Notes under the pieces: model-generated
Database searches by the model: none
The model's input: only the letters and a program-made list of their open reading frames with translations
What the model was told of the DNA's origin: nothing
Shown here: positions 1 to 59,030 of the stretch, in pieces
How the letters are laid out: each line of letters starts with the position of its first letter
Position numbering within the stretch: the stretch's first letter is position 1
Position numbers and translations under genes: made by a program
Origin: Lactococcus garvieae
GTDB lineage: Bacteria; Bacillota; Bacilli; Lactobacillales; Streptococcaceae
Assembly: GCF_016758115.1 (NCBI RefSeq)
Contig: NZ_WIVG01000008.1
Span: 1 to 59,030, forward strand
Reading direction: 5' to 3'
DNA: 59,030 bases

Positions 1-813
1 ATTGAGGACAAGGTCTTTAACGGCTTTTACTACTATGGTATCCATGTCGAGAGTGGACTGGTACACCCTGACCAACATGAGGAGTTCCTCAATGACGGGG
101 AACAACACCATGCGGAGCTGGCAGACCTTCTCCAAGGTATCCAGAACGGGGTGATGTACGATGACGGCCCGAACCCACTGCCTAACGAAGACAGTGCCCC
201 TGCAGCCTTTGACTTTTCGACCATGCGTCCGGGGCGTATCTTTACCATGGCCGGGGAGCAGTACCGCTACCTTGAAAATATGGATTCTGGGAATCATATG
301 ATTATCCGGAATGGTGTACTTACGGGTATCCCCTTAACACGACATGAAGAAGAATTGAATACTTGGCGCCAAGCTCTTGCCCCAGAAGTTCAGGCGATGA
401 TTCAACCTGTCTCTGCACCAACTATAGGTCCCGCCCTTTTGGATGAAGGTATTGTTTGGGAAGGCGGCTGGCGTTGGATAATGAGTGCCAGCAACTTGGA
501 TCAATTTCCTGATGCTGCAGCTGACATCACTCAAGTTGACTCAGGTGGCACACCCCGTGCTTTTGCTCTTTCCGTAGCAGATGTGCTGCGCTTTTCAGGT
601 CCAGGTCGTGCTTTCCCTGATAGGGCAAGACGTGTAGGTCCAAATGATACGCTTTGGTGGACGCGTACGCTTTCTACACAAAATCCTGATAGAGGTTGGA
701 ATGTTACTAGAGGAGGGGACGGTAGTGGAATGTTAATTTCCCACTGGTTCACAAACTCTTCAGGGGCCTATGGCGGCATGCGCCCAGCCCTCATCATCAA
801 TCCAGCAAACTAA
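1..813 (+). CDS. Secreted/surface protein, C-terminal part (5' end outside window)
   Basis: The frame is open from the first base, so only the last 270 residues are seen. The C-terminal half has spaced motifs (FALSVADVLRF, WWTRT, GGMRPALIIN) that resemble the DUF6273-type domain of Firmicutes surface proteins, a fold that looks C-type-lectin-like. The first roughly 110 codons are visibly GC-rich with C/G-ending codons, like the partial gene at the right edge of the window, whereas the rest has ordinary composition. By analogy with that right-edge gene it is probably an extracellular protein exported by a SipW-type signal peptidase route, but the N-terminus needed to prove it is missing. The function is unknown. 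Confidence 0.6.
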   Translation: MEDKVFNGFYYYGIHVESGLVHPDQHEEFLNDGEQHHAELADLLQGIQNGVMYDDGPNPLPNEDSAPAAFDFSTMRPGRIFTMAGEQYRYLENMDSGNHMIIRNGVLTGIPLTRHEEELNTWRQALAPEVQAMIQPVSAPTIGPALLDEGIVWEGGWRWIMSASNLDQFPDAAADITQVDSGGTPRAFALSVADVLRFSGPGRAFPDRARRVGPNDTLWWTRTLSTQNPDRGWNVTRGGDGSGMLISHWFTNSSGAYGGMRPALIINPAN

Positions 814-840
814 AAAAACTAGCTCAGCTAGCAAGCGTGT

Positions 841-887
841 AAAAATCACTCCATGCGGCACTTTGTCTGTCTCATTAAGTGATTTTT
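841..887 (+). terminator. Intrinsic terminator of the left-edge gene
   Basis: AAAAATCACT (841-850) pairs with AGTGATTTTT (878-887) around a 27-nt loop, and the 3' arm runs into a T-tract. It lies 28 nt after the stop of the upstream gene. Confidence 0.7.
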
Positions 888-964
888 TTGCTGCACACTG
901 TCATTTTGTACAAGTTTTCTGACTTTTTTATGCAAAGTGAATACATTTTCATAAGTAAATTGAC

Positions 965-1006
965 TATAATGATTTCAGTTTTAAAGATAGCGTTTTCACG
1001 AAAACG
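965..1006 (+). promoter_or_regulatory. Promoter -10 and perfect palindrome before the MFS gene
   Basis: TATAAT at 965-970 is a consensus -10; the -35 is poor. A perfect 7-2-7 inverted repeat, CGTTTTC-AC-GAAAACG, lies at 991-1006, just after the likely transcription start and before the ribosome binding site. This is where a repressor operator would be expected. The regulator is not identifiable here. Confidence 0.5.
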
Positions 1007-1034
1007 TTCAAATAACCCTATCGGAGGATTTTCT

Positions 1035-2429
1035 TTGGAAGCACAATTTTCTACAAGTAAGCAAACGTCTGCACGTGAAGTACAGATAGGAAAAGCTGTT
1101 CCTGTTATTCTTTTACTCATGATTTTTTCTTTAGTCATTGATAATTCATTCAAAATTATTTCGCCCAAGCTGGTAGGATATTTTCATGTCTCTGCCAGTA
1201 CAGTTGCTTGGCAAGTCACATTGGCCGGTTTAGTTATAGGCATGGGAGCAGTTGTCTATGCATCATTATCAGACAGTATCAGTATTCGAACCTTACTTAT
1301 TTTTGGTATCTTTTTAATTTCTATAGGTTCTTTTTTGGGATATGTGGTGCATCACAACTACTGGTTGGTTGTCTTTTCCAGAGTTATTCAAGCGGCGGGT
1401 TTAGGTGCGACTGAAACACTTTATCTTATTTTTGTTGCCCGTTATGTGACACCAGCTAAGCAGAAAAAATATTATGGATTTTCCACCGCGAGTTTTCAAA
1501 TTGCAACGGTTATTGGAACATTGACCGGAGACTTTATTACTACCCATCTGGCTTGGCAAAGTTTATTTCTCGTGCCACTCCTTTCTCTCTTTTTTATTCC
1601 TTTTCTTTTGAAGTATCTTCCTGAGGAATCAGGGGAGAAAAAATATATTGATGCTCTTGGAATTATACTTGTGGCAACTGTAGCTGTCACTGCGATGATC
1701 TATCTGACAAACTTTTCTTGGCTGGTGCTGATGGGTTTTATCTTTTCTACAGCGGTGTTTTTACTCTATATCTCCCACAAGAAAAACGCTTTTATTACTA
1801 TTGATTTCTTTAAAAATAAGTTGTTTGTCCTTACGCTGCTCGCAGCTCTTCTCATCTATTCTACTCAAGCAGCTTTCACCTTAAATACTTTTTCCTTCCT
1901 CTTAACCACTGTTTATCATATGCAGCTAGACAGGGTATCACTCATGTTTATTCCAGCATGTTTGGCTGCTGCACTGGTAGGAAGCATGTCAGGGAGGATT
2001 GCTTCTAAGCTTGACTCTTTTCAAGCAGTCCTTGTTTCAATGCTGACTATCTTTTTTTCAATCCTAGTGGCTGTCTTCCTCATGGGTGCACCGGTCTTTA
2101 TTTTTGCAGGATTGCTCATTTTAAGTTCATGTGCCTTTGCGATGATGTATGCACCACTTATGCACACAAGTCTCGAAAGAATGCCAGAAGAAAATAAGGG
2201 AACAGCTATTGGCTTTTACAATCTTTGTATCAATATCGCGATGTCTGTTGGTTTCACCTATTCTTCACGTTTTATTGATGGCGTAAACCTTTCCCTTTTT
2301 CCGTCTACTGTAGAAGGCCACTATAGCGAAGTTTTACTTATGATTTCTTTTGTAGCTTTATCAGCCTTAGTCCTCTTTGTTTTCTTGATCAGAGGACAGA
2401 TTCCGAATAAGAAAAGTTTTTCTGATTGA
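1035..2429 (+). CDS. MFS drug-exporter-like membrane protein (DHA2 type)
   Basis: A polytopic membrane protein of 464 residues with about 12-14 hydrophobic segments and MFS features, including a GxxLG-type glycine pattern in the first half and SRVIQAAG in the fifth-helix (motif C-like) region. Size and layout fit proton-driven drug antiporters of the DHA2/Tet(K)-Tet(L) group; the substrate cannot be told. The open frame begins at 879, but a good GGAGG Shine-Dalgarno (1023-1027) sits 7 nt before TTG at 1035, so that start is preferred; longer versions add a non-conserved leader. It is monocistronic, with its own -10 and palindrome upstream. Confidence 0.75.
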   Translation: MEAQFSTSKQTSAREVQIGKAVPVILLLMIFSLVIDNSFKIISPKLVGYFHVSASTVAWQVTLAGLVIGMGAVVYASLSDSISIRTLLIFGIFLISIGSFLGYVVHHNYWLVVFSRVIQAAGLGATETLYLIFVARYVTPAKQKKYYGFSTASFQIATVIGTLTGDFITTHLAWQSLFLVPLLSLFFIPFLLKYLPEESGEKKYIDALGIILVATVAVTAMIYLTNFSWLVLMGFIFSTAVFLLYISHKKNAFITIDFFKNKLFVLTLLAALLIYSTQAAFTLNTFSFLLTTVYHMQLDRVSLMFIPACLAAALVGSMSGRIASKLDSFQAVLVSMLTIFFSILVAVFLMGAPVFIFAGLLILSSCAFAMMYAPLMHTSLERMPEENKGTAIGFYNLCINIAMSVGFTYSSRFIDGVNLSLFPSTVEGHYSEVLLMISFVALSALVLFVFLIRGQIPNKKSFSD

Positions 2430-2467
2430 AACTTTATCTTTGGAAAGCTATTCGTCGTTAAATAGTT

Positions 2468-2473
2468 TATAAT
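2468..2473 (+). promoter_or_regulatory. Candidate -10 of the deoB promoter
   Basis: TATAAT lies 36 nt before the deoB start and AAGGAG precedes the ATG. No convincing -35 is seen, so the promoter may depend on an activator or be weak. Confidence 0.4.
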
Positions 2474-2509
2474 GGTACTATATAGAGTTCATTAAGTAAG
2501 GAGAATATT

Positions 2510-3745
2510 ATGCCTAAGAAATTTAATCGCGTTCATCTCATCGTTATGGATTCAGTGGGTATTGGAGCTGCACCAGATGCGGATAAATTCTTTAACCATG
2601 ATGTAGAAACCCATGAAGCAGTAAATGACGTTAACTCAGATACGATCGGTCATATTTCAGAAATTCGTGGACTTGATGTCCCAAATCTTCAAGCCATGGG
2701 TTGGGGAAATATTCCGCGTGAAAGCCCTCTTAAAACAGTGCCTGCAGCTGAACAACCTAAAGCTTATGTGACAAAGTTACAAGAAGTTTCTAAAGGTAAA
2801 GACACAATGACTGGGCACTGGGAAATCATGGGTTTGAATATTCAAACCCCTTTCCCGACATATCCGGAAGGCTATCCTGAAGATTTGCTTCAAAAGATTG
2901 AAGAATTTTCTGGACGTAAGGTCATTCGTGAAGCAAACAAACCTTATTCTGGTACAGCTGTAATCGCTGACTTTGGCCCACGTCAAATGGAAACAGGTGA
3001 GTTGATTATCTATACGTCAGCCGATCCCGTATTACAGATTGCTGCACATGAAGATATCATTTCACGGGAAGAATTGTATAAAATTTGCGAATATGTACGC
3101 TCTATCACACTTGAAGGTTCAGGCATTATGATTGGTCGTATCATCGCACGTCCTTATGTAGGTACAGCAGGTAACTTTACGCGTACAGACGGGCGGCGTG
3201 ATTATGCGCTGAGTCCATTTGATGAAACAGTGTTAGAAAAACTTTATAAGGCTGGAGTTGATACATATTCTGTAGGAAAGATATCTGACATCTTCAATAC
3301 TGTTGGTGTGAAATATGATATGGGACACAACAAAAACGATATGGATGGTGTGGATCGCCTGCTTAAAACAATGCGTAAAGACGAATTCGTTGAAGGCTTT
3401 AGTTTCACCAACTTAGTTGATTTTGATGCAAAATATGGCCACCGTCGTGATGTGGAAGGTTACGGACAAGCCATCGAAGACTTTGATGGACGTTTGCCTG
3501 AAATTATTGAAGCGATGCGAGAAGACGACTTACTGATGATTACAGCCGATCACGGGAATGACCCTAGTTATGTAGGCACAGACCATACACGTGAATATAT
3601 TCCACTTGTTGTTTTCTCACCTTCATTGAAAGAGCCAAAAGTTTTGCCTTTAGGCCACTTTGCCGATATTTCTGCTACAATTGCAGACAACTTCAATGTT
3701 GATAAGGCCGAAATTGGAGAATCATTCCTTGAAAGCTTGGTCTAA
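2510..3745 (+). CDS. deoB: Phosphopentomutase
   Basis: Interconverts (deoxy)ribose-1-phosphate and (deoxy)ribose-5-phosphate, feeding nucleoside sugars into central metabolism. The 411 residues match the family length. The alkaline-phosphatase-superfamily metal motifs are visible: [12 protein letters not shown] near the N-terminus, KDTMTGHWE in the cap region, and TADHGND plus TDHTREYIP near the C-terminus. The start has a good AAGGAG. It is followed by punA and deoD, the usual nucleoside-salvage set, whose phosphorylases supply its pentose-1-phosphate substrate. Confidence 0.95.
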
Positions 3746-3813
3746 TCAACAGTTAAAAAGTTTACTTCAAGGAAGAAGATACTAGAAGAATAAAAAATTA
3801 AAGGAATGAAAAA

Positions 3814-4629
3814 ATGGACGTGAAAGTAAAGTTAGCTGAAACAACAAAGTTTCTTAAAGCGCAAGGTGTAGGTGAGATTGACGTTGCACTCATCTTAGGG
3901 TCAGGTTTGGGAGAATTAGCAGGAGAAATTGAAAATCCTGTCATCATCAAATATGAAACAATTCCACATTTTCCTGTTTCAACAGTTGTTGGTCATGCAG
4001 GGAAACTTGTGTACGGTGACTTGTCAGGGAAGAAAGTTATTGCCATGCAAGGGCGTTTCCATTTTTATGAAGGAAATACAATGGAGGTTGTGACTTATCC
4101 TGTACGTGTTTTCTCGGCTCTCGGTACACCATCAATTATTGTTACCAATGCTGCAGGCGGTGTGAATAAAGACTTCGCGCCTGGCGACTTGATGATTATC
4201 AGTGACCATATCAATTTCATGGGAACAAATCCACTGATTGGCCCTAACGATGATGAAATCGGTTCTCGTTTCCCAGACATGTCACAAGCTTACGATAAAG
4301 CTTACCAAGAGCTTGCAAAGGAGACTGCAGCAGAGATGTCAGTCAAGGTTCAAGAAGGTGTCTACATGGGCTTCACAGGACCAACCTATGAAACACCAGC
4401 AGAAATCCACATGGCACGTACGATGGGAGCCTCAGCAGTAGGTATGTCGACTGTTCCTGAAGTCATTGTGGCGGTGCATTCAGGAATGCGTGTTTTAGGT
4501 ATTTCATGTATTACTAACTTGGCTGCAGGTATGCAAAGTGAACTTAATCACGCGGAGGTTGTTGAGACAACAGAACGTGTGAAAGAAACATTTAAAACAC
4601 TTGTTAAGAATGTTTTAGTAAAAATGTGA
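3814..4629 (+). CDS. punA: Purine-nucleoside phosphorylase (trimeric, inosine/guanosine type)
   Basis: Phosphorolysis of inosine and guanosine to base plus (deoxy)ribose-1-phosphate in the cytosol. At 271 residues it has the low-molecular-mass PNP length. Visible motifs are GSGLGELAG (phosphate loop), GHAGKLVYG, NAAGGVN and VGMSTVPE. An AAGGA sits just before the ATG. It lies 68 nt after deoB, probably cotranscribed with it, and a strong terminator follows directly. It belongs to a different fold subfamily from the next gene, deoD, so the two enzymes cover different purine nucleosides. Confidence 0.93.
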   Translation: MDVKVKLAETTKFLKAQGVGEIDVALILGSGLGELAGEIENPVIIKYETIPHFPVSTVVGHAGKLVYGDLSGKKVIAMQGRFHFYEGNTMEVVTYPVRVFSALGTPSIIVTNAAGGVNKDFAPGDLMIISDHINFMGTNPLIGPNDDEIGSRFPDMSQAYDKAYQELAKETAAEMSVKVQEGVYMGFTGPTYETPAEIHMARTMGASAVGMSTVPEVIVAVHSGMRVLGISCITNLAAGMQSELNHAEVVETTERVKETFKTLVKNVLVKM

Positions 4630-4638
4630 TAAAATAAG

Positions 4639-4666
4639 AGAAAACGTGTTAGCGTTTTCTTTTTTT
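4639..4666 (+). terminator. Intrinsic terminator after punA
   Basis: AGAAAACG (4639-4646) and CGTTTTCT (4653-4660) form an 8-bp stem with a 6-nt loop, followed by TTTTTT. It separates deoB-punA from deoD, or attenuates read-through into it. Confidence 0.85.
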
Positions 4667-4713
4667 AGAGAGGAAGCGCGGCACGAGAAGAAATCAAAAA
4701 ATAAGGAGTAACT

Positions 4714-5412
4714 ATGTCAGTTCATATCGAAGCCAAAGAAGGTCAAATTGCAGATAAAATCCTCTTGCCAGGAGATCCCCTACGCGCCAAGTTCATCGCG
4801 GAGAATTTTCTTAAGGATGCTGAACAATTCAACAATGTTCGAGGGATGTTGGGCTATACAGGGACCTATAAAGGACACCGTATCTCAGTTATGGGAACAG
4901 GCATGGGAATGCCATCTATCTCCATCTATGCACATGAGTTAATCACCGAATACGGCGTGAAAAAATTGATTCGTGTAGGCACAGCAGGTGCATTGAATGA
5001 AGAAGTTCATGTGAGGGATTTGGTCTTAGCGCAAGGCGCTGCGACAACTTCACGCATCATCAAAAATGATTGGCCTCAGTTTGATTTGCCACAAATTGCT
5101 GATTTTGATTTGTTGGACAAGGCCTATCATATCGCGAAAAACTTAGGCATTCAAACGCATGTGGGAAATGTTCTTTCAGCAGACCTTTTCTACAGTGACC
5201 TTGACACCCTTGCTATCGGAAAACTGGGTGTTAAAGCTGTGGAGATGGAAGCAGCAGCTCTTTACTATCTGGGGGCTAAACATAATGTTCAGACTTTAGG
5301 GATTATGACAATCTCAGACAGTTTGGTAACTGGAGAATCAACAAGTGCGGAAGAACGGCAAAATACCTTTACTGATATGATGAAAGTGGGCTTGGAAACA
5401 CTCATTCTCTAA
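4714..5412 (+). CDS. deoD: Purine-nucleoside phosphorylase, DeoD type
   Basis: Hexameric-type phosphorylase with broad specificity, including adenosine. The 232 residues are typical. Motifs: LPGDPLRAK near the N-terminus, RVGTAGAL (phosphate/ribose site), VEMEAAALY (ribose-binding Met-Glu) and [10 protein letters not shown] (catalytic Asp region). AAGGAG lies 7 nt before ATG. With punA and deoB it completes purine nucleoside breakdown. Confidence 0.95.
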
Positions 5413-5544
5413 AGAAAAGCACAAATTTAAAAACCGAACATTCCATACGTGAAACTGCGTATTTCACTTCTAATGAAAGAAATTTCCAAATGTTTTTGTT
5501 AAAATGATAAGGAAGTTATAAAGAGTAAGGGAGCCGCTGAAGAG

Positions 5545-7215
5545 ATGAAAACAGATATCGAAATCGCACAAGAATGCAAATTGCAGCCTATCACAGAAGT
5601 CGCTGAAAAAATTGATTTAAGTTTTGAGGATATCGAACTTTACGGGAAATATAAAGCAAAAATACCGCTTGAAAGTCTCAAAAAGTTTGAGGGGAATGTT
5701 GAAGGTAAACTTGTGCTGGTCACATCAATTAACCCTACACCTGCAGGAGAGGGGAAATCAACTGTTACGGTTGGCTTGGCAGATGCCTTTGCACGTTTGA
5801 ACCAAAAGGTAATGGTGGCGCTACGTGAACCTTCTTTAGGACCTGTGATGGGAATCAAAGGTGGTGCAACAGGTGGTGGCTATGCTCAGGTTCTGCCTAT
5901 GGAAGATATCAATTTGCATTTTACAGGTGACATTCATGCGATGACGACAGCGAATAATGCCATTGCAGCTCTTTTAGATAATCATATCTTCCAAGGCAAT
6001 GCTCTAAATATTGACAGCCGGCGCGTGGTTTGGAAGCGTGTCTTGGATATGAATGACCGCGAACTTCGCCATATTGTGGCTGGATTAGGCAGTGTGGTTA
6101 ATGGTGTGCCGCGTGAAGATGGCTTCGATATCACTGTAGCCAGTGAGATTATGGCTGTCCTTTGTTTAGCTACCTCATTGACAGACTTGAAGGCACGCCT
6201 TTCACGTATTGTGGTCGCTTATACTTATGACCGCCAACCTGTGACCGTAGGTGATTTGGAGATTGAAGGCGCAATTACTGTTCTATTAAAAGATGCGCTC
6301 AAGCCAAATCTGGCACAAACCATCGAAGGGACACCAGTTTTAGTTCACGGTGGGCCTTTTGCTAATATTGCGCACGGCTGTAACTCTGTTTTGGCGACAA
6401 AAGCAGCCTTGAAATTATCCGATGTGACTATTACGGAGGCTGGATTTGGCGCAGATCTAGGCGGCGAAAAATTCCTCGACATCAAAACACGTCAGTTGGG
6501 CAAAACACCTGATGCCATTGTTATTGTTGCTACTCTTCGCGCTTTAAAAATGCACGGTGGCGTTGCTAAAACAGAACTTACTGAAGAAAATGTTGCAGCT
6601 GTTACCCAAGGGTTTGCAAATCTGAAGCGTCACATTAAAAACATGGCGCGTTATGGAGCTCCTATCCTTGTAGCCATAAATCAATTTTCCAGTGATACAG
6701 AGGCAGAAATATCCGAATTAACAAGACTTGTTGAAGCAGAAGGTGTTGCTGTCAGCTTGACACAAGTCTTTGAAAAGGGCGGTGCAGGTGGCATTGACTT
6801 GGCCGAAAAATTAACAAACATTTTCAGTCAGGAGGCAAAAGATTTCCACTATCTTTATGATTTGGAAGCCTCAGTAGAAGAAAAGATTTCAACAGTTGTG
6901 ACCCAAATTTACGGCGGCAAGAAGGTTAACTTTTCTGCAAAAGCAGCACGTCAATTGAAAGAAATTGAGGAAAATGGTTGGGACAAGCTTCCTGTTTGTA
7001 TGGCGAAGACCCAGTATTCATTTTCGGATAATCCAAAACTTTTGGCAGCACCAGAAGGTTTTGAAGTGACAGTACGTGAGTTGGTGCCAAAGATAGGCGC
7101 AGGATTTATCGTGGCTTTGTTAGGAGATGTCATGACAATGCCTGGTTTACCTAAAAAACCAGCAGCTCTGAATATGGATATTGACGAATCCGGAAAAATT
7201 ACAGGTTTATTTTAA
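5545..7215 (+). CDS. fhs: Formate-tetrahydrofolate ligase
   Basis: ATP-dependent formation of 10-formyl-THF from formate and THF, supplying one-carbon units for purine synthesis. The 556 residues fit the family. The nucleotide loop TPAGEGKST is at about residues 64-72, and [19 protein letters not shown] follows, both hallmarks. The upstream spacer contains a TTAAAAT-like -10 and the start is preceded by GGGAG. It is a metabolic neighbour of the purine genes but probably has its own promoter. Confidence 0.96.
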
Positions 7216-7228
7216 GAAAAGGGGAACC

Positions 7229-7639
7229 ATGGTAAAATCAAAAGTCACGCCTTTTATTACATTAAATGGTAAATCGAAAGAAGCTATGGATTTTTATGCG
7301 AGAGTTTTACCAGAAACAAAAATTACACGGATGGATTTTTATAAGGAAAGTCCAGATTTTAGCGAAGTTGAAGAAGAACTCGTCTTATATGGTGCCTTAT
7401 CCATAAAAGGAGCAGAAGTTTTCTTTTTAGACATGCAAGAACAATACCCTGCACCTGAACCAACTTGGGCACATTCTATTTATCTTGACTGCGACACAGA
7501 GCAGGAATTTGATCAAATTTTTGCAGCTCTATCGGAAACAGGTTCAGTGATGATGGGGCCTGAATCAGTGGGAAACATTCGTAAGTGTGCCTGGATTACC
7601 GATAAATTTGGTATCACTTGGCAGCCTGTGTGGGAGTAA
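7229..7639 (+). CDS. VOC-family (PhnB/YdcN-like glyoxalase-fold) protein
   Basis: A 136-residue single-domain protein beginning VTPFITLNGKSKEAMDFY and ending near GITWQPVW, the signature layout of the PhnB-like branch of the vicinal-oxygen-chelate superfamily. Members are often metal-independent and of unknown substrate. The frame is open from 7181 inside fhs, but AAAAGGGG directly before ATG 7229 and family alignment favour the short start. It sits 13 nt after fhs and is probably cotranscribed. Confidence 0.85.
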   Translation: MVKSKVTPFITLNGKSKEAMDFYARVLPETKITRMDFYKESPDFSEVEEELVLYGALSIKGAEVFFLDMQEQYPAPEPTWAHSIYLDCDTEQEFDQIFAALSETGSVMMGPESVGNIRKCAWITDKFGITWQPVWE

Positions 7640-7644
7640 TATTG

Positions 7645-7678
7645 AAAGCTATTCTTTTTGAAGAAGAGCTTTTTTTTA
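7645..7678 (+). terminator. Intrinsic terminator after the VOC gene
   Basis: AAAGCT (7645-7650) pairs with AGCTTT (7667-7672), with an inner CTT/AAG pair, and a T-run follows. It ends the fhs unit. Confidence 0.7.
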
Positions 7679-7805
7679 ATGGAGACATTAAAGAAATAAA
7701 ATCCCGGTATAAAAAAATGTTAACCCCTTGATAAGCAAATGATATGACAAACTTAGAAGGCTCATGGTAAACTTTAAATATCAAAAATTTAAGGAGAACA
7801 TCACT

Positions 7806-8663
7806 ATGAAAAAGTCACTGAAGCTTTCGCTTGCGCTCGTTTCGCTCATCGCTGCAGGAGCTTTAGCTGCTTGCAGTAATGGTGGTTCATCAAATAAAGA
7901 AGAATCGGCAAAGAAGCAGACGGAGATTGTTGTAGCTACAGATGGAGCAACAAAACCCTTTACATATGCGGACAGTCAAGGGAACTTGACGGGCTATGAT
8001 ATTGAGGTGGCGCGAGCTGTTTTTGATAAGTTACCCGAATATAAGGTGACTTACCAAGCAGTTGACTTTTCCGGAATTGTTCCAGGATTGGACAGCGGAC
8101 GTTATCAGATGGGAGCCAATAACTTTGGCTGGTCAAAAGAACGGGCGGAAAAATATAACTTTTCGTTCCCAATTTCAAAATCTAATAATGCTGTCTTGAC
8201 AAGGGACGGGAACTATAAAACGCTGGCAGATCTTGCTGGTAAGAGCACAATTGGAAATCCAGCCTCTAACTATACAAAGATGATTAATGATTGGAATGCT
8301 GCCAATCCAGATAAAAAGATAAATATTAGTTATTCGTCAGACAGTACCTCAATCAATACACGCTTTAATCAAATAGAGTCTGGAAAGATTGATTTCATGC
8401 TCTATGATAAGATTTCTCTCAAATCCAGTGTGAAGGAGCAAGGGTTTGACAGCTTGAAAATCCAAGATATTGATACCTCAACAGGAGATCCGGAGCATGA
8501 CGGCTACGAATATTTCCTCTTTGCAAAGGATGAAACGGGTACAGAACTGCAAGCCAAGGTTAATAAAATCCTTGCTGAACTTGAAAAGGATGGGACACTG
8601 AAAAAGCTTTCTGAGAAGTACTTTGAGGGGAACTTCGTTCCTGAAGCAGACAAGTTTAAATAA
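7806..8663 (+). CDS. Amino-acid ABC transporter substrate-binding lipoprotein (cystine/polar type)
   Basis: A 285-residue solute-binding protein. It has a lipoprotein signal peptide with lipobox LAAC (about residues 17-20), then the type-2 periplasmic-binding fold with GYDIEVARAVFDKL and IDFMLYD. Local similarity is greatest to cystine-type (TcyA/TcyJ) binders, and trxB downstream fits a thiol role, but the ligand is an inference. The frame is open from 7764; AAGGAG upstream of ATG 7806 and the signal peptide decide the start. It is separated from its permease by a promoter and hairpin, so binder and membrane parts may be expressed at different levels. Confidence 0.85.
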   Translation: MKKSLKLSLALVSLIAAGALAACSNGGSSNKEESAKKQTEIVVATDGATKPFTYADSQGNLTGYDIEVARAVFDKLPEYKVTYQAVDFSGIVPGLDSGRYQMGANNFGWSKERAEKYNFSFPISKSNNAVLTRDGNYKTLADLAGKSTIGNPASNYTKMINDWNAANPDKKINISYSSDSTSINTRFNQIESGKIDFMLYDKISLKSSVKEQGFDSLKIQDIDTSTGDPEHDGYEYFLFAKDETGTELQAKVNKILAELEKDGTLKKLSEKYFEGNFVPEADKFK

Positions 8664-8734
8664 GCTGGGGAGAAGCAGTCTTTTCGAAAAAAGAAGAAAT
8701 ATTTCAAAGACAAGAAAAAATCATAAGATTCTTG

Positions 8735-8821
8735 TATAATAGTAGGAGTAGTGTAAAAGCTGTCCCTGAGTTTCTCACACACAAGCTATTTGTGATAGGA
8801 GTGAGGGACTTAGACAGCTTT
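8735..8821 (+). promoter_or_regulatory. -10 box and large hairpin leader before the permease
   Basis: TATAAT at 8735-8740 is followed by a structured leader. AAAGCTGTC (8756-8764) pairs with GACAGCTTT (8813-8821); inside, GTCCCT/AGGGAC, CTCAC/GTGAG and CACAA/TTGTG can pair (some in competition). The only good AGGAG lies inside the structure, 24 nt or more before the ATG. It may act as a partial terminator between binder and permease genes or as a control on permease translation. Confidence 0.5.
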
Positions 8822-8826
8822 CTTTG

Positions 8827-9726
8827 ATGAAGATAAAAATGAATAAAAATAAAAAAATAATTTTGGGATTGGGAGTCTTGCTCCTGTTGCTCATATTGCC
8901 CATGCTTCCGTTTTTAATGATTCAAGGGCAGTATAGTTTTGATGAGTTTTGGTCCATGTTTTTCACTAAGATATTCAGTTGGGAAGCCTTTAGTTCGGCT
9001 TTTCTACCGATTATTAAAATGATACCAGTCTCCTTGCAGATGACGTTCATTGCCATGTTCTTTGGCCTCATTTTGGGGCTGTTACTTGCACTTGTCAGAA
9101 TAAATAAGATTCCCATTTTAGATCAATTGCGTGCCTTATTTGTCTCCTTTACACGTGGGACACCGATTCTGGTACAACTTTACTTGACCTATACAGGAAT
9201 TCCCTTGATTCTTAAAGCGATTAACATGAATTACGGGACAAATTATACGGTCAACTCTGTCCCGGCCATGCTCTTTGTGATTGTGGCTTTTGCGCTTAAC
9301 GAAGCTGCTTATAACTCAGAAACAATTCGCTCAGCTATCCAATCTGTAGACAAAGGACAAATTGAAGCCGCGCGTTCTCTAGGGATGACAAATTTTCAAG
9401 TTTTCTGGCGTGTGACCTTACCTGAGGCAGCATCAGTTGCTACAGCTCCGCTGGGCAATGCTCTGATTGGCTTACTTAAGTCAACTTCTCTGGCCTTTGT
9501 CGCTGGTGTGGTTGAGATGACCGCCCAAGCTCAAATCATTGGGGGGTCAAGCTTCCGCCTCTTTGAGACTTATCTTGCTTTAGCCTTACTTTACTGGCCT
9601 ATCTGTATCGTTTTAGAAATCTTGATTCGTAAGATTGAAAGCAAACTGGAAATCAAAATGCCTAAAGCAGCACGGAAAATCTCACTTGGACGCAATCCTT
9701 TTGACAACGGGGTGACCAACAAATGA
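8827..9726 (+). CDS. Amino-acid ABC transporter permease
   Basis: A membrane permease of 299 residues from ATG 8827; a TTG precedes it in frame, and ATG 8839 is an alternative. A hydrophobic N-terminal segment precedes the conserved His/Glu/Gln-type permease core, with LQMTFIAM, FTRGTPILVQL and the EAA loop NEAAYNSETIRSAI...IEAARSLG that contacts the ATPase. The stop overlaps the ATPase start (ATGA). No strong Shine-Dalgarno is seen close to the start because of the hairpin upstream. Confidence 0.9.
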   Translation: MKIKMNKNKKIILGLGVLLLLLILPMLPFLMIQGQYSFDEFWSMFFTKIFSWEAFSSAFLPIIKMIPVSLQMTFIAMFFGLILGLLLALVRINKIPILDQLRALFVSFTRGTPILVQLYLTYTGIPLILKAINMNYGTNYTVNSVPAMLFVIVAFALNEAAYNSETIRSAIQSVDKGQIEAARSLGMTNFQVFWRVTLPEAASVATAPLGNALIGLLKSTSLAFVAGVVEMTAQAQIIGGSSFRLFETYLALALLYWPICIVLEILIRKIESKLEIKMPKAARKISLGRNPFDNGVTNK

Positions 9727-10484
9727 TAAAAATTTCAAATTTAAGCAAGTCTTTTGCAGGAAATGTTGTCCTTGACAATCTGAACCTGGAAATTAATGAA
9801 GGTGATGTTATTGCGCTTATCGGGGCATCAGGTGCCGGCAAGTCTACTTTTCTACGCTCCATCAACTATCTTGAAGAAGCAGACAGTGGACAGTTGGAAA
9901 TTGATAACTTCAAGGTAGATTTTGAGCATATTAGCAGGCAAGAAATTCTCGAACTGCGTCGGAGGACAGGGATGGTCTTCCAGCAGTTCAATCTCTTTGA
10001 ACGTCGTACAGCCCTAGAAAATGTTATGGAAGGCTTAATTCAGGTTAAGAAAATGCCCAAAGCAGAAGCACAGAAACTTGCTGAGGAAAACTTAAGAAAA
10101 GTCGGTCTTGAAGAGCGTATGGATTACTATCCAAAATTCTTATCGGGTGGACAAAAGCAGCGTGTAGGAATAGCACGAGCAATGGCAATGCAACCAACTT
10201 TACTCTTGCTTGATGAACCGACATCAGCGCTTGATCCTGAACTTGTTGGGGAAGTGCAAGAAACCATTCTCAATGCAGCCAAAAACAAGCAAACGATGGT
10301 TTTGGTCAGTCATGAAATGGACTTCGTCTATAATGTAGCGACCAAAGTCCTCTTCCTTGAGAAGGGTAAAATTATTGAGGAAGGTAGTCCCAAGGAAGTC
10401 TTCCATCATCCCAAAAATCCACGAACGAGTGAATTTTTATCTCGTCATGTTAAAACCAGCGGTATAGGAAGGTCAAATGATTAA
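9723..10484 (+). CDS. Amino-acid ABC transporter ATP-binding protein
   Basis: A 253-residue ATPase of the polar-amino-acid family. It has Walker A GASGAGKST (about residues 33-41), Q-loop FQQFNLF, signature LSGGQKQR, Walker B LLLLDEPTSALDPE and the H-loop SHEMDF. It energises import by the preceding permease. The ATGA overlap with the permease and overlap of its 3' end with the DUF4059 gene show tight coupling. Confidence 0.95.
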   Translation: MIKISNLSKSFAGNVVLDNLNLEINEGDVIALIGASGAGKSTFLRSINYLEEADSGQLEIDNFKVDFEHISRQEILELRRRTGMVFQQFNLFERRTALENVMEGLIQVKKMPKAEAQKLAEENLRKVGLEERMDYYPKFLSGGQKQRVGIARAMAMQPTLLLLDEPTSALDPELVGEVQETILNAAKNKQTMVLVSHEMDFVYNVATKVLFLEKGKIIEEGSPKEVFHHPKNPRTSEFLSRHVKTSGIGRSND

Positions 10485-10710
10485 TTTAGTTTTACAGTTT
10501 TATCTTAAGGGTCTACTCGTTTCTTTTTTAGTCGTCGGTGTACTCAGCCTTTTATATGGTTTTATTTATTGGGCAAGAAATCGTCATAGACCGAGCAATG
10601 TTTGGCGTAATCGCTTGTTTGATATTATCTTAATCGATATTTTGACCATCCCAATTTTGAGTTTTGCTATTGTGGGTATCTTGATTATTTTCAGAATCCG
10701 TGGTTTATAA
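10477..10710 (+). CDS. DUF4059-family small membrane protein
   Basis: 77 residues with two hydrophobic helices (about 8-29 and 47-72) separated by a basic loop (YWARNRHRPSNVWRNRLFD). Its start overlaps the end of the ATPase gene by 8 nt, so it belongs to the transporter operon. The same arrangement, an amino-acid ABC ATPase, this small protein, then thioredoxin reductase, is recalled from streptococci, where the family is DUF4059. A transporter accessory role is only a guess. Confidence 0.7.
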   Translation: MINLVLQFYLKGLLVSFLVVGVLSLLYGFIYWARNRHRPSNVWRNRLFDIILIDILTIPILSFAIVGILIIFRIRGL

Positions 10711-10774
10711 ATCAAAATAATGGCAAATAATTTAAAGAGAATTTATAATGGTTTTATAACTGGAGAGGTGAATT

Positions 10775-11695
10775 ATGACAGAAAAAATATATGATGTAGT
10801 AGTTATCGGTGCAGGACCTGCGGGCATGACCGCAGCTATGTACAGTGCGAGAAGTGAAATGAAAACCCTACTTCTGGAACGGGGCGTTCCAGGTGGGCAA
10901 ATGAATAATACAGCAGAAATTGAAAACTATCCAGGCTATGGCCAAATCATGGGTCCTGAGCTCTCAATGAAAATGTATGAACCCTTGGCTGATCTTGGTG
11001 TTGAAAATGCTTATGGCTTTGTCACATCGATTGTTGATAATGGTGCAACAAAAACGATCAATACTGAAGAAGAAGTATTCGAAACAAAAGCAATCATCAT
11101 TGCGACAGGAGCAAACCACCGTAAGTTAGGTGTGCCCGGCGAAGAAGAGTACGGTGCGCGTGGCGTATCTTACTGTGCGGTCTGTGATGGTGCTTTCTTC
11201 CGTGACCAAGATATTTTGGTTGTGGGTGGAGGAGACTCTGCTGTAGAAGAGGCAATTTTCTTAACACGTTTTGGTAAATCAGTAACCATCATGCACCGCC
11301 GCGATGAACTCCGTGCTCAGAAGATTATTCAGGAACGTGCCTTTGCAAATGATAAAATCAAATTTATCTGGGACTCTGTTCTTGAAGAAATCAAAGGTGA
11401 CGACCGAAAAATTGAATCAGTCCGTTATAAAAATGTTAAAACAGGCGAAATTACCGAAGCAAACTTTGGAGGCATTTTTATCTATGTTGGTCTAGATGCC
11501 GTTTCTGAGTTTGCACGTGACTTGGGGATAACTGATGAAGAAGGCTGGATAATCACAGATGCTACGATGAAGACAAGTATCCCAGGCATCTTTGCTGTTG
11601 GAGATGTTCGTCAGAAAGACTTCCGACAAATTACAACCGCAGTAGGCGATGGTGCTCAAGCAGCGCAAGAAGCTTACAAATATGTTGAAGGCTAA
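10775..11695 (+). CDS. trxB: Thioredoxin-disulfide reductase
   Basis: NADPH-dependent flavoprotein that keeps thioredoxin reduced. The 306 residues show the FAD motif GAGPAGMTAAMYSAR, the redox-active CAVC (about residues 133-136), the NADPH motif GGGDSAVEEA and the C-terminal FAD motif GIFAVGDVR. GGAGAGG precedes the ATG and TATAAT lies just upstream, so it may have its own promoter as well as read-through from the transporter. The position after a cystine-type importer fits reduction of imported disulfide. Confidence 0.96.
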   Translation: MTEKIYDVVVIGAGPAGMTAAMYSARSEMKTLLLERGVPGGQMNNTAEIENYPGYGQIMGPELSMKMYEPLADLGVENAYGFVTSIVDNGATKTINTEEEVFETKAIIIATGANHRKLGVPGEEEYGARGVSYCAVCDGAFFRDQDILVVGGGDSAVEEAIFLTRFGKSVTIMHRRDELRAQKIIQERAFANDKIKFIWDSVLEEIKGDDRKIESVRYKNVKTGEITEANFGGIFIYVGLDAVSEFARDLGITDEEGWIITDATMKTSIPGIFAVGDVRQKDFRQITTAVGDGAQAAQEAYKYVEG

Positions 11696-11851
11696 ACAAA
11701 AAGGCTATTTTAGAGTTGAAGGTCTAAAAACTGATTATAAATCAAGAAACTTGGCGTTTCAATCAGGTTTACCAATCTTTTATCATTCGTATTATGATGA
11801 TAATTATGTTATAATTGTTTCAGTGTAATTCTGATTAAGGAAGAAAAGTAT

Positions 11852-12100
11852 ATGGATAAGATGATTTTTGACGTTTTACTCGTCGCTATGTTGATTGTTT
11901 CTGCAGTTTTAGTTATTTCAATTTTGATGCAGCCTTCCAAGCAGGATGGAGCAGCGGACGCATTTTCAGGAGGATCAGGTGAACTCTTTGAGCGTCGTAA
12001 GGCACGTGGTTTCGAAGCGGTAATGCAAAGATTTACAGCTATTACTATTGGAATCTGGCTTCTTCTCGGCTTCATGTTGGTCGTTTTATCAACGAAGTAA
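11852..12100 (+). CDS. secG: Preprotein translocase subunit SecG
   Basis: 82 residues with two transmembrane helices (about 5-25 and 60-80) and the loop MQPSKQDGAADAFSGG, the SecG signature (family: L(x)QxGK..G...FGG). It assists SecYE in protein export. An AAGGAAG-type ribosome site and a TTATAATTG box lie upstream. In other lactococci secG lies near rnr; here copper, lipoprotein and permease genes separate the two by 7 kb. Confidence 0.9.
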   Translation: MDKMIFDVLLVAMLIVSAVLVISILMQPSKQDGAADAFSGGSGELFERRKARGFEAVMQRFTAITIGIWLLLGFMLVVLSTK

Positions 12101-12125
12101 TATTAAAATAGAATCTCTTAAGAAG

Positions 12126-12163
12126 TAGTGGTGAACTGAACTTTTAGTGGCCACTATTTTTTT
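12126..12163 (+). terminator. Intrinsic terminator after secG
   Basis: TAGTGG (12126-12131) pairs with CCACTA (12151-12156), followed by seven T. The 3' portion also contains the self-complementary TAGTGGCCACTA. Confidence 0.7.
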
Positions 12164-12464
12164 ATTTGTAGAAAAATAAAGTTTTATAGACAAAAGTTAA
12201 CAGATTTTCCACTTTTTTTGGTACAATTTAATTACATAATTTCATAATTTCAATTTACTCCTTAGTTTATGGCACCTTCCAAAACTGAGGGGTTTTTGTA
12301 TGCTCTTTTTGCGGTAAGTTTTGAATAGAGGGATGAAGTGAGAGTTTGGAGCTGGCAGAAGGGGAGATAAGTTTCCATAGTGCAATTTTTGCCATGTGTA
12401 AATCCTTATCTCCTGGACTTTAAGGGGGGTCTAAAAAATTTTTGGAAAAAATAAGATTTAGGAC
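12164..12464. other. 300-nt gene-free region with two strong hairpins
   Basis: No credible ORF. CCTTAGTTT (starting near 12261) pairs with AAACTGAGG and is followed by GGTTTTTG, a terminator-like element with only a weak TACAAT (12222-12227) upstream. A second hairpin pairs GGAGATAAG with CTTATCTCC around 12364-12415. The region could encode a small RNA or form the 5' boundary of the copper operon; neither is proven. Confidence 0.35.
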
Positions 12465-12518
12465 TTGACGTTTACAAAAGTAAACGGTATAATACAATTG
12501 TAGTTTACAAATGTAAAT
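12465..12518 (+). promoter_or_regulatory. Consensus promoter with two CopR/CopY-type operators (cop boxes)
   Basis: TTGACG (12465-12470), a 17-nt spacer and TATAAT (12488-12493) form a near-consensus promoter. Two palindromes sit on it: GTTTAC-AAAA-GTAAAC at 12470-12485, filling the spacer, and GTTTAC-AAAT-GTAAAT at 12503-12518 at the start point. The second contains TACAnnTGTA, the known lactococcal CopR/enterococcal CopY cop box. They are 33 bp apart, about three helical turns. This predicts copper-responsive derepression of the following genes. Confidence 0.75.
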
Positions 12519-12533
12519 GAAAGAGGCATGATT

Positions 12534-12611
12534 ATGAAACACATAACTGAAATTAATGCACAGAAGAAACGATGTTGCTTGCAGTGTAAAAACAATGTTG
12601 AGAAGCAATGA
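12534..12611 (+). CDS. Cys-rich 25-aa peptide (YahC-like)
   Basis: A 25-codon ORF that begins 7 nt after GAGG, directly behind the cop-box promoter, and encodes a basic peptide with CCLQC in the middle. Three cysteines arranged CCxxC suggest copper or zinc binding. In L. lactis the CopR regulon includes the operon yahCD-yaiAB, and the next gene here looks like yahD, so this peptide is in the place of YahC; that identity is by position and not by alignment. Confidence 0.55.
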   Translation: MKHITEINAQKKRCCLQCKNNVEKQ

Positions 12612-12635
12612 ACAGGCTAAAAATAAGGAGTTAGA

Positions 12636-13247
12636 ATGACCAACTACATTTTGAAGGAAGGCGATAACAGCCTTGCACCAATTTTAGTTTTACACAGTAC
12701 AGGCGGTGATGAACACCAGTTAGTGCCACTTGTGGAGGAATTATTTCCCAATCATCCTTTTTTGTCTATACGTGGGCGGATTAGTGAGCAGGGGATAAAT
12801 CGCTATTTTAAACTTAAGGGACAAGGATTTACGAAGGAAAACTTTGATTTGCTTTCCTTAGAAGAAGAGGCACAGTGGCTGACAAAGGAAGTTGAACGTT
12901 TAGGGCAGCACTACCAATTAGATCTCTCAAAGCTGAATGTTATTGGCTATTCAAATGGTGCCAATATGGCGCTCTACATGCAACTCAAAGGGTTGTTCAA
13001 GTTTGACAAAATCTTGGCTTTTCATGCCATGCAGCTTACAGAAGTTGGAACGCCAGTTCTTTCCGATGAGAGCAAAGTTTTTCTTACTCATGCGGACAAT
13101 GATCCGATTGTGAGTAGAGAAAATCTTAAAGAGCTCTCTACTGATTTGGAAAAAACGGAATGTCAGCTTGAAATATTTAAGGCCAAATTTGGGCATCAAC
13201 TGAGTGATGAAGAAATTTTAGCCGCAAAAAAATGGTTAGAAAAATAA
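12636..13247 (+). CDS. yahD: YahD-like alpha/beta serine hydrolase
   Basis: A 203-residue hydrolase of the phospholipase/carboxylesterase (MhqD) group. It has an oxyanion-loop motif LHSTGGDEHQL near the N-terminus, nucleophile elbow GYSNGAN (about residues 106-112), and a C-terminal Asp...His pair (THADND and FGHQLSDE). In L. lactis the homologue YahD is copper-inducible through CopR, which matches the cop boxes upstream. A good AAGGAG precedes the ATG. The natural substrate is unknown. Confidence 0.8.
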   Translation: MTNYILKEGDNSLAPILVLHSTGGDEHQLVPLVEELFPNHPFLSIRGRISEQGINRYFKLKGQGFTKENFDLLSLEEEAQWLTKEVERLGQHYQLDLSKLNVIGYSNGANMALYMQLKGLFKFDKILAFHAMQLTEVGTPVLSDESKVFLTHADNDPIVSRENLKELSTDLEKTECQLEIFKAKFGHQLSDEEILAAKKWLEK

Positions 13248-13324
13248 AAAAGAAGCTGACTCTAAAAGAGCACGTCTTCCCGATAGAAAAAATAATAGAA
13301 AAATTGAAAAAAGAGGAAAAACAA

Positions 13325-14491
13325 ATGACTACAGAAATCGAAACACAAAACATCCTTAGCGGCGTTCACCACGTTACAGCAATCACATCAAGCGCACAAA
13401 AGAATTATGATTTTTTCACAAATATTTTGGGACTTCGCTTGGCAAAATTGACAGTCAATCAAGATGACTATGAGACTTATCACCTTTACTTCACAGGGGA
13501 AGATGGGAAGAGCCCAAATATGACCTTCTTTGACTTCAAGGATATTCCAAAAGGGATGCATGGTGCAAACAATATTGAACGTGCTTCTTTCCGTGTACCT
13601 ACAGATGAATCACTTGTTTACTGGACAGAACGTTTTGAAAAAGCGCATGTTAAACATGGAGAAATTAATGTAAAATTTGGCAAAAAGACACTCGAATTTG
13701 AAGACTTTGATGGTCAAAAATATCAATTAATTTCAGACCAAGACAACACAGGGGATGCTGCACTTGATCGCTCATGGCTCCTCTCCAATGTTGCACCTAA
13801 ACATGGAATTATTGGCATGGGACCGGTTTTCGTGAAAGTTACGGATACCTATAATCTACGTATTATTTTGGAAACAGTTTTCGGTTTCCGTTATGCAGGG
13901 CAAGAAAATAATATGCATCTGTTTGAAGTAGCTAACGGAGGAAACGGAGCAGCCTTGATTATCGAAGAAGCAGAGGAAAATGAACGTTATGCTTATCAAG
14001 GCTACGGTACTATTCATCATTTGGCTTTAGGGACTACAAATCCAGAGACTTTGAAATACTGGATCGATCGTATTCAAACTTTCCGTTTGCCACATTCAGG
14101 CTTGGTTGATCGTTTCTATTTCTCTAGTGAATATGTGCGTGTTGCTCCCGGTGTTCTTTTTGAGATTGCGACATTTACACCGGGTATTGGAGCGCTTGAG
14201 ATGGCAGAGTCTGGTGATGGGGCAGTAGATAGCTATGAGGAAGCCCTAATCACCTCAGGTTTCTGGATTGACGAAACAAAAGAAGAAGCTGGGAAAGATC
14301 TGAGTTTACCGCCACATCTTTTCCCAGAAGATGAAGCGGTCAAAGCACGTACAGCAGCAAGCCTCCGACCTTTAGATACATCAGATACAATGCGTGATCG
14401 TCGTCAAGATGACTTATGGACTGTCGATAAGGTTGTAGAACGCAAAGAGGGAGAAAGTTTAGAAGAATTTGAGCAGCGTTATCTGGGTTGA
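13325..14491 (+). CDS. VOC-family ring-cleaving-dioxygenase-like protein (YaiA/MhqO type)
   Basis: A 388-residue protein with two pairs of VOC modules. It starts near GVHHVTAITSSAQKNYDFF, with metal-ligand-like His in GVHHVT and IHHLALG and Glu in LFEIATFTPG, as in MhqA/MhqO-type dioxygenases. The frame is open from 13232 inside yahD; AAGAGG upstream of ATG 13325 and family alignment set the start. Position and cop-box control match L. lactis YaiA, described as a copper-induced glyoxalase. Thus a role against quinones or methylglyoxal under copper stress is likely. Confidence 0.75.
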   Translation: MTTEIETQNILSGVHHVTAITSSAQKNYDFFTNILGLRLAKLTVNQDDYETYHLYFTGEDGKSPNMTFFDFKDIPKGMHGANNIERASFRVPTDESLVYWTERFEKAHVKHGEINVKFGKKTLEFEDFDGQKYQLISDQDNTGDAALDRSWLLSNVAPKHGIIGMGPVFVKVTDTYNLRIILETVFGFRYAGQENNMHLFEVANGGNGAALIIEEAEENERYAYQGYGTIHHLALGTTNPETLKYWIDRIQTFRLPHSGLVDRFYFSSEYVRVAPGVLFEIATFTPGIGALEMAESGDGAVDSYEEALITSGFWIDETKEEAGKDLSLPPHLFPEDEAVKARTAASLRPLDTSDTMRDRRQDDLWTVDKVVERKEGESLEEFEQRYLG

Positions 14492-14558
14492 GTCATCCAC
14501 CTCTAAGATTTGAACTTCTAGGAGAGAGACTGAACAGCAGCAATAAAGCGTAAAAAGC

Positions 14559-14592
14559 AAAAATAGAATCGCTTATGCGGTTCTATTTTTTG
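14559..14592 (+). terminator. Intrinsic terminator of the copper operon
   Basis: AAATAGAA and TTCTATTT (with CGC/GCG inside) form a near-perfect stem around TTAT, followed by T-rich sequence. It ends the yahD operon. Confidence 0.8.
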
Positions 14593-14719
14593 CGACTTTT
14601 GAACACTATGGAAGCCTTTAGATGCTCTTTTTAGACATATTGAAACCTTTATGGAAACCAGTAAGCTACTGCTATTTTTGCATTTTACATTAGACTTTGA
14701 AAAAGTGGAAAACAAGAAA

Positions 14720-14740
14720 ACCATCCGTTTATCGGATGGT
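14720..14740 (-). terminator. Terminator of the reverse-strand lipoprotein gene
   Basis: ACCATCCG/CGGATGGT form an 8-bp stem with a 5-nt loop. Read on the minus strand, it is followed by TTTTCTTGTTTTCC, downstream of the stop at 14787. Confidence 0.7.
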
Positions 14741-14786
14741 CGTTAAGATTTCTGATATTTATCCTCATATTCTTGATTTCTATCAC

Positions 14787-15773
14787 TTAGTATGTATCAA
14801 CTTCTTCTGATGATTCCAGCATCAAATTTTTGAACATTTGTGATAGAGAAATTGCATCTTTTTCAGATGGTTCAGTTATGCTCTTATTTTCTTTACTTGA
14901 CTTAGCAGTGACAGTCATTTTGAATTTGGCACTTGTTTTTCCATCTTTAGACTGAATGTCTCCATTGATTTTAGATTCAGACTCATGTGTTTTAGGATTT
15001 AAAGTAGTTTCAACATCCATAGATTTGATGTTTGTATACTTATCTAGGTCATCCATCATCGCTTGGACATCCTCTTTGTTGGAGGTAGTCATAAGGTTTT
15101 TTAGATAGCCTTTGATATCATCACCGTTGCCAGAAAGTTTCATCGTTACTTTATCACCTGACTGAGTAAAGTTCTTTTCAGGAATATCTTTGAAGTTTTT
15201 TTCAATATCTTTTTTATCTGTTTTGGTTTTTTCGAAAAACTGGTTGTAAGTAGATTTCCACGACTCACTGTCAGTACTTCCACCTTGGGAAGCAATGCCG
15301 TTCTCCATCACAGTCTGATCAACAAGAAGGTATTTTTGATCCAGTTGGTCAAGAAGTTGACCATAGAGACTTACATAAGGATTAGCAGATTGGAAGTTAT
15401 CAATCAGAGATGTGACTTGTGAATTTTCTACATAGACGCCTTTTTTACCAAGAAGCATGTTCAGTTCAAGCTCTTGGTCTGATATTTTTCCGGCAGTATT
15501 AAGTGCAACTACTTTATTATTGTAATCAACACTTACTTTAACATTCATCGATGCATTGTTAAGAAGAGCATTAATTTCTTTGCTTGATGCATCGCCTTGC
15601 ATATCAAAGCTGTCAAACTTTATAGACACATCGTGAGAATTATTATCTTGAGATTGATTGCTCAAGGCAGTGTAGCTATCAATGTAGTTTTGCTTTGCTG
15701 TTTTTGAATTAGAGCAGGCCGTTAAAGTAAAGGCCGTGAGCAATGCTGCACCAACTAAAAAATGTTTCTTCAT
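14787..15773 (-). CDS. Secreted lipoprotein of unknown function
   Basis: 328 residues with a lipoprotein signal peptide and lipobox LTAC (Cys at about residue 20), then a Ser/Asp/Lys-rich soluble domain without cysteines. It has the long beta-rich, repeat-poor layout seen in the DUF6612/LolA-like lipoproteins of Firmicutes, but I do not recognise a specific family. Its minus-strand promoter region lies in the AT-rich divergent spacer to the YjeM-like gene, and a terminator follows. Confidence 0.7.
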   Translation of the reverse strand: MKKHFLVGAALLTAFTLTACSNSKTAKQNYIDSYTALSNQSQDNNSHDVSIKFDSFDMQGDASSKEINALLNNASMNVKVSVDYNNKVVALNTAGKISDQELELNMLLGKKGVYVENSQVTSLIDNFQSANPYVSLYGQLLDQLDQKYLLVDQTVMENGIASQGGSTDSESWKSTYNQFFEKTKTDKKDIEKNFKDIPEKNFTQSGDKVTMKLSGNGDDIKGYLKNLMTTSNKEDVQAMMDDLDKYTNIKSMDVETTLNPKTHESESKINGDIQSKDGKTSAKFKMTVTAKSSKENKSITEPSEKDAISLSQMFKNLMLESSEEVDTY

Positions 15774-15930
15774 ACTATACTGTCTCCCAATTTAAGTTTA
15801 AGCTAATTTTAAGAAAAAAACTCCATAAAGTCAAGCAATAAATGAAAACATATCATCCAAAGAACGGTGCTCAACTTTTTAAACTTTAAATTTACTTTAA
15901 TTCATATTTGAGCATTTTAAAGTATAAAAT

Positions 15931-15960
15931 GTTGCATATTTATGCAACGAGTTGTATAAT
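15931..15960 (+). promoter_or_regulatory. YjeM promoter with palindrome over the -35
   Basis: TTGCAT (15932-15937), a 17-nt spacer and TATAAT (15955-15960). The -35 lies inside a perfect 7-4-7 inverted repeat, GTTGCAT-ATTT-ATGCAAC (15931-15948), a likely operator. Confidence 0.65.
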
Positions 15961-15992
15961 AAATGATAAATTAAAATAAAGAGAGAAAGATA

Positions 15993-17516
15993 ATGTCGCA
16001 ACACTCCAAAAATAAATTAACTGCAATTTCTTTAGCCTTGATGATTTTTACCTCCGTTTATGGTTTTGGTAATGTTCCACTTGCCTTTTTTCAAATGGGA
16101 TATGGATCGATTATATGGTACATCATAAGTGCTTTGGTTTTTTTCATCCCTTTTTCTCTGATGGTCACCGAATTTGGGTCAGCTTTCAAAGCTGAAAAAG
16201 GAGGAATTTATACATGGATGGAAAAATCAGTGGGCCCGTCCTTTGCTATGATTGGCACATTAATGTGGTATATGTCCTGGGTCATTTGGTTTGTTTCAGT
16301 GGGAAATCGTATATTGGTGCCCATTTCTAATATGATTTTTGGGACAACGGTTCTGCCCAGCATAGTTATAGTGTCACTTTTGGCCATACTCATCATGTTC
16401 CTTGTAACCTTTGTTTCTCTTAAAGGACTTGAAACGATAAAAAAAGTAGCCTCCATTGGAGGAATTGCTGTTGTTTCACTTAACTTTATCCTCATCATTG
16501 GTGCCTTTATTATTTTAGCGAAAAGTGGTTTTCATCCAGCCACCCCTTTGACGCTGGAGTCTTTGGTGTCAACGCCTAATCCAACGTTACAACCTGCAAG
16601 TTTTGTCACTTTTATTGCCTTTTTAGTTTATGCAATCTTTGCTTATGCTGGTGTGGAGTCAGTGGGCGGACTTGTCGATGAGACTGTGGAGCCGAAAAAG
16701 AACTTTCCTAAAGGTATCCTACTTTCGGCTGCCATTATCGGTATTGGTTATTCTTTCATGATACTTTGTACTGGCTTTTTCATTAATTTTGATAAGGACT
16801 GGATTCCTGGTATTATGGATGGTTCAGTGAACCAAGGGAATATAACCTACTTTATGATGCAGGAATTGGGAGAAAAGTTGGCAGAAGTCTTCCATCTATC
16901 GTCTGGTGCAGTGCATACATGGGGAACAGTTTTTGCCCGTTATGTGGGTCTTTCCATGTTTCTCTCTCTGACAGGCGCCCTCTTTACACTTATTTATTCT
17001 CCACTTAAACAGCTGATGGAGGGGACACCTGAAAAGATGTGGCCGGGTAAACTTGGGAAAATTGAGGACGGTGTCCCTAAAAACGCCATGAAGGCACAAT
17101 TTATCATTGTGGCGCTCATGATTTTGCTCAACATGGTTATTTCACTTATAAACAAAGGAGCTGCGGATAAATTCTTCTTGGTAATCACCAATATGAGTAA
17201 TATAGCCTCAAGCCTTCCTTATGTATTCATTGTTTTTGCTTATATCAAGTTCAAGAAAAATCATGCCATTGAGAAGCCTTTTACCATTATGAAAAATGAA
17301 CAGTTTGCTATTGGTATTTCGTGGCTTGCGGCTTTGATGATTATTATGGCAGACTTTTTCACAATTGTTGAACCAGTAATAAACTATTTCCAAGCTTCTT
17401 CGGGTGTTTCTCTGAGCAGTGTTTATTCGGATATTATTTCGATGATTGCTGGACCAGTGGTCTTTAGTGTCTTAGGCTGGTGGCTGATTAAGAACTATAA
17501 AGGAAAGAAGTTGTAG
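15993..17516 (+). CDS. yjeM: APC-superfamily amino-acid transporter, YjeM/GadC-like
   Basis: 507 residues with about 12 transmembrane helices in the glutamate/GABA-antiporter branch of the APC superfamily. The N-terminal helix carries the broken-helix motif TSVYGFGNVPLAFFQMGYGS, followed by FIPFSLMVTEFGSAF, and a periplasmic-loop insertion lies around residues 265-310. Length and motifs match E. coli YjeM better than GadC; the substrate is unknown. A GAGAG ribosome site lies before the ATG, and the promoter carries a palindromic operator. Transcribed alone. Confidence 0.8.
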   Translation: MSQHSKNKLTAISLALMIFTSVYGFGNVPLAFFQMGYGSIIWYIISALVFFIPFSLMVTEFGSAFKAEKGGIYTWMEKSVGPSFAMIGTLMWYMSWVIWFVSVGNRILVPISNMIFGTTVLPSIVIVSLLAILIMFLVTFVSLKGLETIKKVASIGGIAVVSLNFILIIGAFIILAKSGFHPATPLTLESLVSTPNPTLQPASFVTFIAFLVYAIFAYAGVESVGGLVDETVEPKKNFPKGILLSAAIIGIGYSFMILCTGFFINFDKDWIPGIMDGSVNQGNITYFMMQELGEKLAEVFHLSSGAVHTWGTVFARYVGLSMFLSLTGALFTLIYSPLKQLMEGTPEKMWPGKLGKIEDGVPKNAMKAQFIIVALMILLNMVISLINKGAADKFFLVITNMSNIASSLPYVFIVFAYIKFKKNHAIEKPFTIMKNEQFAIGISWLAALMIIMADFFTIVEPVINYFQASSGVSLSSVYSDIISMIAGPVVFSVLGWWLIKNYKGKKL

Positions 17517-17666
17517 TTTAAATTCCATAGCGAGAACAGTTGTCTTTTTAGGAAAATCCTAACATTGACTTGGAAATTTAATTTTCTATAGAACATTTTT
17601 AGAAAAATGAGAGGAAAGGTGTGCTATAATAATATCCTAGAAAATCTTTGGAGGGAGTAGAGTACG

Positions 17667-17867
17667 ATGGACAATCACATTAGAGTAAGTCATACATGGC
17701 TTGTCATAATAGGCGTTAGTCTTGTTTTATTTAGTTATGGTACGCACTCTCACAAGCTATTTTTAGAAGGACTAGGAGCTATAGCTACGGTTGGCGCTTC
17801 ATTTTGCGCCCTTTCAGGTGTCGTCATCCGGGTAATAAGGCGCAAGCGTGGTGAACGTTTTAAGTAA
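17667..17867 (+). CDS. Small two-helix membrane protein
   Basis: 66 residues with two hydrophobic helices (about 10-26 and 34-55) and a basic tail (RRKRGERFK). GGAGGG precedes the ATG and a GCTATAATAAT box lies upstream, so it is probably expressed. Not recognised. Confidence 0.5.
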   Translation: MDNHIRVSHTWLVIIGVSLVLFSYGTHSHKLFLEGLGAIATVGASFCALSGVVIRVIRRKRGERFK

Positions 17868-18266
17868 TCCCGCCGATAAAGCTAATAGTGTCAGTGTCAC
17901 CATGTATGCTGTATACTTTCACGAGAGAGAATTCAGTCTATGAGCGACCATATTCCAAAAGTCATCCAATTACATAGACGTTTAAAAATACTCATACCAA
18001 TCTGTCCACGCATAAAGCGGTCAACGCCAATTTCCTTCATAAAAGGTTATCCTTGCTCTTTTAGCGTGACTCGCGCATGTTTTGTCTTTTATTCGTCAAA
18101 ACTGAAGAGGTTTTTAATGCCAGCATGAGGACCGCCTATTCGCAGTTTTCTTGTATATCTTGCGCTTCCCATTATATAGGCAAGAGCATCAAGTTTCGAA
18201 CATTACTAATAGTAGAATTTTTGCGTGATTCAGTATGTGTGATAAAATGAGGGAGGAGGATTAGCG
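17868..18266. other. 400-nt region without a convincing gene
   Basis: Short plus-strand frames lack ribosome sites. On the minus strand, 18040-17933 encodes a 35-residue peptide starting MKEIGVDRFMRGQ with AAGGA 8-9 nt upstream, which could be a small protein or a gene remnant. A TTAGCGATG with GGAGGAGG marks the start of the Nudix gene at the right end. Confidence 0.3.
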
Positions 18267-18896
18267 ATGGATACAACTCAAGCTCTAGCAAAGCTCAAAG
18301 CTCTTGTAAACACATCTTTGCACTATACTAAAGATGTTTACGACCGAGAAAGATTGGAAGAAATGAAAGAAATTCTCCTTGAACTCTCGCAAAACCTGAC
18401 CTCTTATTCAGAAGATGAACTAGAAGCCTTTTTTAATGAAGACTTAGGTTACGTCACACCAAAAGTGGATGTAAGAGCTGTTGTCTTTGAAGATAATCGT
18501 CTCTTACTTGTGAAAGAAAAAGCAGAAGGACGCTGGTCTTTACCTGGTGGTTGGGCAGATGTTGGTTATTCACCAGCAGAAATCGCTCAAAAAGAAGTAA
18601 GAGAAGAAAGTGGCCTTGTGGTGATGCCCTTGCAGCTGTTTAAGCTTGTTGATAAGGCCAAACATCCTTATCCTAAAAGCTTGAATTATGTCTACAAACT
18701 TTTCTTTTATTGTGAGGCGAAAACTTTTGAAGTGCAGCCGGGCTTAGAAACTTCGGAGGCACGCTTTTTCTCACGGGAAGAAGTTGTAAACTTACAGAAT
18801 ATCTCGGTAGATCGAAACACACGTGATGACCTTCTGGATGCCTTTGAATTTCATAAGCATCCGACAGCAGGTGCAAAATTTGATCACGTTCAGTAA
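18267..18896 (+). CDS. Nudix hydrolase with N-terminal helical domain
   Basis: 209 residues. The Nudix box G-x5-E-x7-REExxEE-like segment reads GYSPAEIAQKEVREESGL (about residues 109-126), in the expected context SLPGGWADVG. The first 65 residues form the helical domain found ahead of the Nudix fold in a Firmicutes subgroup (ADP-ribose or nucleotide-sugar pyrophosphatases). GGAGGAGG precedes the ATG. The substrate is uncertain. Confidence 0.88.
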   Translation: MDTTQALAKLKALVNTSLHYTKDVYDRERLEEMKEILLELSQNLTSYSEDELEAFFNEDLGYVTPKVDVRAVVFEDNRLLLVKEKAEGRWSLPGGWADVGYSPAEIAQKEVREESGLVVMPLQLFKLVDKAKHPYPKSLNYVYKLFFYCEAKTFEVQPGLETSEARFFSREEVVNLQNISVDRNTRDDLLDAFEFHKHPTAGAKFDHVQ

Positions 18897-18925
18897 AAGG
18901 TGGTTCACTAAAATATCAAATATGT

Positions 18926-19070
18926 TATAATATCATTATTCCATGCGGACGATGAAAAAGATGGGGCTGTTTAGGATTATTACCCTTATTGTATAAACGA
19001 GCGCAGATAAATCAGTTGAGCGTTTATCGTTTATCGAACTAAAAAGTAGAGCGGGCTGCTTACAGTCCGC
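18926..19070 (+). promoter_or_regulatory. Promoter -10 and structured leader of rnr
   Basis: TATAAT at 18926-18931. Downstream, ATAAACG can pair with CGTTTAT (about 18993-19027), and GCGGGCTG-CTTA-CAGTCCGC (19051-19070) forms a tight hairpin followed by ATTTTAATTTTT, which looks like a transcription attenuator 75 nt before rnr. Confidence 0.5.
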
Positions 19071-19145
19071 ATTTTAATTTTTAAAATAATAATGAGTGTT
19101 GAAAAGAACCACAAAAGAGCACCAAAAAAGAGATATTGGAGAACT

Positions 19146-21518
19146 ATGAAAATAAAAGAAGTTATTTTAGATGAGCTGAAAAAGCATCCAAAGAGAGGGT
19201 ACACTGTTGAAGAATTGGCCACTAAGTTAGGGCTTACGAAGGCTTCAGATTTTAAACGGTTTGTTAAGACTTTGGCTGCCTTAGAAAGTGAAAGATTACT
19301 GGAATTTACGAAAAATGGCAAAGTTAGACTCGCCGAAGTGAAGGCTGAACTTGTCGGAAGCTTTCGGGCAAATGCAAATGGTTTTGGCTTCGTGACTATC
19401 GATTCAGAGGAACCTGAAATTTTTATCCCTAAGGGAAGAACAGCTTTTGCCCTTGAAGGGGATGAAGTAAAAGTCGAACTAAAAAGTAATGCTAATCCCT
19501 TAAAAGGCACAAGCGCTGAAGGTGTTGTTACAGAAGTTTTGAAACGCTCGGTCACTGAACTTGTCGGAACTTTTGTCAAATTTGACGAAAAAGAACGAAA
19601 AGAGTTTGGGCGTATCGGTTATGTGAAATCACGCGATAAAAAACTGCCTTATCCTATCTTTCTGACGGATAAAGGCTTGGTCCCAGAAGATAAAGCGGTG
19701 GTCCGTGTTGCGATCACAGCTTATCCGGATAAGAAAAATCCGAAAAGTATGCAGGGATTAGCTGTCGAAATCGTTGGTCAAGCAGGAGATAAAGGCATCG
19801 ATGTCCTTGAAGTTTTAGCTTCACTCGGTATTCGTTCTGAATTTCCGGAAGACGTTTTGGCACAAGCTAACGCTGTTCCAGAAGAAGTAGATGAGAAAGA
19901 TATCATGGGGCGCGTGGACTATCGTAAGGAAATCACATTTACCATCGATGGTGCAGATGCTAAGGACTTAGATGATGCGGTGCATATCAAACGCTTGGAT
20001 AATGGAAACTATGAGTTGGGCGTTCATATCGCCGATGTGTCACACTATGTCACTGAAAACTCGCCCTTGGACCGTGAAGCTTTTGAGCGTGGAACGTCAG
20101 TATATGTGGCCAATCGTGTCGTGCCAATGCTGCCAGAACGCCTCTCAAACGGTATCTGTTCACTCAACCCTCGCGTTAATCGGTTGACGCAATCTTGTGT
20201 GATGGAAATTACCCCTGAGGGAAAAGTCCTTCACTCACAAATAGGACCTTCCATTATCAAAACGACTGAACGTATGACTTATGATGCTGTCAACTTGATG
20301 CTTGCTGGTGACGAGGAAGCCTTGGAAAAATACGCTGCCATTAAAGCATCTGTGGAAGTCATGGCTGAACTTCATGAAGCCTTGGCAGTAATGCGTCATC
20401 GTCGTGGTTCCATTGATTTTGAAACTATGGAAGCACGCATTATCGTTGATGAAAATGGCCTGCCTATCGAAATTCGTAAGCGCAGCCGAGGAACAGCAGA
20501 GCGCATGATTGAGTCCTTCATGTTGATTGCCAATGAAACAGTCGCAAGCAGCTTTGAAGCGCGTCATTTACCAGGGATTTATCGTATTCACGAACATCCA
20601 AAAGAAGAGAAAATGACACGCTTTATCGACTTTGCTGCAAGCTTTGGTCTGCAAGTCAAAGGAACTTCGACAGAAGTCAGCCAAAAAGCCTTGCAAGAGT
20701 TTTTGAAAAAAGTGAAAGGTCAACCAGGAGAAATGGTTCTTTCGACAATGCTCTTACGATCCATGCAACAAGCGCGTTATTCTGAGGACAACTATGGTCA
20801 CTTTGGCTTGGCCGCGGAAAACTATACGCACTTTACCAGCCCGATTCGTCGTTATCCTGACTTAATCGTTCATCGCTTGATTCGTGAGATGGCTCAACCA
20901 AGTCCAAAGACCATCGAATACTGGGCGGAAAAAATACCAGAAATAGCCCAACAATCAAGCAACCGTGAGCGCCGCTCCGTTGATGCTGAACGTGAAGTTG
21001 AAAAGATGAAAAAAGCTGAATTCATGGAAAAACATGTCGGTGAACAATTCGAAGGTGTTATTGCCAGCGTGACTCGCTTTGGGATGTTTGTTGAACTTGA
21101 AAATACTATCGAGGGCTTGATCCATATTTCAACCATTAAAGGGGAATATATGAATTTCCATGAACGTATGATGGCGCTTGTTGGTGAAAGAACGGGACTT
21201 GTTTTCCGTATCGGTCAACCCATCAAGATCCAGGTTGCTAAAGCGGATAAGGTGACGGGTGATATTGATTTTGAGTATATCAAGAGTGAGCTTGACCTTG
21301 TTGAAAGGAATCTGAGGTCCAAAAAAGAAAAAGGCTCACGCCGCAGACCTTCTGATAAAAAAGAGGCGCGTAAAACTTCAAGACAGGAAAAAAATCACTC
21401 TGAAAGTACTCAAAGAAAAAAATACAAAGGAAAGTCAAAAAAGAAAAAGCCATTCTACGCTGCTGCCGCTAAGGGCAAATTTGGCAATAGGGTTAAGAAA
21501 AAGTCGAAAAAATATTAA
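19146..21518 (+). CDS. rnr: Ribonuclease R
   Basis: A 3'-5' exoribonuclease that degrades structured RNA. 790 residues: N-terminal winged-helix (about 1-70), cold-shock domains, the RNB domain with catalytic acids in DGADAKDLDDAVH (about 270-282), an S1 domain near residues 625-705 (VGEQFEGVIASVTRFGMFVE) and a long Lys/Arg-rich tail. The frame is open from 19092; GGAG 6 nt before ATG 19146 and the family N-terminus favour the shorter form. No smpB follows here. Confidence 0.93.
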   Translation: MKIKEVILDELKKHPKRGYTVEELATKLGLTKASDFKRFVKTLAALESERLLEFTKNGKVRLAEVKAELVGSFRANANGFGFVTIDSEEPEIFIPKGRTAFALEGDEVKVELKSNANPLKGTSAEGVVTEVLKRSVTELVGTFVKFDEKERKEFGRIGYVKSRDKKLPYPIFLTDKGLVPEDKAVVRVAITAYPDKKNPKSMQGLAVEIVGQAGDKGIDVLEVLASLGIRSEFPEDVLAQANAVPEEVDEKDIMGRVDYRKEITFTIDGADAKDLDDAVHIKRLDNGNYELGVHIADVSHYVTENSPLDREAFERGTSVYVANRVVPMLPERLSNGICSLNPRVNRLTQSCVMEITPEGKVLHSQIGPSIIKTTERMTYDAVNLMLAGDEEALEKYAAIKASVEVMAELHEALAVMRHRRGSIDFETMEARIIVDENGLPIEIRKRSRGTAERMIESFMLIANETVASSFEARHLPGIYRIHEHPKEEKMTRFIDFAASFGLQVKGTSTEVSQKALQEFLKKVKGQPGEMVLSTMLLRSMQQARYSEDNYGHFGLAAENYTHFTSPIRRYPDLIVHRLIREMAQPSPKTIEYWAEKIPEIAQQSSNRERRSVDAEREVEKMKKAEFMEKHVGEQFEGVIASVTRFGMFVELENTIEGLIHISTIKGEYMNFHERMMALVGERTGLVFRIGQPIKIQVAKADKVTGDIDFEYIKSELDLVERNLRSKKEKGSRRRPSDKKEARKTSRQEKNHSESTQRKKYKGKSKKKKPFYAAAAKGKFGNRVKKKSKKY

Positions 21519-21560
21519 CAGTAAAAAATGCTCAACCGTGGTTAAGCATTTTTTTACTGT
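21519..21560 (+). terminator. Strong terminator after rnr
   Basis: Almost perfect inverted repeat of about 20 bp with a 2-nt loop: arms begin ACAGTAAAAAATGCT and end AGCATTTTTTTACTGT. It works in both directions. Confidence 0.9.
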
Positions 21561-21738
21561 TTGAGTTCAAACAGTAACATTGTGACTTTTTGCTGAGGCG
21601 CTTTGGTAGCTGTGTCAGGAGCAAGACAGTGTTAAGGTTGGACAGCTGTTTTTTCGCTTCAATAATGCTTTTGCCGTTTTTTAGTTATGAAGAGCGACTC
21701 GTTTGGCCAAACATTTTACAATTTGTTCATTAGAAAAC

Positions 21739-22068
21739 TTAGTTTCTTCGTGACAGTCTGAGTTTGGGGCTTAAGGTTGTGCCTGCAATCTCATAAACTA
21801 CAGTTGGACCTGCAGGATTGTAAATAAACTCTTCATTGGCTACTCTGTTCTTTCCCAAGACAACTTCTGCTTTAAGCTTAACTTTTTCTCCAGGGGATAG
21901 CTCAGGGATATTTTGTAAGTCTATTGTACGTTCTGCGCCTAGGGTGATGTCACGACGGACTGATGGTGGGGTAATATTTTTCCATGTCCCATCAAGCAGT
22001 TTAAAGACGTGAAGTCTAGCAACAAACCCACCGTTATTTCTTAATTTGAAACTCCTTACTTTTTCCAT
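21739..22068 (-). CDS. Conserved-looking hypothetical protein (109 aa)
   Basis: 109 residues, no signal peptide or membrane segment, alternating hydrophobic/charged pattern suggesting a beta-sandwich (starts RSFKLRNNGGFVARLHV; middle PPSVRRDITLGAERTIDL). GGAG-like site upstream on the minus strand. Not recognised; codon usage looks coding. It stands alone between rnr and the tag locus. Confidence 0.6.
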   Translation of the reverse strand: MEKVRSFKLRNNGGFVARLHVFKLLDGTWKNITPPSVRRDITLGAERTIDLQNIPELSPGEKVKLKAEVVLGKNRVANEEFIYNPAGPTVVYEIAGTTLSPKLRLSRRN

Positions 22069-22445
22069 TTAATTCTCCAATCTTTTGAATGTTTTTGGTA
22101 AAGAATGTTATGTTACTGGTATTATATTAAAAAAACTGAAAAACACAAAATGATACGCTGCTATAAATGAAATGCAAGAAATGGTTTCGAGACGTATCAA
22201 ACTTGTTACAACATAAGAGAAGCAGGGGAATTTAAAAGCTAAGGGAGTAATTTCTCTGGAAAAAAACTTTCAGATATCAATGTTCTAAAGGAAAAACTGG
22301 TTAAAATTGAGCAAGAACGGGTGAGAACTTGTTCTTTTTTTGTGGCTTGTTTATTTGCTTGCTTAAATTGAATGTTTTTTATCTTGAATTTAAGTATGAT
22401 ATACACTTAATCAAATGAAGCTGCCCAGAAACAGTAGATAATAAT
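22069..22445. other. 377-nt spacer before the tag locus
   Basis: It holds the minus-strand promoter of the 109-aa gene, a broken plus-strand frame around 22258-22370 with coding-like residues (SDINVLKEKLVKIEQERV) but no start, and a terminator-like hairpin AAGAAC...GTTCTT followed by a T-run near 22312-22343. This looks like the remnant of a lost gene end plus its terminator. Confidence 0.35.
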
Positions 22446-22473
22446 TTGACATAAAGAAACAAAAATGTATAAT
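22446..22473 (+). promoter_or_regulatory. Consensus promoter of the tag operon
   Basis: TTGACA (22446-22451), a 16-nt spacer and TATAAT (22468-22473), the best promoter in the window. The expected start point (about 22479-22482) is only 2-5 nt before the tagH ATG at 22484. Confidence 0.8.
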
Positions 22474-22483
22474 AAAAGAAGTT

Positions 22484-24031
22484 ATGATTACGAAAAATGA
22501 CAAAAAGATAAAAATTAAAGCGAGATATGTTACGAAACGTTTTGATTTAATCAGTACTAAAAGTGGTGAATCTCGCATTAAAAAAGCTTTTTTTCCGGCT
22601 AATAAACAAGATTTTTGGGCGTTGCGTAATGTATCTTTTGAGCTTTATGACGGTGAAACCATTGGTATTGTAGGACTCAATGGTTCAGGGAAATCAACAC
22701 TTTCTAACATTATTTCGGGTCAAATTTCACCAACGACAGGTCAAGTAGAAATTAATGGTGATGTCTCAATCATCTCTGCTTCCTCAGGTCTCAATGGAAA
22801 TTTGACGGGGCGTGAAAATATCCGACTTAAAGGGCTGATGTCAGGGATGTCTAAGCGTGAAATTGAGGAAAAAATGGAGGATATCATCGCTTTCTCCGAA
22901 CTCAAAGAGTTTATTGATCAACGTGTTAAGACCTATTCTTCCGGTATGCGCGCCAAACTGGGTTTTTCAGTTATGGTTCATCAAGATCCGGATATTATGG
23001 TTATTGATGAAGGATTAGCCACTGGGGATCAAACATTTGTTGGGAAATCACAGAAAAAAATGTTTGAATTTCGTGAAAAAGGGAAAACGATTTTGCTCGT
23101 TTCCCACTCCATCTCGACGGTGCGTTCTTGGTCGGATAAGGTATTGTGGCTTCATTATGGGGCGGTTAAAGAATACGGTCCAGTTGATGAGGTTTTGCCC
23201 AAGTATGAAGCTTTCATTCATTGGTTTAACGGTTTAGATCGGAAACAGCAGGAAGACTATAAAACCAAAGTCCGCCAAGAACAGCTGGCTTATTCCCTAG
23301 AAGAGTATAAAAAAGAACTTGGACGTTCAGAAACTAGAGAGACCAGAAAAGGGAAAAATAACCTTAAAAAATTTACCTCAAAAGCGATTAAGAAGAAGTC
23401 TAGTTTACCTACCAAGGTTTTACTGTTCTTTTTTGGTTTTCTATTTATTTGGCTTGTTTTAGTTAACACTTCTAAGGCAACTTTAATGACTTCATTAAAG
23501 AATCCGATCGGTTTCTTTGGCAACCATTTGTTTCAGCCTAAGCAGAGTTTTTTAGAACGTCAGAGAGAACAGGGCAATCTGCCGCCTGAACCTCCTCAAG
23601 AGGATAAAGCTCAGGAAGAAGCTGTTCAAGAAGAAGCAGATAAAAAACCAGATCAAAATGAAAACTCTCAAAATGAAGAAGAAAAAACAGAAGAAAGTAC
23701 GTCTAGGTTGGTAGAATACAGTATCCAAGCTGGTGATACTTTAGATGCTATTGCGCTCCGATTTCACACCAGTGTGGAGGAGTTGATTCGCCTGAACCAT
23801 GCGCAGGACTTAAGTGTTTTGATGGTGGGACAGATTATTCAAGTGCCAGAAAATCAAGCTTCAGGAGAAAGTGAAACCGCCTTGACAGAATATACCGTTC
23901 AAGCTGGCGATACCTTGGAGAGCATTGCACTCCAATTTCACACGAGCGTTGAGGAACTGGTTCGTTTGAATCAGGGGCAGGACTTAAGCCTGCTCATGGC
24001 TAATCAAGTAATCAAAGTCCCAGGGAACTAG
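22484..24031 (+). CDS. tagH: Teichoic-acid/polysaccharide exporter ATPase with two LysM repeats
   Basis: 515 residues. An ABC ATPase of the polysaccharide-export type: Walker A GLNGSGKST (64-72), signature YSSGMRAKLGF, Walker B IMVIDEGLATGD, H-loop LLVSHS. A charged linker, a single transmembrane helix (about 306-328), a Glu/Pro/Gln-rich stretch and two similar LysM domains (about 409-455 and 467-515; both have QAGDTL and FHTSVEEL) follow. It probably pairs with TagG and tethers the exporter to peptidoglycan. No Shine-Dalgarno is seen and the mRNA may be nearly leaderless. First gene of a 20-kb wall-polymer locus. Confidence 0.88.
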   Translation: MITKNDKKIKIKARYVTKRFDLISTKSGESRIKKAFFPANKQDFWALRNVSFELYDGETIGIVGLNGSGKSTLSNIISGQISPTTGQVEINGDVSIISASSGLNGNLTGRENIRLKGLMSGMSKREIEEKMEDIIAFSELKEFIDQRVKTYSSGMRAKLGFSVMVHQDPDIMVIDEGLATGDQTFVGKSQKKMFEFREKGKTILLVSHSISTVRSWSDKVLWLHYGAVKEYGPVDEVLPKYEAFIHWFNGLDRKQQEDYKTKVRQEQLAYSLEEYKKELGRSETRETRKGKNNLKKFTSKAIKKKSSLPTKVLLFFFGFLFIWLVLVNTSKATLMTSLKNPIGFFGNHLFQPKQSFLERQREQGNLPPEPPQEDKAQEEAVQEEADKKPDQNENSQNEEEKTEESTSRLVEYSIQAGDTLDAIALRFHTSVEELIRLNHAQDLSVLMVGQIIQVPENQASGESETALTEYTVQAGDTLESIALQFHTSVEELVRLNQGQDLSLLMANQVIKVPGN

Positions 24032-24130
24032 TCCATAGACAGCCTACAAGGAAAAAACTTCTTGATGACCGGAACTTTACTCCTTCCCTATCCGTACATA
24101 TCACATATATAAATCAGAAAGGTGTGCAAA

Positions 24131-24943
24131 ATGAGTAACGTCTTGCAATACTTTAAAGAACAAATACGATACTTACCCGTGGCTTATAACATGTCAAGAT
24201 ATAACACAAAAAGTGCAACCATGAGTAATCGGTTTGGCCGTGTTTGGGAAATCTTGGATCCCCTGTTTCAACTGGGTATATTTTACCTCTTGTTTGGCAT
24301 CCTGATGAAGCGTGTCATCCCCGGTGGTTATCCTGTGCTCCCTTGGATGTTTATTGGGCTTGGTGTCTGGGGACTCATGCAAAAAACAATAGTTTCGGGG
24401 GCTCTAACGACCTATAACCAGTTGCGTATGGCTTCTGTGATGAAGTTTCCCGTCAGCATACTTCCCACATCCGCTTTTTTTGGCTTTTTGAGTGAGTTTT
24501 GGATTATGATTACTGCGGGACTTATTGGAGCTATATATAATGGCTTTGTTCCTAGTCTTCACCTTTTACAAGTGATTTATTATTTCTTTGCCTTAGTTAT
24601 TTTTTCGGTTTCAACATCCTTATTAAATGCTACGATTATGATTGTCTTTCCTGACTTAAAGTTCTTTTTGAATTATTCATTTCGATTTTTAATGTTCATG
24701 TCAGGTGCCGTTTTTTCGATGAGGCAGTTCAATCAGATTCCGCAATTTTTACTCCAAGCCGTGATGATCAACCCCTTTTATTACTTGATTGAGGGCTTTA
24801 GAGATGCCATATTTGGCACCCAATGGTTCTGGGAAGTAGACCCCTCTATCATCCTGTCTTTTTGGGCAATTACCTCCTTCATTTTGTTATTAGGTACACA
24901 GTTGCACTATAACATTCGTGAACGTATTTCCGACTTTTTATAG
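24131..24943 (+). CDS. tagG: Teichoic-acid/polysaccharide ABC exporter permease
   Basis: 270 residues with six hydrophobic helices of the ABC-2 family; an amphipathic N-terminus (SNVLQYFKEQIRYLPV), then SNRFGRVWEILDPLFQ and INPFYYLIEGFRDAIFG near the C-terminus, as in TagG/RgpC. It translocates lipid-linked polymer with TagH. AAAGG lies 8 nt before ATG 24131; the earlier GTG in frame is less likely. It follows tagH, the reverse of the usual tagG-tagH order. Confidence 0.9.
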   Translation: MSNVLQYFKEQIRYLPVAYNMSRYNTKSATMSNRFGRVWEILDPLFQLGIFYLLFGILMKRVIPGGYPVLPWMFIGLGVWGLMQKTIVSGALTTYNQLRMASVMKFPVSILPTSAFFGFLSEFWIMITAGLIGAIYNGFVPSLHLLQVIYYFFALVIFSVSTSLLNATIMIVFPDLKFFLNYSFRFLMFMSGAVFSMRQFNQIPQFLLQAVMINPFYYLIEGFRDAIFGTQWFWEVDPSIILSFWAITSFILLLGTQLHYNIRERISDFL

Positions 24944-24952
24944 AAAGTATAT

Positions 24953-26413
24953 ATGAATTTAGCTGAAGAATTTTCACATTACGCCTATCCTTTAACGGAT
25001 AATAGCTGGCAATCATCTTTGCCCACTTTCACATTGATTACTTCAAGAGAGATAAGCCAGGAGCCTAAGATTTCGGTAGTCATTGCCAACTATAATAACG
25101 CACCTTATCTGAAAAAGATGTTGGATAGCTTGGTTCATCAAACCTTAGCGGCCGAACATATTCAAATCATGTTCTTGGATGACAAATCGACAGATGACTC
25201 GGTAAAAATAGTTGAGACTTATATGGAAAAGTATCCTTCGATTGAACTCTATGTGCTTGATAAAAACACTGGAGGCGCACATGGGCCGCGAAATGTCGGC
25301 ATTCTCAATGCGCGCGGGCAATACATGGTCTTTTTAGATGCGGACGACTGGTATGCTCTGGATGCTCTGGCATACATGACTGACTTATTGGACCGCTCAG
25401 GTGATGACTTTGCAGTCACAGGAATGGTTCAGTCCATCAATGGTCATCTCTCGATGAAGTCTAAACCGTATTATTATGAAGGGGAGATTTTTAATCGTGA
25501 CATTAACAGCTTGTCGCCAGAGTTCTATGGCTGGCTTGGCCCACAGGCAGTCATTGTACGCAGTGCGATGGTTCATGATAACAATCTCCACTTCGTTCAT
25601 CAGCGGGTGGCGGATGATGTAACCTTTTTCTATCAGGCTATGCGCTTTTCTAAAACAATAACGCAAGGAGAGCGACTAACAACCTACTTGAACCGTGATG
25701 CAGATAATGAGAGCTTGTCCAAAACAATCAACAGAGACTTTATGATTTCTTGGTTACGTGCTTTAGGCTATATCCACAGGACTTATCCGGATGACTTATC
25801 TAAGGAAAAATTTATCTCTCGACGTTTAGAGTGGTTGGTTTGGGATTTTATCCTCCGGACGGATATTGGTTATACTTTTGGAAAAAAGAGGTTCAAAGAT
25901 TTCAAAGCACAGATTGATTATTATCTGGGGCAGATAGGGTTTGACCCCACACAACATTTCCGAACTGGCGCACGTATGGTCGCTTGGCAGTATCTGAAAG
26001 AGGGAGCTTTTGCAAAGCTTATGAGTTTTCATCGTTGGCATCGTATAAGTCATTTGGGTGTACGAAAATTCAAAGCTTTTGAGTTTGATGGTGAGCAGTT
26101 CGCTTTCAAACGCTTCAATAAAAAACATCCTTTAGTCAAGATTAACGTACGTGCCATTGCTGAAAAGATTGAGGAAGATAAATTTTATTTTAAATGCTTT
26201 ACAAGAGAAAAGGTTGAATACGTGGAACTCCGTGAGCTTAAAGACCCATACTATAACAGGGTAAGATTAGAGGTTAAATCCTTAGGAGAGAGTTCGTACC
26301 TTGTTCATCTCCCCAAAGATTTTGACAATGACAACTACCGCTTGTTAGTTATCACTGATCTTTGGCATGAACATGGGTTTGAGGGGTTTGCCCAACTTTT
26401 CAATAAGCGTTAG
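24953..26413 (+). CDS. GT2-family glycosyltransferase (TagX-like)
   Basis: 486 residues: GT-A domain at about 40-260 with ISVVIANYNNAPYL, LDDKSTDDS, GPRNVGI and the metal-binding FLDADDW (about 125-131), then a long C-terminal region with a beta-rich end, as in wall-polymer transferases. It starts 9 nt after tagG and is cotranscribed. It likely adds a hexose or aminosugar to the polymer on the cytosolic side; donor and acceptor unknown. Confidence 0.82.
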   Translation: MNLAEEFSHYAYPLTDNSWQSSLPTFTLITSREISQEPKISVVIANYNNAPYLKKMLDSLVHQTLAAEHIQIMFLDDKSTDDSVKIVETYMEKYPSIELYVLDKNTGGAHGPRNVGILNARGQYMVFLDADDWYALDALAYMTDLLDRSGDDFAVTGMVQSINGHLSMKSKPYYYEGEIFNRDINSLSPEFYGWLGPQAVIVRSAMVHDNNLHFVHQRVADDVTFFYQAMRFSKTITQGERLTTYLNRDADNESLSKTINRDFMISWLRALGYIHRTYPDDLSKEKFISRRLEWLVWDFILRTDIGYTFGKKRFKDFKAQIDYYLGQIGFDPTQHFRTGARMVAWQYLKEGAFAKLMSFHRWHRISHLGVRKFKAFEFDGEQFAFKRFNKKHPLVKINVRAIAEKIEEDKFYFKCFTREKVEYVELRELKDPYYNRVRLEVKSLGESSYLVHLPKDFDNDNYRLLVITDLWHEHGFEGFAQLFNKR

Positions 26414-26444
26414 CAAGAAAAATAATCAAAAAAAGGGAACTAAA

Positions 26445-29030
26445 ATGAAAAAACAGTCAAAGCTAGAAGAACAGCTGCAAAACAAGATTTGGAGTTTCGG
26501 GAAAGTAAATAATACTCCCTTTACCGAAAGTCTACGCCTTAACGAAGATGGAACAATTGGTGGTTATCGTACTGAATATGAAGTAGGGTGGGAGCTCAAA
26601 GATGAAACCCTTTATTTTCTTGATGCGCAGGGAGAACAAACAGCAGCATTTTCTCTAGAGGAAACTGATTTTCTCCAATTGAGAGGACAATCACTCAAAT
26701 TCAAGAAGGTAAAATTTGAGTTGAAAATCTCACAGAAAACGGACTTGTACGACAGTTTGACATCTTCAGTCTATAAATTTGCTAAAGTTAAGCAAGAGGT
26801 TTTTAGTCAAGAGTTTTCCTTCAACAAAGACTTCACTATCGGTGGTTACTCCGATGATAATGAGACGTATTGGGAAATACAGGGGGAAGAAATCTGGCTC
26901 TTTGGAAAAAACTATGAACTGACGAGTATTTTCCAAATAATTGATGGAAATCCCACATATATGGGAGGAGAGTCCACAAAATTTCCGGGTGTCTATTTTG
27001 AACTAATCTTGCTTAAATCAACAACTAAATTATCAAATTTTAGAACGGTTGAGCACTTAGAAAACGAAACTGCTTTTCGTATCCAAAACATCATCATGCC
27101 TGAGGGGGAGAATAAAAAAGGGGACAAACGTGAGATTTATTATCTTGAAGACACGGCAATTGTTAGTGATGGTGTGACATATGTAGATGGTTTGACGGAT
27201 TTCACTACCTATTTGAATATGGTTTCGGTAAACAAGTGGCTGACCTATACTCAAGCAAAACAGATTTATCTGAAACTTGAAGTAAAGGGAGATTTTGACT
27301 TACACATTGTTGAAAACAGTCTGCGTTCACACATTGAAGAAATACGTAAGCTGGGTTTTAGGAAAGCTTTCGATGATATCCAAGCCTCTCCTATTGATGA
27401 TCTTTTCCGCCGTAATGCCATGAATCATCAATCAACGCAAACAGATGTGATTCAGCGAATCAAGAGTTACAGTGTTCAATCTGAACAGAAAAAAACACTG
27501 CTGATTCCAGTCGAAGCAGATTCAACGGATAATATGATGGTTGGCTTCCAGATTGAGGGGCAAGCTCAGGTTTTTGATGTCGCCTGGTATGCGACAGTTG
27601 AAAAAAGCGCTATTCGTGACGTAAAAATTGCGCTCAATACTACAACTTTCCAAAAAGAAGAATATGTTTTGAACAATCTTGACAATATTCGTAACAATAT
27701 CTTTGAAGCAACTTCAGAAGAAGCTGGACTCAATCAGCTGGGTGAAGGGCACCTCTTTGTCAATGTTGTTGACAACGGGCAAAGTCTTGCAGCTGCTGAA
27801 GTTGAAAGCCAATATGTCTCACTCTTTGCCAATCCTAATGTAGGTGGCGCAGGCGGCTTTACTCGGGGCATGATCGAAACGCTCAATCATCAAAAAATGG
27901 GACGTTTTGCTGCCACGCATATTCTTTTTATGGACGATGATATAGAAGTTTTGCCAGAAAGTTTCAAGCGGACGTTTGCCCTTCTTTCTATTGTTAAAAC
28001 TGAATATCAAGACCACTTTATCTCGGGAGCTATGCTGGATTCGCTGGACGGGATTACGCAGTATGAAGATACAGGCTTTTTAAGCTCAAACCAAGATGTT
28101 GTAAACTTTCCAACAAAAGACCGTTATGACTTGACAGAACTAAAAGATATTCTACGGAATAACTTGACGTATCCCGTAGAAAATCAATATGCTGCATGGT
28201 GGTATGCTGTTGTGCCTTTAAAATTCATTGATGATAAGTCAATGTCCCTTCCTATTTTTTATCGTGGAGATGATATTGAGTTTTCAATTCGAAACAAGGC
28301 ACAAATTATGACCATGAACGGCTTAGCTGTATGGCATCTGCCCTTTTATACCAAAAAGTCAAAAGCTTTAGACGGTTACCTTGGTTTAAGAAATATTTTG
28401 ATTGACCAGTCCGTCAATGGCTTTGTACCAGACGTGGATTATCTGGAAAAGTATATAGAGCTTTATAAAAAAGAGTTACGCATGTTTAACTATGGTGCTG
28501 CAGATCAAGTACTGGATGCCTTGGAAGACTATCTGAAAGGACCTGAGTATATTGCTGGTTTGGATGGTATCTCTACCATTCGCCGTGTCAGTGCTAAAAA
28601 CGAAGTACTTTCAAAAGATATTCCTGAGGAGATTAAAGCGCGTACAGATACAGCAGATGAATACTGGTGGCTTTCGCCACAAGATATTCGCGTTTTCATT
28701 GACTCTGATAATGGACACGGTCTACCTGACTGGTCGTTCAACATGTTTGATGACGACCTTAAACATGTCCCAATCATTAACCAAGAAATGCTAGAAAATC
28801 CTGGCAAACAATTCATGCGTAAGCGGCTTGCTGTATATGACACTTACGATAAAACTTATGTGATGCGGGAACGCAATCAGGAACTGTATGAACAAGTAGA
28901 AGTTCGACGTGAAGCTTTGCTGAAAGACTTTGAAGCACGTGGCGCAGAAGTTGCAGCAGATTATCATGCCCATGCGGAGAAGTTCCATTCTAAGGAGTTT
29001 TGGGTTGAGTATTTAGATTTGGAGGAATAA
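26445..29030 (+). CDS. GlfT2-like galactofuranosyltransferase with duplicated N-terminal modules
   Basis: 861 residues. Two similar beta modules open the protein (about 13-75 and 108-175, both with FxKV...GTIGGY or FTIGGY patterns). A GlfT2-type N-domain and GT-A domain follow, with NVVDNG, NVGGAGGFTRGM, the DDD motif FMDDDIEV (about 493-500), WWYAVVPL and GDDIEFS (about 606-612). This is the actinobacterial GlfT2 arrangement, which uses UDP-galactofuranose; glf downstream supplies it. AAGGGA precedes ATG 26445; the frame is open from 26367 inside the previous gene. Confidence 0.85.
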   Translation: MKKQSKLEEQLQNKIWSFGKVNNTPFTESLRLNEDGTIGGYRTEYEVGWELKDETLYFLDAQGEQTAAFSLEETDFLQLRGQSLKFKKVKFELKISQKTDLYDSLTSSVYKFAKVKQEVFSQEFSFNKDFTIGGYSDDNETYWEIQGEEIWLFGKNYELTSIFQIIDGNPTYMGGESTKFPGVYFELILLKSTTKLSNFRTVEHLENETAFRIQNIIMPEGENKKGDKREIYYLEDTAIVSDGVTYVDGLTDFTTYLNMVSVNKWLTYTQAKQIYLKLEVKGDFDLHIVENSLRSHIEEIRKLGFRKAFDDIQASPIDDLFRRNAMNHQSTQTDVIQRIKSYSVQSEQKKTLLIPVEADSTDNMMVGFQIEGQAQVFDVAWYATVEKSAIRDVKIALNTTTFQKEEYVLNNLDNIRNNIFEATSEEAGLNQLGEGHLFVNVVDNGQSLAAAEVESQYVSLFANPNVGGAGGFTRGMIETLNHQKMGRFAATHILFMDDDIEVLPESFKRTFALLSIVKTEYQDHFISGAMLDSLDGITQYEDTGFLSSNQDVVNFPTKDRYDLTELKDILRNNLTYPVENQYAAWWYAVVPLKFIDDKSMSLPIFYRGDDIEFSIRNKAQIMTMNGLAVWHLPFYTKKSKALDGYLGLRNILIDQSVNGFVPDVDYLEKYIELYKKELRMFNYGAADQVLDALEDYLKGPEYIAGLDGISTIRRVSAKNEVLSKDIPEEIKARTDTADEYWWLSPQDIRVFIDSDNGHGLPDWSFNMFDDDLKHVPIINQEMLENPGKQFMRKRLAVYDTYDKTYVMRERNQELYEQVEVRREALLKDFEARGAEVAADYHAHAEKFHSKEFWVEYLDLEE

Positions 29031-29031
29031 G

Positions 29032-31134
29032 ATGATACTTTACTATGTACCTTTGCCAAACTATCTTCCAACTCTCATGACGCATAGAATGACCGTTAAT
29101 CGTGATAAAGAGGCAATTCTTTTACTGCATGATCAAGTAACACGTGTTGAAATAGAAGGTTATAAGGAATTTGATGGGGCAGATCTAGATATCCAGAAGA
29201 TGAAAAAGAGCGGGATTTTTTCAGATATCATAGTATTTGATTCATTTTTGATGAGGGAGCATGGTGTTGCACTAGCAGATGAAGAATTTTTATCCTTGTT
29301 TGATGAAAAAATGCTTAATATCGGAGTTGACTTAAAAAGTTTTGATGAATTTTATACGACAAATGAGCCTGATTTTGATTTTTCAAGATATCTATCGCTT
29401 AAACATATTAAAGCAACTTGGATTGAACCAACTGAGAATGAAGCTAATAAAAATGTAGAAGCTATGCAGCTTTTCAATCAAAAAGTAGTTGATTACATTG
29501 ATATTAGTACGTATACGATTTTGGTAAAAAAAGGTTCCTTGATACCGCATCTTGATAAGGCGAAAATAGCTACTTGGAATTACAAAGCTTCTTTAAACTC
29601 TCTTACATCTCAGGATTATAAAAAAATAAAGAAATTTTATAACCACTATGATATAGATATTGAGGAGAACTCAGTACTCATCTTAGCCCAAAATCCACGC
29701 TACTTTTTGGCACGTCGTCCTGTGCTGTCACCTCATAAAAATTCTGATTTCAATCTGACATTAAGCATCGGTTTTGATTTGCAAGAGAGCAGTTATCATA
29801 AAATGATTCCGCTTTTGTTATTTCAGTTACAGCTCGTATGGGATGTATTCGCTCAACATCATCAACACCTTTATGTTAAATGGCATCCACGAGCATATTT
29901 GAATGATGGAAAAGTAAAATCATTGACAAAATCTGAAAATTTGCACTCATTATCAACATTACCTGCTGATTTTTATCAGGGGAGTGACAGTAAAAAATTT
30001 GATAAAATGATAAGTTTTTCATCAACTGTTCAGTCGTTCGGAGATTTCTTTAACTCTAATGAGAAGGTTGCATTGGGTTTAGCTCATTTTGACTTATATC
30101 TGGATTACTTTAGAATAATTGTAGCTTTGAGGTTAATTTTAGAGCATACTCAGAGTCCAAAAATATATGCTTCGGGTTCATATGTGTCGCAGATTAACTT
30201 TATTCTAGAACACTATTTCATAACAAGTGTAAGAGCAAAAGAATTTGAAAACGAGACAATAGATGAGCAATCTTATTTGATACAAGGAACATTAAGCAGG
30301 TTATTAAAATTCCCTGGTACGACTATATTTTTCCATGAACTTAACAATGAAGTCCAACTGGAAAATATCCAAACCTTTAAGCTTAAAAAGAAAACCATAT
30401 CTGGAGATACTTTTGTACCTTTGAACATTGAGTATATAAATTTTTATAGCTCGAAGACACGGGACTTTTTGAAGAAAGAAGAAATACTCTTTGACATTGA
30501 GTTTAAAAACTCTAATGTGAAAATTGAGGTTGAAGCATTAGATTACTTTGAACAAAATATTATAGCAAGTTACTACATTAAGGAAATGGAACAACGTCAT
30601 ACATTTTCGGATTTGTCAGATAAGCAAGCACTTGTAGAGGGCTTGAAAATCGTTATGAAAAGTGATTTGGAGACTTCAATCAACGAAATTAAGAATTTTG
30701 AAGCCTATTTATTAGCGCTAAAAGAGTTGAAATCACAGCCTAATATTCTCGTGATGTTTAGTGTCAAAGATACTGCAGGTTATAGGATTTCTGATGTTCA
30801 TCTTAGTTTAATTAAAAAAATTGGTTTAACTTCGTTTACAAAAGAGACCTGGGTTCCATATGCATCTGTTTTTTTCAATGAATTTACTCTTGAAAGCTCA
30901 GGTTTGGAAAATTCGACAACCGCAATTGCCTCATATAAGAATGGATTAAAGCTTCTGGTTAAGTCAGCCCCTCTTCGTGCTGGCAATTATGCTGAGATTA
31001 TTGTAGACGGCATTGATTATGCTGTTAATCAACGTGGAGTAAATATCGTTGTATTTGATACTAAAGATAATAAATTAATTGACAGCGTGGCATTTGACAT
31101 GCATGATCCAGAAATGAAGGTTTATAGGAGATAA
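29032..31134 (+). CDS. Polysialyltransferase-like glycosyltransferase with C-terminal ILEI-like domain
   Basis: 700 residues, not recognised as a named enzyme. The middle carries features of bacterial CMP-sialic/ulosonic-acid transferases: an HP motif in VKWHPRAYL (about 283-291) and a Ser-Ser motif in SFSSTVQSF (about 326-334), in an order and spacing plausible for the polysialyltransferase/GT52 group. Residues about 563-700 resemble the ILEI/FAM3 domain: ILVMFSVKDTAG, LIKKIGL, then NQRGVNIVVFD and LIDSVAFDM. It is 1 nt after the GlfT2-like gene and just upstream of a KdsB-like synthetase, which would provide its CMP-sugar. Visibly more AT-rich than tagG. Confidence 0.6.
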   Translation: MILYYVPLPNYLPTLMTHRMTVNRDKEAILLLHDQVTRVEIEGYKEFDGADLDIQKMKKSGIFSDIIVFDSFLMREHGVALADEEFLSLFDEKMLNIGVDLKSFDEFYTTNEPDFDFSRYLSLKHIKATWIEPTENEANKNVEAMQLFNQKVVDYIDISTYTILVKKGSLIPHLDKAKIATWNYKASLNSLTSQDYKKIKKFYNHYDIDIEENSVLILAQNPRYFLARRPVLSPHKNSDFNLTLSIGFDLQESSYHKMIPLLLFQLQLVWDVFAQHHQHLYVKWHPRAYLNDGKVKSLTKSENLHSLSTLPADFYQGSDSKKFDKMISFSSTVQSFGDFFNSNEKVALGLAHFDLYLDYFRIIVALRLILEHTQSPKIYASGSYVSQINFILEHYFITSVRAKEFENETIDEQSYLIQGTLSRLLKFPGTTIFFHELNNEVQLENIQTFKLKKKTISGDTFVPLNIEYINFYSSKTRDFLKKEEILFDIEFKNSNVKIEVEALDYFEQNIIASYYIKEMEQRHTFSDLSDKQALVEGLKIVMKSDLETSINEIKNFEAYLLALKELKSQPNILVMFSVKDTAGYRISDVHLSLIKKIGLTSFTKETWVPYASVFFNEFTLESSGLENSTTAIASYKNGLKLLVKSAPLRAGNYAEIIVDGIDYAVNQRGVNIVVFDTKDNKLIDSVAFDMHDPEMKVYRR

Positions 31135-31222
31135 GGGCAGCAACCAGTCATTGTATACGCAAAAATTATTTTAAGGAATATTTCAACACAATAATTGTTG
31201 GAATTTAGGAGATTAAACGATT

Positions 31223-31918
31223 ATGAATAATTAAGTGGATGTAAGTATTATCATTCCTACATGGTCAATATTTAACAAAAAAGTTGATGGCAAACTAGCA
31301 ATTGAGGGAGGTTTAGAGTCCATTCAGAATCAATTACATGAAGGGTTCCAATTTGAACTTGTTTTTGTAGATGATGCTTCTCCTGATGAGACTGTGAAAT
31401 GGATAAAGGATTGGATAGAAAAACATCCAGAAATCCCTGCAACGATATATGTGTTAGGAAAAAACAGTGGAGGGCCTTCTGAACCACGTAATTTAGGCAT
31501 GAAAATGGCAAAAGGGAAGTATATTGCCTTTATGGATAACGATGATCAACTGGGGGGAGAAGGCTCACTCTACGAGATGTTTGTAAAACCTAGTCCTGAG
31601 ATTGTAGGAAAGGATTTCAAACTTTTCATTTCAAATAGAGAGCTAACTAGTTATATTTCATCCCCGTTTGAGGAAGAAATTACAATCAACATACAGAGCA
31701 TAAAGGAGTTTTTAGTCCGTAATAAAACCATTGATTTTTATGTTGGGCGTGAAACAGAAGCAGGAATAGCTGCCACGAAAATAGCTGGTAAATATAGCGA
31801 AAAAATCTACCCTTATCTTTCAAAAAATAAACGTCCAGTTTTGTACACTTGGGAGGATGAAAAATCAATTGAATTGTATGTAAATTGGAAAGGCGGTTTG
31901 GGTTTATTGGTTGAATAA
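31223..31918 (+). pseudogene. GT2 glycosyltransferase, stop at codon 4 and shortened
   Basis: The natural start ATG at 31223, 8 nt behind TTAGGAG, is followed by AAT AAT TAA: the frame is broken at codon 4. Reading resumes without shift at GTG 31235, directly after the stop, giving 227 residues with GT-A motifs VSIIIPTWS, VDDASPDET, SEPRNLGM and FMDNDDQ. The sequence then jumps into what looks like the C-terminal domain of larger (about 480-aa) tag transferases, so an internal deletion is likely too. Reinitiation at TAAGTG could still give some product. It sits between the sialyltransferase-like and KdsB-like genes. Confidence 0.6.
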
Positions 31919-31954
31919 GTATAGGGGTAAGTAGTATGACATGGAAGGAGTAGC

Positions 31955-32788
31955 ATGGCTGAGAAAAAAAATATTGGTGTCATTCCGGCGCGTTATGCAA
32001 GTTCAAGGTTCCCAGGAAAACCGTTGGTTGATTTTTTCGGTCGACCAATGCTCTGGTGGGTTTACAGTCAAATGAAACTTGTTGAGCAATTATCAGAAGT
32101 TTACGTGGCGTGTGATGACACACGAGTAGCTGAAGTTTGTGAAATGTACAATATACCGTATGTGATGACTAAAGTTTCTCATGCGACGCATTTAGACCGA
32201 TTAAGTGAATTTTCTGAAAAAGTAGATGCGGATTTCTATATAAATGTTAATGGTGATGAACCTTTAGTGGAGCTACAGGGAATTTTAGACTTGCTACCTC
32301 CTGATAAAGTTAAAGCGAACGAGAGTTATGCTGCAAACGGTATGATGATTTTAACAGAGCCGATAGAGGCCATTGATACCAGCAAAATAAAAATTGCAAC
32401 AGATGTGTATGGTAATGGTTTATACATGGCTAGGACTCCTATTCCATATCCTAAAGGTAAAGGGGACTACCAGTTAAAAAAATTTGTGGGCATCCAATGT
32501 TTTACGAAAAGTGCATTGAAATTTGTTTCTAATCATACTAGAGGTCCTATTGAGGAAATCGAAGACATTGATGAATATAGATTTCTTGAATATGGACATA
32601 AGCTAAAGTTTGTTTTGACAAATGTTAAAACTTTGAGTGTAGACACAAGAAAAGATGCTGAAAAAGTAAGAGGAATCTTGTTTGAACGAATAGCAAATGA
32701 TGAAGTTCCTTTTTTGGATGATAATTTAAGAAACGAGATGTTGATGACTGCTAAAGCACAAAATTTTGACAAGTTATCAAGGGGCTGA
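31955..32788 (+). CDS. KdsB-like cytidylyltransferase (CMP-ulosonate synthetase)
   Basis: 277 residues of the CMP-Kdo synthetase family: PARYASSRFPGKPL (about 10-23, CTP site), ACDDTRVAEVC, the acidic VNVNGDEPLV (about 92-101) and MARTPIPYPKG. The usual HxxGTDRL segment reads HATHLDRL, and the protein is about 30 residues longer than KdsB, so the sugar acid may not be Kdo. GGAG precedes the ATG. Such enzymes are a mark of Gram-negative LPS; here the gene lies in a Gram-positive wall locus with an aldolase and a phosphatase. Confidence 0.8.
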   Translation: MAEKKNIGVIPARYASSRFPGKPLVDFFGRPMLWWVYSQMKLVEQLSEVYVACDDTRVAEVCEMYNIPYVMTKVSHATHLDRLSEFSEKVDADFYINVNGDEPLVELQGILDLLPPDKVKANESYAANGMMILTEPIEAIDTSKIKIATDVYGNGLYMARTPIPYPKGKGDYQLKKFVGIQCFTKSALKFVSNHTRGPIEEIEDIDEYRFLEYGHKLKFVLTNVKTLSVDTRKDAEKVRGILFERIANDEVPFLDDNLRNEMLMTAKAQNFDKLSRG

Positions 32789-32815
32789 AGTGACAGCATT
32801 AGAAATAGGGTATAA

Positions 32816-33829
32816 ATGAAAAAAATAAAACTACTAGATGTAACCCTCCGCGATGGAGGTTACACAAATAATTGGCAATGGGGAAAAGAGGATATTGGCA
32901 CTGTTCTAGGGGCCTTAAAACAATCAAAAGTCGATATTATTGAATTAGGATTTTTACGAGATACTGCCCAAAATGAGGAAAAATCTGTAGTTTTCAATAG
33001 TATTGATAGTGCAAATAAGTTACTAGCTAAACATGGTATTACTTATGCAGCCATGATGATTGAGCATGGTAAGGTTAACCTTGAAAATGTTCCAAGTTAT
33101 GCGGATACAAGTGGTCAAGTTAAACTCCTGCGCGTGACGATCCATAAGGAAAATATTGCAGCGGGAGTTGAGTTTTCTCAAAAACTCATTGATAAAGGCT
33201 ATGATGTTAGCTTCCAACCTACTGCTGTGTCAAGTTACAGTATTGCTGAATATGTTGATTTAATACAACAAGTTCAAAAAATGCGTAATTTATACGCTTT
33301 CTATATTGTTGATACTTTTGGAGCAATGTATCGGAGTGATGTTTTACTTAAATTTAATATTGCCAATGACATGTTGGAGGATGAGGTCGTTATTGGTTGG
33401 CATTCACACAATAATTTACAGCTTTCATACTCATTGACAACCACGCTTATTACTGAACCCACAAATGTCTCAAATCGTACTTTTATGATTGATGCTTCTA
33501 TATTTGGCATTGGGCGTGGGGCTGGGAATCTTAATATTGAGATTATTATAGGTGCGTTGAACGCAATGGAGGATCGGTACCATGTGACGCCACTTTTGTC
33601 AGTTATTAATATTATGAAAAAATATGATTTCGGCTATGATGTACCGTTTTATATTACAGCCAAGCTTGGCTTACACCCTACATATGGGCTGTTTATCAAG
33701 GATAATTATCCAGATATGGAAATGCCAATAATGTATAAAATTATGAAAGCTATTCCTGAATCTGAAAAAATTGAATATGATCAAGAGTTAATCGAAAAAT
33801 TAAGTAAAGACTGGCTTGGTAGAGCATGA
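32816..33829 (+). CDS. HMGL/DmpG-type (DRE-TIM) aldolase
   Basis: 337 residues. The TIM-barrel signature LLDVTLRDGGY is at about 6-16 (catalytic Arg and metal-binding Asp), the metal His pair is in GWHSHNNLQLS (about 194-204), and GIGRGAGNLNIE follows. These define the DRE-TIM metallolyases that join or cleave pyruvate- or acetyl-CoA-derived carbanions; no CoA-binding extension is seen, so a pyruvate aldolase like 4-hydroxy-2-oxovalerate aldolase is most likely. Between a CMP-ulosonate synthetase and a phosphatase it may make the 2-keto-3-deoxy acid from pyruvate and an aldehyde sugar. Its stop overlaps the next start (ATGA). Confidence 0.8.
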   Translation: MKKIKLLDVTLRDGGYTNNWQWGKEDIGTVLGALKQSKVDIIELGFLRDTAQNEEKSVVFNSIDSANKLLAKHGITYAAMMIEHGKVNLENVPSYADTSGQVKLLRVTIHKENIAAGVEFSQKLIDKGYDVSFQPTAVSSYSIAEYVDLIQQVQKMRNLYAFYIVDTFGAMYRSDVLLKFNIANDMLEDEVVIGWHSHNNLQLSYSLTTTLITEPTNVSNRTFMIDASIFGIGRGAGNLNIEIIIGALNAMEDRYHVTPLLSVINIMKKYDFGYDVPFYITAKLGLHPTYGLFIKDNYPDMEMPIMYKIMKAIPESEKIEYDQELIEKLSKDWLGRA

Positions 33830-34488
33830 AAAAAGGGATTATATTCGACTTAGATGGTACATTATTAGATACTTCAGAAGGTATATTTAGCTCTGTACGC
33901 TATGCGCTTTATAATATGAACGTTCATGACTTCCATGAAGAGCGTCTCCGAGAATTTGTCGGCCCTTCTCCTATAAAGGCTTATCAAGAAATTATTGGTT
34001 TATCAGAGACTGCAGCACGTGAAGCCACTACTTTTCATCGTGCCTATGGTAAGGAAAAAGGCATTTATCAAGCTGAACCTTATTTAGGAATGACGGAGTT
34101 ATTATCAGAATTGAAGGAGAAAGGCTATAAACTTGGAGTTGCTACTTTAAAAAGACAAGATATTGCTGAAGAAATTCTTGAAAATTTTAAAATAGCAAGT
34201 TGTTTTGACAAAATTGTTGGGATTGACTTCGAAGAAAAGCTGACTAAAACAGATACAATTAATCTCGTATTACAAGGTTTAGACTTGAAAAATGAGGAAG
34301 CGCTTATGATCGGCGACACCAAAGGAGACTTTCAAGGGGCAAATAATGCAGGGGTAGATTTCATAGCTGTAACTTATGGTTTTGGTTTTAATCAAGATAC
34401 AGACTATTCTACCTTTGTTAAACAGCCCCTTGGAATTGCAAACAATACTTTAGAGCTTAAAGAGATAATCTCTAAGCTTTCACCGTGA
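33826..34488 (+). CDS. HAD-superfamily phosphatase
   Basis: 220 residues: motif I DLDGTLLDT (nucleophile Asp8), a helical cap, motif II ATLK, and motif III/IV IGDTKGDFQGA. It belongs to the phosphoglycolate-phosphatase-like group. Its 4-nt overlap with the aldolase gene suggests it dephosphorylates that enzyme's product, comparable to KdsC or a neuraminate-9-phosphate phosphatase. The substrate is inferred from context. Confidence 0.8.
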   Translation: MKKGIIFDLDGTLLDTSEGIFSSVRYALYNMNVHDFHEERLREFVGPSPIKAYQEIIGLSETAAREATTFHRAYGKEKGIYQAEPYLGMTELLSELKEKGYKLGVATLKRQDIAEEILENFKIASCFDKIVGIDFEEKLTKTDTINLVLQGLDLKNEEALMIGDTKGDFQGANNAGVDFIAVTYGFGFNQDTDYSTFVKQPLGIANNTLELKEIISKLSP

Positions 34489-34565
34489 GGTAACTTAATA
34501 ATAGTGAGGGAGAATGGCGTCAGTTTTTAATGTTCTTCTCTTATATTCTTGACTTGAGAAAATAT

Positions 34566-36299
34566 ATGAAAAAAATATTGATTGCAAATCGTGGTGAGAT
34601 TGCATTACGCATCATGCAAGCAGCCTCTGAGATGGGGATTGAAACGGTCGCCATCTATGCAGAAGAAGACAAATTCTCGATGCATCGATTTAAGGCGGAT
34701 GAAGCTTATCGGATTGGACAGGGGAAAAAAGCTGCGGAAGCCTATCTGGAGATTGAGGATATTATCAAGCTTGCCCAAGAGACTAATGTAGATGCTATTC
34801 ATCCTGGCTATGACTTTTTATCTGAAAATATTGATTTTGCACGTAAAGTGGAAGAAGCAGGATTAATTTTTATTGGACCAAACTTGAAACATTTGGATAC
34901 TTTTGGAGATATGATTAAAGCGAAGCGGGCTGCGGAAGCTACTGGCATTCGAAGTCTCCCTGAAACAGCTGATACTGTGAATTTAGAAGATGCATTGGAT
35001 TTTGCAAGAGTTCATGGTTATCCAGTAGCAATAAAATCTGCCTTATTAGATGATTGCAGGCTGCGTGTGGTTCGTAATGAAGCTGAAATGCGCGTGGGTT
35101 ACGCCCGTGCTAAGTCTGAATCACAAACTTTTGCTGGTTCTAGTCGTGTCTATGTCGAAAAATATATTGAGAATGCTAAACATATTGAAGTTCAAATTTT
35201 GGGAGATCAGCATGGCAACGTGAGGCAGCTCTTTGAACGGGATTGCTCAATTCAATGGAGAAGCCAAAAAATTATCGAACTTGCCCCTGCGGTAGGTCTT
35301 TCTCAAAGCTTAAGAATGCACATAAATAATGCTGCGTTAAAACTTGCTAAAAGTGTTGATTATGTTAATGCAGGGACAGTTAAGTTTTTAGTGACTGATG
35401 ATGACTTTTACTTCACTGAAGTAAAACCTTGTATACAAGCCTCGCATACCGTTACTGAAATGATTACAGGCATTGATATTGTTGTGAGTCAACTCAAAAT
35501 CGCGATGGGACTGAGTCTTGAATCTATCGGGATTCCCGAGCAATCACAATTGAAAACGTTAGGCGTAACCCTCCAAGCTCGGATAAGAGCTGAGAAACCA
35601 GAAAGTAACTTTTATCCAGCCACTGGGAAAATAGAAACTTACTATGCATCAGGAGGATGCGGAGTGAGACTTGATCTCGGCAATGCTTATGTGGGCTATG
35701 AGCTTCTACCGCATTTTGACACTTTATTGGTAAAAGCTGTAACTTATGCACCTGATTTTAATGAAGCCGCACGGAAGATGGCTCGTGTATTGCGTGAATT
35801 TTGCATTCAAGGTGTTGAAACAAATCTTCCTTTCTTGATAAATATTGTTGAGCATCCAGTTTTTTTAACAGGTCAAGCTAAAACCAGTTTCATTGACCAA
35901 ACTCCCGAACTTTTTACTTCCGAGCCCACAGTCAGCCAGTCTACAAAAATTTTAAATTATATTTCAGATATAACAGTCAATGGTTTCCCAGATCTTGAAG
36001 ATAAAATCAACCCTTTCTTTTTGATGTACCCACAAGTACTTTTAGACTATAAAGAAAAACAAAAAAGATACGGAGCAATTACTCACTTAGATACCCCAAC
36101 ATTTTTTAGTGGTATGTGTCAAGGCGAAAAAATAGAAGTTCAGTTGGAAAAAGGAAAGGTTTTGGTTATCCATTTGGAGGTGATTGGTGCTGTTGATGAT
36201 AATGGATATCGTACACTTTTCTTCAAAATAAATGGAGAGCGGCGTGAGATAAGGATAGAAGACCACTCTGTTCAAGAGCAAAATGTTGAAAGTCTTTGA
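34566..36299 (+). CDS. Pyruvate-carboxylase-derived pseudoenzyme (no carboxyltransferase or biotin domain)
   Basis: 577 residues from ATG 34566. Residues 1-450 align with the biotin-carboxylase part of pyruvate carboxylase (starts KKILIANRGEIALR). The glycine-rich ATP loop is replaced (KSALLDDCRLR, about 156-167), and the catalytic EVNPRxQVEH reads EVKPCIQASH (about 286-295). At about residue 481 (NGFPDLEDKIN, then PFFLMYP) the sequence jumps over the whole carboxyltransferase domain into the tetramerisation domain (TPTFFSGM), and it ends before the biotin carrier domain. Carboxylation is therefore not expected. The frame is intact, which argues for a kept non-catalytic role or recent decay. 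Weak ribosome site. Confidence 0.8.
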   Translation: MKKILIANRGEIALRIMQAASEMGIETVAIYAEEDKFSMHRFKADEAYRIGQGKKAAEAYLEIEDIIKLAQETNVDAIHPGYDFLSENIDFARKVEEAGLIFIGPNLKHLDTFGDMIKAKRAAEATGIRSLPETADTVNLEDALDFARVHGYPVAIKSALLDDCRLRVVRNEAEMRVGYARAKSESQTFAGSSRVYVEKYIENAKHIEVQILGDQHGNVRQLFERDCSIQWRSQKIIELAPAVGLSQSLRMHINNAALKLAKSVDYVNAGTVKFLVTDDDFYFTEVKPCIQASHTVTEMITGIDIVVSQLKIAMGLSLESIGIPEQSQLKTLGVTLQARIRAEKPESNFYPATGKIETYYASGGCGVRLDLGNAYVGYELLPHFDTLLVKAVTYAPDFNEAARKMARVLREFCIQGVETNLPFLINIVEHPVFLTGQAKTSFIDQTPELFTSEPTVSQSTKILNYISDITVNGFPDLEDKINPFFLMYPQVLLDYKEKQKRYGAITHLDTPTFFSGMCQGEKIEVQLEKGKVLVIHLEVIGAVDDNGYRTLFFKINGERREIRIEDHSVQEQNVESL

Positions 36300-36458
36300 G
36301 CATGTAAAATGCACAAATAATATATTTTAGTAATCTTTACTGTCACTATTTGAGGAGACTTTCTCATTACGCCTTAGTAATAACCTAGAATAATGATTTC
36401 ATTTAAAAAGTATCTCAAGACAATTTTTAAAAATTTAACCCGCAAAAAGGAGAACATC

Positions 36459-37382
36459 ATGACCAAAGAAAAAATAGGAGAACCAACAGAAAACTTCCCA
36501 GACCCTGCAGGTATAGCCTTTAAAGGGAAATATTACGCTTTTTCAACAGCATCAGATATTGGCGTTGTTCCTTTTGCGACTGCAGATACGCCACAAGGCA
36601 CCTACAAGTTACGCGGGAATGCCTTGCCTCACACACCAGAATGGTCAAAAGCTACGGATTTTTGGGCGCCGGATGTGGTGGTTTGGGACGACCAAGCCTT
36701 ACTGGCCTTTTCAGCACCCAGTAAAGAAAATGGCAAACGCCGTATTGGAATCGCTACAACTAAGAGTGCCACAGCGAAGTTTGAGGCGAGAGACTATCCT
36801 TTCATTATCTCAGATACTGAAGGTGGCGTCATTGATCCTGCTTTCTTTAAGGACCATAATACAGGCAGATATTATCTCCTCTATAAGAACGATGGTAATG
36901 ACATCAAAATTCCTAGTCATTTGTGGATGATTGAGATTGACCGTAATGCAGAACTTATCGGGAGCAATCCTAAAAAACTGCTGACAGATTTGTCAATCCC
37001 CAATCCCCCTCACAATGGGTCTGAAAAAACGGTATCAACCATTGAAAATCCAGAATTAGCCGTAGCGCCAGATGGTACTTACGTCCTCTTTTTCTCAGCA
37101 GGTAATTACGGGACGTCACATTATTTTACAGGTTATGCCACGAGTAAAAATCTTTATGGCCCTTATCAGTATGTAGCCCCTTTGCTAACGACACACAGCA
37201 CAGGGGGAATTGTCGTTGGTCCGGGTGGTTTGGACATTTTTGGAGGAACCCATGTGATGCTCCATGGCTGGGTCAATGGCATAGGCTATCATAGAGGAGG
37301 TCATCGTGCGCTTTACACAGGACAACTTTCATGGAAAAATGGCCATCACCCTTATATTGAAAATTTGAAATTAAATCAGTGA
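36459..37382 (+). CDS. GH43-family glycoside hydrolase
   Basis: 307 residues of five-bladed beta-propeller type. The three GH43 acids are visible: Asp in FPDPAG (about 13-18), Asp in VIDPAF (about 126-131) and Glu in ENPEL (about 196-200). No signal peptide from the ATG at 36459, which has AAAGGAG; the earlier ATG at 36393 would add a basic non-signal leader. GH43 enzymes release arabinofuranose, xylose or galactofuranose. Next to glf and a GlfT2-like gene, galactofuranosidase activity is the best guess, perhaps for intracellular editing. Confidence 0.82.
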   Translation: MTKEKIGEPTENFPDPAGIAFKGKYYAFSTASDIGVVPFATADTPQGTYKLRGNALPHTPEWSKATDFWAPDVVVWDDQALLAFSAPSKENGKRRIGIATTKSATAKFEARDYPFIISDTEGGVIDPAFFKDHNTGRYYLLYKNDGNDIKIPSHLWMIEIDRNAELIGSNPKKLLTDLSIPNPPHNGSEKTVSTIENPELAVAPDGTYVLFFSAGNYGTSHYFTGYATSKNLYGPYQYVAPLLTTHSTGGIVVGPGGLDIFGGTHVMLHGWVNGIGYHRGGHRALYTGQLSWKNGHHPYIENLKLNQ

Positions 37383-37476
37383 TTTACAGTTGGAGGAGAG
37401 CGGTTTGCTCTGCAAGCTTGACTGGAAATCCTATAAATGTGAGCAGAATATACAAGAAAGCGAAGCTTAAAAACGG

Positions 37477-38622
37477 ATGAAGCATAACACTAAAAATTAC
37501 GATTATCTCATTGTTGGTACAGGTCCTTATGGCTCTATTTTTGCCTATGAGGCTGCCAAACGAGGCAAACGTGTACTCATGATTGACAAACGCGACCATA
37601 TCGGTGGGAACATGTATACGCGCAAGGAACAGGGGATTAATGTTCATGAATATGGGGCACATATTTTTCATACGGATAATAAAGAAGTCTGGGACTATAT
37701 CAACCAGTTTACGGAGTTCAATAACTACATTAATCAGGTAGTCGCAGACTATAAGGGAGAACGTTATAATCTTCCTTTCAATATGAATACTTTTTACCAG
37801 ATGTGGGGCACTAAAACGCCAGAAGAAGCAGCAGCCAAAATTGCAGAACAACGTGAAGCAGCTGGAGTAATCGCTCATCCTAAAAACTTAGAAGAACAAG
37901 CCATCTCTCTCATCGGTACAGATATCTATGAAAAGCTAATCAAGGGCTATACTGAAAAACAATGGGGGCGTTCTGCCACAGAACTTCCAAGTTTTATCAT
38001 CAAGCGCCTTCCTGTTCGTTATCTTTATGACAACAACTATTTCAATCATCGTTATCAAGGTGTACCAGTGAATGGTTATACGTCTATTTTTGAGAAGATG
38101 CTTGCTTCTGACCTGATCGATGTGCAGTTAAGCGTGAATTTCTTTGCGGATAAAGAAGCTTACTTGGCAGAATTTCCACGGATTATTTATACAGGTATGA
38201 TTGATAGCTTTTTTGACTACATACACGGTGAGTTAGAGTGGCGTTCTCTACATTTTGAGCATGAAATACACGACTCTAACAATGTTCAGGGAAATGCCGT
38301 GATTAATTACACAGATGCCGAGACACCTTATACGCGAGTGATGGAGTGGCGGCATTTTGATCAAAACTCTGACGAGGGCAAGAGTGTGATAACCAAAGAA
38401 TACCCTCAAAATTGGGACAAAACTAAGGAAGCTTATTATCCAGTTAACGATCATAAAAATTCTGAGATATTCAAACTTTACCGTAAAGAGGCAGATAAGA
38501 TAGCGGATAAAGTCAAGTTTGGTGGCCGTTTAGGGAATTATCAATACTACGATATGGATATGGTTTTCCATGCAGCGCTGGTTGATGTGGCAAAAGAATT
38601 CAAAAATTTTGATGTTTCATGA
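37477..38622 (+). CDS. glf: UDP-galactopyranose mutase
   Basis: 381 residues; converts UDP-galactopyranose to UDP-galactofuranose using reduced FAD. N-terminal FAD motif GTGPYGSIFAYEAAKRGK, then RDHIGGN, EYGAHIFHT and the substrate loop PFNMNTFYQMWG, all family hallmarks; GGRLGNYQYYDMD near the C-terminus. The ribosome site is weak. It provides the donor for the GlfT2-like enzyme upstream. Confidence 0.95.
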   Translation: MKHNTKNYDYLIVGTGPYGSIFAYEAAKRGKRVLMIDKRDHIGGNMYTRKEQGINVHEYGAHIFHTDNKEVWDYINQFTEFNNYINQVVADYKGERYNLPFNMNTFYQMWGTKTPEEAAAKIAEQREAAGVIAHPKNLEEQAISLIGTDIYEKLIKGYTEKQWGRSATELPSFIIKRLPVRYLYDNNYFNHRYQGVPVNGYTSIFEKMLASDLIDVQLSVNFFADKEAYLAEFPRIIYTGMIDSFFDYIHGELEWRSLHFEHEIHDSNNVQGNAVINYTDAETPYTRVMEWRHFDQNSDEGKSVITKEYPQNWDKTKEAYYPVNDHKNSEIFKLYRKEADKIADKVKFGGRLGNYQYYDMDMVFHAALVDVAKEFKNFDVS

Positions 38623-38683
38623 TTAAAGGCGCTGAAAACAAGCCAAATACAAATGATCAAAGCAAAGCTAGGGAGAATCAGTC

Positions 38684-39871
38684 ATGACATGGGTGAGTTT
38701 TTTGGGGAACTTAAGGCGCGTTGTATTAAAGTCCTTGCTTGCAATATTTTTATACCTCTTAACCTTTTTCATTAAGCGAGAACCCAAGATGGTTCTTTTT
38801 GCTAGTTATAATGGCAAATCAGTAGGGGACAGCCCTGGCGCTATCTTTGAAGCTTTACGGGAACATCCTGCTTATTCGGACTATCAGCTGGTTTGGGCTT
38901 TAAAAAAGCCCTATCCCGTTGCAGGAGCTGCTCAGGTGGTTAAGTTCAACAGTTTGGCTTACTACAAAGCCTTAGTCAAGGCAAAATACTGGGTTTTCAA
39001 TGCCAAAATGGCCCCTTACTATCACAAGGCTAAAGACCAGATTTACCTTCAAACTTGGCATGGTACGCCTCTGAAACGTTTAGGGCATGATATTGAAGAC
39101 ACAGGTAAACATTATCGTGCCTATCTGACGCACGGGCAAATGGTCAAATCTTATGATCAAGACAGTAGGCACTGGGATTGGCTGATTGCACCTTCTTCCT
39201 TTGCAGCTGAAAAATTTGAAACGGCTTTTCAGTTTCCTCGAGAAAAAATGATTCAAGTAGCCTATCCAAGGACAGATGTGTTGAGCAAAGCAACGCCTGA
39301 AAAAGTGAAACAACTCAAAACAACCTATAAGTTGCCTTTAGATAAAAAGGTCATCCTCTATGCCCCCACTTGGCGGGATGATACTTATGGCTTAGACGGT
39401 TACCATATCAAGCTACAAGTTGATTTTGCACGTTGGAAAACTGTGCTGGGTCAAGATTACGTTGTCCTGTTCAAACCGCATTATTTAATTTCAAATCAAG
39501 TTCAGATTGATGCGAACCTAAGAGATTTTGTGTTCTCGATGCCTGCGACTTCGGACATTCATGAAGCTTATCTTATGGCAGATGTATTAGTAACAGATTA
39601 TTCATCGGTTTTCTTTGACTATGCTATTTTGAATCGCCCTATTTACTTTTATATGTATGACTTAGATGTTTATGGCACAGCTTTGCGCGGCTTTTATCTG
39701 GATGTGCAGGATGACCTCCCCAGCTCGCCATTTCAGACGGAGGATGAACTTCTTTTCGCCATTCGGGATAAGAACTTTGATCAGGAACGGCTGAGAGTTT
39801 TTAATCAGCGCTTTAATCCCTGGGCGCAAGGCAACAGCAGCCAAAAAATTATTGAAAAGATTATGCAGTAG
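38684..39871 (+). CDS. CDP-glycerol glycerophosphotransferase-like protein (TagB/TagF family)
   Basis: 395 residues. An amphipathic/hydrophobic N-terminus anchors it to the membrane; the GT-B domain has TWHGTPLKRLG, LYAPTWRDD, FKPHYLI and VTDYSSVFFDYA, the family motifs. Adds (poly)glycerol-phosphate units from CDP-glycerol to a lipid-linked chain. It is the short (primase/TagB-length) form. AGGGA before the ATG. Confidence 0.88.
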   Translation: MTWVSFLGNLRRVVLKSLLAIFLYLLTFFIKREPKMVLFASYNGKSVGDSPGAIFEALREHPAYSDYQLVWALKKPYPVAGAAQVVKFNSLAYYKALVKAKYWVFNAKMAPYYHKAKDQIYLQTWHGTPLKRLGHDIEDTGKHYRAYLTHGQMVKSYDQDSRHWDWLIAPSSFAAEKFETAFQFPREKMIQVAYPRTDVLSKATPEKVKQLKTTYKLPLDKKVILYAPTWRDDTYGLDGYHIKLQVDFARWKTVLGQDYVVLFKPHYLISNQVQIDANLRDFVFSMPATSDIHEAYLMADVLVTDYSSVFFDYAILNRPIYFYMYDLDVYGTALRGFYLDVQDDLPSSPFQTEDELLFAIRDKNFDQERLRVFNQRFNPWAQGNSSQKIIEKIMQ

Positions 39872-39954
39872 AGAGGATTTCCTTTCTTTTTTTATCAAAT
39901 GTTAAAGTTTCAAATACATAACTTTAATTTATTGACGAAAAAGTTGTAATCTCG

Positions 39955-39982
39955 TTGCAAAAGATATAAATAATGATATAAT
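39955..39982 (+). promoter_or_regulatory. Promoter of the LCP gene
   Basis: TTGCAA (39955-39960), a 16-nt spacer and TATAAT (39977-39982); a second TATAAT-like box lies about 10 nt further on. It makes the distal tag genes independent of the long operon. Confidence 0.65.
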
Positions 39983-40057
39983 TGGATATAATGTGACGAA
40001 AAATGTTACAAAAGAAATGTTTGTGTAGTTATATATGTGATAGAAAAAGAGGTCAGT

Positions 40058-41005
40058 ATGGCAATGAACAGAAGCAAGAAAAAACAGCAGAAAAAGAAAC
40101 ATCCGATAAGGAATGCAATATTAATTACTTTAGGACTTCTCCTTGTTACAGGGACAGCTTTTGCGGCCTTTTTCTACCAGACAGCAAGAGTAAATATTGA
40201 TAAAACCTATGCTCCACTGGAAACTTCAAAAAACCAAGCGGAGGCCAGCCGTGCGATCAGTGAAAATAAACCTTTATCTTTTCTGATTATGGGTCTTGAC
40301 TCGCGGCAGGAAGATTTATCAGGCAGAACGGACATCTTGATGCTTGTTACAGTTAATCCTACAAAAAAGCAAACGACCATGGTCTCCATTCCTCGAGATA
40401 CCTTTATTGAGTCTGCAGATGGTTCCATTACAGCCTCTAATAAGATTAATGCTGCTTATGTTCAGGGAGGAGCAGCAGCTTCTATAGCAGCTGTCAACCA
40501 ATTGCTTCAACTGGATATTGATCATTATGTGACGATGAATTTTAGCGGTATTGAACATCTGGTTGATGCTTTAGGCGGGATAACCGTTAACTCTGACCTA
40601 GATTTTAACGTTGACGATATGACTTTTCATAAGGGAGAAAATACTTTAAATGGTAAGGAAGCTCTTGCTTATGTTCGTATGCGCCATGACGATCCAAGGG
40701 GGACTTATGGACGAGAAAAGCGCCAACAAGAAGTTATCGCTGCTATTCTAAGTAAGATAAAATCTCCGCAAAGTCTCACGGCTTATCAAGGTATTCTTGA
40801 AGCTCTGGGTGGAAATGTTAAAACAGATTTGACTTGGGATCAGATGCAAAAAATCGTACTGAATTATAATCAAGCTTTTGGTAATGTCGTCCATGAATCC
40901 ATTCAAGGACAAGGACAGATGCTCAATAGCTTAAGTTTTCAAGTAGTGACTGAAGACGAAAAAACACGCGTTCGTAACTTGCTTCAAGAGCAATTAGCAC
41001 AATAA
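40058..41005 (+). CDS. LytR-CpsA-Psr (LCP) family wall-polymer ligase
   Basis: 315 residues. A Lys/Arg/Gln-rich cytosolic start, one transmembrane helix (about 22-42), then the extracellular LCP domain with FLIMGLDSR, GRTDILMLVTVNP, SIPRDTFI, NKINAAYVQGG and AYVRMRHDDPRGTYGREKRQQ, which hold the pyrophosphate and Mg-binding Asp/Arg residues. It attaches the polymer to peptidoglycan. AGAGG 5 nt before ATG 40058 favours that start over GTG 40037. Confidence 0.92.
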   Translation: MAMNRSKKKQQKKKHPIRNAILITLGLLLVTGTAFAAFFYQTARVNIDKTYAPLETSKNQAEASRAISENKPLSFLIMGLDSRQEDLSGRTDILMLVTVNPTKKQTTMVSIPRDTFIESADGSITASNKINAAYVQGGAAASIAAVNQLLQLDIDHYVTMNFSGIEHLVDALGGITVNSDLDFNVDDMTFHKGENTLNGKEALAYVRMRHDDPRGTYGREKRQQEVIAAILSKIKSPQSLTAYQGILEALGGNVKTDLTWDQMQKIVLNYNQAFGNVVHESIQGQGQMLNSLSFQVVTEDEKTRVRNLLQEQLAQ

Positions 41006-41018
41006 TTCATCAATCAAT

Positions 41019-41047
41019 CCTCCTTAGTGCCTTTAGGTACAAGGAGG
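41019..41047 (+). promoter_or_regulatory. CCTCCTT/AAGGAGG hairpin between LCP and TagD-like genes
   Basis: CCTCCTT (41019-41025) pairs with AAGGAGG (41041-41047), with GTGCC/GGTAC continuing the stem around TTTA. No T-run follows, so it is not a typical terminator. It locks a perfect Shine-Dalgarno that lies 27 nt before the next ATG, too far to serve it directly. Confidence 0.5.
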
Positions 41048-41074
41048 ACAGCGTATTAACACGAGAATAAATGG

Positions 41075-41488
41075 ATGAAAGAAAAAATAACTCTAGTAGC
41101 AGGAAGCTTTGACATTTTGCACGAAAGTCATAGTGATATGTTAAGACATGTTCGAAATTTGGGAGACAGGCGTATTGTGATGCTTTCTACAGATAAATTT
41201 AAGGAAGGAAAGAATAAAAAAGCCTATAAAAACTGTAATACTAGAAAATGCGTTTTAGAAGCGATGCGATGGGGGAATCTAGTGGTTTCTGAGCAATCAT
41301 GGGAGGATAAGGGCTTGTATATTGATAGGTTTGATGTTGATATATTTGCTATGGGAGAGGAGTGGCATGAAAAACTTGCCTTTTTGAAGGAGAAATTTCC
41401 TGAGCTAAAAATTATGTATTTTTCTCGCGGCAAGCACTCTTCAAGTCAAATCAAAAAAGATTTAAAATACAGTTTTAAAGAAGAATGA
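41075..41488 (+). CDS. TagD-like cytidylyltransferase with eroded active site
   Basis: 137 residues with the fold and length of glycerol-3-phosphate cytidylyltransferase: VAGSFDILH, LGDRRIVMLSTDKF, KKAYKNCNTRKCVLEAMRW, DVDIFAMGEEW. Two signatures are altered: HxGH reads HESH (Gly to Ser), and RTxGISTT reads RGKHSSSQ. A normal TagD would make CDP-glycerol for the two phosphotransferases here; this copy may be inactive or have another role, with a second tagD elsewhere. No clear ribosome site. Confidence 0.75.
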   Translation: MKEKITLVAGSFDILHESHSDMLRHVRNLGDRRIVMLSTDKFKEGKNKKAYKNCNTRKCVLEAMRWGNLVVSEQSWEDKGLYIDRFDVDIFAMGEEWHEKLAFLKEKFPELKIMYFSRGKHSSSQIKKDLKYSFKEE

Positions 41489-41500
41489 CAGAGGTTTTTA

Positions 41501-42616
41501 GTGAAATTTAAAGCGATTGTATTAACTCTTATTTTGTCTTTCTTTTATCCATTTACTTTTCTTTCGCGCCTGCACAAAAATCGAATTACCTTTATCTCTC
41601 TAGAGCATGATAACCTCTCAAAAGATTTTAAAATTTTGTATGAAGCTCTAGCCGCAGAACAGAGATATGAGCTGAAAACTTTGTTGTTCAAGTTCAAGCC
41701 AACATTTTTAGGAAATCTCCGATATGGCCTGGCTTGTATCAGACAGCTTTTTATCATCCAAAGTTCAAAGTTGGTTATCATTGACTACAATAATTTTGTG
41801 ATTTCTAAATTTCCTCACAGAAGCAAAGTCAAAGTATTGGAAGTATGGCATGCGACAGGTGCGTTGAAGAATTTTGGAAACAAGGTAGAGCGTGATTATG
41901 AAGTTAAAAACTATGACTATGTCATTGCGAACTCTGATTTTTTTAAAAAGATTTATGCTGAAGCCTTCAACCTCTCAGAGAAAAATGTACTTGTAACAGG
42001 CATACCTAACAATGATAAAATTTTTGATTCGGACTTTGTAGATAAAACAAGAAAAAGACTCTTGGAAAAGTATCCTTTCATAGAAAATAAAACAGTTATC
42101 ACTTACGCTCCGACATTCCGTGGCCGTATAAGCACTCATTTTAGAGAAGTCGCTATAGATTTGGAGCGTGTGCAGAAAGCCCTAGGGAGCGACTACATTA
42201 TTATTTATAAGGCACACCCTTTGATTCCAGATTCAAGATATGCTGACACTCCTAATGTTCTCTTTATTGAGGATGAATTAATTTCCTCAATTTTTTGTGT
42301 GAGCGATGTTCTAATAACAGATTATTCTGCTATTGCTATTGATTGGATGATTTTTGACAAGCCTGTTGTTGCTTATGTTCCTGATTTTAAAAAATATTCA
42401 ATGAAACCAGGATTAACCATTGATTACAGGAATGAATTTCCAGGTCAGTTGGCATTTAATGAAGATGACCTGATCAGAGCACTTCAAAGCTGTAAGGACG
42501 ATGAATATAAGAAAAAAAGAAGTGATTTTTTCAAAAAAACTTACCAATACAGCGATGGAAAATCAACAGGTAGAGTGATTTCGATGATTCATTCTATTAT
42601 GAATGATGCTTTGTAG
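41501..42616 (+). CDS. CDP-glycerol glycerophosphotransferase-like protein (TagB-like)
   Basis: 371 residues from GTG 41501 with GAGG 6 nt upstream. A hydrophobic N-terminus (about 5-22), then the GT-B domain with WHATGALKNFG, TYAPTFRG, YKAHPLIPD and ITDYSAIAIDW. Paralogue of the 38684 gene; one may act as primase and the other on a different acceptor. It lies 13 nt after the TagD-like gene. Confidence 0.88.
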   Translation: MKFKAIVLTLILSFFYPFTFLSRLHKNRITFISLEHDNLSKDFKILYEALAAEQRYELKTLLFKFKPTFLGNLRYGLACIRQLFIIQSSKLVIIDYNNFVISKFPHRSKVKVLEVWHATGALKNFGNKVERDYEVKNYDYVIANSDFFKKIYAEAFNLSEKNVLVTGIPNNDKIFDSDFVDKTRKRLLEKYPFIENKTVITYAPTFRGRISTHFREVAIDLERVQKALGSDYIIIYKAHPLIPDSRYADTPNVLFIEDELISSIFCVSDVLITDYSAIAIDWMIFDKPVVAYVPDFKKYSMKPGLTIDYRNEFPGQLAFNEDDLIRALQSCKDDEYKKKRSDFFKKTYQYSDGKSTGRVISMIHSIMNDAL

Positions 42617-42636
42617 AACATGTGCTTGATTCAAAT

Positions 42637-42681
42637 AAAAAGTAAGCTATTTTAGATAAAATCTAATAGCTTACTTTTTTT
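42637..42681. terminator. Bidirectional terminator between the tag locus and the lipoprotein gene
   Basis: AAAAAGTAAGCTATT and AATAGCTTACTTTTTTT form a 14-bp or longer stem with A/T runs on both sides. It serves both convergent genes; the minus-strand stop codon abuts its arm. Confidence 0.88.
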
Positions 42682-43171
42682 ATTTTTGAATAAAATAATA
42701 AGAGGTTGCTTCACCAGAGGCAAGTAAAGCATTGGCTTTATCTTGAAGCTCTTTGTAAGATGTTGAAACTGTTGATTCATGCTTGTTTCCAGACTTATCA
42801 ACGTAGACCAACACCCAAGAATGCCCGACAGTGTCTGTTTCTGAGTGAGAGGAAGATGCATTAGAGTCAGCTTGTGGACTGTGTCCACCTGCACCGTTAT
42901 TTTCTACAGGATTATTCGAGTTGTCTACCCAACCCGTGTCACTGCTTTCAGTGGTGGAAGATTTTGGAGCTTCTGTAGATGATGCAGTGTCTGTGCTCTC
43001 AGAAGCTTTTGTATCAGATTTTTTGTTTGTGTCTGAGGTAGAACTTTTGACAGAGCTAGAAGATTCAGAACTTGTGTCTTTTTTAGCATTCGTATTGTTG
43101 CCACAAGCTGCAAGAAGTAAGAGAGCAGCAAATGAGCTCACTATAAGTAATGGTAATTTAAATTTTTTCAT
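42680..43171 (-). CDS. Ser/Thr-rich lipoprotein
   Basis: 163 residues: signal peptide with lipobox LAAC (Cys at about 23), a low-complexity Ser/Thr/Lys/Glu linker (about 30-100), then a short C-terminal domain ending GEATSYYFIQK. Probably exposed at the outer membrane face or wall. Function unknown. Confidence 0.7.
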   Translation of the reverse strand: MKKFKLPLLIVSSFAALLLLAACGNNTNAKKDTSSESSSSVKSSTSDTNKKSDTKASESTDTASSTEAPKSSTTESSDTGWVDNSNNPVENNGAGGHSPQADSNASSSHSETDTVGHSWVLVYVDKSGNKHESTVSTSYKELQDKANALLASGEATSYYFIQK

Positions 43172-43355
43172 ATAGAACTCCTTAAAAATTCCTTTTACTA
43201 CCCCTAGTATACCATATTATCTAAAAAAACTTCCTTTAACTATTTATAAAAATTATTAGGTAGACGAAATCCCATTTAAAAAAAGCAAGATGAAAAGTTT
43301 GTAAGTGTATTTTTAATTTGTTAGAATTATTATACAATATAGAAAGAGGTATCTT

Positions 43356-43598
43356 ATGATTTGGTCATTAATCGTTGGCGCAATTATTGGGATGATTGCA
43401 GGTGCAATCACAAGTAAAGGAAAATCCATGGGATGGATTGCTAATATCTTAGCTGGTCTTGTAGGCTCAGCTGTCGGTCAAGCATTGTTAGGAACATGGG
43501 GGCCAAGTTTAGCAGGAATGGCTCTTATCCCTTCCATCATTGGTGCTGTTATCGTTGTAGCTGTTGTGTCTTTCTTCTTAAGCAAGATGAACAAGTAG
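43356..43598 (+). CDS. GlsB/YeaQ-type membrane protein
   Basis: 80 residues with three glycine-rich helices: IVGAIIGMIAGAITSKGKSMGWI, LAGLVGSAVGQALLG and IIGAVIVVAVVSFF are recognisable parts, typical of the transglycosylase-associated/GlsB stress proteins. AAAGAGG precedes the ATG, and TATACAATATAG lies upstream. Often induced by envelope or general stress. Confidence 0.85.
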   Translation: MIWSLIVGAIIGMIAGAITSKGKSMGWIANILAGLVGSAVGQALLGTWGPSLAGMALIPSIIGAVIVVAVVSFFLSKMNK

Positions 43599-43653
43599 GC
43601 TGGATAGAGTCAATATATACTTGAAAGAAGAGCAAAAAAACAAGGCGAGCCTT

Positions 43654-43693
43654 GATGTACACCTCAAAAGTTTAACTTTTTGGAGGTCACATC
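43654..43693. terminator. Long hairpin between convergent genes
   Basis: GATGT/ACATC, ACCTC/GGAGGT and AAAAGTT/AACTTTTT pair in succession around 43654-43693; an outer AACAAGG/CCTTGTT pair with A- and T-runs extends it. Works as terminator for both strands. Confidence 0.7.
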
Positions 43694-43695
43694 AT

Positions 43696-44871
43696 CTACT
43701 CTCCTTGTTTTTGTATTTTAATTTCTTCATCTTCAAGTATACTGATAGAGTACACACTGGATTCGTGCAGCATCTTTTGTAGCGCATTAATCATCATTAC
43801 GAGCCAGGAGAAAGAAATAGCAAAGGCGATGATTTCAAAAACAGTGAGTGAGAGATAATGAACTTTTAGAAATAAGACAGCTGATGCCACAAGTCCTATA
43901 AAAACAAAGGAAGACATGCTTAAAAACTCTTTTGACAACTGTGGAAGAAGATATTTGCTCAACGGGATTAAAACGATAATGCATAAAACGATACCGTAGG
44001 CAGAAGCATTATGAAAAACCATGGTCCAGGACTGGGCAGGAAATAGTCCCACCCCAGCGATAAAGAGAGCAATGACATAGTAAAAAGCTTGAACAACTTT
44101 AATCTTGAAGTTGTAAAATTTACTTTTTTGGAATTCAACGAATAAATAATCAGTGATTGTCAAGAGCATTAGGGCTGAAAAAATCATCGTAAAATTAAAC
44201 TGCCATTGATTTTCAGCCTCGCCCGTCCCTAAGAAGCTAAAATTATATTGCCACCAGCCATTTTGTCCATTTGTTGCCATGGAAAGAAAAATTCCACCGA
44301 TGAAAGTAACAAAAAGCAAAACGATGAGATGAGATATTTTGACCGAAACTGCAAAGAGAATCAAAAAATAAAAGACGATTGCAGAAAATAGAGCAGACAA
44401 GAAGGAGGCTGTCAGAGGATCCAAGGTTACGCCAACAAAGGTCATTCCAAGAATATGCCAAATCAAAGCTTGAACTGCGAAAATAATGAGTGTATAGGCT
44501 AGTCCGATGGTTCCAAGTTCTCTTATGCGACTGATTTTCCGTTTTTTCGTGGCTATGTTCTGTTTTGCATAAACCCAAATAAAAGTGATAAAACCAATAA
44601 TTGTAGCACAGAGCATGCTCATACCAGCTACAGAGTGATATCTGCCACCTGTGAAAGCTATTTGCCCTTCACCACTTAGTAAGAAAGTCATCAAGGAAAT
44701 TACTAAGCTTAATAGGCTGGGGATAAGAACATAATGTAAAGAAAAATTTTGAATATCAACTTGCTTTGCATCATTTTTTAAGACAACTTGATCTTGTTCA
44801 ACGAATATTTTATATTTATTTTGATCGATTTTATGCATAAGCTCATCTGGAATTTCAATAATTTTTTTCAT
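43696..44871 (-). CDS. DUF998-like multi-pass membrane protein
   Basis: 391 residues. A soluble start (EIPDELMHKIDQNKYKIF) is followed by about ten hydrophobic helices; NFSFLGTGEAENQWQFN (about 205-225) is the motif seen in DUF998 proteins of lactobacilli and streptococci. Function unknown. The minus-strand ribosome site AGAGG lies just before the start. Confidence 0.7.
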   Translation of the reverse strand: MKKIIEIPDELMHKIDQNKYKIFVEQDQVVLKNDAKQVDIQNFSLHYVLIPSLLSLVISLMTFLLSGEGQIAFTGGRYHSVAGMSMLCATIIGFITFIWVYAKQNIATKKRKISRIRELGTIGLAYTLIIFAVQALIWHILGMTFVGVTLDPLTASFLSALFSAIVFYFLILFAVSVKISHLIVLLFVTFIGGIFLSMATNGQNGWWQYNFSFLGTGEAENQWQFNFTMIFSALMLLTITDYLFVEFQKSKFYNFKIKVVQAFYYVIALFIAGVGLFPAQSWTMVFHNASAYGIVLCIIVLIPLSKYLLPQLSKEFLSMSSFVFIGLVASAVLFLKVHYLSLTVFEIIAFAISFSWLVMMINALQKMLHESSVYSISILEDEEIKIQKQGE

Positions 44872-45069
44872 TAAAACCTCTCCGCTTTTTAATTTTTATC
44901 CTAAGCTATTATATCAATATTTTCAAGATTAGGCTTTGTCCATCCTTTTGTTTTTTAATAGGCAGATTTGGAGCAAGTTTTGAATGTTTTTCTAAAGCAA
45001 AAACCCTTCTCCTGTCCATAAGAAGGAGAAGAGTGTATTTTTTGTTTATTGGTTTTTAACCAATCAAAA

Positions 45070-45097
45070 AATCCCAAGAAATTCACAACTTGGGATT
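45070..45097 (-). terminator. Terminator of the LacI-HAD operon
   Basis: AATCCCAAG (45070-45078) pairs with CTTGGGATT (45089-45097); on the minus strand the second arm is followed by a T-run. It is 24 nt after the stop of the regulator gene. Confidence 0.75.
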
Positions 45098-45120
45098 TAT
45101 TTCAGTTGCATGTATTCAGA

Positions 45121-46044
45121 TTAACGCTTCAAGATAAACTCAGAATGGATAGAGGATTGCTCCATTGTTTTGGAGATAGCTTGCTCAAAAGCCATCCGCC
45201 CAACCTCTTGACAGTGGTTATCTACAGTAGGAATTTTGAGCAGCTGCCCTGAAAGTAGTCGTTCTTGCCCCACAATAATAGGTTTGGGAAGTTGTTGTTC
45301 ATCAAACCAGCGCCAAACGTTGGCAGCAATGTCGTCAGAGTTGGCAAATATCCCATCAAACTGAATAAGTTCTGGGGCTAAACGATAGGCATCTTCGGCT
45401 GATATTAAGCCCGACTTTATCTGTTCAAGATGGGGGTTGATCTTATAAATATCCCTATATGCTTGTAGGGTTGTTGATATAGTTGGACTGTTTCCTCTGG
45501 ATAAAAGAAATCCGATATTTGAGCAATTCTGTTCCTTAAGCCATTGAAAAGCCTGACGATAGGCTGGAATACGGTTGGCATAGGTCGCTGGGATGTTACT
45601 GTTTTCGGGCCGATAGCAAAGGACAATGGGGCCATATTTCTGATATTTAAGAATCGTTTCCTCAGATACCTGACGGGAGGTGAAGATGATTGCATCAAGG
45701 GCTTTTTTTCGTAATTTTTCCAGATATTGGATTTCCAAGTCTTGATTATAGTTTGAAGGCAGAATAATAATTTTATACCCAGTTTCAAAACTTCTTTCAA
45801 GGATACCTTCGAGTATCTTGCTGAAAAAAGAGGCTTTGATATAGGGGAGAACAACACCTATATTATGTGTCGCACCGTGCGCAAGCTCTTGTGCAATTGC
45901 GTTTGTAGCATAGTCTAGCTCAGCAGCGGTTTTGAGTATTTTTTCACATGCTTTTTGGGAAGCATAGCCGTTACCTGATAAGACACGAGAGACAGTTGCC
46001 TTGGAATATCCCGTGAGTTTGGCAATATCAGAAAGAGAGGTCAT
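45121..46044 (-). CDS. LacI-family transcriptional regulator
   Basis: 307 residues: N-terminal helix-turn-helix LSDIAKLTGYSKATVSRVLSG, hinge NAIAQELAHG, and a periplasmic-binding-type effector domain from NIGVVLPYIKASFF on. It overlaps the upstream HAD gene by 4 nt (ATGA), so both are translated together. A LacI-like palindrome in the shared promoter suggests autoregulation by a sugar or sugar phosphate. Confidence 0.9.
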   Translation of the reverse strand: MTSLSDIAKLTGYSKATVSRVLSGNGYASQKACEKILKTAAELDYATNAIAQELAHGATHNIGVVLPYIKASFFSKILEGILERSFETGYKIIILPSNYNQDLEIQYLEKLRKKALDAIIFTSRQVSEETILKYQKYGPIVLCYRPENSNIPATYANRIPAYRQAFQWLKEQNCSNIGFLLSRGNSPTISTTLQAYRDIYKINPHLEQIKSGLISAEDAYRLAPELIQFDGIFANSDDIAANVWRWFDEQQLPKPIIVGQERLLSGQLLKIPTVDNHCQEVGRMAFEQAISKTMEQSSIHSEFILKR

Positions 46045-46856
46045 AAGATTACCTGTTCATTGATTTCGCGAATGGCTGAAAGAGCTTCAGTCACACCATG
46101 ATCTGTATTTTTTCCTACGACCATTTTAACATATCTCTTGACGTCTGCGTGAGCATTATCTACTGCAATGGGGAGACCAGCAACTTTTAGGAGGGGAATA
46201 TCATTATGACCGTCTCCAATGGCAGCAGCTTCTTCAAAGTTTAGATTTTTTTCTTTCAGAATGGATTGGGCAGCATCTGCCTTTGTTTTTTGGCTGGAAG
46301 TGATCTCTAAAGTATAAACTGTCGAACGTGTAAGCTGAATTTCCGAGAGGTTGAGTGCTTCCAGTGAAGCTTGTATATGCAACAGCTCCTCTGGGTCAAA
46401 AGTCATGAGCATAATCTTGTAAATTTCAGAATTTCCGTCAAAAGCTTTTATTCGTGGTTCAGCGCCAGTGAGCGCCTTTTGGATAAAGACAGCCTTGTCC
46501 TGTTTTTTGATATACCAATGTGCAAGACTATACCAGCTGAGGCTTACAGTGGGGAAATTTGAAGAAATGTAATCTAAAACTTCTGAAACCGTCTCAGCAG
46601 GTAAGATGTGTTTGTCTATAACTTGAATTCCAAAGTCATTTTGGGTAAAAATCAAGTTCCCGTTGAAGGCAATTTGTGGCGTTTTTAATTGGAGCTCGTT
46701 CAGTATGTGGCTCATTTCAAAGGGACTACGTGCTGAGACCAGTGTAACTGGGATATCACTAAGACAGATAGACCAGCGATTTGTATCAGAAAGATAGCCA
46801 TGTGTGTCCAGAAGTGTTCCATCCATATCTGCGAAAATGTGTTTGATCATCGTCAA
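46041..46856 (-). CDS. Cof-type HAD phosphatase
   Basis: 271 residues: motif I ADMDGTLLDTHG near residue 10, motif II LVSARSPFEM, the Cof C2 cap, and motif IV AAIGDGHNDIPLLK. These enzymes dephosphorylate sugar phosphates or cofactors. First gene of a two-gene unit with the LacI regulator, which may sense its substrate or product. Confidence 0.88.
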   Translation of the reverse strand: MTMIKHIFADMDGTLLDTHGYLSDTNRWSICLSDIPVTLVSARSPFEMSHILNELQLKTPQIAFNGNLIFTQNDFGIQVIDKHILPAETVSEVLDYISSNFPTVSLSWYSLAHWYIKKQDKAVFIQKALTGAEPRIKAFDGNSEIYKIMLMTFDPEELLHIQASLEALNLSEIQLTRSTVYTLEITSSQKTKADAAQSILKEKNLNFEEAAAIGDGHNDIPLLKVAGLPIAVDNAHADVKRYVKMVVGKNTDHGVTEALSAIREINEQVIL

Positions 46857-46883
46857 ATCTCCTTTATATTTTTGATGATTTCA

Positions 46884-46914
46884 TTGTAAATTATGAAACG
46901 CGTTCCATGTCAAG
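46884..46914 (-). promoter_or_regulatory. Promoter with LacI-type operator for the HAD-LacI operon
   Basis: On the minus strand TTGACA (46909-46914) and TACAAT (46884-46889) flank the palindromic TGGAACGCGTTTCA (46895-46908), with the central CG typical of LacI-family operators. Binding there would block RNA polymerase. Confidence 0.65.
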
Positions 46915-47010
46915 AAAAAAGAATTTACTTTTTTATTTATTGTATAAACAGAAAAAACTTGCGATATTGATAGATAACATTATAAATTTTATATAAATTC
47001 ATACAAATTC

Positions 47011-47039
47011 TTGCAATTTAAAATATTTTCATATATAAT
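47011..47039 (+). promoter_or_regulatory. Promoter of the leader peptide-permease transcript
   Basis: TTGCAA (47011-47016), a 17-nt spacer and TATAAT (47034-47039). It gives a leader RNA of about 295 nt before the permease start. Confidence 0.7.
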
Positions 47040-47071
47040 AAATTTTAAATTTGAGAAGGAGAAAAAATCAC

Positions 47072-47119
47072 ATGAGCAAAGCACCAACATTGACAGTCTT
47101 TTACTTTTGGCACAGATAA
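47072..47119 (+). CDS. 15-aa aromatic leader peptide
   Basis: ATG 47072 lies 10 nt behind GAAGGAG and encodes MSKAPTLTVFYFWHR. Five consecutive codons are Phe-Tyr-Phe-Trp-His, just before the stop. An intrinsic terminator and alternative stems follow. This is the layout of ribosome-mediated attenuation sensing aromatic amino acids (or charged tRNAs). No function for the peptide itself is expected. Confidence 0.7.
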   Translation: MSKAPTLTVFYFWHR

Positions 47120-47213
47120 GTTGTGTTTATGCTCGGCATAGATACAGCTTTTGAGTATTCTCAAAAAGTATCTGTGCCCGTGATTAAAAGCCGGGTCTTG
47201 ACCCGGTTTTTTT
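47109..47213 (+). terminator. Attenuator: competing stems and intrinsic terminator
   Basis: Terminator: CCGGGT-CTTG-ACCCGG (47191-47206) then a T-run. Upstream, region 1 GGCACAGATA (47109-47118, the Trp-His-Arg-stop codons) and region 2 GGCATAGATAC (47135-47145) are near-duplicates, both able to pair with region 3 GTATCTGTGCC (47168-47178). Region 2 with 3 also encloses TTGAG/CTCAA. GCTCGGC (47131-47137) can pair with GCCGGGT (47190-47196), opening the terminator. The direction of control cannot be fixed by eye. Confidence 0.65.
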
Positions 47214-47340
47214 CTTTTCAAATTGAGCAATTTTTTAGTTTTTTAGTAAGGCATAAAGCGACTCGGAGAGTGCCAAGCTGGACTTTATCCTTTTGTGAAG
47301 AAACTAAAAAGATAAAAATAATAGAAATGAGGGATTTTAC

Positions 47341-48687
47341 TTGGAAAATTCTAAGCAAAAACTGAAGTCTTCAATGAAAGCAAGACATGTGATTATGTTA
47401 TCACTTGGTGGGGCTATTGGAGCTGGTTTGTTTGCCGGTTCAAGCAGTGCTATACAAGCCTCAGGTCCCGCAGTAATGTTAGCTTATCTGTTAGCTGGCA
47501 TAATCCTCTATGTCGTGATGTATGGTGCGGGTCAGATTATTCTGCATCAAAAAGAGACGACTGTGGGTCTAGCTGGTCTTATTGCACCCTATGTAGGAAA
47601 AAGATTTGCCCACTTTACAGACTGGGTTTACTGGTCATTGTGGATGGCTGCTATGGTGGCTGAGTCTGTAGCTATAGCTCAATTTTTAGGCGTGTGGCTC
47701 CCACAAGTTCCATCATGGATTTTTGTACTTATTGTTGCTATTATCACTTTAGGGCTCAACCTCTACTCGGTACGTGTCTTTGCTGAAACAGAATACTGGT
47801 TAGCTTGGGCAAAAATCATGGTTATTCTTATTCTTATCGTGGTTGGCCTCTACTTGGTCGCTGTACAAGTTTTTCACCTTGGACTAAGTGAGGGACTAGG
47901 TCAAATGAACAAATACGGTGGCTTTATGCCAAATGGCATGAAGGGTGTTTTCAATGCCATGCTTATTGTTATCTATTCTTATGGGGGTTCCGAGCTCATA
48001 GCATTAACAGTTTCAGAAGTAGAAAATCCCAAAAAAGCAATACCTAAAGCTATTCGTGGTGTTATTATGCGTATTTTCTCATTCTATGTTATTCCTATGT
48101 TTATCTTTGTAGAACTCTATTCTTGGAAATTTTTGAGTAGTACTCAAAAGAGTCCCTTTGTTTTGATTTTTGAAAAGTTAGGTATTCCTGGAGCAGCTCT
48201 TATTGTCAATTTTGTCATTATCTTAGCCCTCTTTTCAGTGATTAATTCTGCGGTTTATGCCACATCTCGTTCGGTTTATTCTCGAGCTAAAGATTCAAAA
48301 GGTATCATGGGAAAAACACTTGGTAAACTGTCAAGCAAGCGCGTTCCCGTCCCAGCGATAATTTTTTGTTCAGGTATGCTCTTTATTGGGGCAATCCTCT
48401 CCTTTATTTTTAAAGATAATTTATTTGTATACTTAGCAGGCTCAATTTCTTATACAATACTTATCGTATGGATAATGCTTCTCATCTCCGCGATTATTTT
48501 TTATTTTAAAACTGGAATAGGGGGCTGGTTCATCAAGGCAATTTCAATCCTTACATTGCTTGTCCTACTTATCATAAGCTACAAGGTTGTTGTCTCAAAT
48601 CCTTGGGGGATTTCTGTATTTGCCTTAATGGTGTGTGTACTCAGCCTCTTGAGCTACCGCGAAAAAACCGTTTCCGAGGTAGCCTAA
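47341..48687 (+). CDS. Amino-acid permease (APC/AAT family), likely aromatic
   Basis: 448 residues with 12 hydrophobic helices. The first helix has LSLGGAIGAGLFAGSSSAI, the substrate-binding GxG region of AAT-type permeases; VSEVENPKKAIPKA follows helix 6. The start is TTG 47341, 7 nt behind GAGGG; ATG 47374 is an alternative. The Phe-Tyr-Phe-Trp-His leader peptide upstream suggests an aromatic substrate, as for L. lactis FywP; I cannot confirm orthology. Confidence 0.85.
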   Translation: MENSKQKLKSSMKARHVIMLSLGGAIGAGLFAGSSSAIQASGPAVMLAYLLAGIILYVVMYGAGQIILHQKETTVGLAGLIAPYVGKRFAHFTDWVYWSLWMAAMVAESVAIAQFLGVWLPQVPSWIFVLIVAIITLGLNLYSVRVFAETEYWLAWAKIMVILILIVVGLYLVAVQVFHLGLSEGLGQMNKYGGFMPNGMKGVFNAMLIVIYSYGGSELIALTVSEVENPKKAIPKAIRGVIMRIFSFYVIPMFIFVELYSWKFLSSTQKSPFVLIFEKLGIPGAALIVNFVIILALFSVINSAVYATSRSVYSRAKDSKGIMGKTLGKLSSKRVPVPAIIFCSGMLFIGAILSFIFKDNLFVYLAGSISYTILIVWIMLLISAIIFYFKTGIGGWFIKAISILTLLVLLIISYKVVVSNPWGISVFALMVCVLSLLSYREKTVSEVA

Positions 48688-48718
48688 CGCCTGTATAAAA
48701 CAGAGTCAAGTATTTTTC

Positions 48719-48747
48719 TTGACAGTATATTACTGTTTTGATAAACT
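48719..48747 (+). promoter_or_regulatory. Candidate promoter of the lsa leader
   Basis: TTGACA (48719-48724), a 17-nt spacer and TAAACT (48742-48747). It overlaps a GTCAAG/CTTGAC hairpin that may end the permease transcript. It would give a 5' leader of about 500 nt before the ABC-F gene. Confidence 0.5.
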
Positions 48748-48965
48748 TACTCTAACAATAAAAGTGAGGTAAGGTCTATTGAAATTATAAGTCATGAAAT
48801 TTGAAAAAATGTTAAAAGCGGTTAAGCAGTGTATCCGCAAGAATTTTTTCGTGTTCATGATTTATAGAAACTAGACCTTCAGAAATAAAGCCCCTTTTGT
48901 GGCGCATTTTGAACTCTTTTTCTCTATTTTTGTGGATGCGAAATATAGAGAGAAGGAGTTTTTTA

Positions 48966-49124
48966 ATGTCCCCAAAGCAAAAAATAATGCAGGAAAAATT
49001 ACAGGTAATCAGGTCAAAACAAAAGAAAATGACTGTGCAGACAGGCAAGCAGGTTCAGAACAAGGGCTTGAAAAAAGCAACCAAACCTCACGGTCATCAT
49101 ACGCATTATTCGATTGGATTTTAA
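48966..49124 (+). CDS. 52-aa basic small ORF in the lsa leader
   Basis: AAGGAG is 8 nt before ATG 48966. The product is Lys/Gln-rich (MSPKQKIMQEKL...) and ends with a His-rich PHGHHTHYSIGF. Not recognised; composition fits a small basic or metal-binding protein or a regulatory uORF. It ends 14 nt before the next small ORF. Confidence 0.5.
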   Translation: MSPKQKIMQEKLQVIRSKQKKMTVQTGKQVQNKGLKKATKPHGHHTHYSIGF

Positions 49125-49138
49125 ACAAGGAGGAAACT

Positions 49139-49210
49139 ATGAAGCAACAACTGAAACAAATACAAGCACATCGCGTAACAGTATCGCTAAAGGTCAATAA
49201 ACTCACATAG
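49139..49210 (+). CDS. 23-aa leader peptide of the ABC-F gene
   Basis: AAGGAGG is 6-7 nt before ATG 49139, a very strong site. The peptide begins MKQQLKQIQAHRVTVS. Right after its stop, AAACCC (49211-49216) and GGGTTT (49244-49249), with TCTG/CAGA inside, can form a hairpin next to the CAGGAGG ribosome site of the ABC-F gene. Leaders like this let a drug-stalled ribosome switch on ABC-F genes. Confidence 0.6.
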   Translation: MKQQLKQIQAHRVTVSLKVNKLT

Positions 49211-49262
49211 AAACCCTATCTGTTCACTAATCGCGGCAGAAACGGGTTTAGACAGGAGGCAT

Positions 49263-50756
49263 ATGTCAAACATTCAAATTAAGAACTTAACTTTTGCTTA
49301 CACGGATCAGTTGATATTTGATAAGGTAAGTATCAATATTGATGACAAATGGAAACTGGGTTTAGTGGGGCGTAATGGTAGAGGGAAGACGACACTTTTA
49401 AAGATTCTCGTCGGTGAAACAGAAGCTAATGCTGAGGTGAAAACCAGCAAGAGTTTTGTCTATTTTCCACAAACAGTTAAAGATAAAAGTCAGTTGACCT
49501 TGTTTGTCTTGCAAGAGCTAGCAGATTTTGAACAGTGGGAGTTAGAACGCGAACTTACCTTACTGGATGTCGATTTGGATACTCTTTGGCGTCCTTTTAG
49601 GAGTTTATCAGGAGGTGAGCAAACAAAAGTTTTACTGGCTCTTCTCTTTTTAGATGAGCAAAATTATGCGCTTATTGATGAACCAACTAACCATCTGGAC
49701 AAGGCTTCAAGAGATAAGGTGGCTGCTTATCTCCAAGGAAAAGCAGGCTATATATTGGTTTCTCATGACCGCAATTTTCTAAATCAAACGACAGACCATA
49801 CGCTAGCTATTGAGCGTGCTGATTTGCACCTGTATGCGGGAAATTTTGCGCTTTATGAAGAAGAAAAAAGATTGAGGGATATTACTGAAAAAGCTCAGGA
49901 TGATAAGCTCAGAAAAGAAATTAGCAGATTGAAACAAACCGCACGTGAAAAAGAAGCTTGGTCGCGTAACCTTGAAGCGACAAAATCACGCCGAAAAAGA
50001 GGTTTTGATTCGGAAACTAAGCGTGTGGATAAAGGATTTATAGGGCGGAAAGCGGCAAATATGATGCAAAAGTCTAAAAATCTAGAAAAGCGTATGAAAG
50101 AAGATATTGCAGATAAGGAAAAACTTCTAAAAAACTGGGAGGAAGTACCGGGATTAGCCATGCATGTTCTGAGGAGTCACCAAAAACGCTTGTTGAAAGT
50201 CGAAAATTTGACAGCAGGCTTTGAGCATTTCCTTTTTCAACCTGTTTCATTTGATATAAACCAAGGACAGGTCATTGCTTTGACAGGGGTGAATGGTATC
50301 GGAAAATCCTCCTTGCTTCATGTATTAACCAGAACATTTTCCGGCAGATATGAAGGAACTTTTGATATGGCTCATAATCTAATCCTTTCACAAGTTCGGC
50401 AGCTTGCAGATAACAAAGGATTTTTGAGTGATTTTGTCAAAGAGGAAAATCTGGAGTTAGAAACTTTCCTCAATAACTTACGTAAACTAGGTGTCGAACG
50501 TAATGTTTTCGAACAAAAAATTGAACATATGAGTCAAGGGCAGCAACGAAAAGTTGAATTAGCAAGAGCCTTAACGCAGCCTGCTCATCTCTATCTTTGG
50601 GACGAACCGCTCAATTATCTAGATGTTTTCAATCAAGAACAAATTATTGAGATGATAAAGCGAGAGAAGCCAAGTATGCTTGTCATTGAGCATGACCCAT
50701 ATTTTGTAGAGCAAGTAGCAGATATCAAAATTGAGTTACATAGGAGCAAGGGATAA
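49263..50756 (+). CDS. lsa(D): ABC-F ribosome-protection protein, Lsa family (Lsa(D)-like)
   Basis: 497 residues, two ABC domains without membrane segments: Walker A GRNGRGKTT and GVNGIGKSS, signatures LSGGEQTK and MSQGQQRK, Walker B ALIDEPTNHLD and LYLWDEPLNYLD, joined by a long basic coiled linker (about 190-280) that reaches the peptidyl-transferase centre. Length and motifs fit Lsa proteins (lincosamide-pleuromutilin-streptogramin A); Lsa(D) is the known intrinsic form in L. garvieae. The exact allele needs alignment. Strong CAGGAGG. Confidence 0.8.
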   Translation: MSNIQIKNLTFAYTDQLIFDKVSINIDDKWKLGLVGRNGRGKTTLLKILVGETEANAEVKTSKSFVYFPQTVKDKSQLTLFVLQELADFEQWELERELTLLDVDLDTLWRPFRSLSGGEQTKVLLALLFLDEQNYALIDEPTNHLDKASRDKVAAYLQGKAGYILVSHDRNFLNQTTDHTLAIERADLHLYAGNFALYEEEKRLRDITEKAQDDKLRKEISRLKQTAREKEAWSRNLEATKSRRKRGFDSETKRVDKGFIGRKAANMMQKSKNLEKRMKEDIADKEKLLKNWEEVPGLAMHVLRSHQKRLLKVENLTAGFEHFLFQPVSFDINQGQVIALTGVNGIGKSSLLHVLTRTFSGRYEGTFDMAHNLILSQVRQLADNKGFLSDFVKEENLELETFLNNLRKLGVERNVFEQKIEHMSQGQQRKVELARALTQPAHLYLWDEPLNYLDVFNQEQIIEMIKREKPSMLVIEHDPYFVEQVADIKIELHRSKG

Positions 50757-50807
50757 AAAGTTTAACATGCTGTATCTCTTGACAGATGAAATAGTATGTA
50801 AAGAGCA

Positions 50808-50836
50808 AAAAACATCCGTTTTAAGCGGGTGTTTTT
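50808..50836 (+). terminator. Terminator after the ABC-F gene
   Basis: AACATCCG pairs with CGGGTGTT around TTTTAAG, followed by a T-run. The remaining sequence to 50988 shows no gene. Confidence 0.78.
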
Positions 50837-50988
50837 ACTCTGCAAATATAAAATTAATACTCTTAAAAATACAAGGAAGCCTTAACAAGCTTTCAGAAAA
50901 AATTTGAACACCCCAAGGGAGGTACGATAAAGCTCATCTTGTATCTAATATCATGAAAAATCAGAAAAAAAGAAAAATTCGAAATAAA

Positions 50989-51017
50989 TTGAACAAAAAG
51001 GACAAATAGTGTATAAT
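50989..51017 (+). promoter_or_regulatory. Promoter of the pyroglutamate operon
   Basis: TTGAAC (50989-50994), a 17-nt spacer and TATAAT (51012-51017), 35 nt before the first start codon, which has AAGAGG upstream. Confidence 0.75.
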
Positions 51018-51051
51018 TGTCTAAAATATAATTAATAAGAGGAATTATTTC

Positions 51052-51726
51052 ATGATCAAGTTAATAGGTGTCTTGATTGTTTTGATTGGGTTTGTTTTCA
51101 AGATAGAGACCTTATTTGTTGTTGTTCTTGCGGGTGTTTCGACTGGACTTGTTGCTGGTTTGAGCATTCAGGAGATTCTTACAATTTTGGGTCAGTCTTT
51201 TGTGGATAACCGCATGGTTTCCCTTTTTGTGTTAACCCTTCCCGTTATTGGGGTTCTAGAGCGAAACGGTCTTCGCCAGCGTGCAGTTGAGCTTATCGGA
51301 CGTATGCAATCTCTCACCACAGGTCGGATTACACTCTTTTACGTTTTTGTTCGATTTATCGCAGGAGCTATGTCTATCCGTATCAGCGGGCATCCGCAGT
51401 TTGTGAGACCTCTGATTCAACCGATGGCAAAAGCAGCTGCAGTAAGCAAATATGGTGACGTTGAATCAGAAGACGATAACATTAAGGCTCTTTCAGCCGC
51501 AGCGGAAAATTACGGTAACTTTTTTGGACAAAACTTGTTTGCTGGCAGTGCCGGAGTGCTTTTGATTACCTCAACCTTGTCAAGCTTCAATTACAATGTT
51601 ACAGCGGTTGATGTGGCAGTAGCCAGTATTATTATGGCTGTACTTGCTTTTGTTGTGACTGCTGTCCAGTTTATGCTTTATGATCGAAAACTTTTGCGAA
51701 AATTCGGAAAGAAAGGGGAAAATTAG
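51052..51726 (+). CDS. DUF969 membrane protein (5-oxoproline transporter subunit)
   Basis: 224 residues with about six hydrophobic segments; RISGHPQFVRPLIQPMAKAAA in the middle is the family hallmark. DUF969 and DUF979 proteins occur as a pair next to pyroglutamyl peptidase in Firmicutes and are proposed to form a 5-oxoproline (pyroglutamate) permease. It is 3 nt ahead of the DUF979 gene. Confidence 0.85.
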   Translation: MIKLIGVLIVLIGFVFKIETLFVVVLAGVSTGLVAGLSIQEILTILGQSFVDNRMVSLFVLTLPVIGVLERNGLRQRAVELIGRMQSLTTGRITLFYVFVRFIAGAMSIRISGHPQFVRPLIQPMAKAAAVSKYGDVESEDDNIKALSAAAENYGNFFGQNLFAGSAGVLLITSTLSSFNYNVTAVDVAVASIIMAVLAFVVTAVQFMLYDRKLLRKFGKKGEN

Positions 51727-51729
51727 TCT

Positions 51730-52662
51730 ATGCAAGCTTTTATTGATGTTTCTTTAAATGTATTTTATGTTCTAATGGGCCTGCTCATGCTTTATATGGC
51801 TTATAAAGCCTTCACTACAATTCAAGGTGTAAAACGCATTGGAACGACAGTCTTTTGGATTCTTATCGCTTTGCCTTTTATTTTAGGTGCACTTATTCCA
51901 GCTTGGCTGATTGGTCTTTTTGTCGTATTGAGCAGCTTACTTACACTCAGCAAACAGGTCACTTTCGGGAAATATAAATCGTTAGATGAGACGTTTGGAC
52001 AAAAGCAGTCTAAGCTGTTAAAAAATAAAATTTTCATCCCTTCCTTCATTCTTGCCTTTGTTGCTGTTGGGATTGCGATGGCTTTAGGTAACTATGCTAA
52101 TTCATCGCTCTTTGCTATTGGTGTGTCTTCGCTTGTTTCTCTACTTTTTGCACTGATAATGACGAAAGCGAAAGCCACAGAGTCTGTCGAGGATGGTGCG
52201 CGCCTTTTTGATTCGATGGGACCAGTCGCAATTTTACCTCAGTTGCTTGTTGCTTTGGGCGCTCTGTTTACAACAGCAGGAGTAGGTGAAGTCATTTCAC
52301 AAGCCATCACTGGTGTAGTCCCTGCGGATAATCGTTTACTCGGTGTTGTGGCGTATGTTTTAGGGATGGTTATTTTTACGATGATTATGGGAAATGCCTT
52401 TGCAGCTTTCTCTGTAATTACTGCGGGTATTGGTATTCCCTTTGTTCTTTCCCAAGGTGCAAATCCAGTTATTGCTGGAGCTTTAGCACTTACAGCAGGT
52501 TATTGTGGCACTTTGATGACCCCGATGGCTGCTAACTTTAATATTGTACCAGCAGCCTTACTTGAGATGAAAGGTGAAAATAAGGTGATTAAAATGCAAG
52601 CACCTGTAGCGCTTGCTCTCATCGTTCTGCACATTCTCGTCATGTATTTCGTTGCATTTTAA
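51730..52662 (+). CDS. DUF979 membrane protein (5-oxoproline transporter subunit)
   Basis: 310 residues with nine or so helices; family motifs [19 protein letters not shown] and [15 protein letters not shown] are present, and [18 protein letters not shown] near the C-terminus. Partner of the DUF969 protein; import of pyroglutamate is inferred from the operon. Confidence 0.87.
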
Positions 52663-52682
52663 GTACTAATAAGGAGTTTATT

Positions 52683-53324
52683 ATGAAAATATTGTTAACA
52701 GGCTTTGACCCCTTTGGTGGAGAGAAACTTAACCCAGCTGAGGAAGCTGTCAAGCGTGTAGCCTCAGAAATCAATAATGCTGAAATCATTAAACTAATTA
52801 TTCCAACCGTTCGTTATAAATCACTGGAAAAGATTGAGGAAGCAATTGAAAAACATCAGCCAGACTTTGTTGTAAACATTGGGCAAGCAGGTGGACGTTA
52901 TGCGATTACACCTGAGCGTGTAGCGATTAATGTGGATGACTTTCGCATTCCAGATAATGAAGGCAATCAACCGGTTGATGAGCCTGTAAAGGAAGGAGGT
53001 GCTCCTGCTTACTTTTCAACACTTCCCGTAAAAGCTATTGTTAGCGAACTTAATAAAGCAGGCATTCCAGGCACACTTTCAAACACAGCAGGAACCTTTG
53101 TGTGTAATCATGTTTTTTATGGTGTACGCCACCTTCTGGAAGAAAAATATCCGAATGTCAAAGGTGGATTTATCCATATTCCTTATGCGACATCACAGGT
53201 GATTGACAAAAAAGATACGCCTTATATGTCATTAGACGAAATTGTTAAAGGGATAGAAATAGCATTGGATGCTTGTACACGTTATACAGAAGATTTGCGA
53301 ACTATTGGTGGAGAAATATGTTGA
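52683..53324 (+). CDS. pcp: Pyroglutamyl-peptidase I
   Basis: 213 residues; removes N-terminal pyroglutamate from peptides. The start [20 protein letters not shown] is the family signature; the catalytic triad is visible as Glu in PERVAIN (about 79), Cys in [11 protein letters not shown] (about 142) and His in GFIHIPYA (about 166). AAGGAG 6-7 nt before ATG. Confidence 0.96.
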
Positions 53325-53731
53325 ACAAAGTGTTTGTCTATGGGAGTTTGCGTACAGGCATGTTCAATTATGACAAGTATTTGAAAGGCGAGGTTTTAGA
53401 AAGCTATCCTGGGAAGATTAAAGGAAGCTTATTTCACATTGAAAATAAAGGCTATCCCGCAATCATCGAGGGAAACTCGGAAATCTTAGGAGAAATCTTT
53501 ATATTGAAGGACTTTCCAAAGAACATTGCAGTCCTTGATGAGATGGAGAATTTTTTCTCGGATAATCGTGATGAAAGCGAATATCTCAGATATATAGCAC
53601 AGGCCCAGTTAAGCGATGGGCAAACGGAACAGGTTTATTATTATCACTACAATTCAAGCGCAGCTGTTAATACAAATGACCAACTTATTCCAGTTTATTC
53701 GGGGGATTGGCTAGAACATACGGCTGGCTAA
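53318..53731 (+). CDS. Gamma-glutamylcyclotransferase-family protein
   Basis: 137 residues. The fold's phosphate-like loop is at the start ([14 protein letters not shown]), and a catalytic-type Glu follows in LDEMENF (about 84). Family members release 5-oxoproline from gamma-glutamyl compounds. ATG overlaps the pcp stop (ATGTTGA), so it is translationally coupled; the frame is open from 53273, but the GTGGAG-coupled ATG fits the family. With pcp and the DUF969/979 pair it forms a 5-oxoproline operon. Confidence 0.82.
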
Positions 53732-53796
53732 CAACAGTAATAATCTACCATATGAGCTATTGGTGGCAGGCTTTAACTTCAAGAATATACCATAAG

Positions 53797-53819
53797 TACC
53801 CATGGCGAGCCCGTGGGTA
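53797..53819 (+). terminator. Hairpin after the pyroglutamate operon
   Basis: TACCCATGG...CCGTGGGTA gives an 8-9 bp stem with a short loop. The following run is not pure T, so terminator strength is uncertain. Confidence 0.5.
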
Positions 53820-53820
53820 T

Positions 53821-53953
53821 TATCATTCTTTTTGCTTTAGCAAATTAGAATGATAATACGCAAGGAGCGCAGCGAGTGGTGAACCTTTATCATTCTTTTT
53901 GCTAAAGCAAAGAGACTGCTGATACGCAAGGGGCGAAGCAAGTTGTAAACCTT
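53821..53953. repeat. Tandem pair of 67/66-nt palindromic repeats
   Basis: Unit 1 (53821-53887) and unit 2 (53888-53953) share TATCATTCTTTTTGCT at the start, ATACGCAAGG.GCG.AGC in the middle and GTGAACCTT/GTAAACCTT at the end. Unit 1 contains a 41-nt near-perfect palindrome (53818-53858: TATTATCATTCT / AGAATGATAATA, inner TTTGC/GCAAA); unit 2 keeps TTTGCTAAAGCAAA. It may be a small non-coding mobile repeat. No gene lies between 53732 and 54039. Confidence 0.75.
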
Positions 53954-54039
53954 TAAGCGAACCTTCAGTTTAGATTAAATATTTGTTTGCTGCCTGTGTT
54001 ATAATTGGATAAGAAGAAATTTAGAAAAGGAGTTTTATT

Positions 54040-55485
54040 TTGGGTCTTGTTGCCATCATTGAATTATCTATTTTTGTCTTAAACTTCTTTTTGTCAATGA
54101 CGATCATTTTCAGAGAGCGTAAAAGTACTTCAACGACATGGGCTTGGCTTTTTGTCGTTAATCTTTTACCTATTTTTGGTTTTATTTTGTATATTCTAGT
54201 GGGGCGCGGGATTGCGCATTACCGTATTTTTAGAGTGCAGCGCGCTTTCCGTGTAGGTTTTGAAGAACAGTTAAAGCGCACCTGGCGGGTTTATGAAGAA
54301 GAAGGATTTATCAAAAGAATTACACGAAATCATGGCATTACGCAGCTTATTCATATGCTTTTTGTAGAAGAAAAGGCAGTTATTTCTTCAAATACAGGCG
54401 TAAAAATTTTTACAGATGGACGTGCAAAGTTTGATGCCCTTATCGAAGACATTCGTAATGCAAAGCACCATATACATTTAGAATATTATATTTTTCGAAT
54501 GGATAATCTGGGTAAAGAATTAACAGATGCTCTTGTTGAGGCTGCTCAGAGAGGAGTTGAAGTACGTCTTTTAATTGATGCTTGGGGAAGTAGTAAAACA
54601 AAACCGCAGGAGTTTGAACAGTTGACGAAAGCTGGCGGAGAAATTTCGTATTTCTTTCCACTGATATTGTCCTTAATTAACCCACGTACCAACTATCGCT
54701 TGCATCGAAAGATTGTGGTTGTTGATGGTCAGATTGGTTATACAGGAGGGTTTAATGTTGGTGATGAATATGCGACTGAAACGGAGAAGTTTGGCTACTG
54801 GCGTGATACACATCTTCGTCTGACAGGTGATGTGGTCTATTCCCTTCAAAACAGATTTATTATGGATTGGAACAGCCAACACAAATTTGAAATTTCTGAA
54901 GCAGCGGAATACTTTCCAGCAGCCTTAGAAAGAGACCGAGTGATTACACAGTTTGTAACATCAGGACCAGATGAAGTAAAAACCCAAATCAAGATGACTT
55001 ACATGAAGATGATAAACAGTGCGGAGCGCGAGATTATCATTCAAACCCCTTATTACGTTCCAGATGATGCACTGCATGAATCTTTAAAACTGGCACTTTT
55101 GTCAGGGGTGGAAGTTCGCTTAATGATTCCGAATAAACCAGATCATCCTCTGGTTTATTGGGCCACCTATTATTATGCAGCTGACTTGCTTAAAATGGGA
55201 GCAAAGGTTTATACTTATGAGAAAGGCTTTGTACATTCTAAAACACTTATTATTGATGGCGAATACGCATCAGTTGGCTCTGCGAACTTTGATAACCGTA
55301 GTCTGCAACTTTGTTTTGAGGGAAACATGGTACTCTATGACTATGATATTTCTCAAAAGCTACGTGAAGATTTCAAACAAGACCTTGCAGTGAGTAAACG
55401 TTTGACACTTGAAACTTACGAAGAACGCAGCACAAGTATTCGTTTCAAGGAAGGCTTGGCGCGACTTATCAGCCCAATGCTCTAA
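54040..55485 (+). CDS. cls: Cardiolipin synthase (PLD family)
   Basis: 481 residues. Two N-terminal transmembrane helices (about 3-25 and 35-52), then two phospholipase-D HKD motifs: HRKIVVVDGQIGYTGGFN (about 223-240) and HSKTLIIDGEYASVGSANF (about 402-420). It joins two phosphatidylglycerols into cardiolipin. Start TTG 54040 with AAAGGAG 7 nt upstream; no better ATG exists ahead of the first helix. Confidence 0.93.
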   Translation: MGLVAIIELSIFVLNFFLSMTIIFRERKSTSTTWAWLFVVNLLPIFGFILYILVGRGIAHYRIFRVQRAFRVGFEEQLKRTWRVYEEEGFIKRITRNHGITQLIHMLFVEEKAVISSNTGVKIFTDGRAKFDALIEDIRNAKHHIHLEYYIFRMDNLGKELTDALVEAAQRGVEVRLLIDAWGSSKTKPQEFEQLTKAGGEISYFFPLILSLINPRTNYRLHRKIVVVDGQIGYTGGFNVGDEYATETEKFGYWRDTHLRLTGDVVYSLQNRFIMDWNSQHKFEISEAAEYFPAALERDRVITQFVTSGPDEVKTQIKMTYMKMINSAEREIIIQTPYYVPDDALHESLKLALLSGVEVRLMIPNKPDHPLVYWATYYYAADLLKMGAKVYTYEKGFVHSKTLIIDGEYASVGSANFDNRSLQLCFEGNMVLYDYDISQKLREDFKQDLAVSKRLTLETYEERSTSIRFKEGLARLISPML

Positions 55486-55528
55486 ACTGTGAACGAAGCG
55501 CTTGCTAGGATAAGGAAGAGGAGAAAAA

Positions 55529-56419
55529 ATGGAGAACAAACTAAATATTGTCATTATCACAGGGATGTCGGGTGCTGGCAAAACCGTAGCAATCCAATCT
55601 TTTGAAGATATGGGCTACTTTGCGGTTGATAATATGCCGCCGAACTTGATTGAAAAATTTGTAGAGCTTCTTAATACACCTGACAGTAAGATTAACAAGG
55701 TTGCGATGGTTGTTGATATGCGTTCCCGTATTTTCTTTGATCGCTTGCGGGGCATTATTGCAGAACTTTCAAACAGCCCAGAAGTAAACTTTAAGCTTTT
55801 ATTTCTAGATGCAGGCGATGTTGAACTGGTTGCACGATACAAAGAGACACGTCGTTCACATCCCTTGGCTATTGATGGACGTGTACTTGATGGAATTACT
55901 CAAGAGCGCGAAATTCTTTCAGACATCAAAGCTCTGGCTGAGGTTGTGATAGATACCAGTGAGCTGACTCCGCGCAATTTGCGGGCACGTATTCTTGAGC
56001 GTTTTTCTGAAACAAAAGAAGCGCCATTTCGTATTGAGGTACTTTCTTTCGGCTTCAAATATGGTTTGCCCATGGATGCAGACTTAGTATTTGACGTTCG
56101 TTTTCTTCCAAATCCTCACTATATTCCAGAACTCCGTGATAAAACAGGGCAGGACAAGGAAGTATTTAACTATGTCATGCGTCAAGAAGCCTCTGAGGAA
56201 TTCTATAAAAATTTAATGAATATGCTCTTGCCGATTATTCCGTCTTATCAGAAAGAAGGAAAATCAGTTTTGACGATTGCTTTTGGCTGTACGGGAGGTC
56301 AGCACCGTTCTGTCGCCTTTGCTGAGCGTGTTTCCAAGGCACTACTTAAGGAAGATTGGCATTTAAATACAAGCCACAGAGATAAGGATAAAAGGAAAGA
56401 AACGGTTAACCGATCATGA
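55529..56419 (+). CDS. rapZ: RapZ/YvcJ-family nucleotide-binding protein
   Basis: 296 residues; Walker A GMSGAGKT (about 11-18), Walker B-like [10 protein letters not shown], and the C-terminal motif [17 protein letters not shown]. In Gram-positives the protein binds nucleotides and influences competence and RNA or envelope control. It overlaps yvcK by 4 nt (ATGA), and GAGGAG precedes its ATG. Confidence 0.95.
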
Positions 56420-57402
56420 GCAAGTCAAAAATAGTGGTTATAGGAGGCGGGACGGGTATTCCTGTCATTTTGAAGTCCTTGCGTCAAGAAAATATAGACC
56501 TTTCCGCAATTGTAACCGTTGCGGATGACGGCGGCTCTTCGGGACGTTTGCGTTCCGCAATTGATATTGCTCCTCCGGGCGATCTACGAAATGTTCTGAT
56601 TGCTATGAGCGATATGCCTAAGTTTTATGCGGATATTTTACAGTATCGCTTTGATTCGAGCGATGGAGAGCTGACCGGTCATCCTCTAGGAAACCTGATT
56701 ATCGCTGCTATTGGTGAGATGCAGGGCTCCACCTATGAGGCCATTCAAACATTAGCTCGTTTCTTCCACGTAAAGGGCAACGTATATCCATCAAGTGATA
56801 CACCATTGACCCTGCATGCCGTCTTTAGAGATGGTCATGAAGTTGAGGGCGAAAGTAAGATTACAGACTATAATGATTTGATTCATCATGTCTATCTTAC
56901 GGAAACAAATACAGGAAAGAGTCCGCGTGCATCTAAAAAGGTCGTACAGTCTATCATGGAAGCAGATACTATTGTTTTAGGACCTGGGTCACTCTTTACT
57001 TCAATTTTACCTAATATTGTTATTCCTGAAATTGCCGAAGCACTTTTAAAAACACCTGCTCGCATTGTTTACGTCTGCAACATTATGACACAGCGCGGTG
57101 AAACAGAGCACTTTAGTGATGCAGACCATGTTCGTGTTATTCATGAACATCTGGGAACCCGCGTTATCGATACTGTATTGGTAAACAGTGCAGAAGTACC
57201 TGAAGAATATATGAATTCCAACAAATTTGACGAGTATTTAGTGCAGGTGGTTCACGACTTCAAGGCTTTACAAGAAGAAGAAGTGAATATTATTTCCAAT
57301 GATTTTTTGCAGCTGGTGAATGGTGGGGCATTTCATGATGGAGATGCCATTGCTTTGGAAATCATGGGAATCAGCGCTCAACATGAGAGAAGAGAAGTAT
57401 GA
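56416..57402 (+). CDS. yvcK: YvcK (gluconeogenesis factor/CofD-like)
   Basis: 328 residues: [17 protein letters not shown] at the start, [23 protein letters not shown] and [13 protein letters not shown], the CofD/YvcK signature. It binds UDP-sugars and is needed for envelope growth on gluconeogenic carbon sources in B. subtilis. Coupled by ATGA overlaps with rapZ and whiA. Confidence 0.95.
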
Positions 57403-58346
57403 GTTTCACAAGTGATGTAAAAAAGGAACTGACAAGTCAGAAACCTAGCCGTGGCACTCTATTGGCTCTGATTAGGATGAATGGTTCTTTGGGTATTTCT
57501 GGTGGTCTGACCTTGGCTTTGTCTACAGAAAATGCTGCGACAGCAAAGTACATTTATCAAATGCTCCTCGATATTTATCAAGTTCGTGCAGAGATTCGTG
57601 TACATCAAAAAACAACACTTTCAAAAAACCGTGTTTATACTGTTTTTATTGAAGACAAAGTGAATGAATTGCTCAATGAACTTCAGCTCTCCGATACACT
57701 GATGTTTTTAGATTCTGGAATTCCAGAATCTGTGAAATACGATCAAGAGGCACAGGAAGACTACATGCGTGGCGCTTTTCTCTCTAGCGGATCAATGCAT
57801 AATCCAGAAAAAGGAGATTATCAGCTGTCTATTTCCAGTGTATATCAGGAACATGCAGAAGATTTAAAAGATATCTTTAATAATTTTGGCTTTGATGCGC
57901 GTATAATCTCTCGGAAAAACCGTTATATTTTATATCTTTCTAAAGCTGAAGAAATTATGGACTTTCTAACTCTGATTGGAGCCATGAAAGCGCGTTTGAA
58001 ATTTGAGAATGCTAAGATTATGCGTGAGATGCGGGGACTGGCAAATCGTCAGTCAAACTTTGAGTCAGCAAATATAAATAAATCTGTCTCAGCAGCACAG
58101 GAAGTCATCTCTGCAGTGAAATATTTAGCAGAAAAAAAGGAGCTGGAAAATCTCCCACCAGCGCTCACAGAGGTGGCACATGCTCGGATTAATCATCCCG
58201 AAGCCACCATTAAGGAACTGGGCCAGTTATTGGATCCTCCACTAGGAAAGTCAGGGGTTAACCACCGTCTAAGAAAATTAACAGCTCTAGCTGAGGAAAT
58301 AAAAAAAGCGAAGACTGATTCGGTACATGAAGAAAAGAAGCTCTAG
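57399..58346 (+). CDS. whiA: WhiA DNA-binding protein
   Basis: 315 residues: N-terminal LAGLIDADG-like halves (LLALIRMNGSLGIS and YMRGAFLSSGSMHNPEKGDYQL) and a C-terminal helix-turn-helix (TIKELGQLLDPPLGKSGVNHR). A conserved Gram-positive factor affecting cell division and chromosome segregation. Last gene of the rapZ-yvcK-whiA operon. Confidence 0.95.
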   Translation: MSFTSDVKKELTSQKPSRGTLLALIRMNGSLGISGGLTLALSTENAATAKYIYQMLLDIYQVRAEIRVHQKTTLSKNRVYTVFIEDKVNELLNELQLSDTLMFLDSGIPESVKYDQEAQEDYMRGAFLSSGSMHNPEKGDYQLSISSVYQEHAEDLKDIFNNFGFDARIISRKNRYILYLSKAEEIMDFLTLIGAMKARLKFENAKIMREMRGLANRQSNFESANINKSVSAAQEVISAVKYLAEKKELENLPPALTEVAHARINHPEATIKELGQLLDPPLGKSGVNHRLRKLTALAEEIKKAKTDSVHEEKKL

Positions 58347-58367
58347 TCAGGGCTTCTTTTCTCATGT
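58325..58367 (+). terminator. Hairpin overlapping the whiA stop
   Basis: ACATGA/TCATGT and GAAAAGAAGC/GCTTCTTTTC form a 16-bp stem with one bulge and a 10-nt loop; the whiA stop codon lies in it. The T-run is inside the arm and not after it. Confidence 0.7.
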
Positions 58368-58433
58368 CTTTCAGAAGAGAGAAACAAGCCCCAGCCAACC
58401 ACCCACCCTTTTCTCATCAAACACTCATTTCAT

Positions 58434-58464
58434 TTGACCTTTTTTTTTTTTTTTATACTATAGA
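58434..58464 (+). promoter_or_regulatory. Promoter with 15-T spacer tract (candidate phase-variable)
   Basis: TTGACC (58434-58439) is followed by 15 consecutive T (58440-58454), then ATACTATAGA, which offers -10 boxes TATACT (spacing 14), TACTAT (16) or TATAGA (19). Slippage in the T-tract would change -35/-10 spacing directly. It lies about 80 nt before the SipW-type surface gene. Confidence 0.65.
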
Positions 58465-58542
58465 CTCAGAAAGTAAACGTAACATTAGAAATGTAGTTGT
58501 AATGAAAATCTAAAAGTACAGGTTACGTCAAAGGAGGAGTTT

Positions 58543-59030
58543 ATGACACCAGAAAAGAAAAACCAGCGGCGGCTGCGCAACCTCGCGCTCCTGTCCCTCT
58601 TATTGCTCTTAGTAGGCGGCACCTTCGCCTTCCAAGCCTTCAACCAGCGGGCCATCAATGACCGCATCCGAGAAAACATCCCCGGAGGCCGTGTCCACGA
58701 CTACTACAACCGTTACACGGAAAACAAGGACGTCTTCGTGGAGAACTATGGCAATGTGCCGCTCATGGCCCGTATCCGCCTCTCCGAGTTCATGGAGAAA
58801 CGCTCAACAGGAGAACAAGATTTCACCCCTATAGTGAACAATACCATCCGTGAGCAAGTGGACACTTGGACGGTCATGCGTCCCTCAGAGAACAACCTGA
58901 ACATCCGTGTAGATGACTCGGCAGCCTTCAACACCTACGCCAACCTGACCTTTGGTTGGAGCCGTTCAGGCCAAGATGCCCCGTGGTTCATGCCTACCTT
59001 CAACCGGGACAACTCAGACCTGATGACCGC
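58543..59030 (+). CDS. SipW-type (TasA/CalY-like) secreted protein, N-terminal part
   Basis: Open to the window end, 162 full codons seen. A basic start, then the hydrophobic LALLSLLLLLVGGTFAF helix followed by NQRAINDR is the signal segment of SipW-dependent biofilm-matrix-type proteins. The conserved block KDVFVENYGNVPLMARIRL, then SEFME (about 66-90), is the family hallmark. AAAGGAGG is 6-7 nt before ATG 58543. The gene is strikingly GC-rich with C/G-ending codons, unlike whiA next to it, and resembles the left-edge gene. No SipW peptidase gene is in the window. Confidence 0.8.
   Translation, partial: MTPEKKNQRRLRNLALLSLLLLLVGGTFAFQAFNQRAINDRIRENIPGGRVHDYYNRYTENKDVFVENYGNVPLMARIRLSEFMEKRSTGEQDFTPIVNNTIREQVDTWTVMRPSENNLNIRVDDSAAFNTYANLTFGWSRSGQDAPWFMPTFNRDNSDLMT

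Follow-up and report, generated by a model that had tools for sequence, protein, structure and literature searches.

Three adjacent genes in a wall-polymer locus of the gut bacterium Lactococcus ileimucosae probably form a module for the synthesis of a CMP-activated ulosonic acid in which an aldolase of the pyruvate type supplies the acid. They lie in the window, the 59,030-nucleotide stretch of DNA analyzed here, and encode, all on the positive strand, a KdsB-like CMP-ulosonate synthetase (31955..32788; 277 aa), an aldolase of the RDGGY subgroup with a DRE-TIM (HMGL/DmpG) fold (32816..33829; 337 aa) and a HAD phosphatase (33826..34488; 220 aa). The gap between the first two genes is 27 bp; that between the second and third is -4 bp, an ATGA overlap that the initial annotation had described correctly. 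All the genes it named exist, with HAD_2, CTP_transf_3 and HMGL-like matches at or within their coordinates. The aldolase would condense pyruvate with a short, probably phosphorylated, sugar aldehyde to yield a 2-keto-3-deoxy sugar acid, from which the phosphate would be stripped by the HAD enzyme before the synthetase links the acid with CMP. The 700-aa protein encoded upstream may be the transferase that would then attach it to the wall polymer of the surrounding genes. The donor, the aldehyde, the order of steps, the transferase and the polymer are inferred.

The trio is found well beyond the genus. The type strain (L002) carries it at 98-99% protein identity, and its order of cytidylyltransferase, aldolase and HAD is shared by the window strain, G026 and G056. 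The order on three Leisingera plasmids is aldolase, KdsB and HAD, and the aldolase-synthetase pair also occurs in a few other Bacillota. The earlier description of a lactococcal system was too narrow; among Streptococcaceae, the module was found in only 4 of 335 genomes. Repeating the phylum-level genome sampling yielded no matching genomes beyond those of the initial round, and class-level sampling returned one genome.

Viral contigs contained 60 loci of this aldolase type, which formed 37 clusters at 90% identity. A cytidylyltransferase adjoined the aldolase in 31 of the 37 clusters, and in 21 of these the two were a single fused protein, with the aldolase at about residues 1 to 330 and the synthetase at about 330 to 570 (both domains were confirmed with Pfam in L118 and L133, whose fusions lie at 4001-5710 and 3998-5692, respectively). 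In control sets searched with the same HMM, no cytidylyltransferase was found at 24 LeuA-like loci or at 24 other RDGG-aldolase loci. The linkage is not due to chance, and since aldolase and synthetase form one protein in many viral contigs, a link between the two is hard to doubt. The recurrence of the module and, above all, the viral fusions give good support to the core of the original proposal, namely a pyruvate-type class II aldolase that feeds a KdsB-like synthetase together with a HAD enzyme. The linked synthetases are mostly of the KdsB type; some are of the NeuA type, as in L066, L067 and L102, where one stands in for KdsB. No cytidylyltransferase was seen in the examined stretches of L070 and L032, which encode close relatives of the aldolase.

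The genes around the trio, all on the positive strand, encode a polymer-export ABC transporter (22484..24943), composed of an ATPase with LysM repeats (22484-24031) and an ABC-2 permease (24122-24943), and a GT2 glycosyltransferase (24953-26413, the upstream part of 24953..29030) followed by a protein with weak, sub-threshold GlfT-type matches only (26439-29030). Farther downstream (37477..42616) lie genes for UDP-galactopyranose mutase, two CDP-glycerol-type transferases, a LytR-CpsA-Psr protein and a TagD-like CTP_transf_like protein; these identify the locus as one for a wall polymer. This gene content suggests a polymer of the galactofuranose and glycerol-phosphate type. No NeuB match was found in the genome, and its one DAHP_synth_1 match appears, by sequence, to be an ordinary DAHP synthase. 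Both observations favor the earlier suggestion that the aldolase step would stand in for the phosphoenolpyruvate-using KdsA/NeuB step. The module resembles the sialic, legionaminic and pseudaminic acid pathways (NeuB, NeuA) in its CMP-activated ulosonic acid and in the NeuA-type synthetases of three loci; it differs from them in that an aldolase would take the place of NeuB, which was not found in the genome.

The 700-aa candidate transferase (29032..31134, positive strand) contains HP at residue 285 and SST at 330, in agreement with the initial annotation, and a sub-threshold ILEI-like stretch near the C terminus. We take HP, Ser-Ser/Thr and D/E-D/E-G to be the motif set of bacterial polysialyltransferases and GT38-GT52-like enzymes. 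In the type strain, the protein is replaced by a 37%-identical allele with HP at 285 and STS at 331; the D/E-D/E-G motif is absent from both alleles, and an HP...S[ST] pair with similar spacing arises in 4-6% of shuffled sequences. No Pfam family matched the protein above the cut-off, no PDB sequence matched it to a notable degree, and a profile search of solved structures was empty; its fold model, built from only two alleles, reached a pLDDT of 34.5, too low to be of use. No relatives were found in 146 near genomes except the type strain, and none was confirmed in viral contigs.

It is a serious possibility, somewhat short of an even one, that synthesis of the CMP-sugar proceeds as described above while the ulosonate is added by a different enzyme of the locus, the 700-aa protein being a transferase for glycerol phosphate or something else. 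The missing third motif and family match speak for this, as do the HP and DYSA motifs shared with the CDP-glycerol-type transferase at 41501-42616. Other module loci also hold candidates of their own: MptE-like proteins in L067 and L068, and in L066 a protein with all three motifs and no Pfam match. On the other hand, no large unassigned gene lies closer upstream of the trio than the 700-aa gene, whose product has an HP-to-Ser spacing of 45, close to the 43 of the three-motif candidate. GT29 (sialyltransferase-family) genes lie about 2 kb or less from the pair in four loci (L116, L117, L118 and L141). An HMM of our own, made with four of the hits, placed GT29 near 7 of 31 synthetase-bearing viral clusters and none of the 6 others, numbers too small to support a firm conclusion. 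MptE-like and GT29 proteins show a weak resemblance to the fused C-terminal domain of the bacterial aldolases.

The synthetase matches Pfam CTP_transf_3 (E = 5e-35), and its closest solved relatives are KpsU and KdsB. It passes the NCBIfam model PRK05450.1-5 (197.7 bits; cut-off, 193) but fails the kdsB equivalog TIGR00466 (123 bits; cut-off, 155.2). The KdsB CTP-binding motif IPARxxSSRxPGKPL is matched by IPARYASSRFPGKPL, and GDEP is present, preceded by N where KdsB has Q. The sugar domain is another matter. The His of HxGxYAYR, which together with the Gln of LEQLR presumably takes part in Kdo binding, is present in 13 of 13 control KdsB proteins and in none of 35 aldolase-linked synthetases; the window synthetase has Phe in this column. 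The Gln, found in 11 of 13 controls, is Glu in the window synthetase, and an Asp following the Glu of ExLEQLR occurs in 35 of 35 aldolase-linked synthetases and in none of 13 controls. A phage KdsB annotated beside KdsA retains the His. We defined the aldolase-linked class as synthetases that adjoin or are fused to an RDGGY aldolase, carry Thr in place of the Ser of SGTDR and an Asp following the Glu of ExLEQLR, and lack the His. The window synthetase has these features (THLDR, EDIDEYR and Phe; the remaining sugar-domain motifs are NGDEP and FVGIQCFT), and departs from the class consensus QVCIY in showing Phe and Gln where the class shows Gln and Tyr. Class members retain the CTP motifs, whereas their sugar domains have diverged from ordinary KdsB, and they are split from four solved KdsBs in a tree with moderate support (94/80).

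These differences make it unlikely that the trio produces ordinary CMP-Kdo, with the aldolase replacing KdsA on arabinose 5-phosphate, the HAD enzyme acting as KdsC and the synthetase being a diverged KdsB. The gene set does parallel KdsA, KdsC and KdsB, in that condensation would be followed by a HAD phosphatase and CMP activation, and database models name the synthetase 3-deoxy-manno-octulosonate cytidylyltransferase, in keeping with its nearest solved relatives. However, the CMP-Kdo pathway uses a phosphoenolpyruvate synthase where the module has a DRE-TIM aldolase. The synthetase of the module falls below the kdsB cut-off, is changed at conserved sugar-domain positions and can be fused to the aldolase. 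The acid of the module is probably not Kdo.

The HAD protein has a strong HAD_2 match (E = 2.7e-41) and a DxDGT motif (DLDGT); it reached no equivalog cut-off among the 25 listed of 41 NCBIfam models. In three related loci the phosphatase gives way to a KDG-type kinase, which weakens the case for the proposed removal of phosphate and suggests an acid of the six-carbon KDG type as a possible product. HAD genes are also found near aldolases without a synthetase. When one viral locus was scanned per cluster, a DxDG-type HAD was near 11 of 31 synthetase-bearing clusters and 5 of 6 synthetase-free clusters. HAD proximity in viruses is thus not specific to the synthetase, and the HAD enzyme was ruled out as a specific viral partner of the pair.

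It is quite unlikely that the module is decaying or idle in the window strain and works elsewhere, although its neighborhood shows signs of loss. The GT2 gene between the 700-aa and synthetase genes (31235..31918, positive strand) is a remnant: compared with its 508-aa counterpart in the type strain, it has a nonsense mutation in codon 4 and has lost 825 bp in frame; because this neighbor is broken, the wall polymer may be altered or absent in the window strain. Adjoining the trio is a pyruvate-carboxylase-derived gene (34530..36299, positive strand) with a biotin carboxylase part and a short PYC_OADA match. No carboxyltransferase and no biotin domain were found in its product, which by sequence is probably a pseudo-enzyme. 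The initial annotation mentioned neither this gene nor the GT2 remnant. Further signs are the swap of transferase alleles, the odd sugar-domain motifs of the synthetase and a synthetase dN/dS of 0.32 (few changes) in the comparison of the two Lactococcus strains. Against decay, neither strain has an interrupted frame in the trio, whose proteins share the high identity given above, the CTP, RDGG/HxH and DxDGT motifs are intact, and the dN/dS of the aldolase is 0.046 (also few changes).

The aldolase matches Pfam HMGL-like (E = 2e-18). Its best-scoring models are 4-hydroxy-2-oxovalerate aldolases, yet the scores remain far below the cut-offs (85.3 against 229 bits, and 74.9 against 286 bits for TIGR03217, the DmpG/MhpE family); isopropylmalate synthase models score 37 bits and less. 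The predicted structure (pLDDT 92.4) is a DRE-TIM barrel with an HxH metal motif. The top match is BVU_2661 (3dxi; Z 32.4, residues 4-310). DmpG-type aldolases align through residue 336 (Z 29-31; 1nvm, 30.8), whereas isopropylmalate and homocitrate synthases align to about residue 273 only; pyruvate-carboxylase-type carboxyltransferase domains also span the whole model, with lower Z (22-24). When the model was compared by fold with viral protein models, a Klosneuvirus HMGL-like protein was the single match below 1e-3. R12, D13, E43, H196 and H198 are invariant in 24 aligned aldolases. The module aldolase shares the predicted fold and the RDG and HxH motifs with the DmpG type but has Tyr (Tyr16 in the window; 24 of 24 aligned sequences) in place of the His after RDG, which we take to be catalytic in DmpG, and the neighboring gene of the window encodes a synthetase, with no acylating dehydrogenase among the neighbors. 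The fold neighbors include pyruvate-bound enzymes, and pyruvate is the putative donor.

The known substrates of the KdsB-type and NeuA-type families are ulosonic acids. It is very unlikely that the donor of the aldolase is a different one, or its product a non-sugar acid, with the synthetase activating that product, for example in a Claisen-type or phosphonate-linked reaction: the superfamily does contain acetyl-CoA users, and the genes on either side of L073, a distant RDGG relative, may by sequence encode PEP mutase and a split TPP decarboxylase, but the model scores and the extent of the structural alignments favor aldolases, the linked synthetases come from the KdsB and NeuA families, and four loci have GT29 genes close to the pair. 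The phosphonate reading was reduced to a minor rival, as the accessible part of PMC6697681 mentions neither aldolase nor HMGL.

No aldolase-linked CMP-ulosonate module was reported in the literature that we searched, and, by title and opening of the abstract, the papers found under short ulosonic acid names did not concern surface sugars. The Klebsiella K38 capsule sugar is a five-carbon ulosonic acid; this lead was dropped, as the main text of the paper on 79 cps types contains no aldolase, cytidylyltransferase or ulosonic terms. The known CMP-activated sugar acids (Kdo, sialic, legionaminic and pseudaminic) are built with phosphoenolpyruvate. The teichulosonic acids of Streptomyces, described in the accessible part of PMC7831098 as Kdn-galactose wall polymers, are likewise ulosonic-acid-containing wall polymers of Gram-positive bacteria; they are Kdn polymers of actinomycetes, whereas the host here is Lactococcus and its polymer is predicted from gene content.

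There is about an even chance that the module represents an undescribed class of CMP-ulosonic acid systems that occurs in Bacillota, Alphaproteobacteria and many viruses of microbes. Its pyruvate aldolase, metal-dependent and often fused to the synthetase, would make shorter or different 2-keto-3-deoxy acids (e.g., of the six-carbon KDG type). Such acids would decorate the wall in L. ileimucosae, and viruses would dress their own or their hosts' surfaces with them. The sequence signature of the aldolase-linked synthetases distinguishes the class from KdsB and, if the proposal is true, kdsB-annotated genes of this class are misnamed. A pyruvate-aldolase route with a ready one-protein version would then be a new enzyme logic, and it could account for rare short ulosonic acids in surface polymers.

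Every gene named in the initial annotation was present, and the gene content indicates a wall-polymer locus. Around a KdsB-like synthetase (31955-32788), an aldolase of the HMGL/DmpG fold (32816-33829) and a HAD phosphatase (33826-34488), all on the positive strand, we found genes for an ABC-type polymer exporter whose ATPase (22484-24031) carries two stretches of LysM repeats at its C terminus, a GT2 enzyme, a protein with weak GlfT-type matches, a UDP-galactopyranose mutase, two CDP-glycerol-type transferases, a LytR-CpsA-Psr protein and a TagD-like cytidylyltransferase. A GH43-family protein, by eye without a signal peptide, is encoded at 36393-37382 inside the locus. The ATGA overlap between the aldolase and HAD genes was confirmed. 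The 700-aa product of the candidate transferase gene (29032-31134), described as polysialyltransferase-like, contains both the HP and Ser-Ser motifs but has no family match. The synthetase passes one NCBIfam subfamily cutoff but fails that of the kdsB equivalog, and the aldolase is HMGL-like, with the 4-hydroxy-2-oxovalerate aldolase models nearest to it but their cutoffs far out of reach.

A model built from 24 aligned sequences (pLDDT 92.4) agrees with the fold proposed for the aldolase. Its best structural match was 3dxi, the N-terminal domain of a putative aldolase from Bacteroides vulgatus (Z 32.4, residues 4-310), and DmpG-type aldolases were also among the best (Z 29-31, residues 1-336). 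Alignments with isopropylmalate, homocitrate and citramalate synthases and HMG-CoA lyases stopped at about residue 273 of the model; carboxyltransferase domains from pyruvate carboxylase and related enzymes aligned with the whole chain (Z 22-24). RDGGY, E43, R106, H196 and H198 were unchanged in 24 of 24 sequences, and the modeled enzyme resembles a metal-dependent aldolase. DmpG relatives carry a His after RDG, whereas the window aldolase has a Tyr, and family tests place it outside DmpG. The 2.3-Mb host genome yielded no match to NeuB, and its one DAHP_synth_1 match is a 345-aa protein that we read, from length and sequence, as a DAHP synthase of aromatic synthesis. Neither KdsA nor NeuB was found in this genome, which leaves the aldolase as the sole candidate identified there for making the acid.

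The pairing of aldolase and synthetase recurred in IMG/VR contigs, which are predicted viral and uncultured. A scan with an aldolase alignment returned 60 loci, or 37 clusters at 90% identity. Because all six rows of that alignment, from which the scan patterns were derived, came from loci with a synthetase neighbor, the frequencies below describe this aldolase type and not all HMGL proteins. Aldolase and KdsB-type synthetase shared one open frame in 21 of the 37 clusters (537-589 aa where uncut by a contig end); a separate cytidylyltransferase gene lay within 200 bp in 10 (one, L112, a weak match), and none was present in the stretch examined in 6, including L157, which is truncated at the contig end. 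In L118 and L133, Pfam recognized both domains. The cytidylyltransferase HMM used for these counts gave no hit in 24 LeuA-like loci or in 24 other RDGG-aldolase loci; these control stretches were shorter (flanks of ~1.5 kb), and the viral pairs also lie within that distance. The fusion gene of L117 overlaps at its end with a HAD gene, and a GT29 sialyltransferase-family gene occurs within ~2 kb in L116, L117, L118 and L141, the first of which has aldolase and synthetase as separate genes. Of 50,697 named phage records, 9 gave a match to a fusion protein, in no case over 80% of its length. The gene fusion and conserved order support the view that aldolase and synthetase act in one pathway. One viral contig (L152) carries a NeuB gene (7042-7884; Pfam E value 1e-40), a NeuA-like gene and an aldolase-KdsB fusion, apparently two ulosonate routes side by side.

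Ordinary KdsB enzymes bear the motifs SGT[DE]R, QGDEP, YFSR, HxGxYxYR and ExLEQLR; in most synthetases fused to or adjoining RDGGY aldolases these read TGTDR, QGDEP, YxSR, QVCIYxF and EDIEILR. We compared 35 such aldolase-linked rows, which are related and do not represent 35 independent events, with 13 controls (four KdsBs of solved structure and nine drawn from plasmid and phage records), leaving out L066, L067, L102, L112 and L126 as NeuA type or not alignable. The His was found in 13/13 controls versus 0/35 aldolase-linked rows (32 Gln, 2 Phe, 1 Ala), Asp after the Glu of ExLEQLR in 0/13 versus 35/35, and the Gln of LEQLR in 11/13 versus 0/35. The His-bearing controls include a Synechococcus phage KdsB annotated next to KdsA and two Rhodobacterales KdsBs whose other columns deviate from the KdsB pattern. 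In KdsB structures, the His and Gln of these columns contact Kdo. PMC3149649 narrows the Kdo-binding site only to the C-terminal domain of KdsB. In the window strain and the type strain, Lactococcus ileimucosae DSM 107391 (L002), the synthetases read THLDR, NGDEP, FVGIQCFT and EDIDEYR; they share the class Thr and Asp, lack the His and show further changes, and the window synthetase is an outlier of its class. From the class marks and the further changes, we read its substrate as different from Kdo and perhaps also from the substrate of the other class members.

In the aldolase tree, where several long branches were flagged, the window aldolase grouped with those of L002, L066 to L070 and L032 (support, 100/100); no synthetase was found in the stretches examined from L070 and L032. 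The Leisingera aldolase (L033) belonged to a separate clade; the link to a cytidylyltransferase would thus either be present in two or more aldolase lineages or be old. In the synthetase tree (36 rows, with six NeuA-type, weak or truncated rows left out), the four solved KdsBs split from all 32 aldolase-linked synthetases with moderate support (94/80), and the window synthetase grouped with L068 and L069, also moderately (89/87). Aldolase and synthetase thus have similar neighbors in their trees.

At an E value of 1e-40, the aldolase occurred in 4 of 335 Streptococcaceae genomes (the two L. ileimucosae genomes plus G026 and G056) and in 3 of 395 genomes of an order-wide draw, among them G788, with a different context. 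A looser profile (1e-30) matched 27 of 398 genomes drawn across the phylum, only two of which, the window's and G157, had a cytidylyltransferase within ~1.5 kb. Across Bacillota, therefore, the module is rare and has a patchy distribution. Among plasmids, three Leisingera records carry consecutive aldolase, KdsB and HAD genes; among the flanks examined (7 of 30 records listed, two without annotation), the HMM placed a cytidylyltransferase near 1 of 7 aldolases (Leisingera). A Legionella plasmid aldolase has a different gene context.

G026 and G056 combine a NeuA-like cytidylyltransferase, an aldolase with an extra C-terminal domain and a HAD gene. G138 and G157 have a KdsB-like gene, an aldolase with the extra domain and then a PfkB kinase gene overlapping that of the aldolase; viral contig L102 repeats this order with a NeuA-type synthetase. 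The extra domain of the bacterial aldolases has only weak MptE-like similarity. The kinases scored 539-548 bits against the kinase half of a KHG/KDPG aldolase-kinase fusion model (whole-fusion cutoff, 700) and 232-234 bits against a KDG/KDGal kinase model (cutoff, 440), which hints at a KDG-like six-carbon acid. No HAD gene of the window type was found in the G138 and G157 stretches examined. A kinase and a phosphatase in the same place point in opposite directions for the phosphate step. A related aldolase without cytidylyltransferase, in L070 (bacterium G504) and viral L109 and L110, neighbors genes reading as a 603-aa TPP-dependent protein, an aminotransferase-like protein and a HAD protein, possibly another sugar pathway on the same aldolase type. 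In L073, an RDGG aldolase gene sits between a PEP-mutase-reading gene and a split TPP-dependent decarboxylase-reading gene, a possible phosphonate pathway.

In the proposed mechanism, the aldolase would join pyruvate and an aldehyde (or its phosphate) into a 2-keto-3-deoxy acid, the HAD enzyme would remove the phosphate, the synthetase would make the CMP form and the transferase would add the acid to the polymer; beyond the shared aldolase-synthetase pathway, we infer these steps. Among the papers listed for the literature searched, mostly titles and opening lines of abstracts with few subscription journals, none was recognizable as a description of this module, and none of the papers covered mentions L. 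ileimucosae. Our comparison drew on parts of PMC3149649, PMC4616057, PMC6697681, PMC12409901, PMC12599335 and PMC7831098. The main text on wall polymers of related lactococci mentions neither aldolase, CMP nor ulosonic acid (PMC12599335); an ulosonic-acid wall polymer is known from Streptomyces (PMC7831098).

Downstream of the HAD gene lies a pyruvate-carboxylase-derived gene (34530-36299; L002 11715-13481) comprising the biotin-carboxylase part, in which no carboxyltransferase or biotin domain was found. It shares ~60% identity with the full-length pyruvate carboxylase frame on contig C43 of the same genome. In both strains, compared by eye with the consensus, the glycine-rich ATP loop is gone and EVNPRVQVEHT-type residues are changed; the frame is open in both (dN/dS, 0.34). 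It is likely a pseudo-enzyme within the wall-polymer locus.

The type strain was the one named record matched in the genome scan, and its DNA aligned at 91-96% over the locus, the main part of the 700-aa gene excepted. The synthetase, aldolase and HAD proteins are 98-99% identical between the two strains. Their synonymous divergence (0.02-0.06, versus 0.28 for the exporter permease) points to recent exchange. Between the synthetase and 700-aa genes, the window strain has a GT2 remnant (31235-31918), absent from the initial annotation, which is interrupted by a stop at codon 4 and has lost 825 bp in frame, with a 7-bp repeat common to both ends of the deletion; the type strain has an intact 508-aa GT2 gene at the same place. 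The window strain's polymer may be altered through this broken gene. The 700-aa gene (L002 5360-7489) is only 37-39% identical between these two strains of one species, with the final ~40 residues near identical. The transferase candidate is thus a swapped allele next to three conserved genes, as would be expected for a variable surface polymer.
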